Source: Pararhizobium sp. IMCC21322
GTDB lineage: Bacteria; Pseudomonadota; Alphaproteobacteria; Rhizobiales; GCA-2746425
Length of the DNA: 64,000 nucleotides
NCBI RefSeq assembly: GCF_030758295.1
Contig: NZ_CP132335.1
Coordinates: 2,394,412-2,458,411, forward strand
Direction: 5' to 3'
A program made the translations under genes and the position numbers. The notes below the pieces were generated by a model. The model had not been told where the DNA came from. It saw nothing but the letters and a program-made list of their open reading frames with translations, and searched no databases. This document shows, piece after piece, positions 1-64,000 of the stretch. Every line of letters begins with the position of its first letter. The stretch's first letter is position 1.

Positions 1-3000
1 ATAGCTGGCACCATCGTCATCGGTCACACGGACATTCAGATTGAAGACCGTATTTTGTTCATAATCGATGTCCGCGTCGGCACGGATTTGGATTTCGTTG
101 CCGACAATTATGAAATTCGAATCAGTGACAACATTTCCTGCACCATCCACGAACTCATAGGAGAATTCGGTGTCGTCGACATCGGTGGCGGAAAGCGTGG
201 CAACTGTGCCGGATGTGCTGTTCTCCTTGATCGACAGCGTTTCCTCACCCTGGAACGTGATGGCACTGACGTAATAATCGCTCGAACCGGAGGTGCCCTC
301 CTGTCCGCCCGGGAATTCCGATGCAGCAAAGACTATTCTGTCAAACCCACCACCATCAGTGGCGGTAACTTTAAGTGTTGCGGTCAACTCACCGGGCTCA
401 CTGTCAACAATGCCGCTTCCAACTTCAACACCATCACGATAGGCCGTCCAGGTTCCCTCTTCACCGCCATTGCCCTCAGAACCATACAAGCGGTCGACAT
501 CGACAGTCACCGAGGTCTGATCGGCATCGAAGTCGAAAATCAATTCTTCGGATACTTCGTGTTCAGTATTGTATTCAATCTGACTGGCAACGTCACCGGA
601 ATCCCCATTGGCCCCAATGCCGGAGTTGGTATAGGAAACATTGTCTTCGGATTCAGAAGTCAGACTTCCATCAGAGTTGATGTTTCTCGCTGTAACGGTA
701 ACGCCGGAAACAGTGTCATAATTGCTCGTCGTGATTGTCTGTGTCGTCAGGAACTGAATGTCTGTTGGCGCATCATTGACCTCAGTGATGTCGAGAACCG
801 CTGTGGCATCATCAGTTGTCGTTCCGTCAGAGACGGTAAATGCAAACGGTACATCATCCGCATTCAAGTCAGCGGTTGGTGCAAACGTCCAGGTTCCATC
901 ACCATTATCGGTGAGGGTTCCATACTCAGCATCAACACTGACATCGGTCACAGTCAGCTCGTCACCATCAATGTCAGAAGCGTTGGCCAAAAGCGCAGCT
1001 TCGGTAATGATAAAGCTGGTGTCTTCAGCCGTTGCGCCCAGATCGACATCATCAGCCACCGGCCCATCGTTTACTTCGGTAATATCCAGAACCGCCGTTG
1101 CATCATCAGTGGTTGTTCCGTCAGAGACGGTAAATGCAAACGGTACATCATCCGCATTGAGATCGGTTGTTGGTGCAAAGGTCCATGTCCCATCACCATT
1201 ATCGGTGAGTGAGCCATACTCTGCATCCACGCTGACATCTGTGACAGACAATTCATCGCCATCAATGTCAGATGCATTCGCCAGCAAGGCAGCTTCGGTA
1301 ATGATGAAGCTGGTGTCTTCCTGGGTAGCCCCAAGATCAACATCATCCGCCACCGGCCCATCATTGACTTCCGTGATATCCAGCACAGCAGTTGCATCAT
1401 CAGTGGTTGTTCCGTCAGAGACAGTGAACGCAAACGGCACATCATCCGCATTGAGATCAGTCGTCGGCGCAAACGTCCAGGTCCCATCACCATTGTCGGT
1501 GAGGGTTCCATACTCAGCATCAACGCTGACATCTGTCACAGTCAGTTCATCGCCATCAATGTCAGAGGCATTCGCCAGCAAAGCTGCTTCGGTAATGATG
1601 AAGCTCGTGTCTTCAGCTGTTGCGCCCAGATCAACGTCATCGGCTACAGGCCCATCGTTGACTTCGGTAATATCGAGAACCGCAGTGGCATCATCTGTTG
1701 TGGTGCCGTCAGAGACGGTAAAGGCAAATGGCACATCATCCGCATTGAGGTCAGCGGTTGGCGCAAAGGTCCAGGTCCCATCACCATTATCGGTGAGGGA
1801 GCCATACTCTGCATCAACACTGACATCTGTCACAGTCAGTTCATCGCCATCAATGTCGGAAGCATTCGCCAGCAAAGCTGCTTCGGTTATGATGAAGCTG
1901 GTGTCTTCCTGAGTTGCACCAAGGTCCACATCATCGGCCACAGGTCCATCATTGACCTCGGTGATATCGAGAACCGCTGTTGCATCATCTGTTGTCGTTC
2001 CGTCAGAGACGGTAAAGGCAAACGGCACATCATCGGCATTCAAGTCAGCGGTCGGTGCAAAGGTCCAGGTTCCATCACCATTATCGGTGAGTGACCCATA
2101 CTCAGCATCCACGCTGACATCGGTCACAGTCAGCTCGTCACCATCAATGTCAGAAGCGTTGGCCAAAAGCGCAGCTTCGGTAATGATGAAGCTCGTGTCT
2201 TCAGCTGTTGCGCCCAGATCAACGTCATCAGCCACCGGCCCATCGTTTACTTCGGTAATATCGAGAACCGCTGTTGCATCATCTGTGGTTGTTCCATCAG
2301 AGACGGTAAAGGCAAACGGCACATCATCGGCATTCAAGTCAGCGGTCGGTGCAAACGTCCAGGTTCCATCACCATTATCGGTGAGGGTTCCATACTCAGC
2401 ATCAACACTGACATCGGTCACAGTCAGCTCGTCACCATCAATGTCAGAAGCGTTGGCCAAAAGCGCAGCTTCGGTAATGATGAAGCTCGTGTCTTCAGCC
2501 GTTGCGCCCAGATCAACGTCATCAGCCACCGGCCCATCGTTTACTTCGGTAATATCCAGAACCGCCGTTGCATCATCAGTGGTTGTTCCGTCAGAGACGG
2601 TAAATGCAAACGGTACATCATCCGCATTGAGATCGGTTGTTGGTGCAAAGGTCCATGTCCCATCACCATTATCGGTGAGTGAGCCATACTCTGCATCCAC
2701 GCTGACATCTGTGACAGACAATTCATCGCCATCAATGTCAGATGCATTCGCCAGCAAGGCAGCTTCGGTAATGATGAAGCTGGTGTCTTCCTGGGTAGCC
2801 CCAAGATCAACATCATCCGCCACCGGCCCATCATTGACTTCCGTGATATCCAGCACAGCAGTTGCATCATCAGTGGTTGTTCCGTCAGAGACAGTGAACG
2901 CAAACGGCACATCATCCGCATTGAGATCAGTCGTCGGCGCAAACGTCCAGGTCCCATCACCATTGTCGGTGAGGGTTCCATACTCAGCATCAACGCTGAC

Positions 3001-6000
3001 ATCTGTCACAGTCAGTTCATCGCCATCAATGTCAGAGGCATTCGCCAGCAAAGCTGCTTCGGTAATGATGAAGCTCGTGTCTTCAGCTGTTGCGCCCAGA
3101 TCAACGTCATCGGCTACAGGCCCATCGTTGACTTCGGTAATATCGAGAACCGCAGTGGCATCATCTGTTGTGGTGCCGTCAGAGACGGTAAAGGCAAATG
3201 GCACATCATCCGCATTGAGGTCAGCGGTTGGCGCAAAGGTCCAGGTCCCATCACCATTATCGGTGAGGGAGCCATACTCTGCATCAACACTGACATCTGT
3301 CACAGTCAGTTCATCGCCATCAATGTCGGAAGCATTCGCCAGCAAAGCTGCTTCGGTTATGATGAAGCTGGTGTCTTCCTGAGTTGCACCAAGGTCCACA
3401 TCATCGGCCACAGGTCCATCATTGACCTCGGTGATATCGAGAACCGCTGTTGCATCATCTGTTGTCGTTCCGTCAGAGACGGTAAAGGCAAACGGCACAT
3501 CATCGGCATTCAAGTCAGCGGTCGGTGCAAAGGTCCAGGTTCCATCACCATTATCGGTGAGTGACCCATACTCAGCATCCACGCTGACATCGGTCACAGT
3601 CAGCTCGTCACCATCAATGTCAGAAGCGTTGGCCAAAAGCGCAGCTTCGGTAATGATGAAGCTCGTGTCTTCAGCTGTTGCGCCCAGATCAACGTCATCA
3701 GCCACCGGCCCATCGTTTACTTCGGTAATATCGAGAACCGCTGTTGCATCATCTGTGGTTGTTCCATCAGAGACAGTGAATGCAAAAGGAACATCATCTG
3801 CATTCAAGTCAGCGGTTGGTGCAAAGGTCCATGTGCCATCACCATTATCGGTGAGGGAGCCGTATTCTGCATCTACGCTGACATCTGTCACGGTCAGCTC
3901 ATCACCATCAATGTCGGAGGCATTCGCCAGAAGCGCAGCTTCCGTAATGATGAAGCTTGTGTCTTCAGCTGTTGCCCCAAGATCAACATCATCGGCTACA
4001 GGTCCATCATTGACTTCGGTAATGTCGAGAACCGCTGTTGCACCGTCTGTTGTCGTGCCGTCAAAGACAGTGAACGCAAACGGCACATCAACAGCATTGA
4101 GATCGGTTGTTGGTGCAAACGTCCATGTTCCATCACCATTATCGGTGAGGGAGCCGTATTCTGCTGAGACTGAGACATCCGTCACAGACAGCTCATCGCC
4201 ATCAATGTCAGATGCATTCGCCAGCAAAGCTGCTTCCGTAATGATGAAGCTTGTGTCTTCAGCTGTTGCACCAAGATCCACATCATCCGCCACCGGACCA
4301 TCATTGACTTCCGTGATATCCAGAACCGCTGTTGCACCGTCGGTTGTAGTGCCGTCAGAGACGGTAAAGGCAAATGGCACATCATCCGCATTCAAGTCAG
4401 CGGTTGGTGCAAAGGTCCATGTGCCATCACCATTATCGGTGAGTGACCCATACTCAGCATCAACACTGACATCGGTCACAGTCAGCTCGTCACCATCAAT
4501 GTCAGAAGCGTTGGCCAAAAGCGCAGCTTCGGTAATGATGAAGCTCGTGTCTTCAGCTGTTGCGCCCAGATCAACGTCATCAGCCACCGGCCCATCGTTT
4601 ACTTCGGTAATATCGAGAACCGCTGTTGCATCATCTGTGGTTGTTCCATCAGAGACGGTAAAGGCAAACGGCACATCATCGGCATTCAAGTCAGCGGTCG
4701 GTGCAAACGTCCAGGTTCCATCACCATTATCGGTGAGGGTTCCATACTCAGCATCCACGCTGACATCGGTCACAGTCAGCTCGTCACCATCAATGTCAGA
4801 AGCGTTGGCCAAAAGCGCAGCTTCGGTAATGATAAAGCTGGTGTCTTCAGCTGTTGCGCCCAGATCAACGTCATCAGCCACCGGCCCATCGTTTACTTCG
4901 GTAATATCGAGAACCGCTGTTGCATCATCTGTGGTTGTTCCATCAGAGACGGTAAAGGCAAACGGCACATCATCGGCATTCAAGTCAGCGGTCGGTGCAA
5001 ACGTCCAGGTTCCATCACCATTATCGGTGAGGGTTCCATACTCAGCATCAACACTGACATCGGTCACAGTCAGCTCGTCACCATCAATATCAGAAGCGTT
5101 GGCCAAAAGCGCAGCTTCGGTAATGATGAAGCTCGTGTCTTCAGCTGTTGCGCCCAGATCAACGTCATCAGCCACCGGCCCATCGTTTACTTCGGTAATA
5201 TCCAGAACCGCCGTTGCATCATCAGTGGTTGTTCCGTCAGAGACGGTAAATGCAAACGGTACATCATCCGCATTGAGATCGGTTGTTGGTGCAAAGGTCC
5301 ATGTCCCATCACCATTATCGGTGAGTGAGCCATACTCTGCATCCACGCTGACATCTGTGACAGACAATTCATCGCCATCAATGTCAGATGCATTCGCCAG
5401 CAAGGCAGCTTCGGTAATGATGAAGCTGGTGTCTTCCTGGGTAGCCCCAAGATCAACATCATCCGCCACCGGCCCATCATTGACTTCCGTGATATCCAGC
5501 ACAGCAGTTGCATCATCAGTGGTTGTTCCGTCAGAGACAGTGAACGCAAACGGCACATCATCCGCATTGAGATCAGTCGTCGGCGCAAACGTCCAGGTCC
5601 CATCACCATTGTCGGTGAGGGTTCCATACTCAGCATCAACGCTGACATCTGTCACAGTCAGTTCATCGCCATCAATGTCAGAGGCATTCGCCAGCAAAGC
5701 TGCTTCGGTAATGATGAAGCTCGTGTCTTCAGCTGTTGCGCCCAGATCAACGTCATCGGCTACAGGCCCATCGTTGACTTCGGTAATATCGAGAACCGCA
5801 GTGGCATCATCTGTTGTGGTGCCGTCAGAGACGGTAAAGGCAAATGGCACATCATCCGCATTGAGGTCAGCGGTCGGCGCAAAGGTCCAGGTCCCATCAC
5901 CATTATCGGTGAGGGAGCCATACTCTGCATCAACACTGACATCTGTCACAGTCAGTTCATCGCCATCAATGTCGGAAGCATTCGCCAGCAAAGCTGCTTC

Positions 6001-9000
6001 GGTTATGATGAAGCTGGTGTCTTCCTGAGTTGCACCAAGGTCCACATCATCGGCCACAGGTCCATCATTGACCTCGGTGATATCGAGAACCGCTGTTGCA
6101 TCATCTGTTGTCGTTCCGTCAGAGACGGTAAAGGCAAACGGCACATCATCGGCATTCAAGTCAGCGGTCGGTGCAAAGGTCCAGGTTCCATCACCATTAT
6201 CGGTGAGTGACCCATACTCAGCATCCACGCTGACATCGGTCACAGTCAGCTCGTCACCATCAATGTCAGAAGCGTTGGCCAAAAGCGCAGCTTCGGTAAT
6301 GATGAAGCTCGTGTCTTCAGCTGTTGCGCCCAGATCAACGTCATCAGCCACCGGCCCATCGTTTACTTCGGTAATATCGAGAACCGCTGTTGCATCATCT
6401 GTGGTTGTTCCATCAGAGACAGTGAATGCAAAAGGAACATCATCTGCATTCAAGTCAGCGGTTGGTGCAAAGGTCCATGTGCCATCACCATTATCGGTGA
6501 GGGAGCCGTATTCTGCATCTACGCTGACATCTGTCACGGTCAGCTCATCACCATCAATGTCGGAGGCATTCGCCAGAAGCGCAGCTTCCGTAATGATGAA
6601 GCTTGTGTCTTCAGCTGTTGCCCCAAGATCAACATCATCGGCTACAGGTCCATCATTGACTTCGGTAATGTCGAGAACCGCTGTTGCACCGTCTGTTGTC
6701 GTGCCGTCAAAGACAGTGAACGCAAACGGCACATCAACAGCATTGAGATCGGTTGTTGGTGCAAACGTCCATGTTCCATCACCATTATCGGTGAGGGAGC
6801 CGTATTCTGCTGAGACTGAGACATCCGTCACAGACAGCTCATCGCCATCAATGTCAGATGCATTCGCCAGCAAAGCTGCTTCCGTAATGATGAAGCTTGT
6901 GTCTTCAGCTGTTGCACCAAGATCCACATCATCCGCCACCGGACCATCATTGACTTCCGTGATATCCAGAACCGCTGTTGCACCGTCGGTTGTAGTGCCG
7001 TCAGAGACGGTAAAGGCAAATGGCACATCATCCGCATTCAAGTCAGCGGTTGGTGCAAAGGTCCATGTGCCATCACCATTATCGGTGAGTGACCCATACT
7101 CAGCATCAACACTGACATCGGTCACAGTCAGCTCGTCACCATCAATGTCAGAAGCGTTGGCCAAAAGCGCAGCTTCGGTAATGATGAAGCTCGTGTCTTC
7201 AGCTGTTGCGCCCAGATCAACGTCATCAGCCACCGGCCCATCGTTTACTTCGGTAATATCGAGAACCGCTGTTGCATCATCTGTGGTTGTTCCATCAGAG
7301 ACGGTAAAGGCAAACGGCACATCATCGGCATTCAAGTCAGCGGTCGGTGCAAACGTCCAGGTTCCATCACCATTATCGGTGAGGGTTCCATACTCAGCAT
7401 CCACGCTGACATCGGTCACAGTCAGCTCGTCACCATCAATGTCAGAAGCGTTGGCCAAAAGCGCAGCTTCGGTAATGATAAAGCTGGTGTCTTCAGCCGT
7501 TGCGCCCAGATCAACGTCATCAGCCACCGGCCCATCGTTTACTTCGGTAATATCGAGAACCGCTGTTGCATCATCTGTGGTTGTTCCATCAGAGACGGTA
7601 AAGGCAAACGGCACATCATCGGCATTCAAGTCAGCGGTCGGTGCAAACGTCCAGGTTCCATCACCATTATCGGTGAGGGTTCCATACTCAGCATCAACAC
7701 TGACATCGGTCACAGTCAGCTCGTCACCATCAATATCAGAAGCGTTGGCCAAAAGCGCAGCTTCGGTAATGATGAAGCTCGTGTCTTCAGCTGTTGCGCC
7801 CAGATCAACGTCATCAGCCACCGGCCCATCGTTTACTTCGGTAATATCCAGAACCGCCGTTGCATCATCAGTGGTTGTTCCGTCAGAGACGGTAAATGCA
7901 AACGGTACATCATCCGCATTGAGATCGGTTGTTGGTGCAAAGGTCCATGTCCCATCACCATTATCGGTGAGTGAGCCATACTCTGCATCCACGCTGACAT
8001 CTGTGACAGACAATTCATCGCCATCAATGTCAGATGCATTCGCCAGCAAGGCAGCTTCGGTAATGATGAAGCTGGTGTCTTCCTGGGTAGCCCCAAGATC
8101 AACATCATCCGCCACCGGCCCATCATTGACTTCCGTGATATCCAGCACAGCAGTTGCATCATCAGTGGTTGTTCCGTCAGAGACAGTGAACGCAAACGGC
8201 ACATCATCCGCATTGAGATCAGTCGTCGGCGCAAACGTCCAGGTCCCATCACCATTGTCGGTGAGGGTTCCATACTCAGCATCAACGCTGACATCTGTCA
8301 CAGTCAGTTCATCGCCATCAATGTCAGAGGCATTCGCCAGCAAAGCTGCTTCGGTAATGATGAAGCTCGTGTCTTCAGCTGTTGCGCCCAGATCAACGTC
8401 ATCGGCTACAGGCCCATCGTTGACTTCGGTAATATCGAGAACCGCAGTGGCATCATCTGTTGTGGTGCCGTCAGAGACGGTAAAGGCAAATGGCACATCA
8501 TCCGCATTGAGGTCAGCGGTCGGCGCAAAGGTCCAGGTCCCATCACCATTATCGGTGAGGGAGCCATACTCTGCATCAACACTGACATCTGTCACAGTCA
8601 GTTCATCGCCATCAATGTCGGAAGCATTCGCCAGCAAAGCTGCTTCGGTTATGATGAAGCTGGTGTCTTCCTGAGTTGCACCAAGGTCCACATCATCGGC
8701 CACAGGTCCATCATTGACCTCGGTGATATCGAGAACCGCTGTTGCATCATCTGTTGTCGTTCCGTCAGAGACGGTAAAGGCAAACGGCACATCATCGGCA
8801 TTCAAGTCAGCGGTCGGTGCAAAGGTCCAGGTTCCATCACCATTATCGGTGAGTGACCCATACTCAGCATCCACGCTGACATCGGTCACAGTCAGCTCGT
8901 CACCATCAATGTCTGATGCATTCGCCAGAAGCGCAGCTTCGGTAATGATGAAGCTGGTGTCTTCAGCTGTTGCACCAAGATCAACATCGTCCGCAACCGG

Positions 9001-11553
9001 TCCGTCATTGACTTCGGTAATGTCGAGAACCGCTGTTGCACCGTCGGTTGTAGTGCCGTCATAGACAGTGAATGCAAAAGGAACATCATCTGCATTCAAG
9101 TCAGCGGTTGGTGCAAAGGTCCATGTGCCATCACCATTATCGGTGAGGGAGCCATACTCTGCATCTACGCTGACATCTGTCACGGTCAGCTCATCACCAT
9201 CAATGTCGGAGGCATTCGCCAGAAGCGCTGCTTCCGTAATGATGAAGCTTGTGTCTTCAGCTGTTGCCCCAAGATCAACATCATCGGCTACAGGTCCATC
9301 ATTGACTTCGGTAATGTCGAGAACCGCTGTTGCACCGTCTGTTGTCGTGCCGTCAAAGACAGTGAACGCAAACGGCACATCAACAGCATTGAGATCGGTT
9401 GTTGGTGCAAACGTCCATGTTCCATCACCATTATCGGTGAGGGAGCCGTATTCTGCTGAGACTGAGACATCCGTCACAGACAGCTCATCGCCATCAATGT
9501 CAGATGCATTCGCCAGCAAAGCTGCTTCCGTAATGATGAAGCTTGTGTCTTCAGCTGTCGCGCCGAGGTCTACATCATCTGCAACCGGTCCATCATTGAC
9601 TTCAGTGATATCCAGAACCGCTGTTGCACCGTCGGTTGTCGTTCCGTCAGAGACGGTAAAGGCAAACGGGACATCATCCGCATTGAGATCGGTTGTTGGT
9701 GCAAACGTCCATGTGCCATCACCATTATCGGTGAGGGAGCCGTATTCTGCTGAGACTGAGACATCCGTCACAGACAGCTCATCGCCATCAATGTCAGAAG
9801 CATTGGCCAGAAGCGCTGCTTCCGTAATGATGAAGCTTGTGTCTTCCTGGGTAGCCCCAAGATCAACATCATCGGCTACAGGTCCATCATTGACCTCGGT
9901 GATATCCAGAACCGCTGTGGCATCATCAGTTGTGGTGCCATCAGAGACGGTAAACGCAAACGGGACATTATCCGCATTGAGATCGGTTGTTGGCGCAAAC
10001 GTCCACGTTCCATCACCATTATCGGTGAGTGAGCCATACTCTGCATCAGCACTGACATCTGTCACAGTCAGTTCATCGCCATCAATGTCGGATGCATTCG
10101 CGAGCAGAGCAGCTTCCGTAATGATGAAGCTCGTGTCTTCCTGGGTAGCGCCGAGGTCAACATCATCCGCAACCGGGCCGTCATTGACTTCCGTGATATC
10201 CAGCACAGCAGTTGCATCATCAGTGGTTGTTCCGTCAGAGACAGTGAACGCAAACGGCACATCATCCGCATTGAGATCAGTCGTCGGCGCAAACGTCCAG
10301 GTCCCATCACCATTGTCGGTGAGGGTTCCATACTCAGCATCAACGCTGACATCTGTCACAGTCAGTTCATCGCCATCAATGTCAGAGGCATTCGCCAGCA
10401 AAGCAGCTTCCGTAATGATGAAGCTGGTGTCTTCAGCAGTTGCACCAAGATCTACGTCATCAGCCACCGGACCATCATTGACTTCAGTGATATCCAGAAC
10501 CGCTGTTGCACCGTCGGTTGTAGTGCCGTCAGAGACGGTAAAGGCAAATGGCACATCATCCGCATTGAGATCGGTTGTTGGCGCAAAGGTCCATGTGCCA
10601 TCACCATTATCGGTGAGGGAGCCATACTCTGCATCAACACTGACATCTGTCACAGTCAGTTCATCGCCATCAATGTCGGAAGCGTTGGCCAGCAGGGCAG
10701 CTTCGGTAATGATGAAGCTTGTGTCTTCCTGGGTAGCGCCCAGATCAACGTCATCCGCAACCGGACCATCATTGACAGCTGCAACGCGAACAATTCCGCT
10801 GCCAGGAATCGTGACTTCGCCATCACTTACCGTAAATGCAATGTCTACATCACCATTGAAGTCCGAGTCTGGTGTGAACGTCCACGTGCCATCGCCGTTA
10901 TCTATGATTTTGCCACCACTGACAGTCACATCAGCAGCAGTTAAAACATCGCCATCCGCATCCTCATAGGTTGCCAGCAGCATATCCTGTGTGATCACCT
11001 TTGAGGTGTCTTCGTCCGTGATAGTCCCAAACAGGTCCAGTTCTATCGGCGCGTTGTTTTCTTCTGGAGCGGAGCCTCCCCCGGAACCGCCTTGCGTACT
11101 GCCATCAGTAGAGGCGGTAGCGGCCGTCGGGCCTGCCTCATCCGCGTTATAAGGGTCTGTGGCTGCTGGTGTGAAAGAACGCTCCGATGATGATCCTGCA
11201 TCTTCAACTGATGCGAATTCGCCGGTACTTCCATTGCCAGTATTGTTGGGTGAGGTATCGGGGGTGACACCAGGCGAATTTTCAGGCGTACCGTTGGGTT
11301 TGGTAATTGAGTCCAGACGCTGTTCATCAAATGCCTGAGGTGTAAACAGTGCCTCGGCACCGATTACTCCGTCAGCCAGAAACGCCTCATGACCATTCGC
11401 CAGATTTTCATTGCCAAAGTCGACAGAATTGTCTGTCAGGACAAAGTCATGCGTATCATCGGTCAAACGGTTCGCGGTTTGCTCATTGGTGGGTGTTTGC
11501 CCATCTTTACCGTTTGCACGCTGATTGCCTGATTTTGTCGTTTGCTTAGCCAT
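1..11553 (-). CDS. Giant VCBS/cadherin-repeat type I-secreted adhesin, 3' end outside window
   Basis: One uninterrupted frame starts at an ATG preceded by GAGG and runs off the left edge, so at least 3,851 residues are visible and the C-terminus, where a type I secretion signal would lie, is not seen. Residues 1-165 are Asn/Thr/Gly/Ser-rich and probably disordered, with no Sec signal peptide. About 166-260 form one divergent Ig/cadherin-like unit. About 261-3593 are 34 VCBS/cadherin-like units of exactly 98 residues, each containing a linker like EVNDGPVADDVDLGA and Asp-rich putative calcium sites such as DIDGDELTV. Then comes a module with FDFDADQTSVTVDVDRLYG and TDGGGFDRIVF, and the start of a cadherin-type domain (DADIDYEQNTVFNL). 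Known relatives (LapA/BapA-type proteins) are biofilm adhesins exported in one step across both membranes. The divergent ABC, HlyD and TolC genes are its likely exporter. No LapG-type cleavage site or retention module is recognised in the N-terminus. Confidence 0.93.
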   Translation of the reverse strand, partial: MAKQTTKSGNQRANGKDGQTPTNEQTANRLTDDTHDFVLTDNSVDFGNENLANGHEAFLADGVIGAEALFTPQAFDEQRLDSITKPNGTPENSPGVTPDTSPNNTGNGSTGEFASVEDAGSSSERSFTPAATDPYNADEAGPTAATASTDGSTQGGSGGGSAPEENNAPIELDLFGTITDEDTSKVITQDMLLATYEDADGDVLTAADVTVSGGKIIDNGDGTWTFTPDSDFNGDVDIAFTVSDGEVTIPGSGIVRVAAVNDGPVADDVDLGATQEDTSFIITEAALLANASDIDGDELTVTDVSVDAEYGSLTDNGDGTWTFAPTTDLNADDVPFAFTVSDGTTTDGATAVLDITEVNDGPVADDVDLGATAEDTSFIITEAALLANASDIDGDELTVTDVSVDAEYGTLTDNGDGTWTFAPTTDLNADDVPFAFTVSDGTTTDDATAVLDITEVNDGPVADDVDLGATQEDTSFIITEAALLANASDIDGDELTVTDVSADAEYGSLTDNGDGTWTFAPTTDLNADNVPFAFTVSDGTTTDDATAVLDITEVNDGPVADDVDLGATQEDTSFIITEAALLANASDIDGDELSVTDVSVSAEYGSLTDNGDGTWTFAPTTDLNADDVPFAFTVSDGTTTDGATAVLDITEVNDGPVADDVDLGATAEDTSFIITEAALLANASDIDGDELSVTDVSVSAEYGSLTDNGDGTWTFAPTTDLNAVDVPFAFTVFDGTTTDGATAVLDITEVNDGPVADDVDLGATAEDTSFIITEAALLANASDIDGDELTVTDVSVDAEYGSLTDNGDGTWTFAPTADLNADDVPFAFTVYDGTTTDGATAVLDITEVNDGPVADDVDLGATAEDTSFIITEAALLANASDIDGDELTVTDVSVDAEYGSLTDNGDGTWTFAPTADLNADDVPFAFTVSDGTTTDDATAVLDITEVNDGPVADDVDLGATQEDTSFIITEAALLANASDIDGDELTVTDVSVDAEYGSLTDNGDGTWTFAPTADLNADDVPFAFTVSDGTTTDDATAVLDITEVNDGPVADDVDLGATAEDTSFIITEAALLANASDIDGDELTVTDVSVDAEYGTLTDNGDGTWTFAPTTDLNADDVPFAFTVSDGTTTDDATAVLDITEVNDGPVADDVDLGATQEDTSFIITEAALLANASDIDGDELSVTDVSVDAEYGSLTDNGDGTWTFAPTTDLNADDVPFAFTVSDGTTTDDATAVLDITEVNDGPVADDVDLGATAEDTSFIITEAALLANASDIDGDELTVTDVSVDAEYGTLTDNGDGTWTFAPTADLNADDVPFAFTVSDGTTTDDATAVLDITEVNDGPVADDVDLGATAEDTSFIITEAALLANASDIDGDELTVTDVSVDAEYGTLTDNGDGTWTFAPTADLNADDVPFAFTVSDGTTTDDATAVLDITEVNDGPVADDVDLGATAEDTSFIITEAALLANASDIDGDELTVTDVSVDAEYGSLTDNGDGTWTFAPTADLNADDVPFAFTVSDGTTTDGATAVLDITEVNDGPVADDVDLGATAEDTSFIITEAALLANASDIDGDELSVTDVSVSAEYGSLTDNGDGTWTFAPTTDLNAVDVPFAFTVFDGTTTDGATAVLDITEVNDGPVADDVDLGATAEDTSFIITEAALLANASDIDGDELTVTDVSVDAEYGSLTDNGDGTWTFAPTADLNADDVPFAFTVSDGTTTDDATAVLDITEVNDGPVADDVDLGATAEDTSFIITEAALLANASDIDGDELTVTDVSVDAEYGSLTDNGDGTWTFAPTADLNADDVPFAFTVSDGTTTDDATAVLDITEVNDGPVADDVDLGATQEDTSFIITEAALLANASDIDGDELTVTDVSVDAEYGSLTDNGDGTWTFAPTADLNADDVPFAFTVSDGTTTDDATAVLDITEVNDGPVADDVDLGATAEDTSFIITEAALLANASDIDGDELTVTDVSVDAEYGTLTDNGDGTWTFAPTTDLNADDVPFAFTVSDGTTTDDATAVLDITEVNDGPVADDVDLGATQEDTSFIITEAALLANASDIDGDELSVTDVSVDAEYGSLTDNGDGTWTFAPTTDLNADDVPFAFTVSDGTTTDDATAVLDITEVNDGPVADDVDLGATAEDTSFIITEAALLANASDIDGDELTVTDVSVDAEYGTLTDNGDGTWTFAPTADLNADDVPFAFTVSDGTTTDDATAVLDITEVNDGPVADDVDLGATAEDTSFIITEAALLANASDIDGDELTVTDVSVDAEYGTLTDNGDGTWTFAPTADLNADDVPFAFTVSDGTTTDDATAVLDITEVNDGPVADDVDLGATAEDTSFIITEAALLANASDIDGDELTVTDVSVDAEYGSLTDNGDGTWTFAPTADLNADDVPFAFTVSDGTTTDGATAVLDITEVNDGPVADDVDLGATAEDTSFIITEAALLANASDIDGDELSVTDVSVSAEYGSLTDNGDGTWTFAPTTDLNAVDVPFAFTVFDGTTTDGATAVLDITEVNDGPVADDVDLGATAEDTSFIITEAALLANASDIDGDELTVTDVSVDAEYGSLTDNGDGTWTFAPTADLNADDVPFAFTVSDGTTTDDATAVLDITEVNDGPVADDVDLGATAEDTSFIITEAALLANASDIDGDELTVTDVSVDAEYGSLTDNGDGTWTFAPTADLNADDVPFAFTVSDGTTTDDATAVLDITEVNDGPVADDVDLGATQEDTSFIITEAALLANASDIDGDELTVTDVSVDAEYGSLTDNGDGTWTFAPTADLNADDVPFAFTVSDGTTTDDATAVLDITEVNDGPVADDVDLGATAEDTSFIITEAALLANASDIDGDELTVTDVSVDAEYGTLTDNGDGTWTFAPTTDLNADDVPFAFTVSDGTTTDDATAVLDITEVNDGPVADDVDLGATQEDTSFIITEAALLANASDIDGDELSVTDVSVDAEYGSLTDNGDGTWTFAPTTDLNADDVPFAFTVSDGTTTDDATAVLDITEVNDGPVADDVDLGATAEDTSFIITEAALLANASDIDGDELTVTDVSVDAEYGTLTDNGDGTWTFAPTADLNADDVPFAFTVSDGTTTDDATAVLDITEVNDGPVADDVDLGATAEDTSFIITEAALLANASDIDGDELTVTDVSVDAEYGSLTDNGDGTWTFAPTADLNADDVPFAFTVSDGTTTDDATAVLDITEVNDGPVADDVDLGATQEDTSFIITEAALLANASDIDGDELTVTDVSVDAEYGSLTDNGDGTWTFAPTADLNADDVPFAFTVSDGTTTDDATAVLDITEVNDGPVADDVDLGATAEDTSFIITEAALLANASDIDGDELTVTDVSVDAEYGTLTDNGDGTWTFAPTTDLNADDVPFAFTVSDGTTTDDATAVLDITEVNDGPVADDVDLGATQEDTSFIITEAALLANASDIDGDELSVTDVSVDAEYGSLTDNGDGTWTFAPTTDLNADDVPFAFTVSDGTTTDDATAVLDITEVNDGPVADDVDLGATAEDTSFIITEAALLANASDIDGDELTVTDVSVDAEYGTLTDNGDGTWTFAPTADLNADDVPFAFTVSDGTTTDDATAVLDITEVNDAPTDIQFLTTQTITTSNYDTVSGVTVTARNINSDGSLTSESEDNVSYTNSGIGANGDSGDVASQIEYNTEHEVSEELIFDFDADQTSVTVDVDRLYGSEGNGGEEGTWTAYRDGVEVGSGIVDSEPGELTATLKVTATDGGGFDRIVFAASEFPGGQEGTSGSSDYYVSAITFQGEETLSIKENSTSGTVATLSATDVDDTEFSYEFVDGAGNVVTDSNFIIVGNEIQIRADADIDYEQNTVFNLNVRVTDDDGASY
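774..10769 (-). repeat. 34 tandem 294-bp units (98-aa VCBS/cadherin-like domain)
   Basis: The linker that encodes NDGP/NDAP recurs every 294 bp from about 771 to 10767, giving 34 units with no length variation at all. Units differ by a small set of alternative codons (for example DDATAVLDI against DGATAVLDI, ATAEDTSF against ATQEDTSF). The units are therefore homogenised at DNA level, not only at protein level. Unit borders also organise higher-order blocks: from left to right, blocks of 4, 5, 9, 9 and 7 units, of which the first four end in the same unit order. Confidence 0.95.
3422..8713 (-). repeat. Two adjacent copies of a 2,646-bp higher-order repeat (9 units each)
   Basis: Positions 3422-6067 and 6068-8713 are near-identical when shifted by 2,646 bp, which is 9 x 294. 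The only difference I noticed is a ctgttgcg/ccgttgcg change (near 4851 against 7497). The preceding 1,470-bp block (1952-3421, 5 units) matches the first unit plus the last four units of the 9-unit block. This pattern is expected from recent unequal crossing-over inside the adhesin gene. It also marks a stretch where a short-read assembly could collapse or expand the true copy number. Confidence 0.9.
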
Positions 11554-11561
11554 GTTTGTCC

Positions 11562-11744
11562 TCAAATCCCCAACGGAATACGCAATTTCTCAAACGCATT
11601 GAGGGCAATCAGCCATAATACCGCGTTAACAAGCCCGGTAGAATTTGAACTATCGGAACCACAGCGCTGAATTACTGCCAAATTGGTAACCAATTCCTTT
11701 TCAAAGACATACAGGCTTTCACGGTTCCTTAAGGACGGACGCAT
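11562..11744 (-). CDS. Small ORF (60 aa) directly upstream of and coupled to the adhesin gene
   Basis: I do not recognise this protein. It starts at an ATG with AGGGA five bases upstream. It reads MRPSLRNRESLYVFEK at the N-terminus and ends with a hydrophobic, possibly amphipathic segment around NAVLWLIALNAFEKL. Its TGA stop overlaps the ribosome-binding GAGG of the adhesin gene, whose start is only 8 bp further on; this is the usual geometry of translational coupling. It also occupies almost the whole gap between the adhesin and the divergent exporter genes. It could be a real small protein, a translated leader that controls adhesin synthesis, or a chance frame. The good ribosome-binding site and the coupling favour the first two. 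Confidence 0.5.
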   Translation of the reverse strand: MRPSLRNRESLYVFEKELVTNLAVIQRCGSDSSNSTGLVNAVLWLIALNAFEKLRIPLGI

Positions 11745-11785
11745 AGTGTTCCCTGGTCAACAACCGGCGTTACCAGTGTCGGATT

Positions 11786-13576
11786 ATGACGCAAATTGTA
11801 TCGCGAATTGTATTGAGTAGAGCGACAAGTATGGCGTTGACTAAGAAGAAACCCAAGACAGCTTCAATTCTTTGGTCATCCGGGTTTGAACGGTTCGGAC
11901 TGGGGACGGGGCGTCATCTGCGCATTGGCCCATCGGTTGTGCTGATGTCCAGCGTCATCAATATCCTCGGCCTTTTGATGCCGCTATCTATTCTGATTGT
12001 TTACGATCGCATTGTACCGAATGCCTCTTATGAATCGCTCACCATGCTTGTGGTGATGTTGATTGCATTTGCTTTGGTTGAAGCTGGATTACGGGTTTGT
12101 CGGGCATATGTACTTGGCTGGTCAGCTGCAAAGTTTGAGTTGCAGACAACCCTGCAAGCGCTGAACAAAGTTTTGACTGCGGACTATTCGTCTTTGAATT
12201 CAGTGCCACCCGTGCGCCAGGCAGAACGTTTGAAAGCAGTGTCGCGCTATGCTGACTTCATGGGAAGTCAATCCAGGCTGGCATTGATCGATCTGCCCTA
12301 TGTCGTTCTGTTTTTAACTGTGATGGCCCTCATTGGTGGCTGGTTGGCAATCGTGCCGATTGCGGTCATTGCTGTGTTCACGGTTGTCATCCTTGTCTTG
12401 GCGGGCCGCTTTCGTCGGGTTCTGGAAGAACGTAAAAGCCAGGACACGAAAATTTATGATTTCATCGCAGAATTGCTGATCGGAATCCATACGATCAAGG
12501 GCGCCTCCATGGAATCGCAGATGTTGCGGCGGTTCGAGCGTTTGCAAAAGGGGGGCAGCATTACAGATTTTCAATCCATAGCGGTCTCCGCACACAGCCA
12601 GACCCTTATGGGCCTGTTCGGCAACACAACGATTATTGCCATGGTTACAACCGGTGGCTGGCTTGCTGCAGTCGGCGATCTGTCTGTGGGAACTCTTGCT
12701 GCCTGTACGATGCTCGCCGGGCGCACAATTCAGCCTGTTGTTCGTGTCGCGGGTATTTGGAACGAATTGCAAAGAACGGCGCTAGCACATCAGGATATCG
12801 GAGAGCTTTTCTCCAGCGAATCTGGGCCAAAAACAGCTCCGGTGGGGCAGGGCGTGCCGATCACCGAGAAGGCTGAACCGATTGCCCTGCAAGCGCAGAA
12901 TATCTCTGTTGAACGTGTTAGTCGACCTTTGATTGAAGACATAAATTTTGATCTGAGACCCGGCCTGTTCCTGGGTGTTGAGGGCCCCGACGGTGAGGGA
13001 AAGTCCACCCTTATGCGGGTTTTGGGTGGAGATATGCCGTCATCGGGCGGAACGCTGCTTGTGAATGGAGAACCCATTACTGAAGCGACACGAGAGACAT
13101 GCCGGATCGCATTTGCCAGTGCCAGTCAAGGCCTCTTCACCGGCACCATTCTTGATAATCTAACGCTTTTCGGGGGAGGTACCTCCATCGAAAATGCACG
13201 CTGGGCAGTAGATCTCATTGGCTTGCGCAAGTCGATCAATGCGCTGCCACTTGGCTTTGATACACCCGTTGGAAACACTGCTTCAGCAGCGCTCGCGAGT
13301 GGCTTCATCCAAAGAATAATTTTGGCCAGAGCTTTGGCTCAAAGACCAAGTCTGCTTGTTCTTGATGAACCTCAGGCATTTCTTGATAATGCTGCCGACC
13401 GAGATGTTTTGGCGGGTTTGAAGGAGCTCAAAGGTACGATGACCATTGTCATGGCAACGAACCGGCCATCTTATCTGCGGCTGGCAGATATTCGTTTGAA
13501 AGTTCAAAACGGACGGCTTGTTCCTGTTCAGGATGACGCAGCAGAAGCGCCAAAGCAGTTGGGGTCCGCAGCATGA
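11786..13576 (+). CDS. Type I secretion ABC transporter, first half-transporter (degenerate signature motif)
   Basis: Predicted inner-membrane ABC exporter subunit of 596 residues: a transmembrane domain (about 45-330) followed by a nucleotide-binding domain. The Walker A is GPDGEGKS (about residue 400) and the Walker B is LLVLDEP (about 521), with the catalytic Glu intact. The signature LSGGQ is replaced by LASGF, the switch His by Asn (ATNRPS), and the Q-loop Gln is not evident (ASASQGLF). There is no C39-like N-terminal domain. Its stop overlaps the start of the next ABC gene (ATGA), so the two are made together. With HlyD- and TolC-type genes downstream and the repeat adhesin divergent, the likely job is energising adhesin export as part of a heterodimer. 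The start is uncertain: the ATG at 11831 would leave more room for a divergent promoter. Confidence 0.88.
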   Translation: MTQIVSRIVLSRATSMALTKKKPKTASILWSSGFERFGLGTGRHLRIGPSVVLMSSVINILGLLMPLSILIVYDRIVPNASYESLTMLVVMLIAFALVEAGLRVCRAYVLGWSAAKFELQTTLQALNKVLTADYSSLNSVPPVRQAERLKAVSRYADFMGSQSRLALIDLPYVVLFLTVMALIGGWLAIVPIAVIAVFTVVILVLAGRFRRVLEERKSQDTKIYDFIAELLIGIHTIKGASMESQMLRRFERLQKGGSITDFQSIAVSAHSQTLMGLFGNTTIIAMVTTGGWLAAVGDLSVGTLAACTMLAGRTIQPVVRVAGIWNELQRTALAHQDIGELFSSESGPKTAPVGQGVPITEKAEPIALQAQNISVERVSRPLIEDINFDLRPGLFLGVEGPDGEGKSTLMRVLGGDMPSSGGTLLVNGEPITEATRETCRIAFASASQGLFTGTILDNLTLFGGGTSIENARWAVDLIGLRKSINALPLGFDTPVGNTASAALASGFIQRIILARALAQRPSLLVLDEPQAFLDNAADRDVLAGLKELKGTMTIVMATNRPSYLRLADIRLKVQNGRLVPVQDDAAEAPKQLGSAA

Positions 13577-15771
13577 CGACTAAAGATCTCGACCACATGA
13601 CCAAATCAGAGATCGATGAGACCCAGGTAGAATCCAATGCGGTTCACAAAAACCTGAAGTCATTGGCCAATAGCTTAGATGATGGGTTCCATCCAGCGGT
13701 AGATGTAAACAGACAGTTGGACAACATCTGGGAAGCCTGTCTGGTCGAGTTGCTGGAAGCAAGAAACTGGCCCGGCACAGAGCGACGTATTATCGAGGCG
13801 AGCCCTCATCTGCTTGAGATAGCCGATCTTGACGAGATGAGAGCAGTCCTGTCTCGGCTCGACTTCCAAACTGCTCGGCACAATATCGAGCTCAACAAGC
13901 TTGACCCAAATACGCTGCCCTGCATTGCTCTTATTGACGGAACACCTTTGGTTCTTCTGCGGTTTATCTCGGAAGATAAGCTAAATGTGTTTGATGGTCG
14001 CACTCGCGAAGAGCGGGTCATTGACGTCAGTCGCAAGCCTGTAGAGGTTTGCCTGGTTGAGCCCACACTGGGCGCGGCGAAGTCGGCACGCACCGAAAAT
14101 TGGTTCAAGCAATCTCTTTATCAGTTTTTGAAGCCAATAATGGGCGTGTTTCTTCTAACGCTGATTGCGAATATTCTGTCTTTGGCGACGCCGCTTTACG
14201 TGATGTCTGTCTACGATCGGGTGGTCGGCGCCAAGGCAATCGAAACGCTTTTCACTTTTCTGGGCGTCATTGTTCTGATTGTCGGATTTGAAATGTATCT
14301 GCGCACGAAGCGCAGCAATCTAATCGCTTACGTCGGAGCGCGCTTTCATAATATTCTCAGCAATCAGGCGCTGAAGCAGATTCTGGGGCTTCCTGTTCCC
14401 ATGCTGGAAAACTCCAGTATTTCGTCACAGTTGACGCGTTTCCGGCAGTTCGAAACAATTCGTGCGTTTTTCACCGGGCATATCGTGTCAGCATTGCTGG
14501 ATTTGCCTTTCACCCTGATTTTTCTGGGAATTGTATTCTGGCTCGGCGGCTCGCTCGGCTTCGTGCCGGTAGCGCTGGTGCTCATATTCACTGCGGTCGC
14601 AATTTTTTCGGTGCCCAAAACACGCAACAATGTTGCAGAGGGCGGGCGGGCAAGCGCTCGCTCCAGCAGCTTTATTGACGAAACATTGGACAAGATATCA
14701 ACCATCCGGCAGTTGCAGGCCGAAACGCTGTGGCAAAGCCGTTTCACCAGTTTCGTAAGCGATGATACCGTTCTGCGCTTTAAAGCGCGTTTCTTTGACG
14801 GCACCATGCATACATTTTCGCAAAGCCTGGTATCGGTTGCAGGGGTAGCTACTCTTGGATTAGGTGCGCTGCAGGTGATTGCGGGTGATCTGTCAATTGG
14901 TGCGTTGATTGCGATTATGATGGTGGTTTGGCGCATCTTGTCGCCCATACAGACCGTATTTTTGTCCTTGAACAGAATAGCCCAATTTCGAGAAACTGTT
15001 TATCAGATCAACGCTCTGATGCGCTTGCAGGTCGAGCGGAAAATTGCTGTCAGAAACCGTTTGCATGCGCCGTTGACCGGAGCCTTGACATTTCAGGGCG
15101 TGAGCTTCCGGTATCCAGGCACCTCGGAACCGGCAATCAGAAATCTCTCTCTCCAAATTAAGTCTGGAGAAATTGTGTGTGTTTCGGGAAGTACCGGCGC
15201 GGGCAAGACGACCATGACAAAACTGATAGCTGGCTTCTATCAGCCTCAGGCCGGACTTATTCTGTTAGATGGACTGAACCTTCGGCAATTGGACGTTTCA
15301 GAGGTTCGTACAGACATCGGCTACGTACCACAGACGCCGCATCTGTTTTACGGAACGCTCAAGCAGAATTTAACGCTTGCCATGCCACATGTCGATGAGG
15401 AGCAGCTACACGTTGCGCTACAGGAAGCCGGCATAGATATAAACGGCCCCGAATTTCCAAGGGGACTTGATACGATTATCCGGGATGGCGGAGCTTATCT
15501 CAGCGACGGGTTGCGAATGGAACTATCCATGGCGCGCGCGTATCTGAAACGCAGTTGCCTCTATGTTCTGGATGATCCCGGTGCCTATCTCGACAGGAAA
15601 GGTGACGCGAAACTGATCCGGACGTTGAATCACCTACGGGGCAAGGCAACCGTTGTCCTGATCTCCAGTCGTCCGGGGCTTATGCGCGCATGCGATCGTG
15701 TCATTCACCTGAACAACGGCACCGTTACTGCTGACGGAAAGCCCGAAGACGTGTTGAAGGCAATAGCATGA
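13573..15771 (+). CDS. Type I secretion ABC transporter, second half-transporter with C39-like domain
   Basis: 732-residue HlyB/LapB-type exporter subunit. Residues about 45-165 look like the peptidase-C39-like domain that binds unfolded type I substrates, without a recognisable protease Cys. About 185-470 is the transmembrane domain. The ATPase domain has Walker A GSTGAGKTT (about 539), an intact Q-loop (YVPQTPHLF), signature LSDGL that keeps the key Ser, Walker B LYVLDDP with Asp in place of the catalytic Glu, and Ser in place of the switch His (ISSRPG). These defects complement those of the preceding subunit: the pair would form one near-canonical site and one degenerate site. Translation is coupled to the upstream gene by a 4-bp overlap. 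Confidence 0.92.
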   Translation: MTTKDLDHMTKSEIDETQVESNAVHKNLKSLANSLDDGFHPAVDVNRQLDNIWEACLVELLEARNWPGTERRIIEASPHLLEIADLDEMRAVLSRLDFQTARHNIELNKLDPNTLPCIALIDGTPLVLLRFISEDKLNVFDGRTREERVIDVSRKPVEVCLVEPTLGAAKSARTENWFKQSLYQFLKPIMGVFLLTLIANILSLATPLYVMSVYDRVVGAKAIETLFTFLGVIVLIVGFEMYLRTKRSNLIAYVGARFHNILSNQALKQILGLPVPMLENSSISSQLTRFRQFETIRAFFTGHIVSALLDLPFTLIFLGIVFWLGGSLGFVPVALVLIFTAVAIFSVPKTRNNVAEGGRASARSSSFIDETLDKISTIRQLQAETLWQSRFTSFVSDDTVLRFKARFFDGTMHTFSQSLVSVAGVATLGLGALQVIAGDLSIGALIAIMMVVWRILSPIQTVFLSLNRIAQFRETVYQINALMRLQVERKIAVRNRLHAPLTGALTFQGVSFRYPGTSEPAIRNLSLQIKSGEIVCVSGSTGAGKTTMTKLIAGFYQPQAGLILLDGLNLRQLDVSEVRTDIGYVPQTPHLFYGTLKQNLTLAMPHVDEEQLHVALQEAGIDINGPEFPRGLDTIIRDGGAYLSDGLRMELSMARAYLKRSCLYVLDDPGAYLDRKGDAKLIRTLNHLRGKATVVLISSRPGLMRACDRVIHLNNGTVTADGKPEDVLKAIA

Positions 15772-15810
15772 CCCAAAACCACACCAAAGATAACTCAATA
15801 GGAACATGTG

Positions 15811-17130
15811 ATGCTTAATAGAGGAAAAAGCTGGGCCGCCGATGCTAATCGGTTGACATCACCGCTGGAAATTGAGGGCGAACGCTGGAATGGAATGTTC
15901 CGGGGCTTTGCAGTGGCATTGGCTCTGTTTGTTCTGTGCATCATTTTGTTTGCGGCCGTTGCGCCAATCAATGAAGTCGCAATCACAACCGGGAACATAA
16001 CATCCGCACAACAACCATCAATGCTTCAGCACGAAGAAGGTGGTGTGGTGCAGCATATTGCCGCACGTGCGGGCTCCAGAGTAAAAAAAGGCGAGATCAT
16101 CGTTCAGTTGCGGGAATTTCAGAATGCCCGCAAACAGGGCCAATTGGATGTTCGGATTTCAGATGCTGATCTGACAATTGCGCGCCTTCAGGCCCTTATT
16201 GAAGGAACTGAGCCTAACTTTCCTGTTGCAGATCCTGAATTGCTGACGCGCCAGGAATTATCATTCTTTCAGGCACGCAGAGCTGCCAGAAAAAACCGGG
16301 AGGTTCTCTTGGCAAGGATTGCGCAACGTGAAGCCGAGCTAAGTGGCGCAGATAATCAGTTGGAGAGCCTGGAGCAGGAAAGAGCCAACCACGTCGCGCT
16401 GGTTGAAATGCGCAGAGGTTTGGCTGCAGAAGGATATGCCTCTCGCCAGTCATTGTTACAGGCTGAGTCAGAGCTTGCGAAAACCGAAGGTCAGATTGCC
16501 CAAACCATCGGGCAGACGGAAACGGCATCGAAAGCGCTTGTGGAATCCAAGGCCAGTCTTGGTCAGCTAACGGCGGAGAACAAAGCCAAGTGGTCGGCTG
16601 AACTCAGTCAGGTCACAGCTGAACTCAAAGATTTGCAGGAGCAATCCCGCGAGCAGCGCGACCGCAGTGAGCGACTTGCAATACGGGCGCCTTTCGATGG
16701 TTGGATCCAGGATTTGACACCAAAGGCATCTGGTGAAGTGGTTCGGGCCGGAGAACCAATCGGTGAGATTGTTCCAGAGGGAAGCCCTCTTTACGCATCC
16801 GTACGTCTCAAGCCAAAAGATGTTGCATCCATAGCAATAAACGATAGAGCTCTTGTGACCTTGACCGCATTTAACGCAGACAGTTTTGGCGAAGTTCAAG
16901 GCGTTGTATCCGACATATCGCCCACCACAGCTTCTGACGAACAGGGTAATGTTTTTTATGAAGTTGATATCGCTCTTGAAAGCGTAGAGGGCAAGCGCGT
17001 GGCCGATCTATCCAAGCTGCGCCCTGGTATGGAACTTCAGGCAAGAATTCAAACTGAAAAACGCACTATGCTAAGGTATTTTCTGCGTCCGGTTTACCGG
17101 TCACTGGAAGTAGCTTTCTCCGAAAGTTAA
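15811..17130 (+). CDS. HlyD-family type I secretion membrane fusion protein
   Basis: Periplasmic adaptor that would bridge the ABC pair and the TolC-type channel. One membrane-spanning helix lies near the N-terminus (around FAVALALFVLCIILFAAVA). It is followed by a lipoyl/barrel half (EEGGVVQHIAARAGSRVKKG), a long coiled-coil hairpin (about residues 110-285) and the returning barrel domain (RAPFDGWIQDLTPKASGEVV). The length of 439 residues fits the HlyD/AprE/LapC group. I chose the ATG six bases after AGGAA; a GTG three bases before it is possible. It follows the second ABC gene after about 40 bp and is most likely in the same operon. Confidence 0.93.
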   Translation: MLNRGKSWAADANRLTSPLEIEGERWNGMFRGFAVALALFVLCIILFAAVAPINEVAITTGNITSAQQPSMLQHEEGGVVQHIAARAGSRVKKGEIIVQLREFQNARKQGQLDVRISDADLTIARLQALIEGTEPNFPVADPELLTRQELSFFQARRAARKNREVLLARIAQREAELSGADNQLESLEQERANHVALVEMRRGLAAEGYASRQSLLQAESELAKTEGQIAQTIGQTETASKALVESKASLGQLTAENKAKWSAELSQVTAELKDLQEQSREQRDRSERLAIRAPFDGWIQDLTPKASGEVVRAGEPIGEIVPEGSPLYASVRLKPKDVASIAINDRALVTLTAFNADSFGEVQGVVSDISPTTASDEQGNVFYEVDIALESVEGKRVADLSKLRPGMELQARIQTEKRTMLRYFLRPVYRSLEVAFSES

Positions 17131-17193
17131 GTAAAAATTAAGCATAAATCCACGATGATGCGGCAGGTTTCACACTTGCTTCGCTAGGGTCTT

Positions 17194-18534
17194 ATGTCGC
17201 GTAATTTATGCATCAAAAACTGGTGGTTGCGCCGTGTCTTTATGCTGTCTGGCGCGTCGGCGTTGTGCCTTCTGCCCGTTTCAGGTTCATTGCAAGCTCA
17301 GGAACTTCCGGGGCTGTTGCCTCAAGTCTTTGAAAACAGTGCTGAATTATCTGCTTTTGACGCGCGCAAAGACGGCGCTGAGGCAGCCGTTGATGAGGCA
17401 AGGGCAGCGTTTCTGCCCTCGCTTGGTGCAAAATTCTCTTATGGTCACAGCAGCTCTCACATCGAGAGTGGTGGAACCACAACTGATAGCTCCTCAAAGA
17501 CTTATTCATATGGTGTTTCGGCAACTTTGCCGCTGTTTCGTGGCGGTCAGCATGTGCACGGCCTGAAATCAGCAAAATTTGAAGCAAAAGCTGTCACTCT
17601 CGAGCGCTTCGACAAGAAGCAGGAAATTTCTCTGGAGGCTATAGATGCCTATCTCGGCGTGATTCGTGATCGTCAGATCGTATCTTTGCGCGCAGAAAAC
17701 GCAGAGAACCTTGCGGCAATTCGTAGCAGCCAGGAAGTTCGTTTTCGGCTCGGCGAGGGCACGCGCACAGATATCGCACTGGCAAGAATTCAACTCGAGC
17801 TGACCCGCTCTGAGAAACGTCAGGCACAGGGTCGGCTGCGGACCAGTGAATTGACGTATGAAAAACTGACAGGCGGCTCTGCAAGCGCGTTGATGGCACC
17901 GGATTCTCTGCACCATTTACTGCCGCGAACTGCTGCTGACGTACGGGACCGGGCTGCAAGTCAGAATCCAAAAGTGAAAGTTGCTGCCGCGCGCTCCCAG
18001 GCGGCGCGCTATGCAGCGAAAGCCAAATTCGGGGAAGCTCTTCCAAGCGTTGATCTGACCGCCAGTTATGACTGGAGCCACGATCAGGTTGATGGAACCG
18101 ATCTGGAAGAGACGGGCTATATTGGTGTCTCCGTTTCAATCCCGCTCTTCGCTCCGCAGGCTTATGCCGGCATACGAAAGAGCAAGGCGCTTAGCCGTCA
18201 GCGGGAATATGAAGCGCAAGACGCTGCAATCGGGGTTCAATATGCTGCAGATATCGCCTGGGGTGATTATCTGACTGCGAGAGATCGTATTGTCTCATTG
18301 CAGGCTCGTAAAAAAGCCTCACTGGATGCCGCGTATGGAACACGCAAAGAATATGATGCGGGAACAAAAGATGTGTCCGATTTATTGGATGCGCGTGAAC
18401 GGGTAGTGGACGCAGAAATCGATCTGGTTTTTGCCGAATATGATCGTTCGTATGCCTCTTACGTGCTGCTTGCCACTATCGGAGAGCTGGGCGGGTATGA
18501 CGAAACGGCTTATCTGCCGGAGTTCTCCAACTAA
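17194..18534 (+). CDS. TolC-family outer-membrane channel protein
   Basis: 446-residue outer-membrane efflux protein (OEP/TolC, LapE-like). An N-terminal Sec signal peptide probably ends after SLQA. The body has two OEP repeats rich in long helices, including SVSIPLFAPQAYAGIRKSKA in the second half and the typical C-terminal helix with ASYVLLATIGEL. It is the third component of the exporter behind the ABC pair and the HlyD protein. Its stop codon overlaps by 3 bp the stop codon of the convergent DMT gene, so there is no room for a separate terminator between them. Confidence 0.93.
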   Translation: MSRNLCIKNWWLRRVFMLSGASALCLLPVSGSLQAQELPGLLPQVFENSAELSAFDARKDGAEAAVDEARAAFLPSLGAKFSYGHSSSHIESGGTTTDSSSKTYSYGVSATLPLFRGGQHVHGLKSAKFEAKAVTLERFDKKQEISLEAIDAYLGVIRDRQIVSLRAENAENLAAIRSSQEVRFRLGEGTRTDIALARIQLELTRSEKRQAQGRLRTSELTYEKLTGGSASALMAPDSLHHLLPRTAADVRDRAASQNPKVKVAAARSQAARYAAKAKFGEALPSVDLTASYDWSHDQVDGTDLEETGYIGVSVSIPLFAPQAYAGIRKSKALSRQREYEAQDAAIGVQYAADIAWGDYLTARDRIVSLQARKKASLDAAYGTRKEYDAGTKDVSDLLDARERVVDAEIDLVFAEYDRSYASYVLLATIGELGGYDETAYLPEFSN

Positions 18535-19508
18535 TTATTGTAGCCACGCCCCTCGGCTGAGCGCGAAAGTTTCTTGCCCAATTGTGCCTCACGCACGACC
18601 GTATAAAGCGAGGCGCCAATAATGATGAATGCGCCCAGAAATGTCTCGAAAGTCGGCCACTCGCTGAAAAATATCGCACCGAACAGCGTTGCGTAGATAA
18701 GCCTTGTGTAGTCAAGCGACGCAATTGCTGTGGCTTCGCCTACCCGGAAGGCTCTGATGTTGCACCACTGCCCGAAAAACGACGTGATGCCGATCCCCAA
18801 CATAAGAAGCCACTCCTCCTGTGTCGGCGCTTTCCAGAAGTAGATTGCAGCCGGTAACATCAGCGCGCCGATAAAGATGACCTGATACGTCATGATGGTG
18901 ATGGTACGTTCAAACTGCGACAGATAACGCAGGATAATCATCACCATTCCAGCGGCCGCTGCACCAACCACAGCTGCCAGAGCCCATTCGTTGAGACCAT
19001 CAGCGTCTGGCCTGACCATAATTAAAATGCCGACAAATCCTATCAGAGCTGCTGACCAGCGTCTGATACCAACGGTTTCCTTCAAGAAAATGATGGCAAA
19101 CAGAGTTATAAAGAAAGTTTTTGCAAAGCTGATTGCAGTTGCCTGTGCCAGCGGAATATGGATAACCGCAGAAAACCCGGTCAGCATGGCAACCAATGCC
19201 AAAAAAATGCGCGCCATATGGATGGAAAAATGGTCCGTCTTCAGAATCCCCGGAAAACCGGTCACCAGTATCGGCAAGACAGTCAGGAACATCACGCCCT
19301 GGCGTACAAGCAGTATCTGCGTGATATGAATCCGCTGCCCGACATCCTTGATGAATACCACCCCGATTGAAAAGAAAAGGGCCGCCACCAATATCCATAT
19401 GGCACCGCGCACATTGCCGGGCTTTGACAACCACCAGTTTATGGCCGGTTGGCCCCATCGTTTCAAACGATCGAGCAGGCGAGTGGCGTATGGAAGCCGT
19501 TCTGGCAT
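18531..19508 (-). CDS. EamA/DMT-superfamily permease
   Basis: 325-residue inner-membrane protein with about ten hydrophobic helices in two EamA repeats (first from about residue 30, second from about 175). It begins with a 30-residue cytoplasmic head and ends in a basic tail. Members of the drug/metabolite transporter superfamily move small metabolites such as amino acids or nucleosides, and the substrate cannot be read from the sequence. It is transcribed convergently to the secretion operon and divergently from the molybdoenzyme subunit gene, with about 125 bp in between for promoters. Confidence 0.85.
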   Translation of the reverse strand: MPERLPYATRLLDRLKRWGQPAINWWLSKPGNVRGAIWILVAALFFSIGVVFIKDVGQRIHITQILLVRQGVMFLTVLPILVTGFPGILKTDHFSIHMARIFLALVAMLTGFSAVIHIPLAQATAISFAKTFFITLFAIIFLKETVGIRRWSAALIGFVGILIMVRPDADGLNEWALAAVVGAAAAGMVMIILRYLSQFERTITIMTYQVIFIGALMLPAAIYFWKAPTQEEWLLMLGIGITSFFGQWCNIRAFRVGEATAIASLDYTRLIYATLFGAIFFSEWPTFETFLGAFIIIGASLYTVVREAQLGKKLSRSAEGRGYNN

Positions 19509-19634
19509 AATAAAGTGTGTCCGTGACGGGAATCGCGTGACAATAGACAGGATGAATAGAAGTGCCTAATGTTTGGGAGGATGAGCCTAAGCACTTGTCG
19601 CGATGAGTAATTTTTAAGTCAGGTGGAACCTAGC

Positions 19635-21932
19635 ATGAATCAGATGGCCCCGGCAAAGTTTGGAACTGGCGCTGCAGTGCGCCGCAAGGAAGATGCGGCT
19701 CTTATTCAGGGAAAAGGCGCTTATACCGCTGACTTCACGCCACAAAACTGTCTTCATGCTTTCGTCATGCGCTCACAAATGGCGCATGCGCGATTCGTCG
19801 TTTCCAATTTGGACGAGGCGAAGGCATCCGACGGAGTGAGAATGGTTTGGACAGCAGCGGACATTGCTGATTTGGGTCCGATCCCCTGTGATGGTCTGGA
19901 ACGTCAACCTGATGGGTCTATGCCAACGGCAACAAAACGAACTGCATTGGCAAGCGGTGTTGCGCGACATGTTGGTGATCCTGTGGCTTTCATTGTCGCA
20001 GACACGATTGAGAACGCTCAGGCTGCGGCTGATTTGCTTGAGGTTGATTACGATGCGCTCGACATAATTGTTGAAGCGGCGCAGGCACTGGATCCCGACG
20101 CGCCTCTGGTCTGGCCGGAACTAGGGACAAATCTGGCGAATCTCATTCATCGTGGCGACCAGCAGAAAACCGATGCGGAATTTGCGCGGGCCGACAAGAT
20201 CGCAAAACTCGACCTCACAAATAACCGTTTGGTTTGCAATTATATGGAAACACGGGCCTGTCTGTCGGAATATGACGAGAGTACCGGTCGTTTCACCGTG
20301 ACCATGGGCACACAGGGTGGTCACAGTATGCGTGACTTTCTGTGTAATGATATTTTGAAGGTCGAACCAGCGCGCATGCGTATCATCACGCCAGATGTGG
20401 GAGGTGGTTTTGGTCCGAAAGCTTTTGTTTATCCAGAGTATCCGCTGGTTATAAAAGCAAGCGAGACATTGGCTACACCGATCAAATGGGTTGGTGATCG
20501 CTCTGAACATTTTCTCCAGGATGCCCATGGCCGCGACAATGTGCTGACAGCAGAATTGGCCATCGACGAAGACGGGCGTTTCCTGGCGCTGCGTGTAGAT
20601 CTTGTCGCAAATATGGGGGCATACCTGTCCCAATATGCACCGTTCATCCCTTATCTGGGCATCACCATGGCAACAGGTTGCTACGACATCCCGGTCATGG
20701 ATTACACGGTGAAGTGCGTCTACACGAACACTGTACCGGTCGATGCCTATAGGGGCGCCGGACGTCCCGAGGCTGCCTATCACATTGAGCGTCTGGTCAA
20801 TGAAGCGGCCCGGATAACAGGGCTTGCACCTGAAGAGATCAGACGACGCAACTTCGTCAAGCCAGAGCAAATGCCATACCGCACACCGGGTCGCCGCACC
20901 TATGATACGGGTGATTTTGCTGGCCAGATGGATGCAGCGCTTGCAAAAGCGGATTATGCAGGCTTCGAGACGCGCCGACAGGCAAGCGCTGCCGAGGGAA
21001 AATATCGTGGTTTCGGATTTGCCACCTATGTGGAAGCCTGTGCCTTTGCAGGATCTGAAGAAGCCCGCATTGAGTTGAATGAAGATGGGTCCGTTACATT
21101 GTTGATTGGGACGCAATCCAATGGGCAGGGACATGAGACAGCATATGCCCAGTTCATCGCAGGTCATCTCGGGCTGGACTATGACAAGATCAATGTCGTG
21201 CAGGGTGATACCGACAGAGTACGGCAGGGCGAGGGGACTGGCGGTTCCCGGTCTATTCCCCTTGGCGCAGTATCCGTAGAATGGGCCGCAAAGTCTCTGG
21301 CTCAGAAAATCAAGGAGAAGGCGTCCGACGAGTTGGAAGTATCGGCGCAGGATTTGGAGTTGCAGGAGGGCGTGGTTCGCGTTGTGGGGACCGACCGACA
21401 GATCACCCTGGCCGAAATTGCGCAAAACAGCAGCGAGCAGCTATTTGCTTTGGAAGAATTCAAGCAAAATGAAGCGACATACCCCAATGGCACACACGCG
21501 GTGGAACTGGAAATCGATCCGCAAACCGGTGTCACAAAGCTTCTGAATTATACCATCGTTGATGATTTTGGCGTGACTGTGAATCCAATGCTTTTGGCTG
21601 GACAAATTCATGGTGGTGTCGTGCAGGGCATTGGACAGGCGCTGCTTGAGCACACGGTTTACGATGAGGATGGCCAACTGCTGTCTGCCAGTTTCCTTGA
21701 TTACTGCATGCCGCGCGCAGACGATGTTGTCGATTTCAACTTTGAAACCCGAAATGTGCCTTCAAAAACCAATGCGCTTGGCATTAAGGGAGCAGGTGAG
21801 GCTGGATCAATAGGATCGTGCCCTGCCATCATGAACGCTGTTGTGGATGCGTTGATGCGGGGCGCAGGAATTACACATTTTGACATGCCGGCTACACCAT
21901 CACGTGTCTGGGAGGCGTTGCAGGCCGCCTAG
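19635..21932 (+). CDS. Molybdopterin-binding (large) subunit of a xanthine dehydrogenase/CoxL-type hydroxylase
   Basis: 765-residue large subunit of the molybdenum hydroxylase family. The sequence has GGGFGPK near residue 260, VDAYRGAGRPEAAY near 375 (the AYRGAGR form, not the AYxCSFR motif of true CO dehydrogenase), QGEGTGGSRS near 535 and GIKGAGEAGSIG near 720, whose Glu is the expected catalytic base. The start is the ATG eight bases after AGGTGG; a GTG four codons earlier is less likely. These enzymes normally work with a FAD subunit and a 2Fe-2S subunit, but neither is adjacent, so this is an orphan large subunit. The substrate is unknown: an aldehyde or N-heterocycle is typical of the family. 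Confidence 0.9.
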   Translation: MNQMAPAKFGTGAAVRRKEDAALIQGKGAYTADFTPQNCLHAFVMRSQMAHARFVVSNLDEAKASDGVRMVWTAADIADLGPIPCDGLERQPDGSMPTATKRTALASGVARHVGDPVAFIVADTIENAQAAADLLEVDYDALDIIVEAAQALDPDAPLVWPELGTNLANLIHRGDQQKTDAEFARADKIAKLDLTNNRLVCNYMETRACLSEYDESTGRFTVTMGTQGGHSMRDFLCNDILKVEPARMRIITPDVGGGFGPKAFVYPEYPLVIKASETLATPIKWVGDRSEHFLQDAHGRDNVLTAELAIDEDGRFLALRVDLVANMGAYLSQYAPFIPYLGITMATGCYDIPVMDYTVKCVYTNTVPVDAYRGAGRPEAAYHIERLVNEAARITGLAPEEIRRRNFVKPEQMPYRTPGRRTYDTGDFAGQMDAALAKADYAGFETRRQASAAEGKYRGFGFATYVEACAFAGSEEARIELNEDGSVTLLIGTQSNGQGHETAYAQFIAGHLGLDYDKINVVQGDTDRVRQGEGTGGSRSIPLGAVSVEWAAKSLAQKIKEKASDELEVSAQDLELQEGVVRVVGTDRQITLAEIAQNSSEQLFALEEFKQNEATYPNGTHAVELEIDPQTGVTKLLNYTIVDDFGVTVNPMLLAGQIHGGVVQGIGQALLEHTVYDEDGQLLSASFLDYCMPRADDVVDFNFETRNVPSKTNALGIKGAGEAGSIGSCPAIMNAVVDALMRGAGITHFDMPATPSRVWEALQAA

Positions 21933-22024
21933 ACGTGAGGACCCAACCGCCAAATTGAATTCAGATCCTGTTGCATGCTTGCCATTGCCAAATCAGAAAA
22001 ACATGGTAAACGGAGAACTCACTC

Positions 22025-22112
22025 ATAGGGGTGCCGATTGCACAATCGTGATTGGCTGAGAGACGTATGGTCAACCCTGACAACCTGATCCAGATCATGC
22101 TGGCGGAGGGAA
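22025..22112 (+). promoter_or_regulatory. TPP riboswitch (THI element) controlling the thi operon
   Basis: All conserved blocks of the thiamin pyrophosphate aptamer are present in order: AGGGGTGCC, GGCTGAGA, a short linker, ACCCTGACAACCTGATCCAGA, and ATGCTGGCGGAGGGA at the 3' side. The last block contains the GGAGGG that also serves thiM as ribosome-binding site, eight bases before its TTG start. Ligand binding would therefore hide the ribosome-binding site; this points to translational control. The riboswitch begins about 90 bp after the preceding gene. Confidence 0.95.
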
Positions 22113-22118
22113 TGAGGT

Positions 22119-22880
22119 TTGAACGATAAAGACAGTCTGAACGATAAAGACACATCTCCCGAATTTCTGAAAGCGGAAGCAGCTTCATCGCTGGAGAGCG
22201 TGCGCGCTGCGCGGCCGCACGTGCATTGCATCACGAATTCTGTGGCTCAGACATTCACTGCCAATGTGCTTCTGGCCCTTGGCGTAGAGCCATCCATGAC
22301 CATCGCACCTGACGAGATCGGGGCATTTGTCTCTGCTTCCGACGCGACATTGATCAATCTGGGCACATTGGACGCTGACCGCCGTCAATCGGCGTTGATT
22401 GCTGCTGAGACAGCGAACGGTCTTGGCAGACCTTTTGTGCTGGATCCGGTCTTCGCGCATAAGTCGCCATCCAGAAAACAGCTCGGCGAGATAATTTTGG
22501 CGCTTGAGCCAACCGCCATGCGCGGCAATGCCGAAGAGATATCAGGCATTAAGGCAAATGCCAGCAAAACGGTGTTGGCTGAAACCGGTATCACAGACAT
22601 TGTGCGGTTTGGCGGTAGAACAGTCCGGCTGCAAAACGGCGATCCCCTGATGGCCAAAACCACCGCAGTCGGATGTGCACTGGGCGGGGTGATCGCAGCA
22701 TTTCTGGCAGTCGGGAATGACAGGTTCATTGCTGTAACCGCTGCGCTGATGAGTTTTGGTGTTGCAGGTCAAATAGCAGCAGACAAGGCAAAAGGCCCGG
22801 GCAGTTTTGTACCGGAATTTCTGGATGCGCTCTACCAGTTAACGCCCGCTGACATCGAAAAACTGGGACGCATTTCATGA
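22119..22880 (+). CDS. thiM: Hydroxyethylthiazole kinase
   Basis: Phosphorylates 4-methyl-5-(2-hydroxyethyl)thiazole for thiamin salvage. Family hallmarks are visible: HCITN near residue 31, NLGTLDADR near 69, GNAEEI near 138 and the active-site Cys region TAVGCALGG near 185. At 253 residues it has normal length. The start is taken as TTG because the riboswitch's terminal GGAGGG is eight bases upstream; the neighbouring ATG at 22112 hits a stop after five codons. The first codons contain a short direct repeat (NDKDSLNDKD). Its stop overlaps the thiE start. Confidence 0.94.
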   Translation: MNDKDSLNDKDTSPEFLKAEAASSLESVRAARPHVHCITNSVAQTFTANVLLALGVEPSMTIAPDEIGAFVSASDATLINLGTLDADRRQSALIAAETANGLGRPFVLDPVFAHKSPSRKQLGEIILALEPTAMRGNAEEISGIKANASKTVLAETGITDIVRFGGRTVRLQNGDPLMAKTTAVGCALGGVIAAFLAVGNDRFIAVTAALMSFGVAGQIAADKAKGPGSFVPEFLDALYQLTPADIEKLGRIS

Positions 22881-23527
22881 GCAAGGTTGATCTTTCCCTC
22901 TATGGCATTCTTGACCCCCGGCGATGCCTTGGCCGCGACTTGGGCGAACTGGCCGATGCTGCAATTTCCGGTGGCTGTACCCTGTTGCAACTACGCGACA
23001 AGGAAAGCTCCACACGGGACATTTTGTCGCGCGCAAAAGCCATCAAATCAGCCATTGCGGGGCGGGTACCGTTTCTGGTGAATGACAGGGTGGACGTTGC
23101 GCTGGCCAGTGGCGCTGATGGTGTGCATATCGGACAGGACGATATGCCAGTGGCCGATGCACGCCAATTGTTAGGGCCGGATGCGATCATCGGCCTGTCC
23201 ATCAAGACACGGCAGGACGCTACGCAATTTCCGCGTGAAGGTCTGGATTATGTTTGTATTGGCGGTGTGTTTGAAACGCAGTCAAAGGACAATCCTGTCA
23301 GCATCGGCATTGGTGGATGGGCCGAATTGGCAGCGCTTTGTCGCGAACGAACGAGCGCACCAATTCCTGTGGGAGCAATAGCCGGAATTGACCGTCACAA
23401 CGCGTCTCAGCTGATCACGGCCGGCGCAGATGGGGTTGCGCTCATCTCCGCAATTTTCATGGAAGCTGATGTGCAGGCTGCTGCCACGGAATTTCATAAA
23501 ACCATTCATGAAGCACGAACGCTATGA
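22877..23527 (+). CDS. thiE: Thiamine-phosphate synthase
   Basis: Joins HMP-pyrophosphate and thiazole phosphate to thiamin phosphate. It is a TIM barrel of 216 residues with LQLRDKES (about 36), LVNDRVDVAL (about 66), ADGVHIGQDDMP (about 78) and the loop GGVFETQSKDNP (about 125). It overlaps thiM and thiD by ATGA at both ends, so the three enzymes are translationally coupled. The order M-E-D gives a salvage route; no thiC, thiG or thiO is seen in the window. Confidence 0.95.
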   Translation: MSKVDLSLYGILDPRRCLGRDLGELADAAISGGCTLLQLRDKESSTRDILSRAKAIKSAIAGRVPFLVNDRVDVALASGADGVHIGQDDMPVADARQLLGPDAIIGLSIKTRQDATQFPREGLDYVCIGGVFETQSKDNPVSIGIGGWAELAALCRERTSAPIPVGAIAGIDRHNASQLITAGADGVALISAIFMEADVQAAATEFHKTIHEARTL

Positions 23528-24360
23528 CCGCTTCAACAACACCTATTGCGCTGACAATTGCCGGATCGGATTCAGGCGGCGGGGCAGGAATTCAGGCAGA
23601 TTTGAAGGCATTTTCTGCCATGGGCGTTTATGGGGCCAGTGTACTGGCCGCATTGACTGCACAGAACACACTCGGTGTGACGGCCATCCACGATGTCCCG
23701 ATTGATTTTGTCACAGCACAGATGGATGCGGTTTATTCCGATCTTGCAGTGGTTTCCACAAAGATTGGCATGTTGTCCCAGACAGCCATTATTGAGGCTG
23801 TTGCAGCCGGTCTTGAACAGCATGGAGCGAGACAGATCGTTCTGGACCCGGTGATGGTTACCACGTCCGGTAGCCTGCTGCTGTCAGAAGATGCGGTTGA
23901 AAGTTTGAAAAAAGCGCTGCTTCCGATGGCTGATCTTATCACGCCCAATCTTTTTGAAGCGGCGGTCCTGCTGGGTGACGAACCTGCCCTGGACAAAGCG
24001 GGTATGGAAGTCCAGGCCAGACAATTGCTTGAGATCGGAGCAAAAGCTGTGCTGCTGAAAGGCGGTCATTTTGACAGTGAAACAGCAGATGATCTGTATC
24101 TGAGTTCGCAGGACAAGCGATGGTACTCTGCAAAAAGAGTGCAGACCAAAAACACCCATGGTACCGGCTGTACATTATCCGCCGCCATAGCTGCAGGTCT
24201 TGCCAAAAGAAAGCCGATGCCTGAGGCGATTGAAGACGCCAAACAATATCTGTCTGAAGCCATTGCGCGCGCCGACGAGTTGTCGATCGGGCAGGGGCCG
24301 GGACCGGTTAATCATTTTCACGCATACTGGAACAGCAAGGTTCCGGAGGATTCCAAATGA
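23524..24360 (+). CDS. thiD: Hydroxymethylpyrimidine/phosphomethylpyrimidine kinase
   Basis: Phosphorylates HMP and HMP-phosphate for thiamin synthesis. It is a ribokinase-like protein of 278 residues: the substrate-binding start TIAGSDSGGGAGIQADLKAF, the DPVMVTTSG block near residue 102, and the anion-hole/base motif HGTGCTLSAAIA near 211 are all present. It is the third gene of the riboswitch operon, and its TGA overlaps the ATG of the TRAP binding-protein gene. Confidence 0.95.
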   Translation: MTASTTPIALTIAGSDSGGGAGIQADLKAFSAMGVYGASVLAALTAQNTLGVTAIHDVPIDFVTAQMDAVYSDLAVVSTKIGMLSQTAIIEAVAAGLEQHGARQIVLDPVMVTTSGSLLLSEDAVESLKKALLPMADLITPNLFEAAVLLGDEPALDKAGMEVQARQLLEIGAKAVLLKGGHFDSETADDLYLSSQDKRWYSAKRVQTKNTHGTGCTLSAAIAAGLAKRKPMPEAIEDAKQYLSEAIARADELSIGQGPGPVNHFHAYWNSKVPEDSK

Positions 24361-25451
24361 CAAAATCCAAAAACATGTCACGCAGGCAGTTTGTGGCTGT
24401 TTCGACTGCGGGTGCAGCATCAGCCGCCACACTTGCAACGCCAGCAATTGCGACAGGACATGTTGAATGGCGATTTGTCACCTCTTGGCCAAGAAATTTG
24501 CCAGGGCCGGGCGTCACTGCACAACGCCTGGCTGACCGGGTTGGTGCCATGTCAGATGGGCGTTTGAAATTGCGCTTGTTTGCCGCCAGTGAGTTAGTGC
24601 CCGCTCTTGAAGTCTTTGATGCCGTGTCCAATGGCGCGGCAGAAATGGCGCACACAGCGGCCTTGTTCTGGCAGGGCAAGGTTGCTGCCGCACCATTTTT
24701 TACCGCTGTTCCGTTTGGCCTTGCCCCGATAGAGCACATTACATGGATTGAACATGGCGGTGGGCAGGAACTGTGGGACGAGCTTTATGCGCCTTTCGGA
24801 TTGAAGCCCTTCATGGCGGGAAATACCGGTTTTCAGATGGGCGGCTGGTACCGGCGGCCAGTCAATGTGCTGGATGATTTCAAAGGGCTGAAAATACGCA
24901 TGCCGGGGCTTGGCGGTCAGGTGTTGGCACGCATGGGAGCAAGCCCTGTGACCATCGCGCCCAGTGAAATTTTGCCGGCGCTGCAATCCGGCGTTATTGA
25001 TGCCACGGAATTTCTTGGTCCGTTTTCAGATATGGCCATGGGCTTTCATCGAGCTGTAAAACACTATTATTGGCCGGGCTTTCACGAGCCTAATGGCACT
25101 GGCGAAGCCATCATCTCAACCGAGGCCTGGAACGCGCTTGATGCTGATCTGAAAGCTGTTGTCGAGAACGCCTGCCGGGCTGAAAACGCTTATGCGCTGG
25201 CGGAAGCTGAATGGCAGAATGCATTGGCTCTGGAACGACTTGTGAAAGATTTCCAGGTGAATGTGCGCCCTTACCCGGAACCAATTCTGGACGCTGCCAG
25301 ACTAGCCGCCAAAGATGTGATGGCAAGCTTTAGCGCTGCCGATGATCTGTCATCCCGGATTTACCGCTCTATGCAAGCCGCCAAAGATCGTTTGGGGCCG
25401 TGGTCAAACATATCTCAAGCAGCTTTTTTCAATGCGCGGCAAATAAAATAA
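24357..25451 (+). CDS. TRAP transporter substrate-binding protein (DctP/TakP-like), Tat-exported
   Basis: 364-residue periplasmic binding protein. The N-terminus MSRRQFVAVSTAGAASAA is a twin-arginine signal, with cleavage expected after PAIA. The mature part shows the DctP-family core, including GLKIRMPGLGGQVLARMGAS and ILPALQSGVIDATEF, where the conserved Arg normally pairs with a substrate carboxylate; the closest type I recall is TakP, the 2-oxoacid-binding subgroup. The start overlaps the thiD stop (ATGA), so it is under the TPP riboswitch. No DctQ or DctM membrane partner is near, so it must use one encoded elsewhere. The context suggests uptake of a thiamin precursor; this is inference. 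Confidence 0.88.
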   Translation: MTKSKNMSRRQFVAVSTAGAASAATLATPAIATGHVEWRFVTSWPRNLPGPGVTAQRLADRVGAMSDGRLKLRLFAASELVPALEVFDAVSNGAAEMAHTAALFWQGKVAAAPFFTAVPFGLAPIEHITWIEHGGGQELWDELYAPFGLKPFMAGNTGFQMGGWYRRPVNVLDDFKGLKIRMPGLGGQVLARMGASPVTIAPSEILPALQSGVIDATEFLGPFSDMAMGFHRAVKHYYWPGFHEPNGTGEAIISTEAWNALDADLKAVVENACRAENAYALAEAEWQNALALERLVKDFQVNVRPYPEPILDAARLAAKDVMASFSAADDLSSRIYRSMQAAKDRLGPWSNISQAAFFNARQIK

Positions 25452-25470
25452 TTTTAAGTGGGTGCGGCCC

Positions 25471-26250
25471 CTAAAACGCGGATGGGAACAGGCCGCCGTC
25501 CAATAAAAGGTTCTGGCCTGTAATATAGCCGCCATGCTGTGAACAAAGAAACGCACACGCATTGCCAAATTCCTCTGGTGTTCCAAAGCGGCGGGCAGGG
25601 ATCTCTGCTCGCTGATTTGCAGCCACTTCTTCTTCTGTTGCACCTGAGTTTTTAGCAGTGGCACGAAGGCCGCCGCGCAGACGGTCCGTGTCCATCTTGC
25701 CGGGCAGAATGTTGTTGATGGTAATCCCGTGCGGCGCGAGCTGACGGGCAACACCGGCCAGAAACGATGTCAGGCCTGCTCGTGCGCCAGAGGACAGATC
25801 AAGCCCTTCCAGCGGGCTCAGCACCGAAAGAGACGTGATGTTGACCACACGTCCGAAATTCTTTTCTTTCATGGAAGGGCTCACCGCCTTGATCAGCTCT
25901 ATCGGCGTGATCATGTTTTGCACGACACCTTCAATCATCGCATCACGGTCAAGCAGGGTATAATCCTTGCGGGGTGGACCCCCATTATTATTGACGAGGA
26001 TGTCTGGCTGCGGGCAGGCCGCTAGCAGCTTTGCCTGGCCTTCAGCCGTTGAGACATCGGCAATGACGGCGGTCACTGTTGCACCGGTGGCTTCCCTGAT
26101 TTCAGCTGCTGTCAGTTGCAACGTTTCCTCAGTCCGGCCATTTACCACAATGGCGCAACCTGCTTGAGCCAGCGCCATGGCGCAACCTTTGCCAAGCCCC
26201 TTGCTGGAAGCGCAGATAATTGCGGTTTTTCCTGAAATACCAAGGTCCAT
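25471..26250 (-). CDS. Atypical SDR-family oxidoreductase lacking the YxxxK catalytic pair
   Basis: 259-residue Rossmann protein of the short-chain dehydrogenase family. The cofactor loop is ASSKGLGKG (about 14-22), the NNAG equivalent is NNNGGP (about 88), and the catalytic-Ser strand is VVNITSLSVLSP (about 137). Where classical SDRs have Tyr-x-x-x-Lys before the helix, this one has SSGAR (about 155-159), so both Tyr and Lys are replaced. The start is supported by AGGAG eight bases upstream. A subset of bacterial SDRs shares this substitution and may have another proton relay or no reductase activity. It is convergent to the TRAP gene, with only about 20 bp between stops. Confidence 0.85.
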   Translation of the reverse strand: MDLGISGKTAIICASSKGLGKGCAMALAQAGCAIVVNGRTEETLQLTAAEIREATGATVTAVIADVSTAEGQAKLLAACPQPDILVNNNGGPPRKDYTLLDRDAMIEGVVQNMITPIELIKAVSPSMKEKNFGRVVNITSLSVLSPLEGLDLSSGARAGLTSFLAGVARQLAPHGITINNILPGKMDTDRLRGGLRATAKNSGATEEEVAANQRAEIPARRFGTPEEFGNACAFLCSQHGGYITGQNLLLDGGLFPSAF

Positions 26251-26479
26251 GACATATTCTCCTGTTCTATTTTTACCGGCACCATAAGGACCGGAGCAGT
26301 TTGGACAAAGCGAAAACAGTCGGTTGTCACAAAACCGAAGTGAGAATCAGCTTTAAGGTTGCAGAAGCACTCCGTTCAGGCGGTTTGATTTCTTGCAATC
26401 ATCCTTGCAGTTATTCTGGCGACCATTTTATGAATGCATTGACCGACCCGCGTAACATCCGTTCCCAAAACATTTTTGA

Positions 26480-26801
26480 ACTCCATTTCTGTCCGATGTC
26501 CATCTGGGAACGAAGGGCCGCCAGGCCGAATTGCTGCTTGTTTTTTTGCGCTGCCATGATGCCGAAACGCTCTACCTGGTCGGCGACATAATCGATGGGT
26601 GGCGGCTGAAAAAGGGTTGGCATTGGTCGCTGGCCCACAATGATGTGGTACAAAAACTGCTTCGCAAAACCCGCAGGGACGCACATTTGGTTTACCGGCA
26701 ATCACGATGAATTTCTGCGCCATTATCTGTGCACCCATTTTGGCGGTGTGGAAGTTGTTGAGCGCAAGATGCATATGGCAGCAGATGGTCGCCGCTATCT
26801 T
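26480..26801 (+). pseudogene. Remnant of an LpxH-like UDP-2,3-diacylglucosamine diphosphatase / metallophosphoesterase
   Basis: Two reading frames together spell a recognisable calcineurin-like phosphoesterase fragment. The first frame contains LSDVHLGTKGRQAELL, LYLVGDIIDGWRLKKGWHW and SLAHNDVVQKLLRKTRR, then runs into TGA. After a shift near 26690 the second frame continues with TGNHDEFLRHYL and THFGGVEVVERKMHMAADG. DVH, GDIID and GNHDE are the metal-binding blocks of the family. The start, and everything after GRRYL (the C-terminal half with the expected HGDQF block), are missing, so the gene is frameshifted and truncated at both ends. The flanking stretches 26251-26479 and 26802-27028 show nothing further that I can recognise. 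Confidence 0.8.
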
Positions 26802-27028
26802 GAAAAACAATGTCTCTGGCGCAAAAGTCGCCGTGCTTGAAGAAGATCTGAGAAGTGCCTGTCTGAAGGCTCTCTAATTAAACGGGCGTGATTGTCGGAC
26901 ATTTGCTTTGGTGCAATCGTGGCAGGCATCAGCGGCTCACTTCTATGGCCACATCCAAAGTGGTGCGCCAGATTCAAAGCACAATCAGACGGCTTGACAG
27001 GGCAGACCATGCCGACCAGAACTTGTGG

Positions 27029-28021
27029 ATGATTACACCCACTTATGATGATGTTCTGGCAGCAGCAGAACGGCTCAAAGGCTTCGCCATCCGAACGCCG
27101 CTGTTATATTCGCCTGCGCTTTCTGAGCGCTTTGACGCATGGGTTTATCTGAAATCAGAGAATCTGCAGCGCACCGGCTCGTTCAAGTTTCGCGGGGCAT
27201 TTAATGCGCTGTCCCAAATCCCTGAAATTGACCGAACCAGGGGTGTGCTGGCCATATCATCCGGCAATCACGGGCAGGGCATTGCAGAAGCGGCCCGTTT
27301 GCTGGGCATTCAGGCAACCATCATCATGCCTGCAGATGCGCCCGAAGTAAAAATTTCACGAACACGGGACAGCGGTGCGGAACTGATATTCTATGACAGG
27401 GCTGGCGAAGACCGTGATCAGATTGCCAAAACACATATGCAGCAATCAGGCGCTGTGCTGATTCATCCCTTCAACAATGCAGATGTGATCGCCGGTCAGG
27501 GTACGGTTGGGCTGGAGATTGCAGATGAACTCAATTCCCGTGGCGAGGTGCCTGACATACTTCTGGCTTGCACCGGTGGCGGTGGCCTGACAGCCGGGCT
27601 GGCACTGGCGTGCAGTAAACGCTATCCGGACTTGCAGATGTTCAGCGTTGAGCCGGATGGGTTCGATGATTATCGGCGATCACTTCTGTCCGGAGCTATT
27701 GTCAGCAATGATGTCACCACCGGTTCAATCTGTGACTCAATTCTAACTCCAGCGCCCGGAGAGATTGGGTTTTCAATCAACAAAGATCGGTTGAAGGGAG
27801 GCCTTTCGGTCAGTGACCTTGATGCATTGCGGGCCATCCGGTTTGCGTTTGAACAACACCGCATGCTGGCAGAACCAGGCGGCGCAGTCGCACTTGCAGC
27901 AATCTTGAGTGGAAGGCTGGAAACCCAAGTGGGATCATTATCGGGAAAGACAATTGTCGCAACTGTGTCGGGCGGCAATGTGGACCAGTCTGTGCTGCTG
28001 CAGGCGCTTCAGATCACCTGA
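27029..28021 (+). CDS. Threonine/serine dehydratase, PLP-dependent
   Basis: 330-residue fold-type II PLP enzyme, likely converting threonine (or serine) to a 2-oxo acid and ammonia. The PLP lysine sits in GSFKFRGAF (about residue 51), followed by the Asn loop SSGNHGQGIA and the glycine-rich phosphate loop CTGGGGLTAGLAL. Length and motifs match the catabolic TdcB/serine racemase-like group without an ACT domain. The frame is open 47 codons further upstream, but that extension has no family resemblance and crosses into the unrelated region behind the phosphoesterase remnant, so I use the ATG of MITPTYDDVL. It is convergent with the GGDEF-EAL gene. Confidence 0.9.
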   Translation: MITPTYDDVLAAAERLKGFAIRTPLLYSPALSERFDAWVYLKSENLQRTGSFKFRGAFNALSQIPEIDRTRGVLAISSGNHGQGIAEAARLLGIQATIIMPADAPEVKISRTRDSGAELIFYDRAGEDRDQIAKTHMQQSGAVLIHPFNNADVIAGQGTVGLEIADELNSRGEVPDILLACTGGGGLTAGLALACSKRYPDLQMFSVEPDGFDDYRRSLLSGAIVSNDVTTGSICDSILTPAPGEIGFSINKDRLKGGLSVSDLDALRAIRFAFEQHRMLAEPGGAVALAAILSGRLETQVGSLSGKTIVATVSGGNVDQSVLLQALQIT

Positions 28022-28051
28022 CATCCCCTAAACGCCCCAAACGCACCTGAA

Positions 28052-30673
28052 CTATCCGGCGGCGACGTCTTGTGCTGTGTCCAAGGGTACAAGGCCAAAT
28101 TCCGAAACCGGCAATGGCCGTCCATATCTGAATCCCTGCAAAGTATTGCAGCCGATGAACTTCAGCAGCAATTCATGTCTTTCGGTTTCAATACCTTCAG
28201 CCGTTACGACCATTCCAAGCGATGAAGCAAGATTTACAACGCATTGCACAACAGCTGCCGACTGAGGGTTTGTATCGATATCGGCGACAAAGGACCGGTC
28301 GATTTTGACTTTGTCGAACGGGAAGTTCTGAATGTAGCCCAAGCTCGAATAGCCGGTTCCAAAATCATCCAACGCAATCTTGATACCTTTCGACTTGAAG
28401 GCATCAATGGCGCGTCGTGCAACATTCGTATCGTAGATCAACAAACCTTCGGTCACTTCCAGTTCCAGACGGTGAGGGTCAAATCTGGTTTCTTCAAGTG
28501 CATCGAATACGCGCTTTGCCAACATTGGGTCCTTGAATTGAACCGGAGAAAGATTCACAGACAAAAACAAATCTGACCAGGGAGCTATTGCTTCCAGAGC
28601 TGATCGTAAGACCCAGTCTCCCAACTCAACGATAAATCCGGATTCTTCGGCAATCGGAATAAATTCATTGGGCAAAATCAGCCCGCGGCTTGGGTGATTC
28701 CAGCGCGCCAGCGCCTCAGCACCAATGACTTCCTGCGTCTGCGCATCGACAATGGGTTGAAGGTAGACTTCCAATTCCTTGTTTCTAATTGCATTGGAAA
28801 GTTCCTGCTTCATGGCGCGGCGCTTTAATGTTTCCAATTCAAAGACCGGGTCGAACATAACGGGTTCACTTTTCCCCGATGCCTTCGACTTGTACATCGC
28901 CAGATCGGCGCGCCGCATCAACTCTTCATGGGTGTCACCATGATCGGGGTGCATGGCAACGCCCACTGACACGCCTGACACAATTGTATGTCCGCCAATG
29001 ACCAGTGGTTGGCCGATCGCATGCGCCATTTGATGCCCAAGTTGAAGCGCTGTCTCTCTGTCTTCAACAGGCTTGAATACAATGAATTCATCGCCGCCAA
29101 GTCGGCCGACAAACGCATCATGTCCGGCGATTTGTTTCAGCAGTTTGGCGGTGCGCTTCAAAAGATCATCACCAATTTTGTGGCCGCAAAGATCGTTGAC
29201 CGCCTTGAACTGATTGAGATCAAGGAAAAAGGCTGCCGTTGTCCTGCCTTGTAAATTGTATTTATCATTCTCAACCATGCGGCCGAAATGGGCGCGGTTC
29301 GGCAGGCCCGTCAGGGTGTCATGAAACGCAATATAATTTGCATTTGCTTCGCTGGCACGCAATTGCCGTTCGGCCAGCTTGGCTGACGTTATGTCTGTCA
29401 TCGAAGCCACTGCGCCTATCAATGTATCATCGGAGGCCTTCAGCGGAGCGGCCTGGGCGATCACATGGCGCTGGGGTAACCCGGCTGGCGCGATCACCAT
29501 TTCCCGGTTTACAACGGAACCGCCCTGCATTGCCTCGAAAAGCGGGTTGCGGTCATCCGTGAGGGGCGTGATCCCGTCTGCTTCAAATAGATTGGTCGAT
29601 TCAACATAATCCGCACCGTAGGGGGATATGTGGTCTATGCCATGAATGTTGCGACCGGATTGGTTGAAGAGTGTCAACGAACCTTCCGCATCGCAGGCAA
29701 CAACACCATCCTTGATGTTTTCCAGCACTGCGTTGAGCATTTCTGCCTGGCGCTCCATCGTCTTGCGCGCTGCAACCTGTTTCGTTACCAGCATGGAAGA
29801 AGCGACGACGCCCTGTACCTCACCTTGTTGCGATTTCCATGGCCTGACTTCCCACCGCAGATACTCAATCTCTCCATTTGCCAGTTTTACCGGATCTTCG
29901 GCAATACGTATCGTTTTTCCAGAGAGTGCATCATGGTATGCTTTATACCAGCCCGGATGGCTTGTGCTTAATCCGCCAATATCGTTGCTTGCGGCATTTG
30001 TATCCAGCAGGGCCATAAAATCACGCCAGCTGTCGCTGCAGGCAAGGTAGTTTCCTTTTAAGTCCAGCAGGGCGATTCCATTGGGAACAAATTGAATAAG
30101 TGCGCGGATCTGGCTTTCGGTTGCCGCTGCCTTGTTCTGGGCTTTCTGACGGTATTCTATTTCCTCAAGAACATTTCCTGTGACGCTGCGCATATCCATC
30201 TGGTCGACAACAATTGCAGCCAGATCTGCAAGGCGCTGCTGTTCCTTTTTGCCAAAGTCATGCCTTGTCTTCGTGTCTACGATGCACAATGAGCCCAACC
30301 GGTGGCCACTTTGGGCAAGGAGAGGAGCCCCGCAATAGAACCGGATGGCCATTTCACCCGTCACAAACGGGTTGTTCCTGAAGCGCTCATCCTGTGTTGT
30401 GTCGGGCACGCACAGCACGCCATCTTCAAGAATGGTGTAAGCACAAAACGCAAGATCACGAGGCAATTCTGGCGCTTCCAGACCACAGGATGCCTTAAAC
30501 CATTGTCGGTCTGTGTCGATCAGGGAGATGAGCGCGATCGGCGCATCAAACAATTCAGATGCAAGATCTGTTATGCGGTCAAAGACGCTTTCCTTCTCCG
30601 AATCAAGGATGGCGAAGCGCCGAAGTGTTGCCAGGCGCTCTGCTTCATTTTCTGGGATCGGTGCAGGTATCAT
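28052..30673 (-). CDS. GAF-PAS-GGDEF-EAL cyclic-di-GMP turnover protein
   Basis: 873-residue soluble signalling protein. Order: GAF domain (about 1-155, with FDAPIALISLIDTDRQWFKA), two PAS-like domains (about 185-300 and 310-420), GGDEF domain (GRLGGDEFIVF) and EAL domain (GAEALARW, then LDDFGTGYSSLGYI). Both active-site motifs are intact, so it can in principle make and degrade c-di-GMP. No RxxD inhibitory site precedes GGDEF. There is no membrane segment, so it senses a cytosolic signal. I take the start MIPAPIPENE, with GAGAGA upstream; the frame extends 18 codons more. The second diguanylate cyclase gene lies just upstream in the same direction. Confidence 0.92.
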   Translation of the reverse strand: MIPAPIPENEAERLATLRRFAILDSEKESVFDRITDLASELFDAPIALISLIDTDRQWFKASCGLEAPELPRDLAFCAYTILEDGVLCVPDTTQDERFRNNPFVTGEMAIRFYCGAPLLAQSGHRLGSLCIVDTKTRHDFGKKEQQRLADLAAIVVDQMDMRSVTGNVLEEIEYRQKAQNKAAATESQIRALIQFVPNGIALLDLKGNYLACSDSWRDFMALLDTNAASNDIGGLSTSHPGWYKAYHDALSGKTIRIAEDPVKLANGEIEYLRWEVRPWKSQQGEVQGVVASSMLVTKQVAARKTMERQAEMLNAVLENIKDGVVACDAEGSLTLFNQSGRNIHGIDHISPYGADYVESTNLFEADGITPLTDDRNPLFEAMQGGSVVNREMVIAPAGLPQRHVIAQAAPLKASDDTLIGAVASMTDITSAKLAERQLRASEANANYIAFHDTLTGLPNRAHFGRMVENDKYNLQGRTTAAFFLDLNQFKAVNDLCGHKIGDDLLKRTAKLLKQIAGHDAFVGRLGGDEFIVFKPVEDRETALQLGHQMAHAIGQPLVIGGHTIVSGVSVGVAMHPDHGDTHEELMRRADLAMYKSKASGKSEPVMFDPVFELETLKRRAMKQELSNAIRNKELEVYLQPIVDAQTQEVIGAEALARWNHPSRGLILPNEFIPIAEESGFIVELGDWVLRSALEAIAPWSDLFLSVNLSPVQFKDPMLAKRVFDALEETRFDPHRLELEVTEGLLIYDTNVARRAIDAFKSKGIKIALDDFGTGYSSLGYIQNFPFDKVKIDRSFVADIDTNPQSAAVVQCVVNLASSLGMVVTAEGIETERHELLLKFIGCNTLQGFRYGRPLPVSEFGLVPLDTAQDVAAG

Positions 30674-30902
30674 CAGGGTAGATCTCTCGTAGTCTTTATG
30701 GCTGTCCAACAATCCTGTCGGACACATTGATAAGTCTATACAACTATTAAGTGCTAAAAATATATATACATCTTAATGTTTAGCGTGGGGTCGTTAACAA
30801 CGTCTTCGATCTTCCCGATTCTCAAACGTAATATGGAGCCGGTGGTCAGGGTGCACCGGTATCTTAAATGGCTTGAATGGGGGCCGCATCTTGGGTATTT
30901 CT

Positions 30903-32558
30903 CTATCCGGCCTCTAACTCATTTGCAGTCATGACACGATTTCGTCCCGCGTCCTTGGCTCCGTAAAGAGCCCTGTCACTGGCACGGATCAAATCTTGAG
31001 GGCCGTATTTTTGTCCAGGTATTGCTGTTGCGACACCCGCTGAAATAGTGACGCGTGGAAGCGCGGCATCTCCATAGTCAATAATCATGGACTCGGTTTT
31101 TCCACGCAGGACTTCTGCGCGCTCACGGGCTTCCTCCATTGAACTGCGGGGCAGCAGGACAAGGAACTCTTCACCGCCCAATCGAGCTGCAATCTCACCA
31201 TCTTTCACGATAGACTGCATAACTTCCCCGATGTGCCGCAGAACCGTGTCTCCGGCATCATGCCCGTGCAGATCGTTGAATGGTTTGAATTTATCCACGT
31301 CCAGCGCAATCACCGAGACCTGATGTCTGTCTCGTTCCGCCTCTGCCAATGCGTGGCGGCACTGGTTCATCAGGTGGCGACGGTTCCAAAGGCCTGTCAG
31401 CGGATCTTTCGTTGACTGATCCATAAGTTCGTCGCGTAACTTCACATTAGCAATTGCCAGACTGATCTGTTCAGCACAACGCACAGCAAAGGGCATGATC
31501 GTCTCTTCGAACAGGGTTCGGTCAGCGGTTGTCTCAGCACTGAAGCGGATGTGTAACAGGCCCACCGTCTCGCCGTGTGCAATGATGGGGATGCAGATAT
31601 ATTCGCGCCCATCACTCAGGTTGGGAATGTCGACAACATGTTTGCACGTAATGCCGATCTCGTCAGGACCGAAATGGGTCATCCGACCACGGCGCAGTGC
31701 CCAGCAATCATCGGGATGGATATGTGCCTGAATAGCGCCGTTACGATTCCACTCGCAGGAACCGTCCAACATGTCACGCGAATTGCTGTAAACGTAGAGC
31801 TCCCCGGAGGAATCCTCGAATATGCGTGTCATGAAACACTCTACAACGCGGAAGAGTTCAGGCAGGGATTGGCAACTCTGTAGCCATTCACCCAACTGCG
31901 ACAGGTTTCGCATTTGGACTTTCCGTGTCCGCTCTGTCTCCAGAGCAATGCGGGCCTGGTCATTTGCCTCTTCAGCGGCATTTTTTGCCTTCAGAAGATC
32001 TGCTTCACGCTTTTTGAGTTCTGTCACATCAAAAGCGACGCCTGCAGTGCCGCCGGAGGTCAGTCGGTACTTGACGACACGAAACACACCGTGATCACCA
32101 TAGTCCCGTTCCACCATGTCTCCTGATGCAAGTCGTTGCGACTGAACCCGTCTTTGGACTTCGGTTTCCAACTCTTCGCTTGAAACAGTATCCTTGATCT
32201 GCTCCCGCACAAGATCAGCATAATGAACCCTTTGCCCGGGAGCCAAGGCATTGCGCATTTTCAGCAGGGCAGGATGCAGATTCTCATAGGCTGGATTGGT
32301 GGCAAGCAACCGATCATCCGATGTGTAGACACAGTAAGGTGTGGGCGCACGCTCAATTGCCTCTTTCAGGATACTGTGTTCCTGAACAAGCTGGGCGAGG
32401 GCTACTCGATCCTGAGAAAGCCGTGTAACGGTCTCCTCAGTACTGCCTTTCGCCGTAGCAACCGCAAAGGCGATTGATTCTGGAACAATGGCAGCAATTG
32501 TTTTCTTTTCAGAATTCACTCCCAATCCAAAACCTCCCCTGCGACAGTGATGAGGCAT
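30903..32558 (-). CDS. PAS-GAF diguanylate cyclase
   Basis: 551-residue cytosolic protein that should make c-di-GMP from GTP. A PAS-like domain (about 60-170, APTPYCVYTSDDRLLATNPA) is followed by a coiled linker, a GAF-like domain (about 215-385) and a C-terminal GGDEF domain with the accepted variant ARLGGEEFLVLL. The I-site position reads KDGE, not RxxD, so product inhibition of the usual type is not expected. The start is ambiguous: a TTG at codon 12 is seven bases behind GGGGAGG and may be the true start. About 230 bp separate it from the GGDEF-EAL gene, with no recognisable element in between. Confidence 0.9.
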   Translation of the reverse strand: MPHHCRRGGFGLGVNSEKKTIAAIVPESIAFAVATAKGSTEETVTRLSQDRVALAQLVQEHSILKEAIERAPTPYCVYTSDDRLLATNPAYENLHPALLKMRNALAPGQRVHYADLVREQIKDTVSSEELETEVQRRVQSQRLASGDMVERDYGDHGVFRVVKYRLTSGGTAGVAFDVTELKKREADLLKAKNAAEEANDQARIALETERTRKVQMRNLSQLGEWLQSCQSLPELFRVVECFMTRIFEDSSGELYVYSNSRDMLDGSCEWNRNGAIQAHIHPDDCWALRRGRMTHFGPDEIGITCKHVVDIPNLSDGREYICIPIIAHGETVGLLHIRFSAETTADRTLFEETIMPFAVRCAEQISLAIANVKLRDELMDQSTKDPLTGLWNRRHLMNQCRHALAEAERDRHQVSVIALDVDKFKPFNDLHGHDAGDTVLRHIGEVMQSIVKDGEIAARLGGEEFLVLLPRSSMEEARERAEVLRGKTESMIIDYGDAALPRVTISAGVATAIPGQKYGPQDLIRASDRALYGAKDAGRNRVMTANELEAG

Positions 32559-32768
32559 GATCAGTTTAAATCATCAACGTGACCTTAAGAATTGCAGCAA
32601 CTGCGAAGCTTGGTTAACAAAGATTTTGTGAGTTCAGTAAAAAATAAGTATAAAAAACAAGAGGGTTTTGGAGGCGAAATATTTCATCAAACATTTCTTA
32701 AAAATAGACCAGAAACCCGATTGAACGGTGTCTGTGTCGAGGAAAACCTATCCCGCCAAGTTTACTAG

Positions 32769-33612
32769 GTTCAGGACCCATTAAAATTTGGGATTCCCAT
32801 CGGCAGTGATTTGTGATTCCTTCCAATCGAGGAGGATCACAGATGAGCACTTTGTTTTGGCTTTCCGAAGAGCAACTTGAGCGGATGAAACCACATTTTC
32901 CACTTTCGCACGGCATCCCGCGTGTCGATGACCGTCGTGTACTGAGTGGCATCATCCACGTTATCAGAAACGGCCTTCGATGGTGCGATGCGCCAGTTGA
33001 TTATGGGCCGCATAAGACGCTGTACAATCGGTTTGTGCGGTGGAGCGGACTGGGCGTTTTTGATCGTATATTCAGCAGTTTGGTGGCCGAGGAAGGTCCG
33101 CCAGATACATTGATCATTGATGCCACACACCTGAAGGCTCATCGCACTGCGGCAAGCCTTCAAAAAAAGGGGTTCTTCCCCGTCGCATCGGTCGCACCAA
33201 AGGCGGGTTAAATTCCAAGCTTCACGCTGTCACCGATGGCAAGGGACGGCCCATCATGATGGCCTTGAGCGAAGGGCAAATGTCGGATCATCTGGGTGCC
33301 AAGCTGCTGTACCCAGCCATGCCAAGCGCCCAAACGCTGATCGGGGACAAAGGATACGATAGCGACGAGTTCCGCGCAGCATTGAAAGCAAAAGGCATCA
33401 AGCCCTGCATTCCGCCAAGATCAGGCAGGAATAATCCGGCCACATATTCAAAGGCATTGTACAAACAGCGCAATCTGATCGAACGCATGTTTGGCAAACT
33501 CAAGGACTGGCGCCGTATCGCGACCCGCTACGACCGATGCGCCCATACCTACTTCTCAGCAATCTGCATCGCCGCAACAGTGATCTTCTGGATCAATCAA
33601 TGAGTCCTGACC
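32769..33612 (+). mobile_element. IS5-family (IS427-type) insertion sequence, 844 bp
   Basis: The element is framed by CTAG on both sides (32765-32768 and 33613-33616), consistent with a 4-bp target duplication of the IS5/IS427 type. Its ends are imperfect inverted repeats: GTTCAGGACCCATT on the left and GGTCAGGACTCATT, read inward, on the right. It contains a two-frame transposase gene. The right CTAG is also the left target site of the neighbouring MITE. Confidence 0.88.
32843..33603 (+). CDS. IS5/IS427-type DDE transposase made by -1 frameshifting (ORFA-ORFB)
   Basis: The first frame starts at ATG after GGAGG (MSTLFWLSEEQLERM) and stops at 33211. The second frame, -1 relative to it, carries the rest (IGRTKGGLNSKLHAVTDG to the end at 33603). 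The overlap has the classic slippery heptamer A-AAA-AAG in the zero frame (33163-33169), followed by GGGG. DDE residues lie in IIDATHLKAH, LIGDKGYDSDEF and the YKQRNLIERMFGKLK block, which matches Y-(2)-R-(3)-E-(6)-K. The fusion product would be about 253 residues. Both halves look complete, so the element may be active. Confidence 0.88.
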
Positions 33613-33616
33613 CTAG

Positions 33617-33878
33617 GGTGCGGACCCATTATGGGTGGTGAAATAGTCGGGATCGGTTTGTTTGCAGACCAGGAGCAAAGAAGCAGGAAGTCTGAAGACT
33701 TTCAAGTCTTTGCGACGCGGGCTGCGGGCAAACAGGCCCGATCCCTGATGGACAGAAAAATTGCTGCGACCTGCGGCGTCAAAGCGCTTAACCGGGCAGA
33801 AAGCCCGCTCCGCGCGTATTTCCTTGCATCTCTTTGCCATTTGTTCTGCTATTTCATCACCCATAATGGGTCCGCACC
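33617..33878. mobile_element. 262-bp MITE with 30-bp terminal inverted repeats, flanked by CTAG
   Basis: The first and last 30 bases are inverted copies with a single mismatch (both begin GGTGCGGACCCATTATGGGT), and CTAG flanks each side (33613-33616 and 33879-33882). The interior has no transposase. It contains one palindrome, AAGACTTTCAAGTCTT at about 33697-33712. The end sequence shares GGACCCATTA with the left end of the adjoining IS, so a related IS5-type transposase probably mobilises it. The 83-codon frames found on both strands arise from the symmetric ends and are not genes. Confidence 0.87.
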
Positions 33879-34832
33879 CTAGGACTGCGCAACGCTTTTC
33901 AGGGTCTCTTCTGTAGACACAAAAGCATCCTGACCCTCAAACGGGTTGTTGCCTGACAGCACATCCCCATGAACGTCACCATCTTCAGATAGCTGTTGGA
34001 AGGCGTTGCTTTCGGGTTCTCTTTGACCGTCATCATGCATGGGTGAAGCTTCAAACACATCTGCCGGCCGTGTGTCCTCGACCAGCTTTTCTGTTTGGGT
34101 TGGCGCCCCAACCACTTCGGCATCTGGTGCGTCCGTCTCATCATCAACCTGCCAGTGCTGAAGCATTCTCACAACATGGCTTTCCGTAAACTCAATCAAT
34201 GAGAGGAGTTTTGCGATCCGTTGTCCGGTCAGTTCCTGAAAGGTGCAGGCCGTGTAAATATTTATCGCGCACTTATCCAGCCTGTCGCAGACCTCGGTAT
34301 CCGTTCCATCTTCACGCGCAGCCCAGGCGGATGCCTGCATGGCTTCCGCTGCCTGCAAGATGTCAGATATGGCCTTCTCAGTGTGCTCAAAAATGTCATC
34401 CATTTCATTTGCTGCTGGAGCAAATCCGCCATTTTGCGCTTGTTGTGACCCTAGCTCACTGATTTCCTGACGGGTCAGTTGAATTGCAGCAGACAACTCC
34501 GCCACTTCCAAATGAAGCCGTTGTAGTGTTTCGTTTTCACCGGCATTGGGCGGAACCACATGTCGGGGCTCAGCAATCACGGTAGCAACAGGTGCGTCAG
34601 CGATAGGTGCGGCATCGGCAGCAGGTTTGGCTGGCGCTCCACCGATGGAGTTTTCAAGTCTTGCAATGGCTTCAAGCAATATTTCAGTATCTGCAACACG
34701 GTGTCTGCGCGCATATTCCTCTAGGAACCAGCGGCCCCTCGCGGTTTCCAGAACCGCTGATTCAATGGCGTGGTATTCTTCTGTTGGCAAAATATCAGTT
34801 AGTTCTGACGGTTTGTTTTTCTGCTGCGCCAT
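33879..34832 (-). CDS. CheZ-like protein (putative chemotaxis phosphatase-type)
   Basis: 317-residue acidic, mostly helical cytosolic protein. Residues about 120-235 form a long helical stretch that ends in CTFQELTGQRIAKLL. This resembles the DxTGQ block of CheZ, whose Gln takes part in dephosphorylating CheY-P. The N-terminal half has an Ala/Pro-rich linker (about 65-95), and the C-terminal 75 residues are acidic and probably disordered. No other chemotaxis gene is nearby. The TAG stop is formed by the CTAG at the right end of the MITE. The C-terminus is therefore either native (insertion exactly at a TAG stop) or cut by the insertion. Confidence 0.7.
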   Translation of the reverse strand: MAQQKNKPSELTDILPTEEYHAIESAVLETARGRWFLEEYARRHRVADTEILLEAIARLENSIGGAPAKPAADAAPIADAPVATVIAEPRHVVPPNAGENETLQRLHLEVAELSAAIQLTRQEISELGSQQAQNGGFAPAANEMDDIFEHTEKAISDILQAAEAMQASAWAAREDGTDTEVCDRLDKCAINIYTACTFQELTGQRIAKLLSLIEFTESHVVRMLQHWQVDDETDAPDAEVVGAPTQTEKLVEDTRPADVFEASPMHDDGQREPESNAFQQLSEDGDVHGDVLSGNNPFEGQDAFVSTEETLKSVAQS

Positions 34833-34983
34833 GGTCTTCCTGGTGTGGTCTCAATCGGGTTTTCTGTTAAAGTCGAAGCCTGCCAGACAAGTCTCGATTC
34901 TGTTCCAGACTACACTGTGATTCTTAACAATAAGATGCTGAAACGCATGTGTTCCTGCGTATGTCGGCGAATGGATTTTCCAA

Positions 34984-36162
34984 GTGATTGCTCGTCTCAC
35001 CGGACCCACCTCCTTTGCGCCGCGTATGGCCCTGTTTTACATGGCGGTGTTTGCGGCCGTTGGAATTTACATTCCATTTTTCCCCCTGTGGCTTGAATCG
35101 CGGGCGTTGACACCCACAGAAATCGGGCTGGTGCTGGCGGTTCCCATGGCCGTTCGGGCAATCGTCACACCACTAATGGTGTCGCTGGGGGACCGTGTTT
35201 CGGATCGTCGCAAGATCACCGTGATTTATGCCACAGCAGCCTTTCTGTGTTTGAGCCTTCTATTCTTTGCAAGCGGCTTCTGGCAAATCGTGCTTGTGGT
35301 GGTTTTCGTGGCGATCTTCTGGGATACGCTGGTCCCGTTGGGAGATGCGATTGCCCTGTCGGGTGTGCGCAGTTTTGGCATGGATTACGGGCAAGTGCGT
35401 CTTTGGGGGTCACTGGCCTTTGTTGGTGCAAATATTGCTGCCGGCGCACTTATTGGCGCGATGTCCGGCTCAGTCGTATTACCCATTCTGTTTTTGGCCT
35501 ACGGTTTGGTGGCGTTGTCGACCGTGGCTTTGCCAAAAGGTCAAGTTGCAACAACGGATGTGCCGCAAAATCAGACTGAATTCTCGGCAAAAGCCTTCCG
35601 GCATCCGGTTCTGCTGCTCTCACTTGCCATTGGCTCATTGTGCCAAGCGAGTCATGCCATGGTCTACGCGTTTGGAAGTCTTTATTGGCAGCAAGCCGGG
35701 TTTACCGGGCTGGAAATAGGTGTTCTGTGGGCCATTGGCGTTTTGGCAGAAGTCGCTTTGTTTGCGATGTCCAAACCGATTTTGCAGCGCATTGGCCCCT
35801 CCGGCCTTTTGGCGGTGGGCGCTGTTGCCGTCATTGTGCGTTGGCTGCTGTTTCCGATCCATTGGTCATTTGCGGGGTATTTCGTCTTGCAAATCCTGCA
35901 TGGTGCCACTTTTGGAGCGGCGCATCTGGGTGTTATGCACGCCATTTCACGGGGAGTGCCGGACGCTCAGACAGGGCGCGCGCAGGCAAGCTATTTCTTC
36001 ATTTCCGGGGTTATGATGGCACTGACAACCATCTTGTCGGGACAGCTGTTTGTGCGCTTTGGCGTAAACAGCTTTATCGCTATGGCATTGATTGGCCTGC
36101 TGGCTTTTGTCCTTTGGCTGATAATGCAACGGCTTAGGAACGGCTCAACATCATCCCCATAA
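34984..36162 (+). CDS. MFS transporter (MFS_1-like, HcaT-related)
   Basis: 392-residue inner-membrane permease with about twelve hydrophobic helices. The N-terminal YMAVFAAVGIYIPFFPLWL and the loop GDRVSDRRK after helix 2 fit the MFS_1-like group, to which the 3-phenylpropionate/nucleoside-type transporters belong. The start is taken as GTG; an ATG 15 codons in is the alternative. Its 3' end overlaps the dgcA gene by 12 bp in convergent orientation. The substrate is unknown. Confidence 0.85.
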   Translation: MIARLTGPTSFAPRMALFYMAVFAAVGIYIPFFPLWLESRALTPTEIGLVLAVPMAVRAIVTPLMVSLGDRVSDRRKITVIYATAAFLCLSLLFFASGFWQIVLVVVFVAIFWDTLVPLGDAIALSGVRSFGMDYGQVRLWGSLAFVGANIAAGALIGAMSGSVVLPILFLAYGLVALSTVALPKGQVATTDVPQNQTEFSAKAFRHPVLLLSLAIGSLCQASHAMVYAFGSLYWQQAGFTGLEIGVLWAIGVLAEVALFAMSKPILQRIGPSGLLAVGAVAVIVRWLLFPIHWSFAGYFVLQILHGATFGAAHLGVMHAISRGVPDAQTGRAQASYFFISGVMMALTTILSGQLFVRFGVNSFIAMALIGLLAFVLWLIMQRLRNGSTSSP

Positions 36163-37134
36163 TTTCGGTTTTGGCGGTGCAATGACGCTGTTTGCGTAGT
36201 GTAAGCCATGTTCTCTGTCCCGTTTCAGCAACAAGGGCCCGTCAAGGTCCACGAAAGCTGCAAATTGTGCGGGTAACAGGGCTGGAGCCATGCCAAGTGA
36301 TGTCCCAACCATGCAGCCAATCATCACACCGAAACCTTCGTTTCGACAGCGTACAACAAGCTTCATGGCTTCTGTCAAACCACCGGCCTTGTCCAATTTG
36401 ACATTTATGAAATCATAACGTGATTTCAGCTCTGATACAGTCTCGCTGGTATGAGCGCTTTCGTCAGCGCAAATCGGTACCGGATGTGGAATGCCCGCCA
36501 GGATGTCATCATGCCCGGCAGGAAGCGGTTGCTCAACAAGTGAAATGCCAGATGCGGCGCAGACCAGCATATTTTCAACGAAATTATCGGGCGTCCAGGC
36601 TTCGTTTGCATCGACGATGATCTTGCAATGGGGGGCGGCAGAATGAACCGCTCTGATGCGGTCCGTGTCCCCGGCACCACCCAGCTTTATCTTGAGGATC
36701 GGATGATTGCTTGCAGCGTGGGCTGCCTGTCCCATACGCTCTGCAGTATCGAGACTGATGGTGTAGGCGGTTTCAACACCATGCAGCGGCGACATACCCC
36801 ACAAATGTGCGACGCTGACGCCCTCCTGCTTCGCCTTTAAATCCCACAGAGCACAATCAACAGCATTGCGTGCAGCGCCAGCGGGCAGGGCGGATTGCAA
36901 GGCTTCTGTGTCGAGGTTTTCCGACAAGTCCGGCAGTATGGACTTGATCTGCTCTGCCACGCTGTCCAGACTTTCGTCGTACCTGGCATAGGGAACGCAT
37001 TCCCCTCTGCCAATCTTGCCATCCTGGCTAATCGATACTGTAAGGACATGAGCTTCGGTGCGTGATCCACGGGAAATCGTGAAAGCCTGTGCCAACGGAA
37101 ACACTTCGGCAGCAATTTCAATATGGCGGCTCAA
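36151..37134 (-). CDS. dgcA: Enolase-superfamily racemase: N-acetyl-D-Glu racemase DgcA / L-Ala-D/L-Glu epimerase type
   Basis: 327-residue muconate-lactonising-like enzyme. The first catalytic Lys pair is in ILKIKLGG (about 165), the metal ligands in VDANEAW, EQPLPAG and CADES, and the opposite Lys in VKLDKAGG (about 260). The start is TTG seven bases after AGGAG, and it overlaps the stop of the preceding gene by 4 bp. In a pathway described in marine bacteria, DgcN acetylates D-glutamate and DgcA racemises N-acetyl-D-glutamate. The adjacent DgcN-type gene supports that role here over general dipeptide epimerisation, but the fold alone cannot separate the two. Confidence 0.83.
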   Translation of the reverse strand: MSRHIEIAAEVFPLAQAFTISRGSRTEAHVLTVSISQDGKIGRGECVPYARYDESLDSVAEQIKSILPDLSENLDTEALQSALPAGAARNAVDCALWDLKAKQEGVSVAHLWGMSPLHGVETAYTISLDTAERMGQAAHAASNHPILKIKLGGAGDTDRIRAVHSAAPHCKIIVDANEAWTPDNFVENMLVCAASGISLVEQPLPAGHDDILAGIPHPVPICADESAHTSETVSELKSRYDFINVKLDKAGGLTEAMKLVVRCRNEGFGVMIGCMVGTSLGMAPALLPAQFAAFVDLDGPLLLKRDREHGLHYANSVIAPPKPKLWG

Positions 37135-38141
37135 AGGTCAAACTCCTGCTGCAGTCTGGCAACAATCGGTGCCACACCCGTGCGTATGGGGTCTACAGTT
37201 GGTAGGTCGTGGGCCTTTTCAATCTCAGCCATCGTACTGACGGCGGTTGCTTCATCAAGGGCCTGAGTGTTGACAGCAATGCCAACACAACGAATGTCAG
37301 GGTTCGTGAGCTGCCCGCAGGCAATTGTCAGGTCAATGACTTGTTGTATGCTTGGAAGTGGATGTTTCACATTGCGCATATGGGTTCGCGTCGTTTCATG
37401 ACAAACCACAAAGGCGTCAGGTTGGGAGCCGTGTAGCAAACCCAGTGACACACCTGCAAACGAGGGGTGAAACAACGACCCCTGTCCCTCCACAATTTGC
37501 CAGATATCGGGCTCTGTCGCAGGCGAAACCCATTCAGCGGCACCAGATATGAAATCCGCAACCACCGCATCAATGGATACGCCCCGGCCGGAAATAAAAA
37601 TGCCGGTCTGTCCCGTGGCCTGGAAATTTGCATCCAGACCCGCTTCCCGCATGCCTTTTTCAAGCGCAAGGGACGTGTATTTCTTGCCAACAGAACAATC
37701 GGTTCCAACTGTCAGCAGCCGCAATCCCTCACGTTTGGTGCCCTGACCGGTTTTGAAAGTCTGGTCAGAATGGCGCACATTATGCAAGTGTCGGCCATTG
37801 CGCTTTGCAGCTTCTGCGATTGCCGGAATGTCCTCCAGACGCAGATGCAGCCCGCTTGCAACATCCAGACCGGCATCAAGCGCTGCGACAATGGAGTCAA
37901 GCCAGTGATCGGGAAGAACGCCGCCGGCATTTACAACGCCGATGATGAGTGTTTTTGCACCCGCCGCAATGGCCTGTCGCAAACCCATATCTGGCAGACC
38001 GGTATCGGCGTTGCATCCGGGCAGGCGCATTTGCCCGACACACCAGTCTTTCCGCCAGTCGACAATGCCGATTGCAGTCTTTGCAGCCAAAGCATCTGGC
38101 ACATCGCCCAGAAACAAGAGGTAGGGCCGTTTCAATTCCAT
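37131..38141 (-). CDS. dgcN: DUF1611-family P-loop protein, D-glutamate N-acetyltransferase DgcN type
   Basis: 336-residue DUF1611 protein. The N-terminal Rossmann-like part (about 1-130) begins with PYLLFLGDVPDALAAKTA. The C-terminal P-loop domain starts with VGTDCSVGKKYTSLAL (about 143-160). Related proteins have been reported to be N-acetyltransferases acting on D-glutamate (DgcN). It is the first gene of a two-gene operon with dgcA and is divergent from mlaE, with about 85 bp between starts. The ribosome-binding site AGGTG lies four bases before the ATG. Confidence 0.82.
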   Translation of the reverse strand: MELKRPYLLFLGDVPDALAAKTAIGIVDWRKDWCVGQMRLPGCNADTGLPDMGLRQAIAAGAKTLIIGVVNAGGVLPDHWLDSIVAALDAGLDVASGLHLRLEDIPAIAEAAKRNGRHLHNVRHSDQTFKTGQGTKREGLRLLTVGTDCSVGKKYTSLALEKGMREAGLDANFQATGQTGIFISGRGVSIDAVVADFISGAAEWVSPATEPDIWQIVEGQGSLFHPSFAGVSLGLLHGSQPDAFVVCHETTRTHMRNVKHPLPSIQQVIDLTIACGQLTNPDIRCVGIAVNTQALDEATAVSTMAEIEKAHDLPTVDPIRTGVAPIVARLQQEFDL

Positions 38142-38227
38142 AAATCACCTGTTTTTATTCAGCATTTCAACCGCACTGAATATCCGTTAGTCTGTGCAAG
38201 AATCCCGTACTTCGCAATGGAAAAAAT

Positions 38228-39376
38228 GTGAGCGTAACAACAGTGCCAGATCTGGTCTCTCTGCAGGACAATTCCGACGGCATGAAGCTGTTGGCGGCAG
38301 GCAATTGGACATTGGAAAATGCAGCCGATCTATCCCAACGGCTGAATGAGTTGGAACAGCGTGTCGCGAAGAGCGAGGCGGGTCCTCTGATCGCCAACAT
38401 CTCAGCGATTGAGGAAATGGATACCTCTGGCGCCTGGTTGCTGGTGCGGCTTCGTAAACACCTTTTGGACCGCAACAGCGACCTGTTGATAGAAGGCATG
38501 ACGCCCGACCGGGAAGTATTGCTGGATGAGGTTTTTGAAAGCGCTGCTGCTGTGGATACCGAAACTGCTGCTCCACCTCGTTGGCACCCGATGGAGTTTC
38601 TTGGTCGGACTGTGGCTGCTATTGGCTATGATATGTCAGCCAAAACCAACATGTTGGGCCGGGCTATCTCTGGTCTGATCGCTGTTTTGGTATCGCCCAA
38701 ACGCTTGCGTGCAATCTCAATCGTTCATCATCTGGATCAGGCGGGCCTGCGCGCAGTGCCGATCATCGCGCTCATGTCGTTTGTCATCGGCGCCATCATT
38801 GCTCAGCAATCGGCGTATCAGTTGCGTTATTTTGGCGCTGAAGTCTTCACAGTCGATCTGGTCGGCATTCTTGTGCTGAGGGAACTGGGCGTGTTGTTGA
38901 CAGCCATTATGGTTGCCGGTCGCTCCGGCAGTGCCTTCACAGCCGAGATTGGCTCCATGAAGATGCGTGAGGAGATTGACGCTCTGCGCGTTATTGGCAT
39001 GTCGACAACCGATGTGCTCGTATTGCCGCGGGTTCTGGCCCTGGTAATTGCGGTGCCATTGTTGACGGTTATCGCAAATATTTTCGCGCTTTTAGGCGGA
39101 GCCATGGTCGCCTGGGTTTACTCTGATATCCCGCCGATTGAGTTCATCACACGATTGAGAGAAGCCGTTTGGCTCTCAACCCTGCTGGTGGGTTTCATAA
39201 AGGCGCCGTTCATGGCTTTGGTCATCGCCGTTATTGCTTGTTCAGAAGGCTTTGCCGTGAAGGGAAGTGCTGAGTCTCTGGGGCGCAGGACAACAGCTTC
39301 TGTGGTCAAAGCCATATTCATGGTGATCGTCATGGACGGGTTGTTTGCCATGTTCTTCGCAGCTATCGGCTACTGA
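38228..39376 (+). CDS. mlaE: MlaE-type phospholipid ABC permease with N-terminal STAS domain
   Basis: 382 residues. Residues 1-110 form a STAS/MlaB-like domain (ISAIEEMDTSGAWLL), and about 150-382 the MlaE permease with its typical ELGVLLTAIMVAGRSGSAFT and EIGSMKMREEIDALRVIGM. The MlaFEDB complex moves phospholipids between the membranes and keeps the outer leaflet asymmetric. Here MlaB is fused to MlaE, as is common in alphaproteobacteria. The start is GTG, because the ATG two bases before it is followed at once by a stop. The other mla genes follow only after an antisense gene. Confidence 0.93.
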   Translation: MSVTTVPDLVSLQDNSDGMKLLAAGNWTLENAADLSQRLNELEQRVAKSEAGPLIANISAIEEMDTSGAWLLVRLRKHLLDRNSDLLIEGMTPDREVLLDEVFESAAAVDTETAAPPRWHPMEFLGRTVAAIGYDMSAKTNMLGRAISGLIAVLVSPKRLRAISIVHHLDQAGLRAVPIIALMSFVIGAIIAQQSAYQLRYFGAEVFTVDLVGILVLRELGVLLTAIMVAGRSGSAFTAEIGSMKMREEIDALRVIGMSTTDVLVLPRVLALVIAVPLLTVIANIFALLGGAMVAWVYSDIPPIEFITRLREAVWLSTLLVGFIKAPFMALVIAVIACSEGFAVKGSAESLGRRTTASVVKAIFMVIVMDGLFAMFFAAIGY

Positions 39377-39405
39377 TGCGTGTTTTCCGCCGGTTTGTTT
39401 CTGCT

Positions 39406-40377
39406 CTAGGTCTGCTCCTCGAGACGATCTGTTGCCGGCGCGGGCGTTCGGGAAAGGGCGGATATGGCGGAATGGAGCGCTTCATCCAGTTCCACATCAA
39501 CAGATTGCAATGATGGCATAAGCTGCTCCAGATTGCGTGCGCCAATAATCGGGCTGGTTACAGCCGTATTGGCCGCAGCCCATGCAATCGCCAGGGACAC
39601 CGGGTGGACATTCCTGTCTTCACATAATGCCGTGAAAGCCTCTGCCGTTTCAAACACCCATGGCTCGCCATAGCGCGCCGAATACATGGTGTTGGCCACA
39701 AGGCGCGCTGCCTCCGGGCGTGTGCTGGCGTTATACTTGCCACTCAGCAGGCCTCCGCCAAGCGGAGAGTAAGAAATAACACCCAAATTCTCGGCAAGAG
39801 CGAGTGGAAAAATTTCCGCTTCTGCCTGTCGTTTCACAAGGGAATACATGGGTTGAATCACATCGAATCGCGGCCAGCCATGCTGGTCCGAAATGCCAAG
39901 CGCTCTGGCAAGTTGCCAGGCCGCATAATTGCTGGCCCCCAGATACAAGACCTTGCCATCGGCTACCAGTTTTTCCAAAGCCCGAAGCGTTTCTTCCAAC
40001 GGCACATGATTGTCCCAGCGATGCATGAACAGAATATCCAGCCGGTCAGTGCCCAACCGTTCCAGGCTCGCTTCCACAGCCCGCAGGATATGCCGACGGT
40101 TGCCACCGCCAGAATTGATGTCAGCGTTCATGGCTCCAAAGCATTTTGACGTAACAATCAATTCATCACGGTCAGTCTTGATCAAGTCTCCCAGAATGCG
40201 CTCGGCCATGCCATTTGAGTAGACATCCGCACAGTCGAAGAAATTGATGCCGGCATCACGGCAGGCAGAAAACATGCGGCCAGCTTCATGCGCGTCAGCA
40301 TCACCGCCAAAAGACATGGTTCCAAAACAAAGCTCTGAAACCTGCAAGCCAGTCTGGCCAAGCAATTTTGTTTTCAT
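39406..40377 (-). CDS. Aldo/keto reductase
   Basis: 323-residue NADPH-dependent oxidoreductase of the AKR superfamily. The tetrad is visible: Asp and Tyr in FFDCADVYSNG (about 52-61), Lys in IVTSKCFG (about 84) and His in ILFMHRWDN (about 125). I use the second of two adjacent ATGs because GGAGG is five bases before it. It lies antisense between mlaE and mlaF and so splits an otherwise continuous transport operon. There is no functional link to lipid transport in the sequence, so it was probably inserted later. Confidence 0.88.
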   Translation of the reverse strand: MKTKLLGQTGLQVSELCFGTMSFGGDADAHEAGRMFSACRDAGINFFDCADVYSNGMAERILGDLIKTDRDELIVTSKCFGAMNADINSGGGNRRHILRAVEASLERLGTDRLDILFMHRWDNHVPLEETLRALEKLVADGKVLYLGASNYAAWQLARALGISDQHGWPRFDVIQPMYSLVKRQAEAEIFPLALAENLGVISYSPLGGGLLSGKYNASTRPEAARLVANTMYSARYGEPWVFETAEAFTALCEDRNVHPVSLAIAWAAANTAVTSPIIGARNLEQLMPSLQSVDVELDEALHSAISALSRTPAPATDRLEEQT

Positions 40378-40537
40378 CATATCCTCCGCGCGGTTTAATC
40401 AAGACGTCCTTTCAATGCGCGATTTGGCGCAAGATCGCAATATTGCCTTCATTGCAAACGAAACACCAATCCAGCATAAGGTTAATGCAAGTCTTGGAAT
40501 CGGTGCCAAAGAGGGTTTCCTCAAAGGCGATCCGATA

Positions 40538-41380
40538 ATGCAGTTCCAGAGTTTCGCAAATTCCAGAGTTTCTATGGCCAAAGAACCTATTACATTTCCG
40601 TCTGTAAAGCGTGGCGACGTCATTTTGCAGGCACGCGGAATTACCGTAGGGTTTGGTGATAGCCTTATTCTTGAAGATCTCGATATCGACCTCAGGGCTG
40701 GCGAAGTGCTTGGCGTTGTGGGCGCTTCGGGAACTGGCAAGTCGGTATTGCTGCGCTCGATTGTCGGTTTGCTGCCGCGCCGCTCTGGTATCGTGAAAGT
40801 GTATGGTCAGGACTACGATTCTGCTGAACATGCCGTGCAGGAGGCGGTGGATCGCCGCTGGGGCGTCCTGTTTCAGAACGGCGCCTTGTTCTCAGCACTG
40901 ACCGTAAAGCAGAACGTTCAGGTGCCAATGCGGGAACATTTACGACTGCCGCAAGATCTGATGGACGAACTGGCTCGTATCAAGATTGAGATGGTTGGTT
41001 TGCCAGCCGATGCCGCAGATAAATTCCCGGCGGAATTGTCAGGCGGCATGATAAAGCGGGCAAGCCTTGCCAGAGCGTTGTCATTGGATCCCGACATCGT
41101 GTTTCTGGATGAACCCACCTCCGGTCTTGATCCGATCAGTGCCGCAGAATTTGATGAGTTGTTGAAAAAACTCTGCGAAACTCTGGCTTTGAGTGCGTTC
41201 ATGGTGACCCATGATCTGGACAGTCTCTATGCCGCCTGTGACAGAATTGCCGTTATAGGCAACAAAAAGGTCATGGTAGAGGGCGGCCTGCCGGATATGC
41301 TGGCATTTGACGATCCATGGGTGCAGGATTATTTTCGTGGGAAGCGTGCCCGCAGGTTGAATGAGTCGCTTGAAAGCTGA
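40538..41380 (+). CDS. mlaF: MlaF-type phospholipid transport ATPase
   Basis: 280-residue ABC ATPase. Walker A GASGTGKSV (about 64), signature LSGGMIKRASLARAL (about 168) and Walker B IVFLDEPTSGLDP (about 189) are canonical for the MlaF/Ttg2A group. The frame is open far upstream, into sequence opposite the reductase gene. I therefore choose the ATG at 40538 with AAAGGCG upstream; the ATG at 40574 is possible. It drives the MlaE permease, although that gene is separated by the antisense reductase. MlaD follows after about 55 bp. Confidence 0.9.
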   Translation: MQFQSFANSRVSMAKEPITFPSVKRGDVILQARGITVGFGDSLILEDLDIDLRAGEVLGVVGASGTGKSVLLRSIVGLLPRRSGIVKVYGQDYDSAEHAVQEAVDRRWGVLFQNGALFSALTVKQNVQVPMREHLRLPQDLMDELARIKIEMVGLPADAADKFPAELSGGMIKRASLARALSLDPDIVFLDEPTSGLDPISAAEFDELLKKLCETLALSAFMVTHDLDSLYAACDRIAVIGNKKVMVEGGLPDMLAFDDPWVQDYFRGKRARRLNESLES

Positions 41381-41434
41381 ATGCGAGTATCAATTGAACG
41401 TCAGAATGACATGTCGAGAGTGAGTTTGTAGACG

Positions 41435-42835
41435 ATGGAAACCAAGGCCAATTATGGGCTGATCGGCATATTCACGCTGTTGGTGGCCGCCATAGCCGTA
41501 TTTATGATCTACTGGGTCGGAAGGCTGGATCAGGCTGGGTCTGCCGTACCGGTTCAAATTTCTTTCCCCGGAGCCGTATCCGGCCTTGTTGCTGGAAGTC
41601 CGGTCAATTTCAACGGCATCCGCGTTGGCACAGTTCGCAGCCTCTCACTGGATCCGACCGATCCCGAAGCGGTTTTGGTCGATGTCGATATCGACCAAAA
41701 CACGCCGCTCAAGTCAGACACTGAAATCACACTCGGCACGACCGGCATCACGGGCGCGTCCTATGTGGATTTACGGGCCGGTTCCATAGAATTGCCCAAC
41801 CTCTTGTTGCAAGACGACATTCCCCAATTGCAGGCTGACGGGTCTTCAATGGATGACTTGCTGCAGGCTGCACGGGATATGATGACTCGGGTAGACCGGG
41901 TGGTCAGACGGGTTGATACATTGGTGGAAACCAATGGCGCAGAGATCGAACGAACCATTCAGAATGCGGCGATTTTTTCCGATGCACTGGCAAGCAATGC
42001 ACCCGGCATCGACCGTTTCCTGTCGACAACCACCGAAGCCGCCACACAAATTGGTGCGCTTGCAAACCGATTGGAAGGTTTGACCGAAAAGGCTGACACA
42101 CTGGTCAGTGCGATTAATCCAGAGCAGGTGCGGACTGCCGTCAGCAACATTCAAAGGTTCACGGATAATTTGAATCAGACCGCTGGAAAACTTGAAGATC
42201 TCGTCTCTGAAGCCACACTATCAGTTTCCACATTCAACACCTTTGGTGCCTCCCTCAACAGCAGCCTGTTACAGATAGACAATATTGTGTCTGCTATACC
42301 GCCTGAAGAATTGAGAGCAATGGTCGAAGGCGCAAGTTCATTTGTTAAAAATCTGGCGGATCAAAATGGTGCGATCTCCGGAATTGTTGAAAATGCCCGC
42401 GACGGCAGCGAAAGCTTCAAAAGCCTTGCCACGCGTCTTGAAAGCGAGGGGGACCGCATTAGCGGAATCACCGCTGATGCTGCAGCGTTTGCCAAGACGC
42501 TCAATTCGGCAGCAGGCCGTGTGGATGCACTTTTTGATGGACTCGATGAGATGATGAGTTCTGATGGCAGCGCAACGCTTATGGGTGAACTGCAAAAAAC
42601 CCTGTCCAGTTTCCGAAGCGCAGCCTCCACATTTGAGGTGCGGATTGGCGAGATTGCCAATGGCGTGTCGCGTTTCTCTGGCTCGGGACTGCGCAATCTG
42701 GACGGTTTGATTGCAGATGGAAGACGCGCGATGAGTCGCTTTAATAGCTTGTTGCAGCAATTGGAAAGCAATCCACGGCAGTTCATTTCAGGCAGTGGTG
42801 GCGTCCCGGAATACAATGGCAGGCCGAGACGCTGA
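41435..42835 (+). CDS. mlaD: MlaD-type MCE protein with long helical C-terminus
   Basis: 466 residues. The N-terminal anchor helix (about 7-27) is followed by an MCE domain (about 40-120, with FPGAVSGLVAGSPVNFNGIR) that binds phospholipid and contacts MlaFE. About 140-440 form a long, periodic, mostly helical region. E. coli MlaD is about 180 residues, so this is the long PqiB/Mce-like form in which the helix may extend across the periplasm. The gene sits between mlaF and the auxiliary lipoprotein gene in one direction. Confidence 0.9.
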   Translation: METKANYGLIGIFTLLVAAIAVFMIYWVGRLDQAGSAVPVQISFPGAVSGLVAGSPVNFNGIRVGTVRSLSLDPTDPEAVLVDVDIDQNTPLKSDTEITLGTTGITGASYVDLRAGSIELPNLLLQDDIPQLQADGSSMDDLLQAARDMMTRVDRVVRRVDTLVETNGAEIERTIQNAAIFSDALASNAPGIDRFLSTTTEAATQIGALANRLEGLTEKADTLVSAINPEQVRTAVSNIQRFTDNLNQTAGKLEDLVSEATLSVSTFNTFGASLNSSLLQIDNIVSAIPPEELRAMVEGASSFVKNLADQNGAISGIVENARDGSESFKSLATRLESEGDRISGITADAAAFAKTLNSAAGRVDALFDGLDEMMSSDGSATLMGELQKTLSSFRSAASTFEVRIGEIANGVSRFSGSGLRNLDGLIADGRRAMSRFNSLLQQLESNPRQFISGSGGVPEYNGRPRR

Positions 42836-43031
42836 ATTATTCCGGATTCATGCACTGGAACCGGGTGATTCTTGCAACAGTTGCGTCTGAAAGAGGCGCA
42901 GGCGCTTGATTTCTTGGGAATCTCTGTTCAAAAGCAAGGGTGGTATTTCTCCAGACTCAGTAAGTGATAGCGAGTTGGCTTTGGCCTTTGACACGAAACA
43001 AGATACGCAGCCGCATCGGATTGGCCGATCG

Positions 43032-43628
43032 ATGCAAGCTCGCAAACCGGGCGCAGGACTGTTGGTTGCGGCTGCGCTGAGTTTGGGCCTTTCCGGTTGC
43101 ATTTTGATTTCGCCGCCGCCATCGCGAACCTTCGACCTGTCTGCACCGACCGATATTTCAAAGCTGCGGGGCAGGGCTGGACAAATACTTATTGTCGAAC
43201 CAAGCGCGTTGCAGGCCCTTGCCGGAACCGGAATCGTCGTCCGGCCATCTGCTTCGGAGCTGAATTATTTTCCGCAGGCACAATGGGCAGATACGCTGCC
43301 AAGACTTTTACAAGCGAAAATACTGGAATCTTTTGAGGCAACTGGCCGAGCCAAAGCTGTTGGCAAACCCGGTGATGGTCTGGTCATCGACTACCAGATT
43401 CTGTCGAATTTGCGGGCCTTTGAATTTGATGCCATCACCCAGTCTGCTGATATCGATATCTCTGTTAAAATCGTGAATGATCGGACTGGTCAAGTGGCAG
43501 GGACGCGAGAATTCAGTGCCAGCGCCTTCGCACCATCAGACAGTCTGGAAGATGCGGTGTTCGCGCTTGATGAGGCGATGGATGAGGTGATAATCGCAAT
43601 CGTTCGCTGGACTCTGGGACGCGTATAA
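43032..43628 (+). CDS. ABC-type transport auxiliary lipoprotein (PqiC-like)
   Basis: 198-residue lipoprotein with lipobox LSLGLSGC near residue 22, so the mature protein starts at Cys and is membrane-anchored on the periplasmic side. The body fits the ABC transport auxiliary component family often found behind mla/mce genes (FDLSAPTDI, then ADTLPRLLQAKILESFE). The frame is open 42 codons upstream, but only the ATG at 43032 gives a proper signal sequence. It completes the Mla set of this locus. Confidence 0.87.
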   Translation: MQARKPGAGLLVAAALSLGLSGCILISPPPSRTFDLSAPTDISKLRGRAGQILIVEPSALQALAGTGIVVRPSASELNYFPQAQWADTLPRLLQAKILESFEATGRAKAVGKPGDGLVIDYQILSNLRAFEFDAITQSADIDISVKIVNDRTGQVAGTREFSASAFAPSDSLEDAVFALDEAMDEVIIAIVRWTLGRV

Positions 43629-43664
43629 AAGCGCGATAGCAGACAGGTCATTGACCCAACGGAC

Positions 43665-43685
43665 CGCCCCAACAGACGGGCGTTT
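43665..43685. terminator. Weak hairpin between convergent genes
   Basis: A 5-bp GC-only stem (CGCCC / GGGCG) with an eight-base loop is followed by TTT. It sits between the stops of the lipoprotein gene and the convergent marR-type gene. The short stem and short T run make it a weak candidate. Confidence 0.35.
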
Positions 43686-44155
43686 CAGGCAGATTCTTCA
43701 TCTTCAATTTTTACGCGTTTTCCGCCCGGTGTGCGACCGCCCAGACTATTACGCAATTCAAGCGCCATCTTGCCAAACAATTCTGCACGCTCAGCGCCCA
43801 ATGCCTCAACAATGATCTGATCCATGTCATGCCAAGCTTGATGTATTTCCATAAGCATTTTTCGACCCTCATCCGTTAGGGTCAGTACATTACTCCGCGC
43901 CGTTTCTTCGTTTGGCTTACGGCTGATCAGCTTTGCCGCGATCAGGCGTGAACTCATAGTGCTCATACTGGCCGCTGATATATGAAACTCGCGTGCCAGT
44001 TCGACCTGCGAAACAGGGCCCATGCGGTTGAGTGCGGCAAGAACACGCGCTTGTCTTGGCTGGATACCATATGGCGCCAGGCGGGTGCGCAACCTGTCTT
44101 CTACCAGATTACCAGAATGTAATAAGGGGTGAAGCAAAAAGCCTTGTTTTTTCAT
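43685..44155 (-). CDS. MarR-family transcriptional regulator
   Basis: Winged-helix repressor-type protein of about 156 residues from the chosen start MKKQGFLLHPLL. The recognition helix region is SQVELAREFHISAASMSTMS, and the wing is around KPNEETARSNVLTLTDEGR. Family members bind short palindromes as dimers and are released by phenolic or other ligands. The frame extends upstream to a TTG at 44200, but a palindrome lies immediately upstream of the chosen ATG; this favours the shorter form with autoregulation. It is divergent from the cytochrome b561 gene, which may be its target. Confidence 0.85.
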   Translation of the reverse strand: MKKQGFLLHPLLHSGNLVEDRLRTRLAPYGIQPRQARVLAALNRMGPVSQVELAREFHISAASMSTMSSRLIAAKLISRKPNEETARSNVLTLTDEGRKMLMEIHQAWHDMDQIIVEALGAERAELFGKMALELRNSLGGRTPGGKRVKIEDEESA

Positions 44156-44161
44156 GCTCAT

Positions 44162-44177
44162 TGTTAGAATGTTAACA
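44162..44177. promoter_or_regulatory. Candidate MarR operator palindrome
   Basis: TGTTA-N6-TAACA is a perfect 5-bp inverted repeat of 16 bp in total. It is AT-rich and lies just ahead of the start of the MarR-type gene, in the divergent region shared with cytochrome b561. This size and position are typical for MarR autoregulation. No binding evidence exists beyond the symmetry. Confidence 0.45.
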
Positions 44178-44398
44178 TGGAATTGATCAATGCGTTTCAA
44201 TCCCTTCTGTGAGTTCGAATCTAAACGTTTTCGACAAAACCATTTAACGTCCCCAGGTCGCGTTATTCATACAAGTTGCGTTGTTTATATATGCGTCACA
44301 TATCCAGACTGACCATACAATGCCAGCTACTTTGAGGCCATAAGTCCAGATGAAGCCGCAAGTTCAGAAACTACGCCAAAGGTCACAAGGATAGCAAC

Positions 44399-44944
44399 AT
44401 GCACAGCCCATCTGGCTATGATCTGATGTCTCGAATAAATCACTGGCTGATCGCAATCGCCATTCTTGGCATGCTTGCACTGGGACTTTTTCTGGAGTTT
44501 GGCGGGTTAGCGCGGGAAGACAAGCGTTGGCTCATCGATATTCACAAATCAGTTGGTGTTCTCGTGCTGATCTACGGTGTGTGGCGTGTCTTGTGGCGTA
44601 TCATACAGGGGTTTCCAGAATCCGATGAATCCACCATGCCTCAATGGCAGGAAATCGCATCAAAGATCGCTCATTGGGCTCTGCTTGCAGGCATTCTCAT
44701 CATGCCGATTTCCGGTGTTGTTGCATCTATTTTTAATGGGCGCTCTATTGCCGTGTTCAACTGGTTTTCGATACCGGCCCAGACCGAAATTGCCTGGTTG
44801 AGTGGCGCTGCCGGCTACACGCATAAATATACCGGTTTTACGCTTGCCTTGATCGTTGCCCTTCATATCGCAGCAGCGCTCAAACATCATTTTGTGGACC
44901 GGGATTCGGTGCTGATCCGAATGGTTCAGGGGGCGGCCAAATAG
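44399..44944 (+). CDS. Cytochrome b561
   Basis: 181-residue inner-membrane di-haem protein with four transmembrane helices. Candidate haem ligands are the His residues in SRINHWL (about 15), DIHKSVG (about 49), SKIAHWA and YTHKYTG, and near the end ALHIAAALKHH. Prokaryotic b561 proteins pass electrons between quinol and periplasmic acceptors; some act as superoxide:quinone oxidoreductases. AAGGA lies seven bases before the ATG. The divergent MarR gene is the obvious candidate regulator. Confidence 0.9.
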   Translation: MHSPSGYDLMSRINHWLIAIAILGMLALGLFLEFGGLAREDKRWLIDIHKSVGVLVLIYGVWRVLWRIIQGFPESDESTMPQWQEIASKIAHWALLAGILIMPISGVVASIFNGRSIAVFNWFSIPAQTEIAWLSGAAGYTHKYTGFTLALIVALHIAAALKHHFVDRDSVLIRMVQGAAK

Positions 44945-45028
44945 GTCACCGTAAGACTCATTTCCTTGATTGAAGATGGTGCTGAATTTGAACAACTGAT
45001 TTCCGGCAACTCGAACTGAAGGGTTTAC

Positions 45029-45658
45029 ATGATGCTCAATCAATTTGCTCTGAGAACGACAATCATACTGCCAACTATATTGGCCACGATGAGCCAAATA
45101 CAGGCACAAGATGCGGATATGAGCTTCTTCATAACAAGTGTGAACCCTGGAAATGGGGCAGATCTGGGTGGCCTTGCGGGTGCAGACACGCATTGTGGTG
45201 CGCTTGCCGAAGCAGCGGGTGCGACTGGAAAAACCTGGCGGGCTTATTTGTCTACGGACGTGGAAAATGCACGTGAGCGCATTGGAAAAGGCCCCTGGAT
45301 GAATGCCAAGGGCATCACCGTCGCCCTCAACGTTGATGATCTGCACAGCGATAACAATAAGCTCAGCAAGGAAAACTCGCTTGATGAAACCGGTGCTGTT
45401 GTCAACGGACGGGGCGATTCACCCAATCGTCACGACATTCTGACCGGCTCCAATGCTGACGGCACTCTGGTTGGAGATGCCTGCTCGTTCTGGACCAGCA
45501 GCGGAGAAGGATCAGCCATGGTTGGGCATCATGATCGTCAGGGTGGCGGTGCTGAACCGACCTCCTGGAATGCTGCACACGGCTCCAGAGGGTGCGGCCT
45601 TGAAGCGCTGCGCGGAACGGGAGGCGATGGCCTCTATTACTGCTTTGCGACGGAATAA
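45029..45658 (+). CDS. Secreted lectin-like (endostatin/C-type-lectin-fold-like) protein
   Basis: 209-residue exported protein. The signal peptide probably ends after SQIQA. The mature part has four Cys, HCGALAEAAGATGKTWRAYL near residue 56 and WTSSGEGSAM near 155, typical of a bacterial family with endostatin/C-type-lectin-like fold. What it binds is unknown. It stands about 85 bp after cytochrome b561 and only 9 bp before the RND adaptor gene, so it is likely co-transcribed with the pump genes. AAGGG lies five bases before the ATG. Confidence 0.75.
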   Translation: MMLNQFALRTTIILPTILATMSQIQAQDADMSFFITSVNPGNGADLGGLAGADTHCGALAEAAGATGKTWRAYLSTDVENARERIGKGPWMNAKGITVALNVDDLHSDNNKLSKENSLDETGAVVNGRGDSPNRHDILTGSNADGTLVGDACSFWTSSGEGSAMVGHHDRQGGGAEPTSWNAAHGSRGCGLEALRGTGGDGLYYCFATE

Positions 45659-45667
45659 GAAAACACT

Positions 45668-46864
45668 ATGAAACACTTACTCTCCCTCCTTATCGCCGCT
45701 GCCTTGATTGGTGGCACGTATTTTTTCACCTTTGTCTATGACGGTGGTGGAACACCTGAACAGGCCAATGCAAGCGCACCGGGCGGGCGGGCTGCTCCGA
45801 CAGGGCAGCGTCGTGGCGGGAGGGGCAGCAATCAGGCCTCAACGGTCACAATGGCATCCGTCAAGGTGGAACCCTATACGGACCTTTTCAGTGCGCTCGG
45901 CAATGTGCAGGCCGAGGCACGTGTCCGCGTGCTCAGTGAAACCAGTGGCCGCGTCACGGCAGTTCATATGGTCCCAAATGTCAGGATAGCGGCGGGCTCA
46001 TTGCTGGTGTCTCTCAATGATGAGTTGGAGAACATTGCTGTTAGAACCGCCCAAATTCAGTTGCGACAGGCACAGGAGACGCTGTCCCGGTATGCAAAGC
46101 TGGCGTCAACCGGAACACTTACCAACACCTCACTTGCAGATGCTCAGGTGACTGTTGATATCGCGCAAGCTGCTCTGGACAAGGCGAGTTATGATCTGGA
46201 GCAACGCAGCATTGTTGCGCCAATTGACGGGACACCTGGCCTGACGGATGTGCAGGTGGGGGCTTATCTGAACGCGGGCTCTGAACTGGTAACCCTGACC
46301 AACACCGACAGCCTCACAGTGGAGTTCACCCTTCCGGATCGGGCGAGTGAATTATTGCGACCCGGATATCCTGTCCGGGTGACAGCACCATCCAGACCAG
46401 GCGCTGTTCTAGAAGGCGAGATCACTGCCTTTGATAACGAAATCGATCCGCAAACCCGACTGATTGGGGCAAGGGCACGATTTGCGAATGTTGGGCGCGT
46501 GCTTCAACCAGGCTCCATTGTCAACGTTCTCGTTAGCAATACCAATGACCCGCTGCCAAGTGTCCCTGTATCGGCGCTGACATGGAGTCGTGAAGGTGCA
46601 ACCGTGTGGGTCGCCAATGAAGGTAAGGTCAGCAAGGTCCCTGTCGTCGTGCGCTCACGTGAGAATGACATGGTCTGGCTGGACGCTGATCTTGAAGATG
46701 GCGCACAGATCGTCATTGAAGGCGTGCAGAAACTGCGTGAAGGATCGCAAGTCGTCACGCAGGAACAACTCAATCAACGGCGCGCTGGCGGTGGCGCAAA
46801 CAGACCTGCAGCAACATCCGGCCAAAATCAAAATCGGACCCAAACGCCTGAGGCTGGTTCATGA
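45668..46864 (+). CDS. RND efflux pump periplasmic adaptor subunit
   Basis: 398-residue membrane fusion protein. The N-terminal hydrophobic anchor (about 4-24) is followed by a Gly/Arg-rich linker, the biotinyl-lipoyl half VSETSGRV-like (VRVLSETSGRVTAVHMVP), an alpha hairpin (about 120-175), the barrel (IVAPIDGTPGLTDVQVGAYL) and a Gln/Asn-rich tail. It would link the RND permease to an outer-membrane channel, and no channel gene follows here. Its stop overlaps the permease start (ATGA). Confidence 0.92.
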   Translation: MKHLLSLLIAAALIGGTYFFTFVYDGGGTPEQANASAPGGRAAPTGQRRGGRGSNQASTVTMASVKVEPYTDLFSALGNVQAEARVRVLSETSGRVTAVHMVPNVRIAAGSLLVSLNDELENIAVRTAQIQLRQAQETLSRYAKLASTGTLTNTSLADAQVTVDIAQAALDKASYDLEQRSIVAPIDGTPGLTDVQVGAYLNAGSELVTLTNTDSLTVEFTLPDRASELLRPGYPVRVTAPSRPGAVLEGEITAFDNEIDPQTRLIGARARFANVGRVLQPGSIVNVLVSNTNDPLPSVPVSALTWSREGATVWVANEGKVSKVPVVVRSRENDMVWLDADLEDGAQIVIEGVQKLREGSQVVTQEQLNQRRAGGGANRPAATSGQNQNRTQTPEAGS

Positions 46865-49800
46865 GTGATGAGATCGCCCCAAAAAAACGCAGTGGCTTCG
46901 CAGAATTGTTTATTGCGCGGCCCATTCTTGCGCTTGTTATCAATCTGCTGATCGCCGTTGCCGGATTAGCAGCCTTCAATTCTGTTGATGTGCGCGAACT
47001 GCCCAACGTTGATCAACCGGTTCTGTCGGTTAATACCACCTATGACGGCGCGGCGCCGGAGACAATTGATACGGAAATCACAACGCCCCTGGAGGATGCA
47101 CTGTCAGCGCTGGAAGGATTGCAAAGCGTATCCTCCAGGTCCAGCTATGGGCGAAGCCGCATCAATATGGAGTTTTCTGATGGTGTCGAAATTAATGATA
47201 TCGCCAATGAGGCCCGGGAAATTGTTGCGCGCACTCTGCGGCAATTGCCGGATGACATCGACGATCCGACAGTAACAAAAAACGATTCTGATGCCGACCC
47301 GATCATGCGTCTCGCGCTTTTGGGAGGCACCAGTCTGGAAACTCTGACCGAGTTGGCGGAAGGGTCTGTTTCGGATCGCGTGTCAACGATCGAGGGCATA
47401 TCCGAAGTCGAAATCGCTGGCGATCAGGTCAACGAGTTTCAGGTTCATGTTAACATGATATCGCTTACCGGGCGCGGCCTGACGCCGGATGATGTGGAGG
47501 AGGCGTTGTCTACATTGCGGGCAACTGATCCGTTGGGAGATCTTGATTCTGAGGCGCAATCTGTGGTGATGCGCAGCACTGATCCACTGATTAATGCTGC
47601 AACAATCAGCAACGTTCTGATCGACAGCCACACGCGCATCAGTGATGTGGCCTTTGTTCAACTTACAGCCAGTGAGCGATCGACCCTGTTTCGGGTCAAT
47701 GGCGAAAGTGCTGTAGGTCTCAACATTATCCGTCAGTCTGTTGGCAACACGCTTGCCATTTCGAAAGAAGTACGCGCCGCTGTTGCAGAATTGCAGAGCG
47801 AATTACCCGATGGCATTCGCCTGATTATAAACTCGGATGATGGAATTTTCATCGAACAGTCGATTGCGGAAGTCGTTTTCTCGATCTCAATGGCGGTTCT
47901 GATTGTTATCAGCGTGATATTTGTCTTCCTGCGGTCCTTCAGTGCAACCATGATCCCCGCTGTGGCGATCCCTGTTGCCCTCACAGGAACACTGGCTGCC
48001 ATATGGCTGGTTGGGTTCTCCATCAACACGATTTCTCTTCTGGCTCTTGTTCTGGCCACGGGAATGGTGGTGGATGACGCGATTGTTGTTGTTGAGAACA
48101 TCGTGCGGAGACGGCGCTCGGGCATGGGTCCACGCGCAGCCGCCGCTGCAGGAACGAACGAGGTGTTCTTCGCTGTTATTTCAACAACGGCCACACTGGC
48201 AGCTGTTTTCATCCCGATTTCATTTCTGCCGGGGCAGGCGGGCGGCATCTTCTCCGAGTTCGGGTTTGTGCTGGCATTTTGTGTCACCCTGTCTTCAGTC
48301 GTCGCATTGACCCTTGTTCCGGCAATGGCAGCTATTCTCGATCCGGGCCGCGAGAGTAAATCTGACGAGGGCAAACAGCCTCGCGAAAGTGTTTTTACCC
48401 GTGGCTACGGAGCGATTGTGGGATTCTCGCTGCGTTTGCCCATTGTCATTATCGGCATTGCCATCGCATTCGCCATTTTTGCCGCAAGCAGCTTTTTCAC
48501 TTTGCCATCTGAACTTACCCCGAGCGAAGATCGCGGTTTTTTCATCATAGCCTCGCGCGCGCCATCCGGTGCCAGTCTCAGCTTCACGGACAGTCAGGTG
48601 CGGCAGGTGGAGACCATTTTGGAGCCTTATATTGAAAGCGGTGAAATGGCGGCGGTTCTTGCGCTGGTTGGCCGCGGTTCCTCATCTTCCGCCTTTATCA
48701 TTATCAGGCTGCAGAATTGGGGCGAACGCGAACGCAGCCAACAGGTGATCGCAAGTGAAATCAATCAGCGGCTCCAACGGATTACAGGACTGACCCTGTC
48801 AGTGCGCACGCCCAACAGCCTTGGCATTCGCGGTGCGGGACGTGGATTGCAATTCGCTGTAACGGGCAACGACTATGATGCCATCGTGGTTGCGGGTGAT
48901 GAGCTGGTCAATGCCATGGCTCAGGAAACCGATGTGTTCGTCAATCCGCAACTGGGATATGACACAAGCCAGCCTCTGGTGTCTGTGTCCATAGATCGGG
49001 AACTGGCAACCAGGCTGGGCCTGTCTGTCAGCACCATCAACTCAATCATCAACACAATGAGCGAAGGCTCCACAGCTGCCACGGTTATCGTGGAGGGCAG
49101 GGAAGTCGACATTCGGCTGTTACCTGCTGGTCCACCTATCAATGATCCGGGTGATCTGGAGCGCGTTTTCGTTCAGACAGCGTCCGAAAATTATGTCCCG
49201 CTCTCAACGGCTGTGTCGCTCACACAGACGGCCTCTGTCTCAACTCTTTCGCGAGAGGGCGGCGACCGGGCCGTGCCAGTTCAGACCAATTTGGCCACCG
49301 GGGTGGATTTGAGCGCCGCTGCGGCGCGTGCGCAGGAACTCGCCCGCGAGATTTTGCCAGCTGACATGGGCATTATCTTCCTTGCGGAGGCGGCAGCTCT
49401 GGATGAAAGCCAGAGCAGCACCATGCTGGTGTTCGGTGTTGCGCTGCTGATCGTATTTCTGGTGCTGGCCGCACAATTTGAGAGCTTTGGCAGCGCGATT
49501 ATCATCATGCTGACAGTACCGTTTGGTCTGGCCGCTGCTGTATTGGCGATCTCCTTGACCGGTGGATCGCTTAATTATTACAGCCAGATCGGACTGGTGA
49601 TGCTGATCGGCATCATGGCCAAGAACGGAATTCTGATTGTCGAGTTCGCCAATCAGTTGCGCGAACAAGGTCAGGATGTCGACAGCGCCATCCGCGATGC
49701 TGTGCGACTACGTTTCCGGCCAGTGATGATGACCATGATATCCACAGTCTTTGGCGGTTTGCCATTGGTGTTTGCATCCGGCGCGGGCGCAGAAGCCCGT

Positions 49801-49989
49801 ATAGCAGTGGGTTGGGTTGTGGTTGGCGGGCTTGGCTTTGCCACCATTTTCACTTTGTTTCTGACGCCTGTCTTCTATCGCCTTATTGCACCGATATGTG
49901 CTGTTCCAGGTGCGTCGTCGCGGAAGCTCGAAAACGAGGTGAGTGCTGTCAAACCGAGGCCAGAGCCATCAATTTCACCAGCGGAATAA
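46861..49989 (+). CDS. RND efflux transporter permease, HAE1-type
   Basis: 1,042-residue inner-membrane proton/drug antiporter of the AcrB/MexB/MdtB group. The proton-relay Asp pair is present in GMVVDDAIVVVENI (about 400), together with ELPNVDQPVLSV near the N-terminus and the C-terminal repeat block with GLVMLIGIMAKNGILIVEF. The length is normal for the family. It is translationally coupled to the adaptor gene. Substrates cannot be inferred. A hairpin follows its stop. Confidence 0.94.
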   Translation: MSDEIAPKKRSGFAELFIARPILALVINLLIAVAGLAAFNSVDVRELPNVDQPVLSVNTTYDGAAPETIDTEITTPLEDALSALEGLQSVSSRSSYGRSRINMEFSDGVEINDIANEAREIVARTLRQLPDDIDDPTVTKNDSDADPIMRLALLGGTSLETLTELAEGSVSDRVSTIEGISEVEIAGDQVNEFQVHVNMISLTGRGLTPDDVEEALSTLRATDPLGDLDSEAQSVVMRSTDPLINAATISNVLIDSHTRISDVAFVQLTASERSTLFRVNGESAVGLNIIRQSVGNTLAISKEVRAAVAELQSELPDGIRLIINSDDGIFIEQSIAEVVFSISMAVLIVISVIFVFLRSFSATMIPAVAIPVALTGTLAAIWLVGFSINTISLLALVLATGMVVDDAIVVVENIVRRRRSGMGPRAAAAAGTNEVFFAVISTTATLAAVFIPISFLPGQAGGIFSEFGFVLAFCVTLSSVVALTLVPAMAAILDPGRESKSDEGKQPRESVFTRGYGAIVGFSLRLPIVIIGIAIAFAIFAASSFFTLPSELTPSEDRGFFIIASRAPSGASLSFTDSQVRQVETILEPYIESGEMAAVLALVGRGSSSSAFIIIRLQNWGERERSQQVIASEINQRLQRITGLTLSVRTPNSLGIRGAGRGLQFAVTGNDYDAIVVAGDELVNAMAQETDVFVNPQLGYDTSQPLVSVSIDRELATRLGLSVSTINSIINTMSEGSTAATVIVEGREVDIRLLPAGPPINDPGDLERVFVQTASENYVPLSTAVSLTQTASVSTLSREGGDRAVPVQTNLATGVDLSAAAARAQELAREILPADMGIIFLAEAAALDESQSSTMLVFGVALLIVFLVLAAQFESFGSAIIIMLTVPFGLAAAVLAISLTGGSLNYYSQIGLVMLIGIMAKNGILIVEFANQLREQGQDVDSAIRDAVRLRFRPVMMTMISTVFGGLPLVFASGAGAEARIAVGWVVVGGLGFATIFTLFLTPVFYRLIAPICAVPGASSRKLENEVSAVKPRPEPSISPAE

Positions 49990-50004
49990 CTCTCATAAAA
50001 ATGC

Positions 50005-50025
50005 TGGTGTGATACCGTCACACCA
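50005..50025. terminator. Hairpin terminator between RND permease and the convergent gene
   Basis: A perfect 8-bp stem TGGTGTGA / TCACACCA with loop TACCG, located 15 bp after the permease stop and before the stop of the convergent gene. No strong T tract follows (GATGCTTTTG), so the efficiency is uncertain. The position suits a bidirectional terminator. Confidence 0.5.
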
Positions 50026-50058
50026 ATGATGCTTTTGCGAATTCGAGCCGGTAATTCT

Positions 50059-51102
50059 CTATTCCAATTCGATGGTCGAAATCGCCTGGAACGGAATTTG
50101 CCTCGCGAAAGCCATCAGCTTCTCCATTGCCGAGCCATCGGCAATGGCCTCCGGATTGTCATCAAGTCCATACTGGGTGAGCACGACAACAACTCTGCCA
50201 GCCAAACACTCAAGCTGAATGTCTCCCGTACCCGCACTTGAGAAGCATGGGATTGAATCGATGTCACGTCGCAACGCATCGCGAGACCGAATCTCGACTG
50301 GTGATTCGCCGGTTTTCTCATAATTTGCAAGAAATTGGTCTGCCGAATTTTCGCGATTACCAAAGAACAGCTCGACCGGCTTGTCTCCATCATTGGTTGG
50401 CAGATCATATCCCTTTACCGTAATCATGAAGCCAACACTTTGCGGAGAGTAGCGCACAGATATGGGTGCAGATGTCATGCTGGCCGGCAGGACATCTCCC
50501 AATGTGCCGCCCTTCAAGCCAGGCACACGCATCTGCGCGCCTTGCTGGGGATCAGGCGCAGCTACGGCAACAATGCCAGCTGATTGTTGCGCCGCTGCAA
50601 TTTGCTCCAGCGGAAAGGTCTCCAGATAGGCCGAAAGCGCGCCCCATGTTTCCTGCTTGGAATTCTCGTCTCCCAACACTTTGACAGGTGCCGACAGTGT
50701 AATGACCAGGTTGTTCAGACGACAATGCAGTTCCACCGCAAACATTGCATCGGCCTTGCGGCAATCGACACCGGCAATTGTTTCCAGGCCTTCGCCACCT
50801 GAAAAACGCTCCATTTTAACAGGGGAAGTGGAGAAATAAACCGTAATGCTCCGCTCCGCCAGAGGGCGATAATCAGAGAAGGCCAAGCTGACACTGGTAC
50901 CATTCACTTCCATCATCGGGCTGACGTTGTCATCCACCATGTCCGGTGGCAGCATGTTCTCTACCGCGATGCCGCCAAGGGCTTCTACCTTGGTGTTCTT
51001 CTCGATAGGCTGCATTTCTGCCGCCGCCGTCTGACACATCAACGCCAGACCAAGCATACTGAAAAACCGGATCAAAATGCTTTTGCAAAGTATTGGGGTC
51101 AT
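50059..51102 (-). CDS. Secreted protein of unknown function with internal duplication (cassette gene 3)
   Basis: I do not recognise the family. About 347 residues from the third of three consecutive ATGs, which has AGG at good spacing. An N-terminal Sec signal peptide ends near CQTAAA. Two halves of about 120 residues appear related: each has a strand, a Cys pair (VDCRKADAMFAVELHC near 115; IPCFSSAGTGDIQLEC near 300), a strand of the type NLVITLS or VVVVLT, and then a helix ending in F. A Gln/Pro linker separates them. It follows the transglutaminase-like gene after about 105 bp in the same direction and is probably part of that cassette. Confidence 0.6.
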   Translation of the reverse strand: MTPILCKSILIRFFSMLGLALMCQTAAAEMQPIEKNTKVEALGGIAVENMLPPDMVDDNVSPMMEVNGTSVSLAFSDYRPLAERSITVYFSTSPVKMERFSGGEGLETIAGVDCRKADAMFAVELHCRLNNLVITLSAPVKVLGDENSKQETWGALSAYLETFPLEQIAAAQQSAGIVAVAAPDPQQGAQMRVPGLKGGTLGDVLPASMTSAPISVRYSPQSVGFMITVKGYDLPTNDGDKPVELFFGNRENSADQFLANYEKTGESPVEIRSRDALRRDIDSIPCFSSAGTGDIQLECLAGRVVVVLTQYGLDDNPEAIADGSAMEKLMAFARQIPFQAISTIELE

Positions 51103-51209
51103 CATCATCCTAATCCGATTGCTGTTGGAAATAACGGCAGTAGCACGCGCACAAAAAATAGAGACAAATTGCATGCTTGATAATTGATGGCGGCATTGCT
51201 GCCTTGTGA

Positions 51210-53438
51210 CTATCCGAATAAAGCATATCCAATGGCCAGCATAATAGCTGTCCCGATGCCTGCACCTGCATGAGCTGATATTGTGATCGAAACATTTCCC
51301 AGTATGATGGTGTATTCTGTACCACCTTTGGATTTTTTACGCAGCGCGTCGGCCTTTCGTTTTGCTTCGGCTTCACGCCGCATCTGACGCTTTAAATCGC
51401 GTTGGAATCTTTCTTTGAATCCTTTCGGATCTTTCGCCATTCCTTCCGCCGTATTGGCTGCATCAGCAATACCGGACCGGGCCACCCCATCACCGGGTTT
51501 CGGGAAAAATGGTCTGGCATTTCCGGCAAGTGCAACGCGCGCATCTGCCCGCCCGGTCTTAGGGTCCAATCGCCACCAGGTGTCAGCAGACATATCCTCA
51601 CTGGCGAACACAGAGAACCCAAGTTCCAGATCTTTGCTTGCCTCAAAACCGCGCTCGGCAAGCTGTTGACCAACGAGCGGAATGAGGCTGCCTTTTTCCG
51701 GTGGAATCGAACCGTTTGGAGCGCCGTTTTGTGTCAGAATAGCCTCTGTTTCCAGAGCCGATTGCAATGCGCCATGCCATATCCGATGCAAGCGCGCTGT
51801 GGCATCTGCGTCGGGTCGGTCCACTGTTCCGGCAATACCAATATCGTCAAGCGTCCAGTCGACCCAATTGACTATTCCGCCTTCTGGCAGGGTTTGTATT
51901 CCAGAAATCAACACTCGAGGTCGAGCGGCCATAATGCAAACGCCAGCGCTGGCCGGGCGCGCACGGATCAGTTCTTCGCTGGCGAGGACAACAGTGCTGG
52001 CTGCTACCCAACTGTACCACATCACAGCTTCCGGGTCAGGCTTCCCGACGCTCAACTGTTTCAGCGTCTCGGGTAGTTCCAGCAGCAGCCCCGAAATGCG
52101 TAGCGCTGCCAGGCGCGGCGACAATCCACCATTTCCAAGGACGATCTGGCGAATGCTTTCAAGTGCGGCTGGGTATTTTTGACCCATTTTTGGTTCAGCA
52201 ATAGCGCTGGGATCAGGTAGTCCACCGTCTTCGACCGACCGGCGCTGTTCTGCGCTGAGTAAATCCAGAATGACCCGTTCTTCCTCGCTGGTTGTCTGGC
52301 CCGGAACTTCGGACCGAACATGCAATGTGATTGCAGTGACTGTTTCCGATTGCTCTTGCTGGAAAAGATCGGTTGACTGATTGACATTGCCTGGCGCGGC
52401 AAAGGGTGTACTTTTGACCATCGTTCCGGAGACTGTCATGATGGCGCGCATGGACGGTGCTTTGCCAGCCAGACCTCCAAGTACATCACTTAAACCACCG
52501 CCGATCCCATCTTGTGCCGGACCGAAGAACAATGCGACTGGCTGTTCTGTCATTTCCGGAACAGACAATCGTTGAGTCAGGATGTTTTTACGTCGCAGCT
52601 TGCCGTTGATCAGGGACTCCAGTTCCAGGGTGATGGAAACCCTGTGTGGCACAACGGGATCTGTCACAATTTCTCCGGCGACAGGCGGTTTGGCCCCGAA
52701 TTTTGCGCTTGCGAGTGTTGGGTCCAGATCCACCCAATCCCGACCAATGCGCGCTTGCAACCAGACATGGCGCTGGTTGGAGGCCGTCGGCAATGGATCT
52801 GGTAAAACAGCATCGGGCAGGGCATCATGCAATGCGCTAAAGCTTCGTTCGGCCCGCGCCTTCACGCGCGCCATGGTTTCGCTCTGAAGCGCTGCAATCC
52901 GCCAGACATGGTCGTCACCTCGTCCCACTTGGCCACAAGCCGCCGCTTGTATTGCCTCTGTCATATCCGCTGTCATGGGTGCTTCGACGAGACGGGTGTC
53001 ATAGCCCATAGAGCGCAACAATTCGGCCAGCGTTTGTGCTTTGTCATGATCATTCCCCCCGCGCGCTGCCATCACAGCATCCGGTTGGCGCAAATGGCCC
53101 TGATAGGGTTCAGTTCGAATTTCGTCGCGGATATAGGCAAACGCAGCCTCGGGGTCCAACATCAGCGATAGTGCAATGTCTTCCGTGCGTTGTTCAGCCT
53201 GTTCAAAATACGTGTTGCGCGCCACAGCTGTTTCAAGTGCCTTCCCGTAGTCCAGCGCTTCTTCTTCAGAAGGCACCGGTCGTTCAGGCAAATCCGAAAA
53301 ATTCGCAGCCCCAGGAGGCGGTACAGACCAGTCATCTGCCGCAGCAGCGGTTTGGTCACCAGCTAAAAACATGGCTGCAACCACTGCAGCAAAAGCAAGG
53401 CGCATTGCCTTGTTCAGGTGAAAGCGTGCATTGATCAT
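51210..53438 (-). CDS. Exported transglutaminase-like protein without catalytic Cys, C-terminal membrane anchor (cassette gene 2)
   Basis: 742 residues with a Sec signal peptide ending near DQTAAAA. Residues about 120-240 resemble a transglutaminase-like core: NDHDKAQTLAELLRSMGY stands where active enzymes have G-x-C-RDK, and RHVWLQARIGRDWVDLDPT supplies the His and Asp strands. The Cys is absent, so classical cysteine chemistry is not expected. The central part (about 260-600) is unassigned. A Lys/Arg-rich stretch (about 680-705) precedes a final hydrophobic helix around IGTAIMLAIGYALFG. GGGAG lies eight bases before the ATG, and the gap to the upstream VWA gene is 31 bp. Confidence 0.7.
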   Translation of the reverse strand: MINARFHLNKAMRLAFAAVVAAMFLAGDQTAAAADDWSVPPPGAANFSDLPERPVPSEEEALDYGKALETAVARNTYFEQAEQRTEDIALSLMLDPEAAFAYIRDEIRTEPYQGHLRQPDAVMAARGGNDHDKAQTLAELLRSMGYDTRLVEAPMTADMTEAIQAAACGQVGRGDDHVWRIAALQSETMARVKARAERSFSALHDALPDAVLPDPLPTASNQRHVWLQARIGRDWVDLDPTLASAKFGAKPPVAGEIVTDPVVPHRVSITLELESLINGKLRRKNILTQRLSVPEMTEQPVALFFGPAQDGIGGGLSDVLGGLAGKAPSMRAIMTVSGTMVKSTPFAAPGNVNQSTDLFQQEQSETVTAITLHVRSEVPGQTTSEEERVILDLLSAEQRRSVEDGGLPDPSAIAEPKMGQKYPAALESIRQIVLGNGGLSPRLAALRISGLLLELPETLKQLSVGKPDPEAVMWYSWVAASTVVLASEELIRARPASAGVCIMAARPRVLISGIQTLPEGGIVNWVDWTLDDIGIAGTVDRPDADATARLHRIWHGALQSALETEAILTQNGAPNGSIPPEKGSLIPLVGQQLAERGFEASKDLELGFSVFASEDMSADTWWRLDPKTGRADARVALAGNARPFFPKPGDGVARSGIADAANTAEGMAKDPKGFKERFQRDLKRQMRREAEAKRKADALRKKSKGGTEYTIILGNVSITISAHAGAGIGTAIMLAIGYALFG

Positions 53439-53469
53439 GCGTAATCTCCCTTGCCCCCCAGCTGTCAGA

Positions 53470-56400
53470 TCATGGTAAGGTCAATCCCGTTTCCGGACTA
53501 TATACAATTTCCGACGATTGTTCATCAATTACTTCGATATCCCGCTCTGGTCCCAAAGCCGTTTGCATTGGTCGCAAACGGTAGCGCCCGGCAGGAAGCG
53601 TGCGAGCTTCATTCAGCCCAATAATGCCAATGCTCTCGCGACCGCCATCCAGATAAAGCCGTGTCAGTTCAAATCGCGGTGCAACCGCTTCTGCAATGGC
53701 ATCGATCAGGGCATCGGGATCATCAGCCGAGATGTAGCGGCCATCTCCGGCGTCCGCCCAGTCGGAGAACGTTTTGGCAAGAGCCTCGTCATCAATGGCA
53801 AAGCCCACAATCGTCAAACGAAGGTCAATACCGCTTTCCGCGATCCGGTTGATTTCACCGGCAACATCCCCGTCGCAGGTTTCATCACCATCTGTGACCA
53901 GCACCACGACGCGTGGCGGATTGAGCGACGCCAGATCCTCAGCGGCCAACACCAAACTTTGCGCAATAGCGGTTTTGGCAAGGTTGATCGCGGGCGTGTT
54001 TCGGATAGCAGCCTCTGCGACCGCAGGATCGAGCGGACCAAATGGCAGTAACAGATCCGATTGGCAGGCATCTGCTGCCAATCCGAAAGCGCGATAGGCA
54101 AAAGGCATCCCGGAGGGGAGGCTCGAATTGACCACCTCCGCCAGCGCATTATGGGCCACCGCAATTCTGCGCTGGCCGTCCGGCATCCGTTTGAGCATAG
54201 ACCCTGAGGCGTCGAGTATCAGCTCGATGGCACCAGATGGTGCCGAGCTTGAACCGTCTGTGCTCTGTTCGGATATAAAAAGTTGGCCCTCACCGGTGGG
54301 CTCAACGAGTTTGGAGAGATCAATTGCCATCTTGTAGGCCTTTGGCGCACGGAACAGGGCGGCCGCCAATTCCATACCATCGGCAAGACCGGATTGACCG
54401 ATCACACGATGGAAATAGCCTTTGTTTATCGAGGCCCAGTCTTTCATCAGTTGGACGCTGGTGGCATCTGAACTGTCGATTGAGAGCGCAACGACCCTTG
54501 GGCGTGTAGACAATAGTGGCGCCCAGGCTTTGGTGAACTGACTGGTCTCCGCATCCGTGATGACTACAATCCCGTTTATGCCCGGTGGGCCCGCAAGAGC
54601 GATTGAAGCTGTTGCTAAGGCTTGTTCAGCACCGCTGCTTCCGGTTGACGGAAGGTTGGCCAACGCTTGATAGACGTCCTCAGGATTTTCCGCCCAATCA
54701 TCAAGCAGCAGCTTGTCTGAACCAAATGGCAGCAACTGTATCACGTCGCGACCCGGTATCAGTGATTGTGCCCAAAGCCGGACAGCAGCCAGAGTTCGCG
54801 GGATGTATTGGGCGACGCTACCAGACGTGTCCCACAAGATCACAATAGAGCGCGGCGGCTCAAAAATGGTGAGCAGGTGCTCACCGGGACCAACCGACGC
54901 GGACAAATTCAAATCATTCGTTGTGGATGCTGCGCGCAAGAGCGGAATGTCAGCGCCATCTGGTCCTGTCAGTCGCCAGGCCATCTCAGGTTGGGAAATG
55001 CCCGGAAAGCGAAAAGTTAGACGATGCATCCCTTCCGGCACCGCGATCCGCCACCAATCCTCATTGCGTTCAATTTGGACTGAAGAGACAATCGTTGGTC
55101 CTTCTTTGAGATCTACTGCCTCTGCCGCATTCGCCCCGCCTGCAGGTGTTGGCAGCACGGGTACGGACGCTGCACCCTGATCTTCATAAACCGCATCGGG
55201 TCGGTCATCCTCCCAAAGACCCAGAACGGATTTTGTGGCCCGGTCTTCAAAGACGGCAATCTGGTCTGGTAAGGTCAGTTGCATTTTCTCATCACGCTCG
55301 AAACTCAGACGCAGGGCGCGTGCCCATACAGGTGCAGGCAATTCCAGTCGCGTGTTCGTGTCTCCAATTGGTGGAGCCGAAATTGAACCAATTGAAAGCC
55401 ACGGTCCGGCAGGACCAGATTGGCTGATTTCAAGCCCAACTGTCGGAATGCGAGGGCCATCGTCGTCGCGCCCGACCCAATCGATTGCATCAATACGTGC
55501 AGCCCTGTTGCCCTGGAAACCAATTACGGCCCATGCGGATTTTCCGGCCGATGTGCTCTGAGGGGTAAGCCGGTCCGATTTTCCCTGAGTAAGAATACCG
55601 ACGTTGCGACTCCCGCTAAACAGGGTTTCGTCAGAAACCGTATTACCGATGGTACCCGCTGCGATGATATGCCCACCCAATTCTGTTGCAGCGATGTTCA
55701 GCGCGTTATCTGGACGCCAAGCCGGGTCGGCGATCAGCCCGATGTCGGACAGTGCAAAGGTCTTGCAATCCGCATCGCCCTGGCAGTCGTTCAATCGCCA
55801 CCGTGCGTGAGTTGCCACAAATGGCTCCGATAACGAAAAGATTTGTGGTTCGAGCCTGGCATCCAGTTGTTGGGTCGCCACTTGCGTCCAGTCCGCTCCA
55901 TTTGCTGACAGGTCCAACGCAATGCGCCTTGGCCAGTTGCTGCGAGGTTCCGTAGAGCGAAGTTGAATCTTGTATCCCGCAACTGGTGCTGAACTGGCGA
56001 GTTGGAACGTCAATTCCCGTGCTTTGACAGAAGTCGGCAAACTGGCGTGATACGCAGCGCCATCGTGTAAGAACGAATAGCGCTTGGCATCATCTTCGCT
56101 TGCGGTTGCGCCGTCCAGACCGATCAGCTGAGCGCCAAATTGGTGCGACATCGGGTCAAGGCCACCGCGCAATTGCGCCGGTGCCAGCCAATACAGATGC
56201 GCACCGCGTTCTGGCGTTGTCGTTTCAAAAGAGACAGGAAAGGTTGCGGCGGCTTCGCCTTTGGACGATTTTGCGCTGATGTATAGGGCAGGGTCCGCGA
56301 GACTGCTCTGCATCAATGGCATTTCAAGCACTATCGACAAGTCAAGCTCTTGGCCAGGATCAACCGATGATGCAGTGGTTGAGGGCGTGACCCGCCAACC

Positions 56401-59208
56401 TTCGGCCAGCGCAGACAGGGCAATGGACAATTCTACTGGCAATGCACTGTCATTCCTGACGGTGGCGGTCAATTCAGCCCTTTGTCCAAATTTGGAAAAG
56501 GCACGAAACGGAGTTTCAAGGCCCTTTACTGAAAGGGAAACCGGCAAATCTTCAACGACTTGTTGAGCGCGCAACCATTCTGGACGCCCACCTGAAAGCA
56601 CCTGCAAAGCCTGGTTAGGGTCGTAATCCGTTACTATTACCGATGTAGATGTATCAGCCGGGCGTCGATCACGCGGGGCGGTGAAAGCAGCTGGTGGCCC
56701 CATCTGAGCCGGCGCTAAGATGTTGCTCGGGCCGGCTGTGCGGCATGCCCAAGGCATTGGGTATTCTGCATTGCGGGGTGGTTTTAGTTTTATAATTTGC
56801 GGTGTGTTATCCGGCTGAAACAGGTGCCAGCCGGTCATTTCCATATCCTGCTCAAGACTTCGGCTCAGCGAAGGGCTGCCTTCTGCGGAGATTTCACGAC
56901 CGCGCTTGGGACGATAGGGCTCTTTATCACGCGGTAAGAAAGAGCAGGAAAAGCCTGCGAGCAATCCGTCAGCCTCTATTGTAAAGCTGTCTTCATCTTT
57001 TTCATCGTCAAACTGGCCATCCAGCCGTGTATCAGCGTTGAGCAACTGAGGCGGTGTTGCATCTCCATGGGTTGCAGATTTCGCTTGAAGTGGATCATTG
57101 TCGGTTTGAATAAAAGCAACCTGGCACTGGTAGTCGAATGACGTTTGGCTCCTGCCAATACGCAATTCAATTGCGCCGCCCAGATCAGGGCCATATTCAG
57201 TCAAGATCATACGACCGGTATCGATTGCGGCAAGGCGGACTTTGTCTCCATAGGTCCATAACGAGATATCCCGGCCATCGCCTGAGCAGGTCAATGCAAG
57301 CTGACCTGTGCCCTCTGGCAATGGCACGAAGACCAAATCCAGATCGTCGAACGCTCCGACGCGTCCTTTGATGAGACCGTCTGTCGGCAATGCCTGTAAT
57401 GTGCCTGGAAGCGTGTCCGGCTCGGGCCCTTCGGCACCATCAGCACGCGCCAGCGACACCTCGTAGCGCCCGGAGATATCGTTACCTGCCGGGCTGAGCC
57501 GCAATGTCCATTGTCCTGCCGGAAGTCGAGCACTGTAGTTTTCCGCGCCGGAAATGGTTGCAGCCGCCCAACGCCGGTTATCGCGCTTCAATTCCGCGTT
57601 CACCGCGCCATCATCAGGTGGCGTCACAATTAACGTCAACGGTGTATCGACCTCCAGATCGAAACTGAACAGATCCAGATCCTGATTGGTGTGAAAATTG
57701 CCTTCGAAGCGGTCACCAGGACGGATGCGCAAAGCCTCTGCTTGCGTGTCGTTGGGTTCTGTTGCGTCTCCATCTGGCACAGGTCCCAAATCAGTCAATC
57801 TGAATGCGTAGGGGCCATTGCCCTGAAGTTTGGCAAAATACTGTCCGGGATGAAGTGACAGCAGCAATACCAGTGACTTGTCATCCGCCTTCCAGCGTCC
57901 GATCTGCTGCTGGTTGCCATCAGATAATGTGATGTCTTTTATGCCAACGATGCCGCGAAGCTCCCAAAGATGGCCGTCAGCATCCACATCGAAACGCAAC
58001 ATGTCAGGATCGTCGTCGGACAGCGCGCCTCTTACAGCACTATCCACCGGCAATTCACGGGCAAACATCTCTGTATCATCAGGCTCACGGCCAGCAGCTG
58101 GCGTGGGTTGCGTGGCCGGGTCAAAGCGCAACTCGTAGCCCAGGGGATGATCAGGGGATCCGTTGATCGTGACGCGGTAAGTACCGGCAGGCAATTCCAG
58201 ACCGCGTCGAAGTGCCTGACCGGACCATGTATTCAGCTTCAGTATTTCAGCTGCAGGTTCCGGATTGAGCCGTTCAAAAACCAGTTCGACCTTCTCGTCA
58301 CGATCCGTGTTGAGGCTCAAATCCCAAAATGAGGTCTTTTCCAGCAGAAACTCAACCGCGTCACGGTCCTGCTTTGCGAGCAAATTTCCAGACGCTGTGA
58401 ACCCATCGTCATCGACTTTCCCAAGGTTCCCTGGAGTGCCGCCTTCTCTTTCTGAATTTGGTTCGGTCTCCTGGGTGTCGCTTGCCTCAAGGACCCTCAC
58501 TATGATCGGCGCAAAACTCTGGTCGGCTCGCTTCACAGCATCGAGACGCAGGAGTATTTCGCGCTCAAGATGCAGGGGAAAGACACCGCCGGAAGCAATG
58601 TGCCAACTACCCAGCCTGGCGGCTAATTTTAAGCCAGGTTCGCGTATCGCCTCCACAAGAAGCCTGTCTGTTGTTTCAGCCTGCAGCTTCATTTCGATAG
58701 TTTTTTGGGGTCGAAACCTGAACAACTGGCCTGGTTTCAAAGTCGAAAGCGATGATTTGTCCGGATCGTCAAACTCAGGGATTTCATCCAACGGCATTAT
58801 AAGTTCAAAAGATATTGACTGCGGATTGTCTGATTTCACTTGCAAAAGATAGGGGCGTTCGCGCTCAAGCAGCAGATCATCAAGTTGATCGCCCGCGAGC
58901 GAAGTTGCCGATGAGCGTAGCAATTTGGGAGCGGCCTTTGAATTTGCCTGATCCTCAGCAGAGGGAAATGAATAAAGGCTGATGCTTCCCTGATCAGAAA
59001 TCGAAATCCGATACAATCCACTACGAGCGACGGAAAGACGTGCCAACCCTGATTGCAAAGTGTTCGTTGAGGTCTGACCCGGTCGGGATATTTCTGTAAT
59101 CCGCTCCAGATCAATATCTTGACCGAGCGCTGCGACCGGCGAAAAAACAATTCCGACAACCAACAAGCCGACCAGAACGCTCCAAATATTTCTTTGGCAG
59201 AAATGCAT
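53470..59208 (-). CDS. Giant exported protein with PPC-like modules and two VWA domains (cassette gene 1)
   Basis: 1,912 residues from the ATG five bases after GAGGAG (MHFCQRNIWSVL); the frame extends 41 codons upstream without meaning. A Sec signal peptide ends near SPVAALG. The N-terminal half contains repeated pre-peptidase-C-terminal-like modules, each opening with EPNDT-type motifs (EPDDTEMFAREL, EPNDTQAEALRI). A discoidin-like segment lies around WPRRIALDLSANGADWTQV. Two VWA domains follow: MIDAS DTSGS at about 1460 with ITDAETS, and DASGS at about 1666 with VTDGDET. The C-terminus is a beta-rich tail. VWA pairs bind proteins through metal; the target is unknown. It leads a three-gene minus-strand cassette. 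Confidence 0.82.
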   Translation of the reverse strand: MHFCQRNIWSVLVGLLVVGIVFSPVAALGQDIDLERITEISRPGQTSTNTLQSGLARLSVARSGLYRISISDQGSISLYSFPSAEDQANSKAAPKLLRSSATSLAGDQLDDLLLERERPYLLQVKSDNPQSISFELIMPLDEIPEFDDPDKSSLSTLKPGQLFRFRPQKTIEMKLQAETTDRLLVEAIREPGLKLAARLGSWHIASGGVFPLHLEREILLRLDAVKRADQSFAPIIVRVLEASDTQETEPNSEREGGTPGNLGKVDDDGFTASGNLLAKQDRDAVEFLLEKTSFWDLSLNTDRDEKVELVFERLNPEPAAEILKLNTWSGQALRRGLELPAGTYRVTINGSPDHPLGYELRFDPATQPTPAAGREPDDTEMFARELPVDSAVRGALSDDDPDMLRFDVDADGHLWELRGIVGIKDITLSDGNQQQIGRWKADDKSLVLLLSLHPGQYFAKLQGNGPYAFRLTDLGPVPDGDATEPNDTQAEALRIRPGDRFEGNFHTNQDLDLFSFDLEVDTPLTLIVTPPDDGAVNAELKRDNRRWAAATISGAENYSARLPAGQWTLRLSPAGNDISGRYEVSLARADGAEGPEPDTLPGTLQALPTDGLIKGRVGAFDDLDLVFVPLPEGTGQLALTCSGDGRDISLWTYGDKVRLAAIDTGRMILTEYGPDLGGAIELRIGRSQTSFDYQCQVAFIQTDNDPLQAKSATHGDATPPQLLNADTRLDGQFDDEKDEDSFTIEADGLLAGFSCSFLPRDKEPYRPKRGREISAEGSPSLSRSLEQDMEMTGWHLFQPDNTPQIIKLKPPRNAEYPMPWACRTAGPSNILAPAQMGPPAAFTAPRDRRPADTSTSVIVTDYDPNQALQVLSGGRPEWLRAQQVVEDLPVSLSVKGLETPFRAFSKFGQRAELTATVRNDSALPVELSIALSALAEGWRVTPSTTASSVDPGQELDLSIVLEMPLMQSSLADPALYISAKSSKGEAAATFPVSFETTTPERGAHLYWLAPAQLRGGLDPMSHQFGAQLIGLDGATASEDDAKRYSFLHDGAAYHASLPTSVKARELTFQLASSAPVAGYKIQLRSTEPRSNWPRRIALDLSANGADWTQVATQQLDARLEPQIFSLSEPFVATHARWRLNDCQGDADCKTFALSDIGLIADPAWRPDNALNIAATELGGHIIAAGTIGNTVSDETLFSGSRNVGILTQGKSDRLTPQSTSAGKSAWAVIGFQGNRAARIDAIDWVGRDDDGPRIPTVGLEISQSGPAGPWLSIGSISAPPIGDTNTRLELPAPVWARALRLSFERDEKMQLTLPDQIAVFEDRATKSVLGLWEDDRPDAVYEDQGAASVPVLPTPAGGANAAEAVDLKEGPTIVSSVQIERNEDWWRIAVPEGMHRLTFRFPGISQPEMAWRLTGPDGADIPLLRAASTTNDLNLSASVGPGEHLLTIFEPPRSIVILWDTSGSVAQYIPRTLAAVRLWAQSLIPGRDVIQLLPFGSDKLLLDDWAENPEDVYQALANLPSTGSSGAEQALATASIALAGPPGINGIVVITDAETSQFTKAWAPLLSTRPRVVALSIDSSDATSVQLMKDWASINKGYFHRVIGQSGLADGMELAAALFRAPKAYKMAIDLSKLVEPTGEGQLFISEQSTDGSSSAPSGAIELILDASGSMLKRMPDGQRRIAVAHNALAEVVNSSLPSGMPFAYRAFGLAADACQSDLLLPFGPLDPAVAEAAIRNTPAINLAKTAIAQSLVLAAEDLASLNPPRVVVLVTDGDETCDGDVAGEINRIAESGIDLRLTIVGFAIDDEALAKTFSDWADAGDGRYISADDPDALIDAIAEAVAPRFELTRLYLDGGRESIGIIGLNEARTLPAGRYRLRPMQTALGPERDIEVIDEQSSEIVYSPETGLTLP

Positions 59209-59655
59209 CGTCACTCCTCGATTTATGATCTCATCAAAGGCGTGCCCATAAATTTCCAAATATTGAGCAGTCTTCCTGGAGAACACAATGTCCGGTCCGG
59301 GCAATTGCAAAGTTCCAACTCGCTGGCGCAATCGTAAAACAACAATCGCGACTGTAGCAACCTTGGCCGGTTTAATGCGGAATCTGTCCAGAGGGATGCT
59401 TCATTGTTCGTTAAGACAAACACAGTCCTTTAAATCCAATGCATTTCAACACCGACTTCCAAAGTCTGACCTGTTCTGGTTTTCCAAGCTGACGGGCATG
59501 TGGACAGACTGTGCCGGCGCGGAGTTTCGGTGTCTCTGAACCTCCTGCTGATCGTGCCCTTGAAGATGCCTTCAAAGAGCCCAACAAGCTCCACACACAA
59601 AACACAGTTCCATTCTAATCAGTTTATATCACTGAAAAGAAAGGATATTTTTGTG
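59209..59655. other. Divergent intergenic region
   Basis: About 450 bp between the start of the giant VWA gene and the start of the small secreted protein on the other strand. It should hold promoters for both. I see no convincing operator palindrome, RNA gene or repeat; frames crossing it on either strand lack ribosome-binding sites or family resemblance. Confidence 0.5.
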
Positions 59656-60123
59656 ATGATACCCTCCCAGATCAAGCAAACGAATTACACTCAAGCAAGC
59701 TGTGCAATTCGATCCGCCAAACCCGCAACCCGCTTGTTGCAAGTCTCATTGGCGATTGCAGCCCTGAGCGTCTTCGCGATGCCCAAGGCGTTTGCATCAG
59801 ATCAGGTCGTGTCTGATTTGATGATCCAGACCACTAACAGCCGCGCATATGACAACCATCTGATCCATGCGGCCACTCATAAAGATACGCCAGCCATAAG
59901 TGATCTATTTATTCTGACCCAAGCCAATGGTGGGCAAAGGCCTCCTGGAGGAGGGCAGGAGCCTGATCTGTCTCAGGCTGCTGCAGAACTGGGTGTGTCG
60001 GAAGATGCATTGCGGGACGCACTTGGCGGCCCACCGCCTAATTTTGCTCAAGCTGCAGAAAAGCTGGGAATTTCAGAAGATCAACTGCAATCTGTCATGC
60101 CGCCACCTCCGCGAAGGCAGTAG
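59656..60123 (+). CDS. Small secreted protein with duplicated 'AAxxLGxSEDxL' motif
   Basis: 155 residues from the ATG behind AAGGA (MIPSQIKQTNYTQ). A Sec signal peptide ends near PKAFA. The middle is uncharacterised. The C-terminus has a Gly/Pro hinge (GGQRPPGGGQEP), then two copies of a helical motif: LSQAAAELGVSEDALRDAL and FAQAAEKLGISEDQLQSVM, each followed by Pro-rich turns. Similar tails occur at the ends of various small exported bacterial proteins, without a known role. The gene ends before a strong bidirectional terminator. Confidence 0.7.
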   Translation: MIPSQIKQTNYTQASCAIRSAKPATRLLQVSLAIAALSVFAMPKAFASDQVVSDLMIQTTNSRAYDNHLIHAATHKDTPAISDLFILTQANGGQRPPGGGQEPDLSQAAAELGVSEDALRDALGGPPPNFAQAAEKLGISEDQLQSVMPPPPRRQ

Positions 60124-60199
60124 CAGCGTTTCCATACCAGTTGAATTGCTGAAGGCACTCAGGTTGATTTGAGATGTTTTCAGTCTTCTCCAAAAACAA

Positions 60200-60234
60200 A
60201 AAAATCCGCGGGGCCGAAGCGCCCGCGGATTTTT
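60200..60234. terminator. Bidirectional rho-independent terminator
   Basis: A 13-bp perfect stem, AAAAATCCGCGGG / CCCGCGGATTTTT, with a nine-base loop. It is GC-rich in the core and ends in A and T runs on the two sides. It sits between the convergent stops of the small secreted protein and the coiled-coil protein, so it can serve both. Confidence 0.93.
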
Positions 60235-60283
60235 ATTTTTACCTAGCAGTGAGGCCCTCAGCGGGTCTTGGCAGTGAGCTGTT

Positions 60284-63200
60284 CTAGCTCAATTTGCCGC
60301 TGGCATGTGCCAGCATGGTGTAGACTTTACCTGTATCCGACGTGAGATATTTGTCAGTCAATTCGGCATCGCCGTGCTTGTCTGTCACTTCACCCATCAG
60401 GCGCTCAAAGTCTTCGATATACTGGTTTACCGCAGAGCGGAACTCACCATCATTCTGGAACTTGCGGCGAATGTCGTCGAAAGTTTTCTGACCCTGGATC
60501 GTGTAGAGGCGACGGGTGAAGACATTGCGTTCCCCACGATTGTAGCGCTCCCACAACTCAACAGACGTTGAGTGATCAATGGCACGGGCAATATCCGCAG
60601 ACAGGGAATTCAGTGATTCCACCATTTCCGGCTCACTGCGTTTTACCTCTTCCGCTTTTGGCTCCTTGCGCTCTTCACGCTTGCCAAGTTGCTCGCCAAC
60701 CTCACGGTCATCATCGGTTGATGCGCGTTCCAGAAGACTGCTGACCCAGCCGGCACTCTTCTTCTCGCCTTCCTTGCCAGTGCTGCTGGCTGAGGCTGGC
60801 CTTACCGGTGCCGGTGCTGGTCTTGCAGCTTTGGCTGCAAGCGCTGGCGTTTCCTTGGCCGCTGGGGCAGGGCGACTGCCTGCCGCCGCAATGGCTGCCG
60901 ACGTGCCAGCCGAGGAGTTTGGACGGGCATGCTGCGTTACGATGTCCGACAGATCAGACAGAGCCTGAATTTGCTCGGCGACAACACGGCGCATAGTGGC
61001 CATATTTTCACGGGTTTCCTCAGGCAGCTCAACAGTTGCCTTCTTCAGATCAGCCCGAACTGCATTCAATTCAGACTGCATGGATTCTGCCGTGGCTCGC
61101 ATTTCAACGGTTGCGTCCCTGAAGCGAGAGGTCGCATCAGATATTGCATTGGAAATACCCTCAGTCAGCTCAGACTGAGCAAGGCGAACAGCTTCGGAGG
61201 CCTTGTTGCCTTCTGCACCAGCCGCTGTGCTCATAGCTGCCAATTGTTCGACAACACCACGCGTTGCTTTCTCGGCGTTACGGCTGAGATTGATGCCAAT
61301 CTGCTCGGCACGATCTTCAGCACCGGCAAGGGTTTCAGCAATCAGGCTTGAGAAGGCACGCATGCGTGTCTCAACATCGTCCGATTTCTGCATGATGCCC
61401 TGGGCAACCTGCTCCAGAACCGCATAGCGTGTCTGGAAGGTGTCCTCAATGGTGTCATTGCTGTTGTCCAGACGACCCGAAACTTCGGCAAGAGATTTGA
61501 TCTGCGTTTCGATTTTCTCTGCCAGTCCGGTCATGCCGCCCAGCACATTACTGGAGACATCCTGAAGAATGCCGACCTGTCCGGAAATCGCATCCGTTGA
61601 GGACTGACTTTCTTCCAGCGCCTTGGCAAGTGTCGTGCGGAACTCTTCTGCGCGGGCACCAAGGCCATCTTCCACAGCCCCCAATTGCTCATGGGCAGAG
61701 GCCAGAACCTGCTGTAGGCCGGAATTGGCATTCTCAAGGCGAGATACCATGGATTCAACGTCATCACGCAGGCGCTCATTTGCGTTGCTGAGCAGGCTGA
61801 TCGCTTCGGTGCTGCGGCTATCCAGCAACTCAACCAGAGAACTGGATGACGTGGAAATCGTCTCAGCAATTTCACGGCTGCGCTCTGTCATTGTGTTAGC
61901 CATGGATTCGCTGTTGTTAAACACCCGTTCCGCAGCTTCCATTGAGGTTTGCTCAAGATTGACAACAGTGTTCTGGCTTGCAGCCAGTAGGCGCTCAACG
62001 GCTTCACTGCTCTGTGTATCAAGAGCTGCCAGCACGCTGTGGCTGCTTTCACTCAAGCGGTTTGCCGCCTGATCAGACTGATCTGTCATCTTGGAGATGA
62101 AGTCGCTGGTAGCACCTGTCATGATTTCCGCAATCTCACGACCGCGTTCATTGAAGGCATCCAGCAGTCCACGGCTGGTATCATCAAGACGTTCAGCAAC
62201 TATACGGTTACCTTCGTCGAACTGCAGACCTGCCATTTCAGCATGTGTCTTGAGCGTTGAAACCAGTTCCTCATTGCTGTCGAGCATGCGTGAGCGAGCT
62301 TCCTCAGCAAGATGAGCAATGGCACGACCGCTGTCGTCCAGACGATTGACCGCTTCTTCACTCTGAGTGGCGAGGGCGGTAATCAGCTTGTCGTTGTTTT
62401 CCATCATGCGTGCATTGGCTTCTTCGGCCAGCAACCCAACTGCGCGGTTGGTCTGGTCAAGCTTGTCAGCAGATGCATCAGTCTGGGTCGCAAGTGCGCC
62501 GATAAGTTGCTCACTGCTGTCCAACATACGTGAGCGGGCTTCTTCAGCCAATTGAGCAACAACACGACCGCTCTCGTTGAGGCGTTCTGTAGCTTCTTCG
62601 CTTTGTGAAGACAGGGTTGCCGCCAGTTCCAGATTGGCTTCTGCAATCCGCACACGGGCTTCTTCAGCCAATTGAATGGCAACGCGACCACTTTCGTCGA
62701 GGCGACCGGCAACATCATCACCTTGCGCTGCGAGAGCGGCGACAAGTTCCTGATTGGCTTCCGTAATACGGGCGCGAGCCGCATCGCTCTGCTCGACTGC
62801 TTCACGGCTGGTTTCACTCAGACGCTCGACGGCCTGATCGCTCAGGGCCTGAAGTGTAGATACAAAGTCGGTGTTCACGCCAACAAGACGCTCTGTGGCC
62901 TGTTCGCTAAGCTGCAGAATGGATGTACCGCTCTCAGACAGTTTTTGAACAACTGCAGCACCCTGGTCTTCAATATTGGCCAGAAGTTCCTGATTGCCAT
63001 CCAAAAGCCGCGCGCGGGCGTTCTCACTGGATGCGGCAATCGCTGCAGCAATGTCTTCACCCTGCTGGGAGAAGGTATCAACAATGGTTGAACCGGCAGT
63101 GCGGAGCTGTGTTGACAGATCAAGACCTTTCTCGTGCAATGCAGAGATCAGTGATCCGCCGCTATTGTCGAGAATTTCAGTCAGCTCTGCAGTGCGGGCA

Positions 63201-64000
63201 CCCAAAGTTTCGTTCAACTGCAGTGTGGAGCCGGTGAGGTTCTCAGTTGCAATGGCAACGCGGCTGACGAGCTTCTCATCAAGTTCTTCGGTCAGGCTGG
63301 AAATACCGGTTGAGGCACGCTCCAGATTGCTAAGCAGGCTCTCACTGGCATTCGTAATTGTTGAGCGGAACATGTTGTTCGCCTGTTCAACATTGACCAC
63401 GAAATTGGAGTTTGCTTTTTCGCCCTGTTCGTAGAGTTCCGTTCCAATGGCTTCCATGCTGGCGGAGAGGGACTGTTGCAGAACACTTGCGCGCTCTTCC
63501 AGGTTTTCGGCAACTTCGAACACTTTCGTGCCCAGAGCCATGTTGATTTCCTGAATCCGCTCGGACACGACTTCCGACATCTCGCGGGTTTTATTGGAAA
63601 GTGCTTCGTTGACTTCCTGGAAACGGCCTTCAAGCGTCATTGTGATATCGTTCTGACCTTCACCGAAGGCGCGGGCAATCTCACGTGTGCGCTCAATCAG
63701 AGCTTCATTCATCTCGGCGGTGCGAATATCAAGCGCTTCGCTGACCATGCCAGCGCGTTGCTCAAGGGTTTCGGAAAGTGCATCGGCTTTGCTGCCAATG
63801 GTGCTGGCCGCACTGTCGAGGCGCACACCAACACTGTCTTCAAAGGTATTGAGGCGGCCAGCGAGCACGTCTTCCATCACGCCAGTGCGCTCAGCAAGCG
63901 TATCGCCGACTTTCTCGGTGGCAGCACTGACAGATGTGGTGAAGTTGTTCAGGTGATCCGCCATTGTAGACTGCATGGCTTCACTATGTCTGGAGATCGA
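60284..64000 (-). CDS. Giant coiled-coil protein (rhizobial 'kinesin-like'), N-terminus outside window
   Basis: The frame is open to the right edge, so 1,238 C-terminal residues are visible and the true start is outside. Most of it is an Ala/Glu/Ser-rich coiled coil built of approximate repeats of about 40 residues around motifs such as RLDDSGRAIAHLAEEARSRM. Next come an Ala/Pro-rich linker (about 130-260 residues from the end) and a conserved globular end with IARAIDHSTSVELWERY, RNVFTRRLYTIQGQ and LTSDTGKVYTMLAHASGKL. That end is characteristic of large proteins annotated as kinesin-like or apolipoprotein-like in Hyphomicrobiales. The function is unknown; a role in cell envelope or cell-pole architecture is only a guess. 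There is no kinesin motor domain in the visible part. Confidence 0.82.
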   Translation of the reverse strand, partial: SISRHSEAMQSTMADHLNNFTTSVSAATEKVGDTLAERTGVMEDVLAGRLNTFEDSVGVRLDSAASTIGSKADALSETLEQRAGMVSEALDIRTAEMNEALIERTREIARAFGEGQNDITMTLEGRFQEVNEALSNKTREMSEVVSERIQEINMALGTKVFEVAENLEERASVLQQSLSASMEAIGTELYEQGEKANSNFVVNVEQANNMFRSTITNASESLLSNLERASTGISSLTEELDEKLVSRVAIATENLTGSTLQLNETLGARTAELTEILDNSGGSLISALHEKGLDLSTQLRTAGSTIVDTFSQQGEDIAAAIAASSENARARLLDGNQELLANIEDQGAAVVQKLSESGTSILQLSEQATERLVGVNTDFVSTLQALSDQAVERLSETSREAVEQSDAARARITEANQELVAALAAQGDDVAGRLDESGRVAIQLAEEARVRIAEANLELAATLSSQSEEATERLNESGRVVAQLAEEARSRMLDSSEQLIGALATQTDASADKLDQTNRAVGLLAEEANARMMENNDKLITALATQSEEAVNRLDDSGRAIAHLAEEARSRMLDSNEELVSTLKTHAEMAGLQFDEGNRIVAERLDDTSRGLLDAFNERGREIAEIMTGATSDFISKMTDQSDQAANRLSESSHSVLAALDTQSSEAVERLLAASQNTVVNLEQTSMEAAERVFNNSESMANTMTERSREIAETISTSSSSLVELLDSRSTEAISLLSNANERLRDDVESMVSRLENANSGLQQVLASAHEQLGAVEDGLGARAEEFRTTLAKALEESQSSTDAISGQVGILQDVSSNVLGGMTGLAEKIETQIKSLAEVSGRLDNSNDTIEDTFQTRYAVLEQVAQGIMQKSDDVETRMRAFSSLIAETLAGAEDRAEQIGINLSRNAEKATRGVVEQLAAMSTAAGAEGNKASEAVRLAQSELTEGISNAISDATSRFRDATVEMRATAESMQSELNAVRADLKKATVELPEETRENMATMRRVVAEQIQALSDLSDIVTQHARPNSSAGTSAAIAAAGSRPAPAAKETPALAAKAARPAPAPVRPASASSTGKEGEKKSAGWVSSLLERASTDDDREVGEQLGKREERKEPKAEEVKRSEPEMVESLNSLSADIARAIDHSTSVELWERYNRGERNVFTRRLYTIQGQKTFDDIRRKFQNDGEFRSAVNQYIEDFERLMGEVTDKHGDAELTDKYLTSDTGKVYTMLAHASGKLS

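What the first reader, a model, noticed from the sequence alone, without database searches (positions are those of the whole stretch)
50059..59208. Three-gene exported cassette: double-VWA giant, Cys-less transglutaminase-like anchor protein and duplicated Cys-pair protein
Three same-strand genes with 31 and about 105 bp gaps all carry Sec signals. The first offers PPC-like modules, a discoidin-like segment and two MIDAS-type VWA domains. The second is transglutaminase-like without the Cys and has a C-terminal membrane helix. The third has two related halves, each with a Cys pair. The set could be a surface or periplasmic binding machine, and I know of no described system with this composition.
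Basis: partly seen in the sequence, partly recalled or inferred. Interest (0 to 1): 0.68.

Follow-up and report, generated by a model that had tools for sequence, protein, structure and literature searches.

The report
Giant adhesin paired with dead transglutaminase
A bacterium carries a rare, exported gene pair, a giant multi-domain binding protein next to a transglutaminase-like protein that has lost its catalytic cysteine; distant lineages keep the two genes side by side, so they probably work together as an undescribed surface or periplasmic recognition machine.

Summary
The cassette idea is half right. The giant (PPC-like modules, discoidin/CBM32-like part, two VWA domains) and the Cys-less transglutaminase-like (TG) protein form a conserved pair: in all six genomes or records found with a full-length giant, from four lineages, the TG gene is next door on the same strand, in either order. 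A sister species also carries a fusion of a Cys-less TG domain to a VWA domain. The third gene is not part of the core: it was found only in the window's genus (2 of 249 order genomes). The TG domain belongs to the inactive-transglutaminase family described in 2012 at the N-termini of RHS polymorphic toxins; here it occurs without RHS or recognised toxin domain. Best reading: an exported two-part recognition complex in which the pseudo-enzyme binds or anchors the giant, whose lectin-like and metal-dependent domains contact outside ligands. Complex formation, ligand and localisation are inferred. Cys-less TG genes in other classes have no VWA neighbour. Both structure predictions failed (mean pLDDT 35 and 33). 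New variant of a known kind.

The parts
53470..59208 (-). Giant exported protein, 1912 aa: signal peptide, PPC-like modules, Ig/NEW3-like segment, one or two discoidin-like domains, PPC-like segment, VWA1, VWA2, short tail
57439..58464 (-). PPC-like EPN/D modules (residues about 249-590)
   Evidence: EPNS/EPDD/EPND motifs at 249, 375, 484; two homologues match PF04151 below its cut-off; no Pfam PPC match in the window protein
55714..56208 (-). Discoidin/CBM32-like domain 1 (residues about 1001-1165)
   Evidence: F5_F8_type_C 1045-1136, E 3.9e-6, just under cut-off; above cut-off in G176 homologue; profile A8 matches CBM32 structures 2j1a, 4a41, 5zu6 at E 1e-4 to 2e-3
55243..55713 (-). Possible second discoidin-like domain (residues about 1166-1322)
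   Evidence: my reading of the alignment; no Pfam match of its own
54334..54870 (-). VWA1 (residues about 1447-1625), DTSGS at 1460; DxSxS lost in G102
53674..54231 (-). VWA2 (residues about 1660-1845), DASGS at 1666, T1746, D1773, metal site kept in all six giants; Cys 1715/1778
   Evidence: profile matches VWA structures 4cn8 (mussel PTMP1), 4jdu, 3ibs (BatB)
51210..53438 (-). Cys-less transglutaminase-like exported protein, 742 aa
52719..53147 (-). TG-like core (residues 98-240): G128-N129-D130-H131-D132-K133-A134 in place of GxCxxKA; His224 kept
51213..51293 (-). C-terminal hydrophobic segment (residues 716-742), possible membrane anchor
50059..51105 (-). Third gene, 348 aa, Sec-type signal, two Cys pairs, genus-restricted accessory
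50004..50026 (-). Terminator-like hairpin with T-run just after the third gene (9 pairs)
   Evidence: weak, because such sites are about as frequent as in shuffles of the region (14 found, mean 11.1, sd 3.1)

Best explanation
The giant and the TG-like protein are two halves of one exported, non-enzymatic recognition complex. Both are sent out by Sec. The TG-like domain has lost its nucleophile but probably keeps the peptide groove of the fold, and uses it to hold an extended peptide, either part of the giant or an envelope peptide, so that the second protein anchors the giant at the envelope (in the window species through its C-terminal hydrophobic helix). The giant projects PPC/Ig-like spacers and presents discoidin/CBM32-like domains for glycans and a MIDAS VWA domain (VWA2) for a metal-dependent protein contact. 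The third protein is a lineage-specific accessory. Shown here: domain homologies, absence of the Cys in the 15 strong relatives examined, adjacency in four lineages, a TG-VWA fusion, purifying selection. Inferred: that the two proteins bind each other, the peptide-groove role, the ligands, and the location.
For: Pair adjacent on one strand in six of six genomes or records with a full-length giant, four lineages, spacing -4 to +63 bp. In the order sample of 249, 4 genomes have the full-length giant and all 4 have a strong TG hit; 5 genomes have strong TG hits, and the fifth (G082) has a VWA gene next door, convergent (VWA match E 4e-16 with the giant, but below Pfam's cut-off). In the G176 family: giant 2 of 103, TG 3 of 98, the same two plus one weak Cys-containing enzyme. 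A 1099-aa protein in G002 joins a Cys-less TG domain (profile E 4.7e-10; not matched by Pfam) to a VWA domain (Pfam E 1.6e-9), with a 4-bp overlap to a Sel1 protein that has a weak discoidin match (E 0.0019, below cut-off). Cys position is D, S, A or P in 15 strong members (14 by script; G666 by eye), while five weak hits carry GxC. VWA2 metal site kept in six of six giants. CBM32 and VWA structural matches. dN/dS 0.16-0.19.
Against: No interaction was modelled or measured; both AlphaFold jobs failed (mean pLDDT 35.3 and 32.7). Outside the alphas the Cys-less TG relatives looked at have no VWA or discoidin neighbour: G840 and G856 lie by Ig-domain giants, and three annotated plasmid RHS loci show none. 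A C-terminal hydrophobic helix is missing at the threshold used in G176 and G666 and is weak and internal in Indioceanicola, so membrane anchoring is not general. VWA1 DxSxS is lost in G102. No outer-membrane export system is linked to the pair, so the complex may stay periplasmic. The pair is very rare (giant 1 of 385 class genomes; TG 2 of 385, one of them a Cys-containing enzyme) and was lost in sister species G001, so it is dispensable.
Confidence: 0.55

Rival explanations
1. The TG-like protein is a toxin-type effector: an RHS-less relative of polymorphic toxins whose hydrophobic C-terminus acts on a target membrane; the giant is the adhesin that brings it to the target, and the exported third protein gives immunity.
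For: Same inactive TG domain as RHS toxins (hhalign A9 versus A11, probability 98.2, E 3.8e-14); hydrophobic C-termini in window, G002, G102, G082 and G856; the third gene sits directly downstream as immunity genes do (recalled generality).
Against: No RHS repeats and no toxin domain found by Pfam or NCBIfam, and no PADLOC match; the protein is 87% identical to that of G002 over its whole length, C-terminus included, not swapped at the end; no hydrophobic C-terminus in G176/G666; no third gene at the other lineages' loci.
Confidence: 0.12
2. The TG-like protein is an active enzyme that uses Asp or Ser in place of Cys with the kept His, cross-linking or cutting the giant.
For: His224 and, in most members, an Asp after it are kept; Ser at the Cys position in G176/G666 and Asp in the window.
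Against: Ala or Pro at that position in G102, Indioceanicola, G082, the G002 fusion, G856 and four of five plasmid relatives; the His is not kept in the G002 fusion.
Confidence: 0.05
3. The pair is a chance neighbourhood of two unrelated accessory surface genes, spread together by a few horizontal transfers.
For: Patchy, rare distribution; one copy on a 1.18-Mb plasmid; lost in G001; TG relatives in other classes without VWA neighbours.
Against: Gene order differs between lineages; identity between lineages is only 21-32%, which suggests long co-retention; a TG-VWA fusion exists and G082 has a TG gene beside a separate VWA gene.
Confidence: 0.15

Closest known systems
Inactive transglutaminase domain at the N-terminus of RHS polymorphic toxins (Zhang et al. 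2012, PMC3482391, section 19 and passages read)
   Same: TG-like domain, catalytic Cys lost, placed soon after a signal peptide; same G-[NTS]-x-x-[DE]-x-A signature and significant profile match
   Different: No RHS array and no recognised toxin domain; separate protein partnered with a VWA/discoidin giant
RloB of the rlo operon of Pseudomonas aeruginosa (inactive TG fused to seven TM helices; PMC12239564, abstract and passages seen)
   Same: Inactive TG domain predicted outside the cytoplasm
   Different: Seven TM helices, operon with retropepsin-like protease and ATP-grasp protein; none of these here
CBM32 / F5_F8 type C (discoidin) domains
   Same: Pfam and PDB profile matches of the giant's middle part
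   Different: Match near cut-off in the window protein; sugar-binding residues not tested; embedded in a VWA giant
VWA domains such as BatB and mussel proximal thread matrix protein 1
   Same: VWA2 sequence match and DxSxS...T...D site
   Different: No Bat or MoxR genes among the immediate neighbours; part of an exported giant

Membership tests
Inactive transglutaminase domain of polymorphic toxins | TG-like domain with one or more catalytic residues lost | tested here: met
   Transglut_core E 1.1e-7; Cys replaced by Asp
Inactive transglutaminase domain of polymorphic toxins | Homology to the RHS-associated TG domains | tested here: met
   hhalign probability 98.2 over 69 columns; the G840 member has 14 RHS repeats
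Inactive transglutaminase domain of polymorphic toxins | Located right after signal peptide or TM helix | tested here: met
   hydrophobic N-terminus, then TG core from residue 98
RHS polymorphic toxin | RHS repeat array | tested here: not met
   no RHS match in Pfam or NCBIfam
RHS polymorphic toxin | C-terminal toxin domain with immunity gene | tested here: inconclusive
   no toxin family matched; a novel one cannot be excluded
Active transglutaminase-like enzymes (Transglut_core) | Catalytic Cys-His-Asp triad | tested here: not met
   Cys absent
RloB-type inactive TG with seven TM helices | Seven TM helices; rlo operon partners | tested here: not met
   one C-terminal hydrophobic segment; flanking genes are RND/HlyD, a small ORF and a helical-repeat gene
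MIDAS-type VWA domain | DxSxS...T...D metal site | tested here: met
   VWA2 in six of six giants
Discoidin / CBM32 | F5_F8 type C domain above curated cut-off | tested here: inconclusive
   27.4 versus 28.2 bits in window, 29.4 in G176
Discoidin / CBM32 | Ligand-binding residues and sugar binding | not tested
   no structure model of adequate quality
MoxR-AAA / VWA / transglutaminase clusters (recalled) | MoxR-type ATPase and DUF58 genes beside VWA and TG genes | tested here: not met
   the flanking genes scanned are other families; only these were scanned

The most novel reading that the evidence does not exclude
Cys-less TG proteins are general docking partners of giant exported multi-domain proteins across Proteobacteria: an undescribed class of pseudo-enzyme-anchored surface recognition systems (VWA/discoidin giants in Alphaproteobacteria; an Ig-domain giant and a toroid/carboxypeptidase-regulatory-like protein beside the TG gene in another class, G856), of which the RHS-toxin version is only one offshoot.
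Probability: 0.3. Interest if true: 0.65.

Novelty: new variant of a known kind. Interest (0 to 1): 0.5.

Why it matters
It gives a simple two-gene setting in which the role of inactive transglutaminase domains, so far only guessed to anchor toxins by binding peptides, can be tested without a toxin: does the pseudo-enzyme bind its giant partner? It also adds an exported VWA plus lectin-like machine of up to 1957 aa that none of the papers listed by the searches made here describes.

Tried and rejected
Folding: AlphaFold on the TG-like protein (5-row alignment) and on the third protein (2 rows) gave mean pLDDT 35.3 and 32.7; no fold search was run on such models. PDB sequence searches with the TG-like protein and profile and with the third protein gave nothing credible. 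Defence systems: no PADLOC match. Third gene: no Pfam or NCBIfam family. Plasmid search with the window TG-like protein, the G002 fusion and the G082 TG protein: none. G223 looked like a giant relative (46% over VWA2) but is a 721-aa protein beside a ThiF gene with no TG gene on its 5.35-kb contig; dropped from the count of full-length giants. The G082:C38 VWA protein has weak toroid-type matches below cut-off and was set aside. Weak TG hits in G738, G871, G228, G314 and G632 are Cys-containing and were not counted as members; G128 (E 7e-4) was not resolved. The idea that the cassette is an inserted island was weakened: G001 keeps a remnant of the third gene's end at the empty site, which points to loss there, and G+C does not differ from the neighbours.

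Full report
What is there. On the minus strand at 59208-50059 lie three genes: a 1912-aa giant, a 742-aa transglutaminase-like (TG) protein and a 348-aa protein. Gaps are 31 bp and 104 bp (the third gene starts at 51105 if the signal-peptide Met is used). A terminator-like hairpin follows the third gene at 50026-50004, but such sites are about as frequent in the region as in shuffles. All three N-termini are hydrophobic. Against the sister species G002 (locus L004, in genome contigs JANSWZ010000001.1), dN/dS is 0.164, 0.194 and 0.157 for the three genes, against 0.062 and 0.041 for the flanking RND and helical genes: real genes, evolving faster than these neighbours.

Giant. Pfam finds two VWA stretches (E 3.6e-13) and an F5_F8_type_C match just under the cut-off. 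The G176 relative passes the cut-off for F5_F8 and matches PPC below its cut-off; Indioceanicola matches both below cut-off. A profile of six relatives matches CBM32 structures (hyaluronidase 2j1a, E 1.3e-4, and others) and VWA structures (4cn8, 4jdu, 3ibs). A second discoidin-like domain is my reading of the alignment, without its own Pfam match. VWA2 keeps the metal site in all six giants; VWA1 lost DxSxS in G102.

TG-like protein. Transglut_core matches at E 1.1e-7. Where Cys-containing relatives read GxCxxKA (G738, G871, G314, G632, G228), the window reads GNDHDKA: the Cys is Asp. In the other strong members it is Ser (G176; G666 by eye), Ala (G102, Indioceanicola, G082, G856), Pro (G002 fusion) or Asp (G840), and Ala in four and Asp in one of five plasmid relatives. 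The His is kept in most, not in the fusion.

Third protein. No Pfam or NCBIfam family; 2 of 249 order genomes, both in the genus; no credible relative at the pair's loci in G176, G666, G102 or Indioceanicola. Two Cys pairs have equal spacing; the halves are perhaps related (27 of 1000 shuffles reach the score; hhalign E 0.01, probability 4%).

Co-occurrence. The full-length giant was seen in 4 of 249 order genomes: window genome, G002, G176, G102 (the search counts 107 genomes, but the other rows listed lie in the VWA2 region; the list was cut at its weak end). A middle-region profile (A5) finds it in 1 of 385 class genomes, the window's own, 1 of 10 of G102's family and 2 of 103 of G176's family, G176 and G666. 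A tblastn search of 72,556 plasmid records finds one, Indioceanicola profundi NZ_CP030127.1. In all six a TG-like gene lies next door on the same strand: giant then TG in the window genus, G176 and G666; TG then giant in G102 and Indioceanicola (spacing). Conversely, a TG profile (A6) hits 6 of 249 order genomes: four with the giant; G082, where a VWA gene is next door in convergent orientation; and G128, weak and unresolved. An earlier TG profile (A1) hits 2 of 385 class genomes, the own one and a Cys-containing enzyme in G314, and the single protein hits 2 of 61 relatives, both in the genus. I assume that the draws of 249 genomes are the same set; the listed handles agree. Fisher's exact test on 4 giants and 5 strong TG genomes gives 3e-8, but G000 and G002 are one genus, so this overstates the evidence; four independent lineages is the fair count. 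In G176's family a TG profile (A10) hits 3 of 98: G176, G666 and a Cys-containing enzyme in G632.

Fusion. G002 carries a second locus in which a Cys-less TG domain and a VWA domain sit in one 1099-aa protein. The VWA part is above Pfam's cut-off (E 1.6e-9); the TG part is not matched by Pfam and rests on profile A6 (E 4.7e-10) and on the single-protein search (E 1.5e-8). The gene overlaps by 4 bp that of a Sel1 protein with a weak discoidin match below cut-off. This is independent, if partly weak, evidence that TG and VWA parts belong to one process.

Wider family. A TG profile (A10) hits 7 of 200 phylum genomes: the own genome, two Cys-less proteins in other classes (G840, G856) and four Cys-containing proteins. 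G840 is an N-terminal TG domain in a protein with RHS repeats next to a 2926-aa Ig-repeat giant; G856 is a 1043-aa TG protein with hydrophobic C-terminus beside an Ig-domain protein and a toroid/carboxypeptidase-regulatory-like protein. Neither shows a VWA or discoidin neighbour, so the VWA partnership is so far an alphaproteobacterial trait. tblastn with the G856 domain finds 16 plasmid records; under the match 9 are annotated as RHS, 2 as DUF6531, 1 as transglutaminase-domain proteins, and 4 have no annotation. Profile comparison of the cassette TG proteins with G856, G840 and five plasmid relatives gives probability 98.2, E 3.8e-14 over 69 columns. [quoted passage not shown] section 19 and passages read).

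Locus history. In G001 and G003 the flanking genes lie together without the cassette. G001 keeps a decayed copy of the last codons of the third gene at that place, so there the cassette was lost. No remnant was recognised in G003; in G004 the RND-side gene was not found in synteny. G+C does not set the cassette apart.

Mechanism. I propose an exported two-part recognition complex: TG-like groove as docking site, giant as glycan- and metal-dependent binding arm. Only the homologies, the conserved neighbourhood, the fusion and the selection are shown. The membrane anchor is plausible in the window species, G002 and G102, but not in G176/G666. Two structure predictions failed. Rivals: toxin-like effector with exported immunity, active enzyme with a changed nucleophile, chance neighbourhood.

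Literature. Eight searches of the open-access library gave no paper, among the titles and abstracts listed, on a TG-like plus VWA/discoidin exported pair; four of them returned none, and three of the others listed only the top 15-20 of 37-50 papers. RloB (PMC12239564, passages seen) is another inactive TG, with seven TM helices and other partners.

Noticed in passing
window 767-10776: 34 copies of a 294-bp tandem unit (98 aa) in a minus-strand open frame of 3833 codons, followed by two ABC transporter genes and an ORF at 15808: looks like a giant repeat adhesin with type I secretion (inference; the export partner was not scanned).
   Followed up: partly
window 60284-63976 and beyond: Helical-repeat protein with apolipoprotein-like Pfam match, present in 5 of 5 genus genomes; resembles the Rhizobiales growth-pole-ring protein (recalled).
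   Followed up: no
L076 (G001) about 6129-6213: Decayed end of the third cassette gene at the empty site between the RND pump and helical genes.
   Followed up: yes
L027 5709-6989 and L037 5859-7124: Divergent from the giant in G176 and G666, an exported-looking protein made of repeats of the type CKSGFVWRDAWDGDGVCVTPAERA.
   Followed up: no
L027 12776-18799, L037 12938-18238: The TG partners in G176 and G666 carry long Pro-rich, repetitive C-terminal regions of different length (2007 and 1766 aa), unlike the short window protein.
   Followed up: no
L075 14400-17183 and L079 3496-5259: A squalene-cyclase/prenyltransferase-toroid protein lies upstream of the Cys-less TG gene in both G856 (two genes away) and Spartinivicinus ruber (directly): possibly another recurrent partner.
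   Followed up: no
window 59500-60123: Small plus-strand ORF divergent from the giant, with a signal-like segment and two repeats of the type AAxxLGxSExxL.
   Followed up: no
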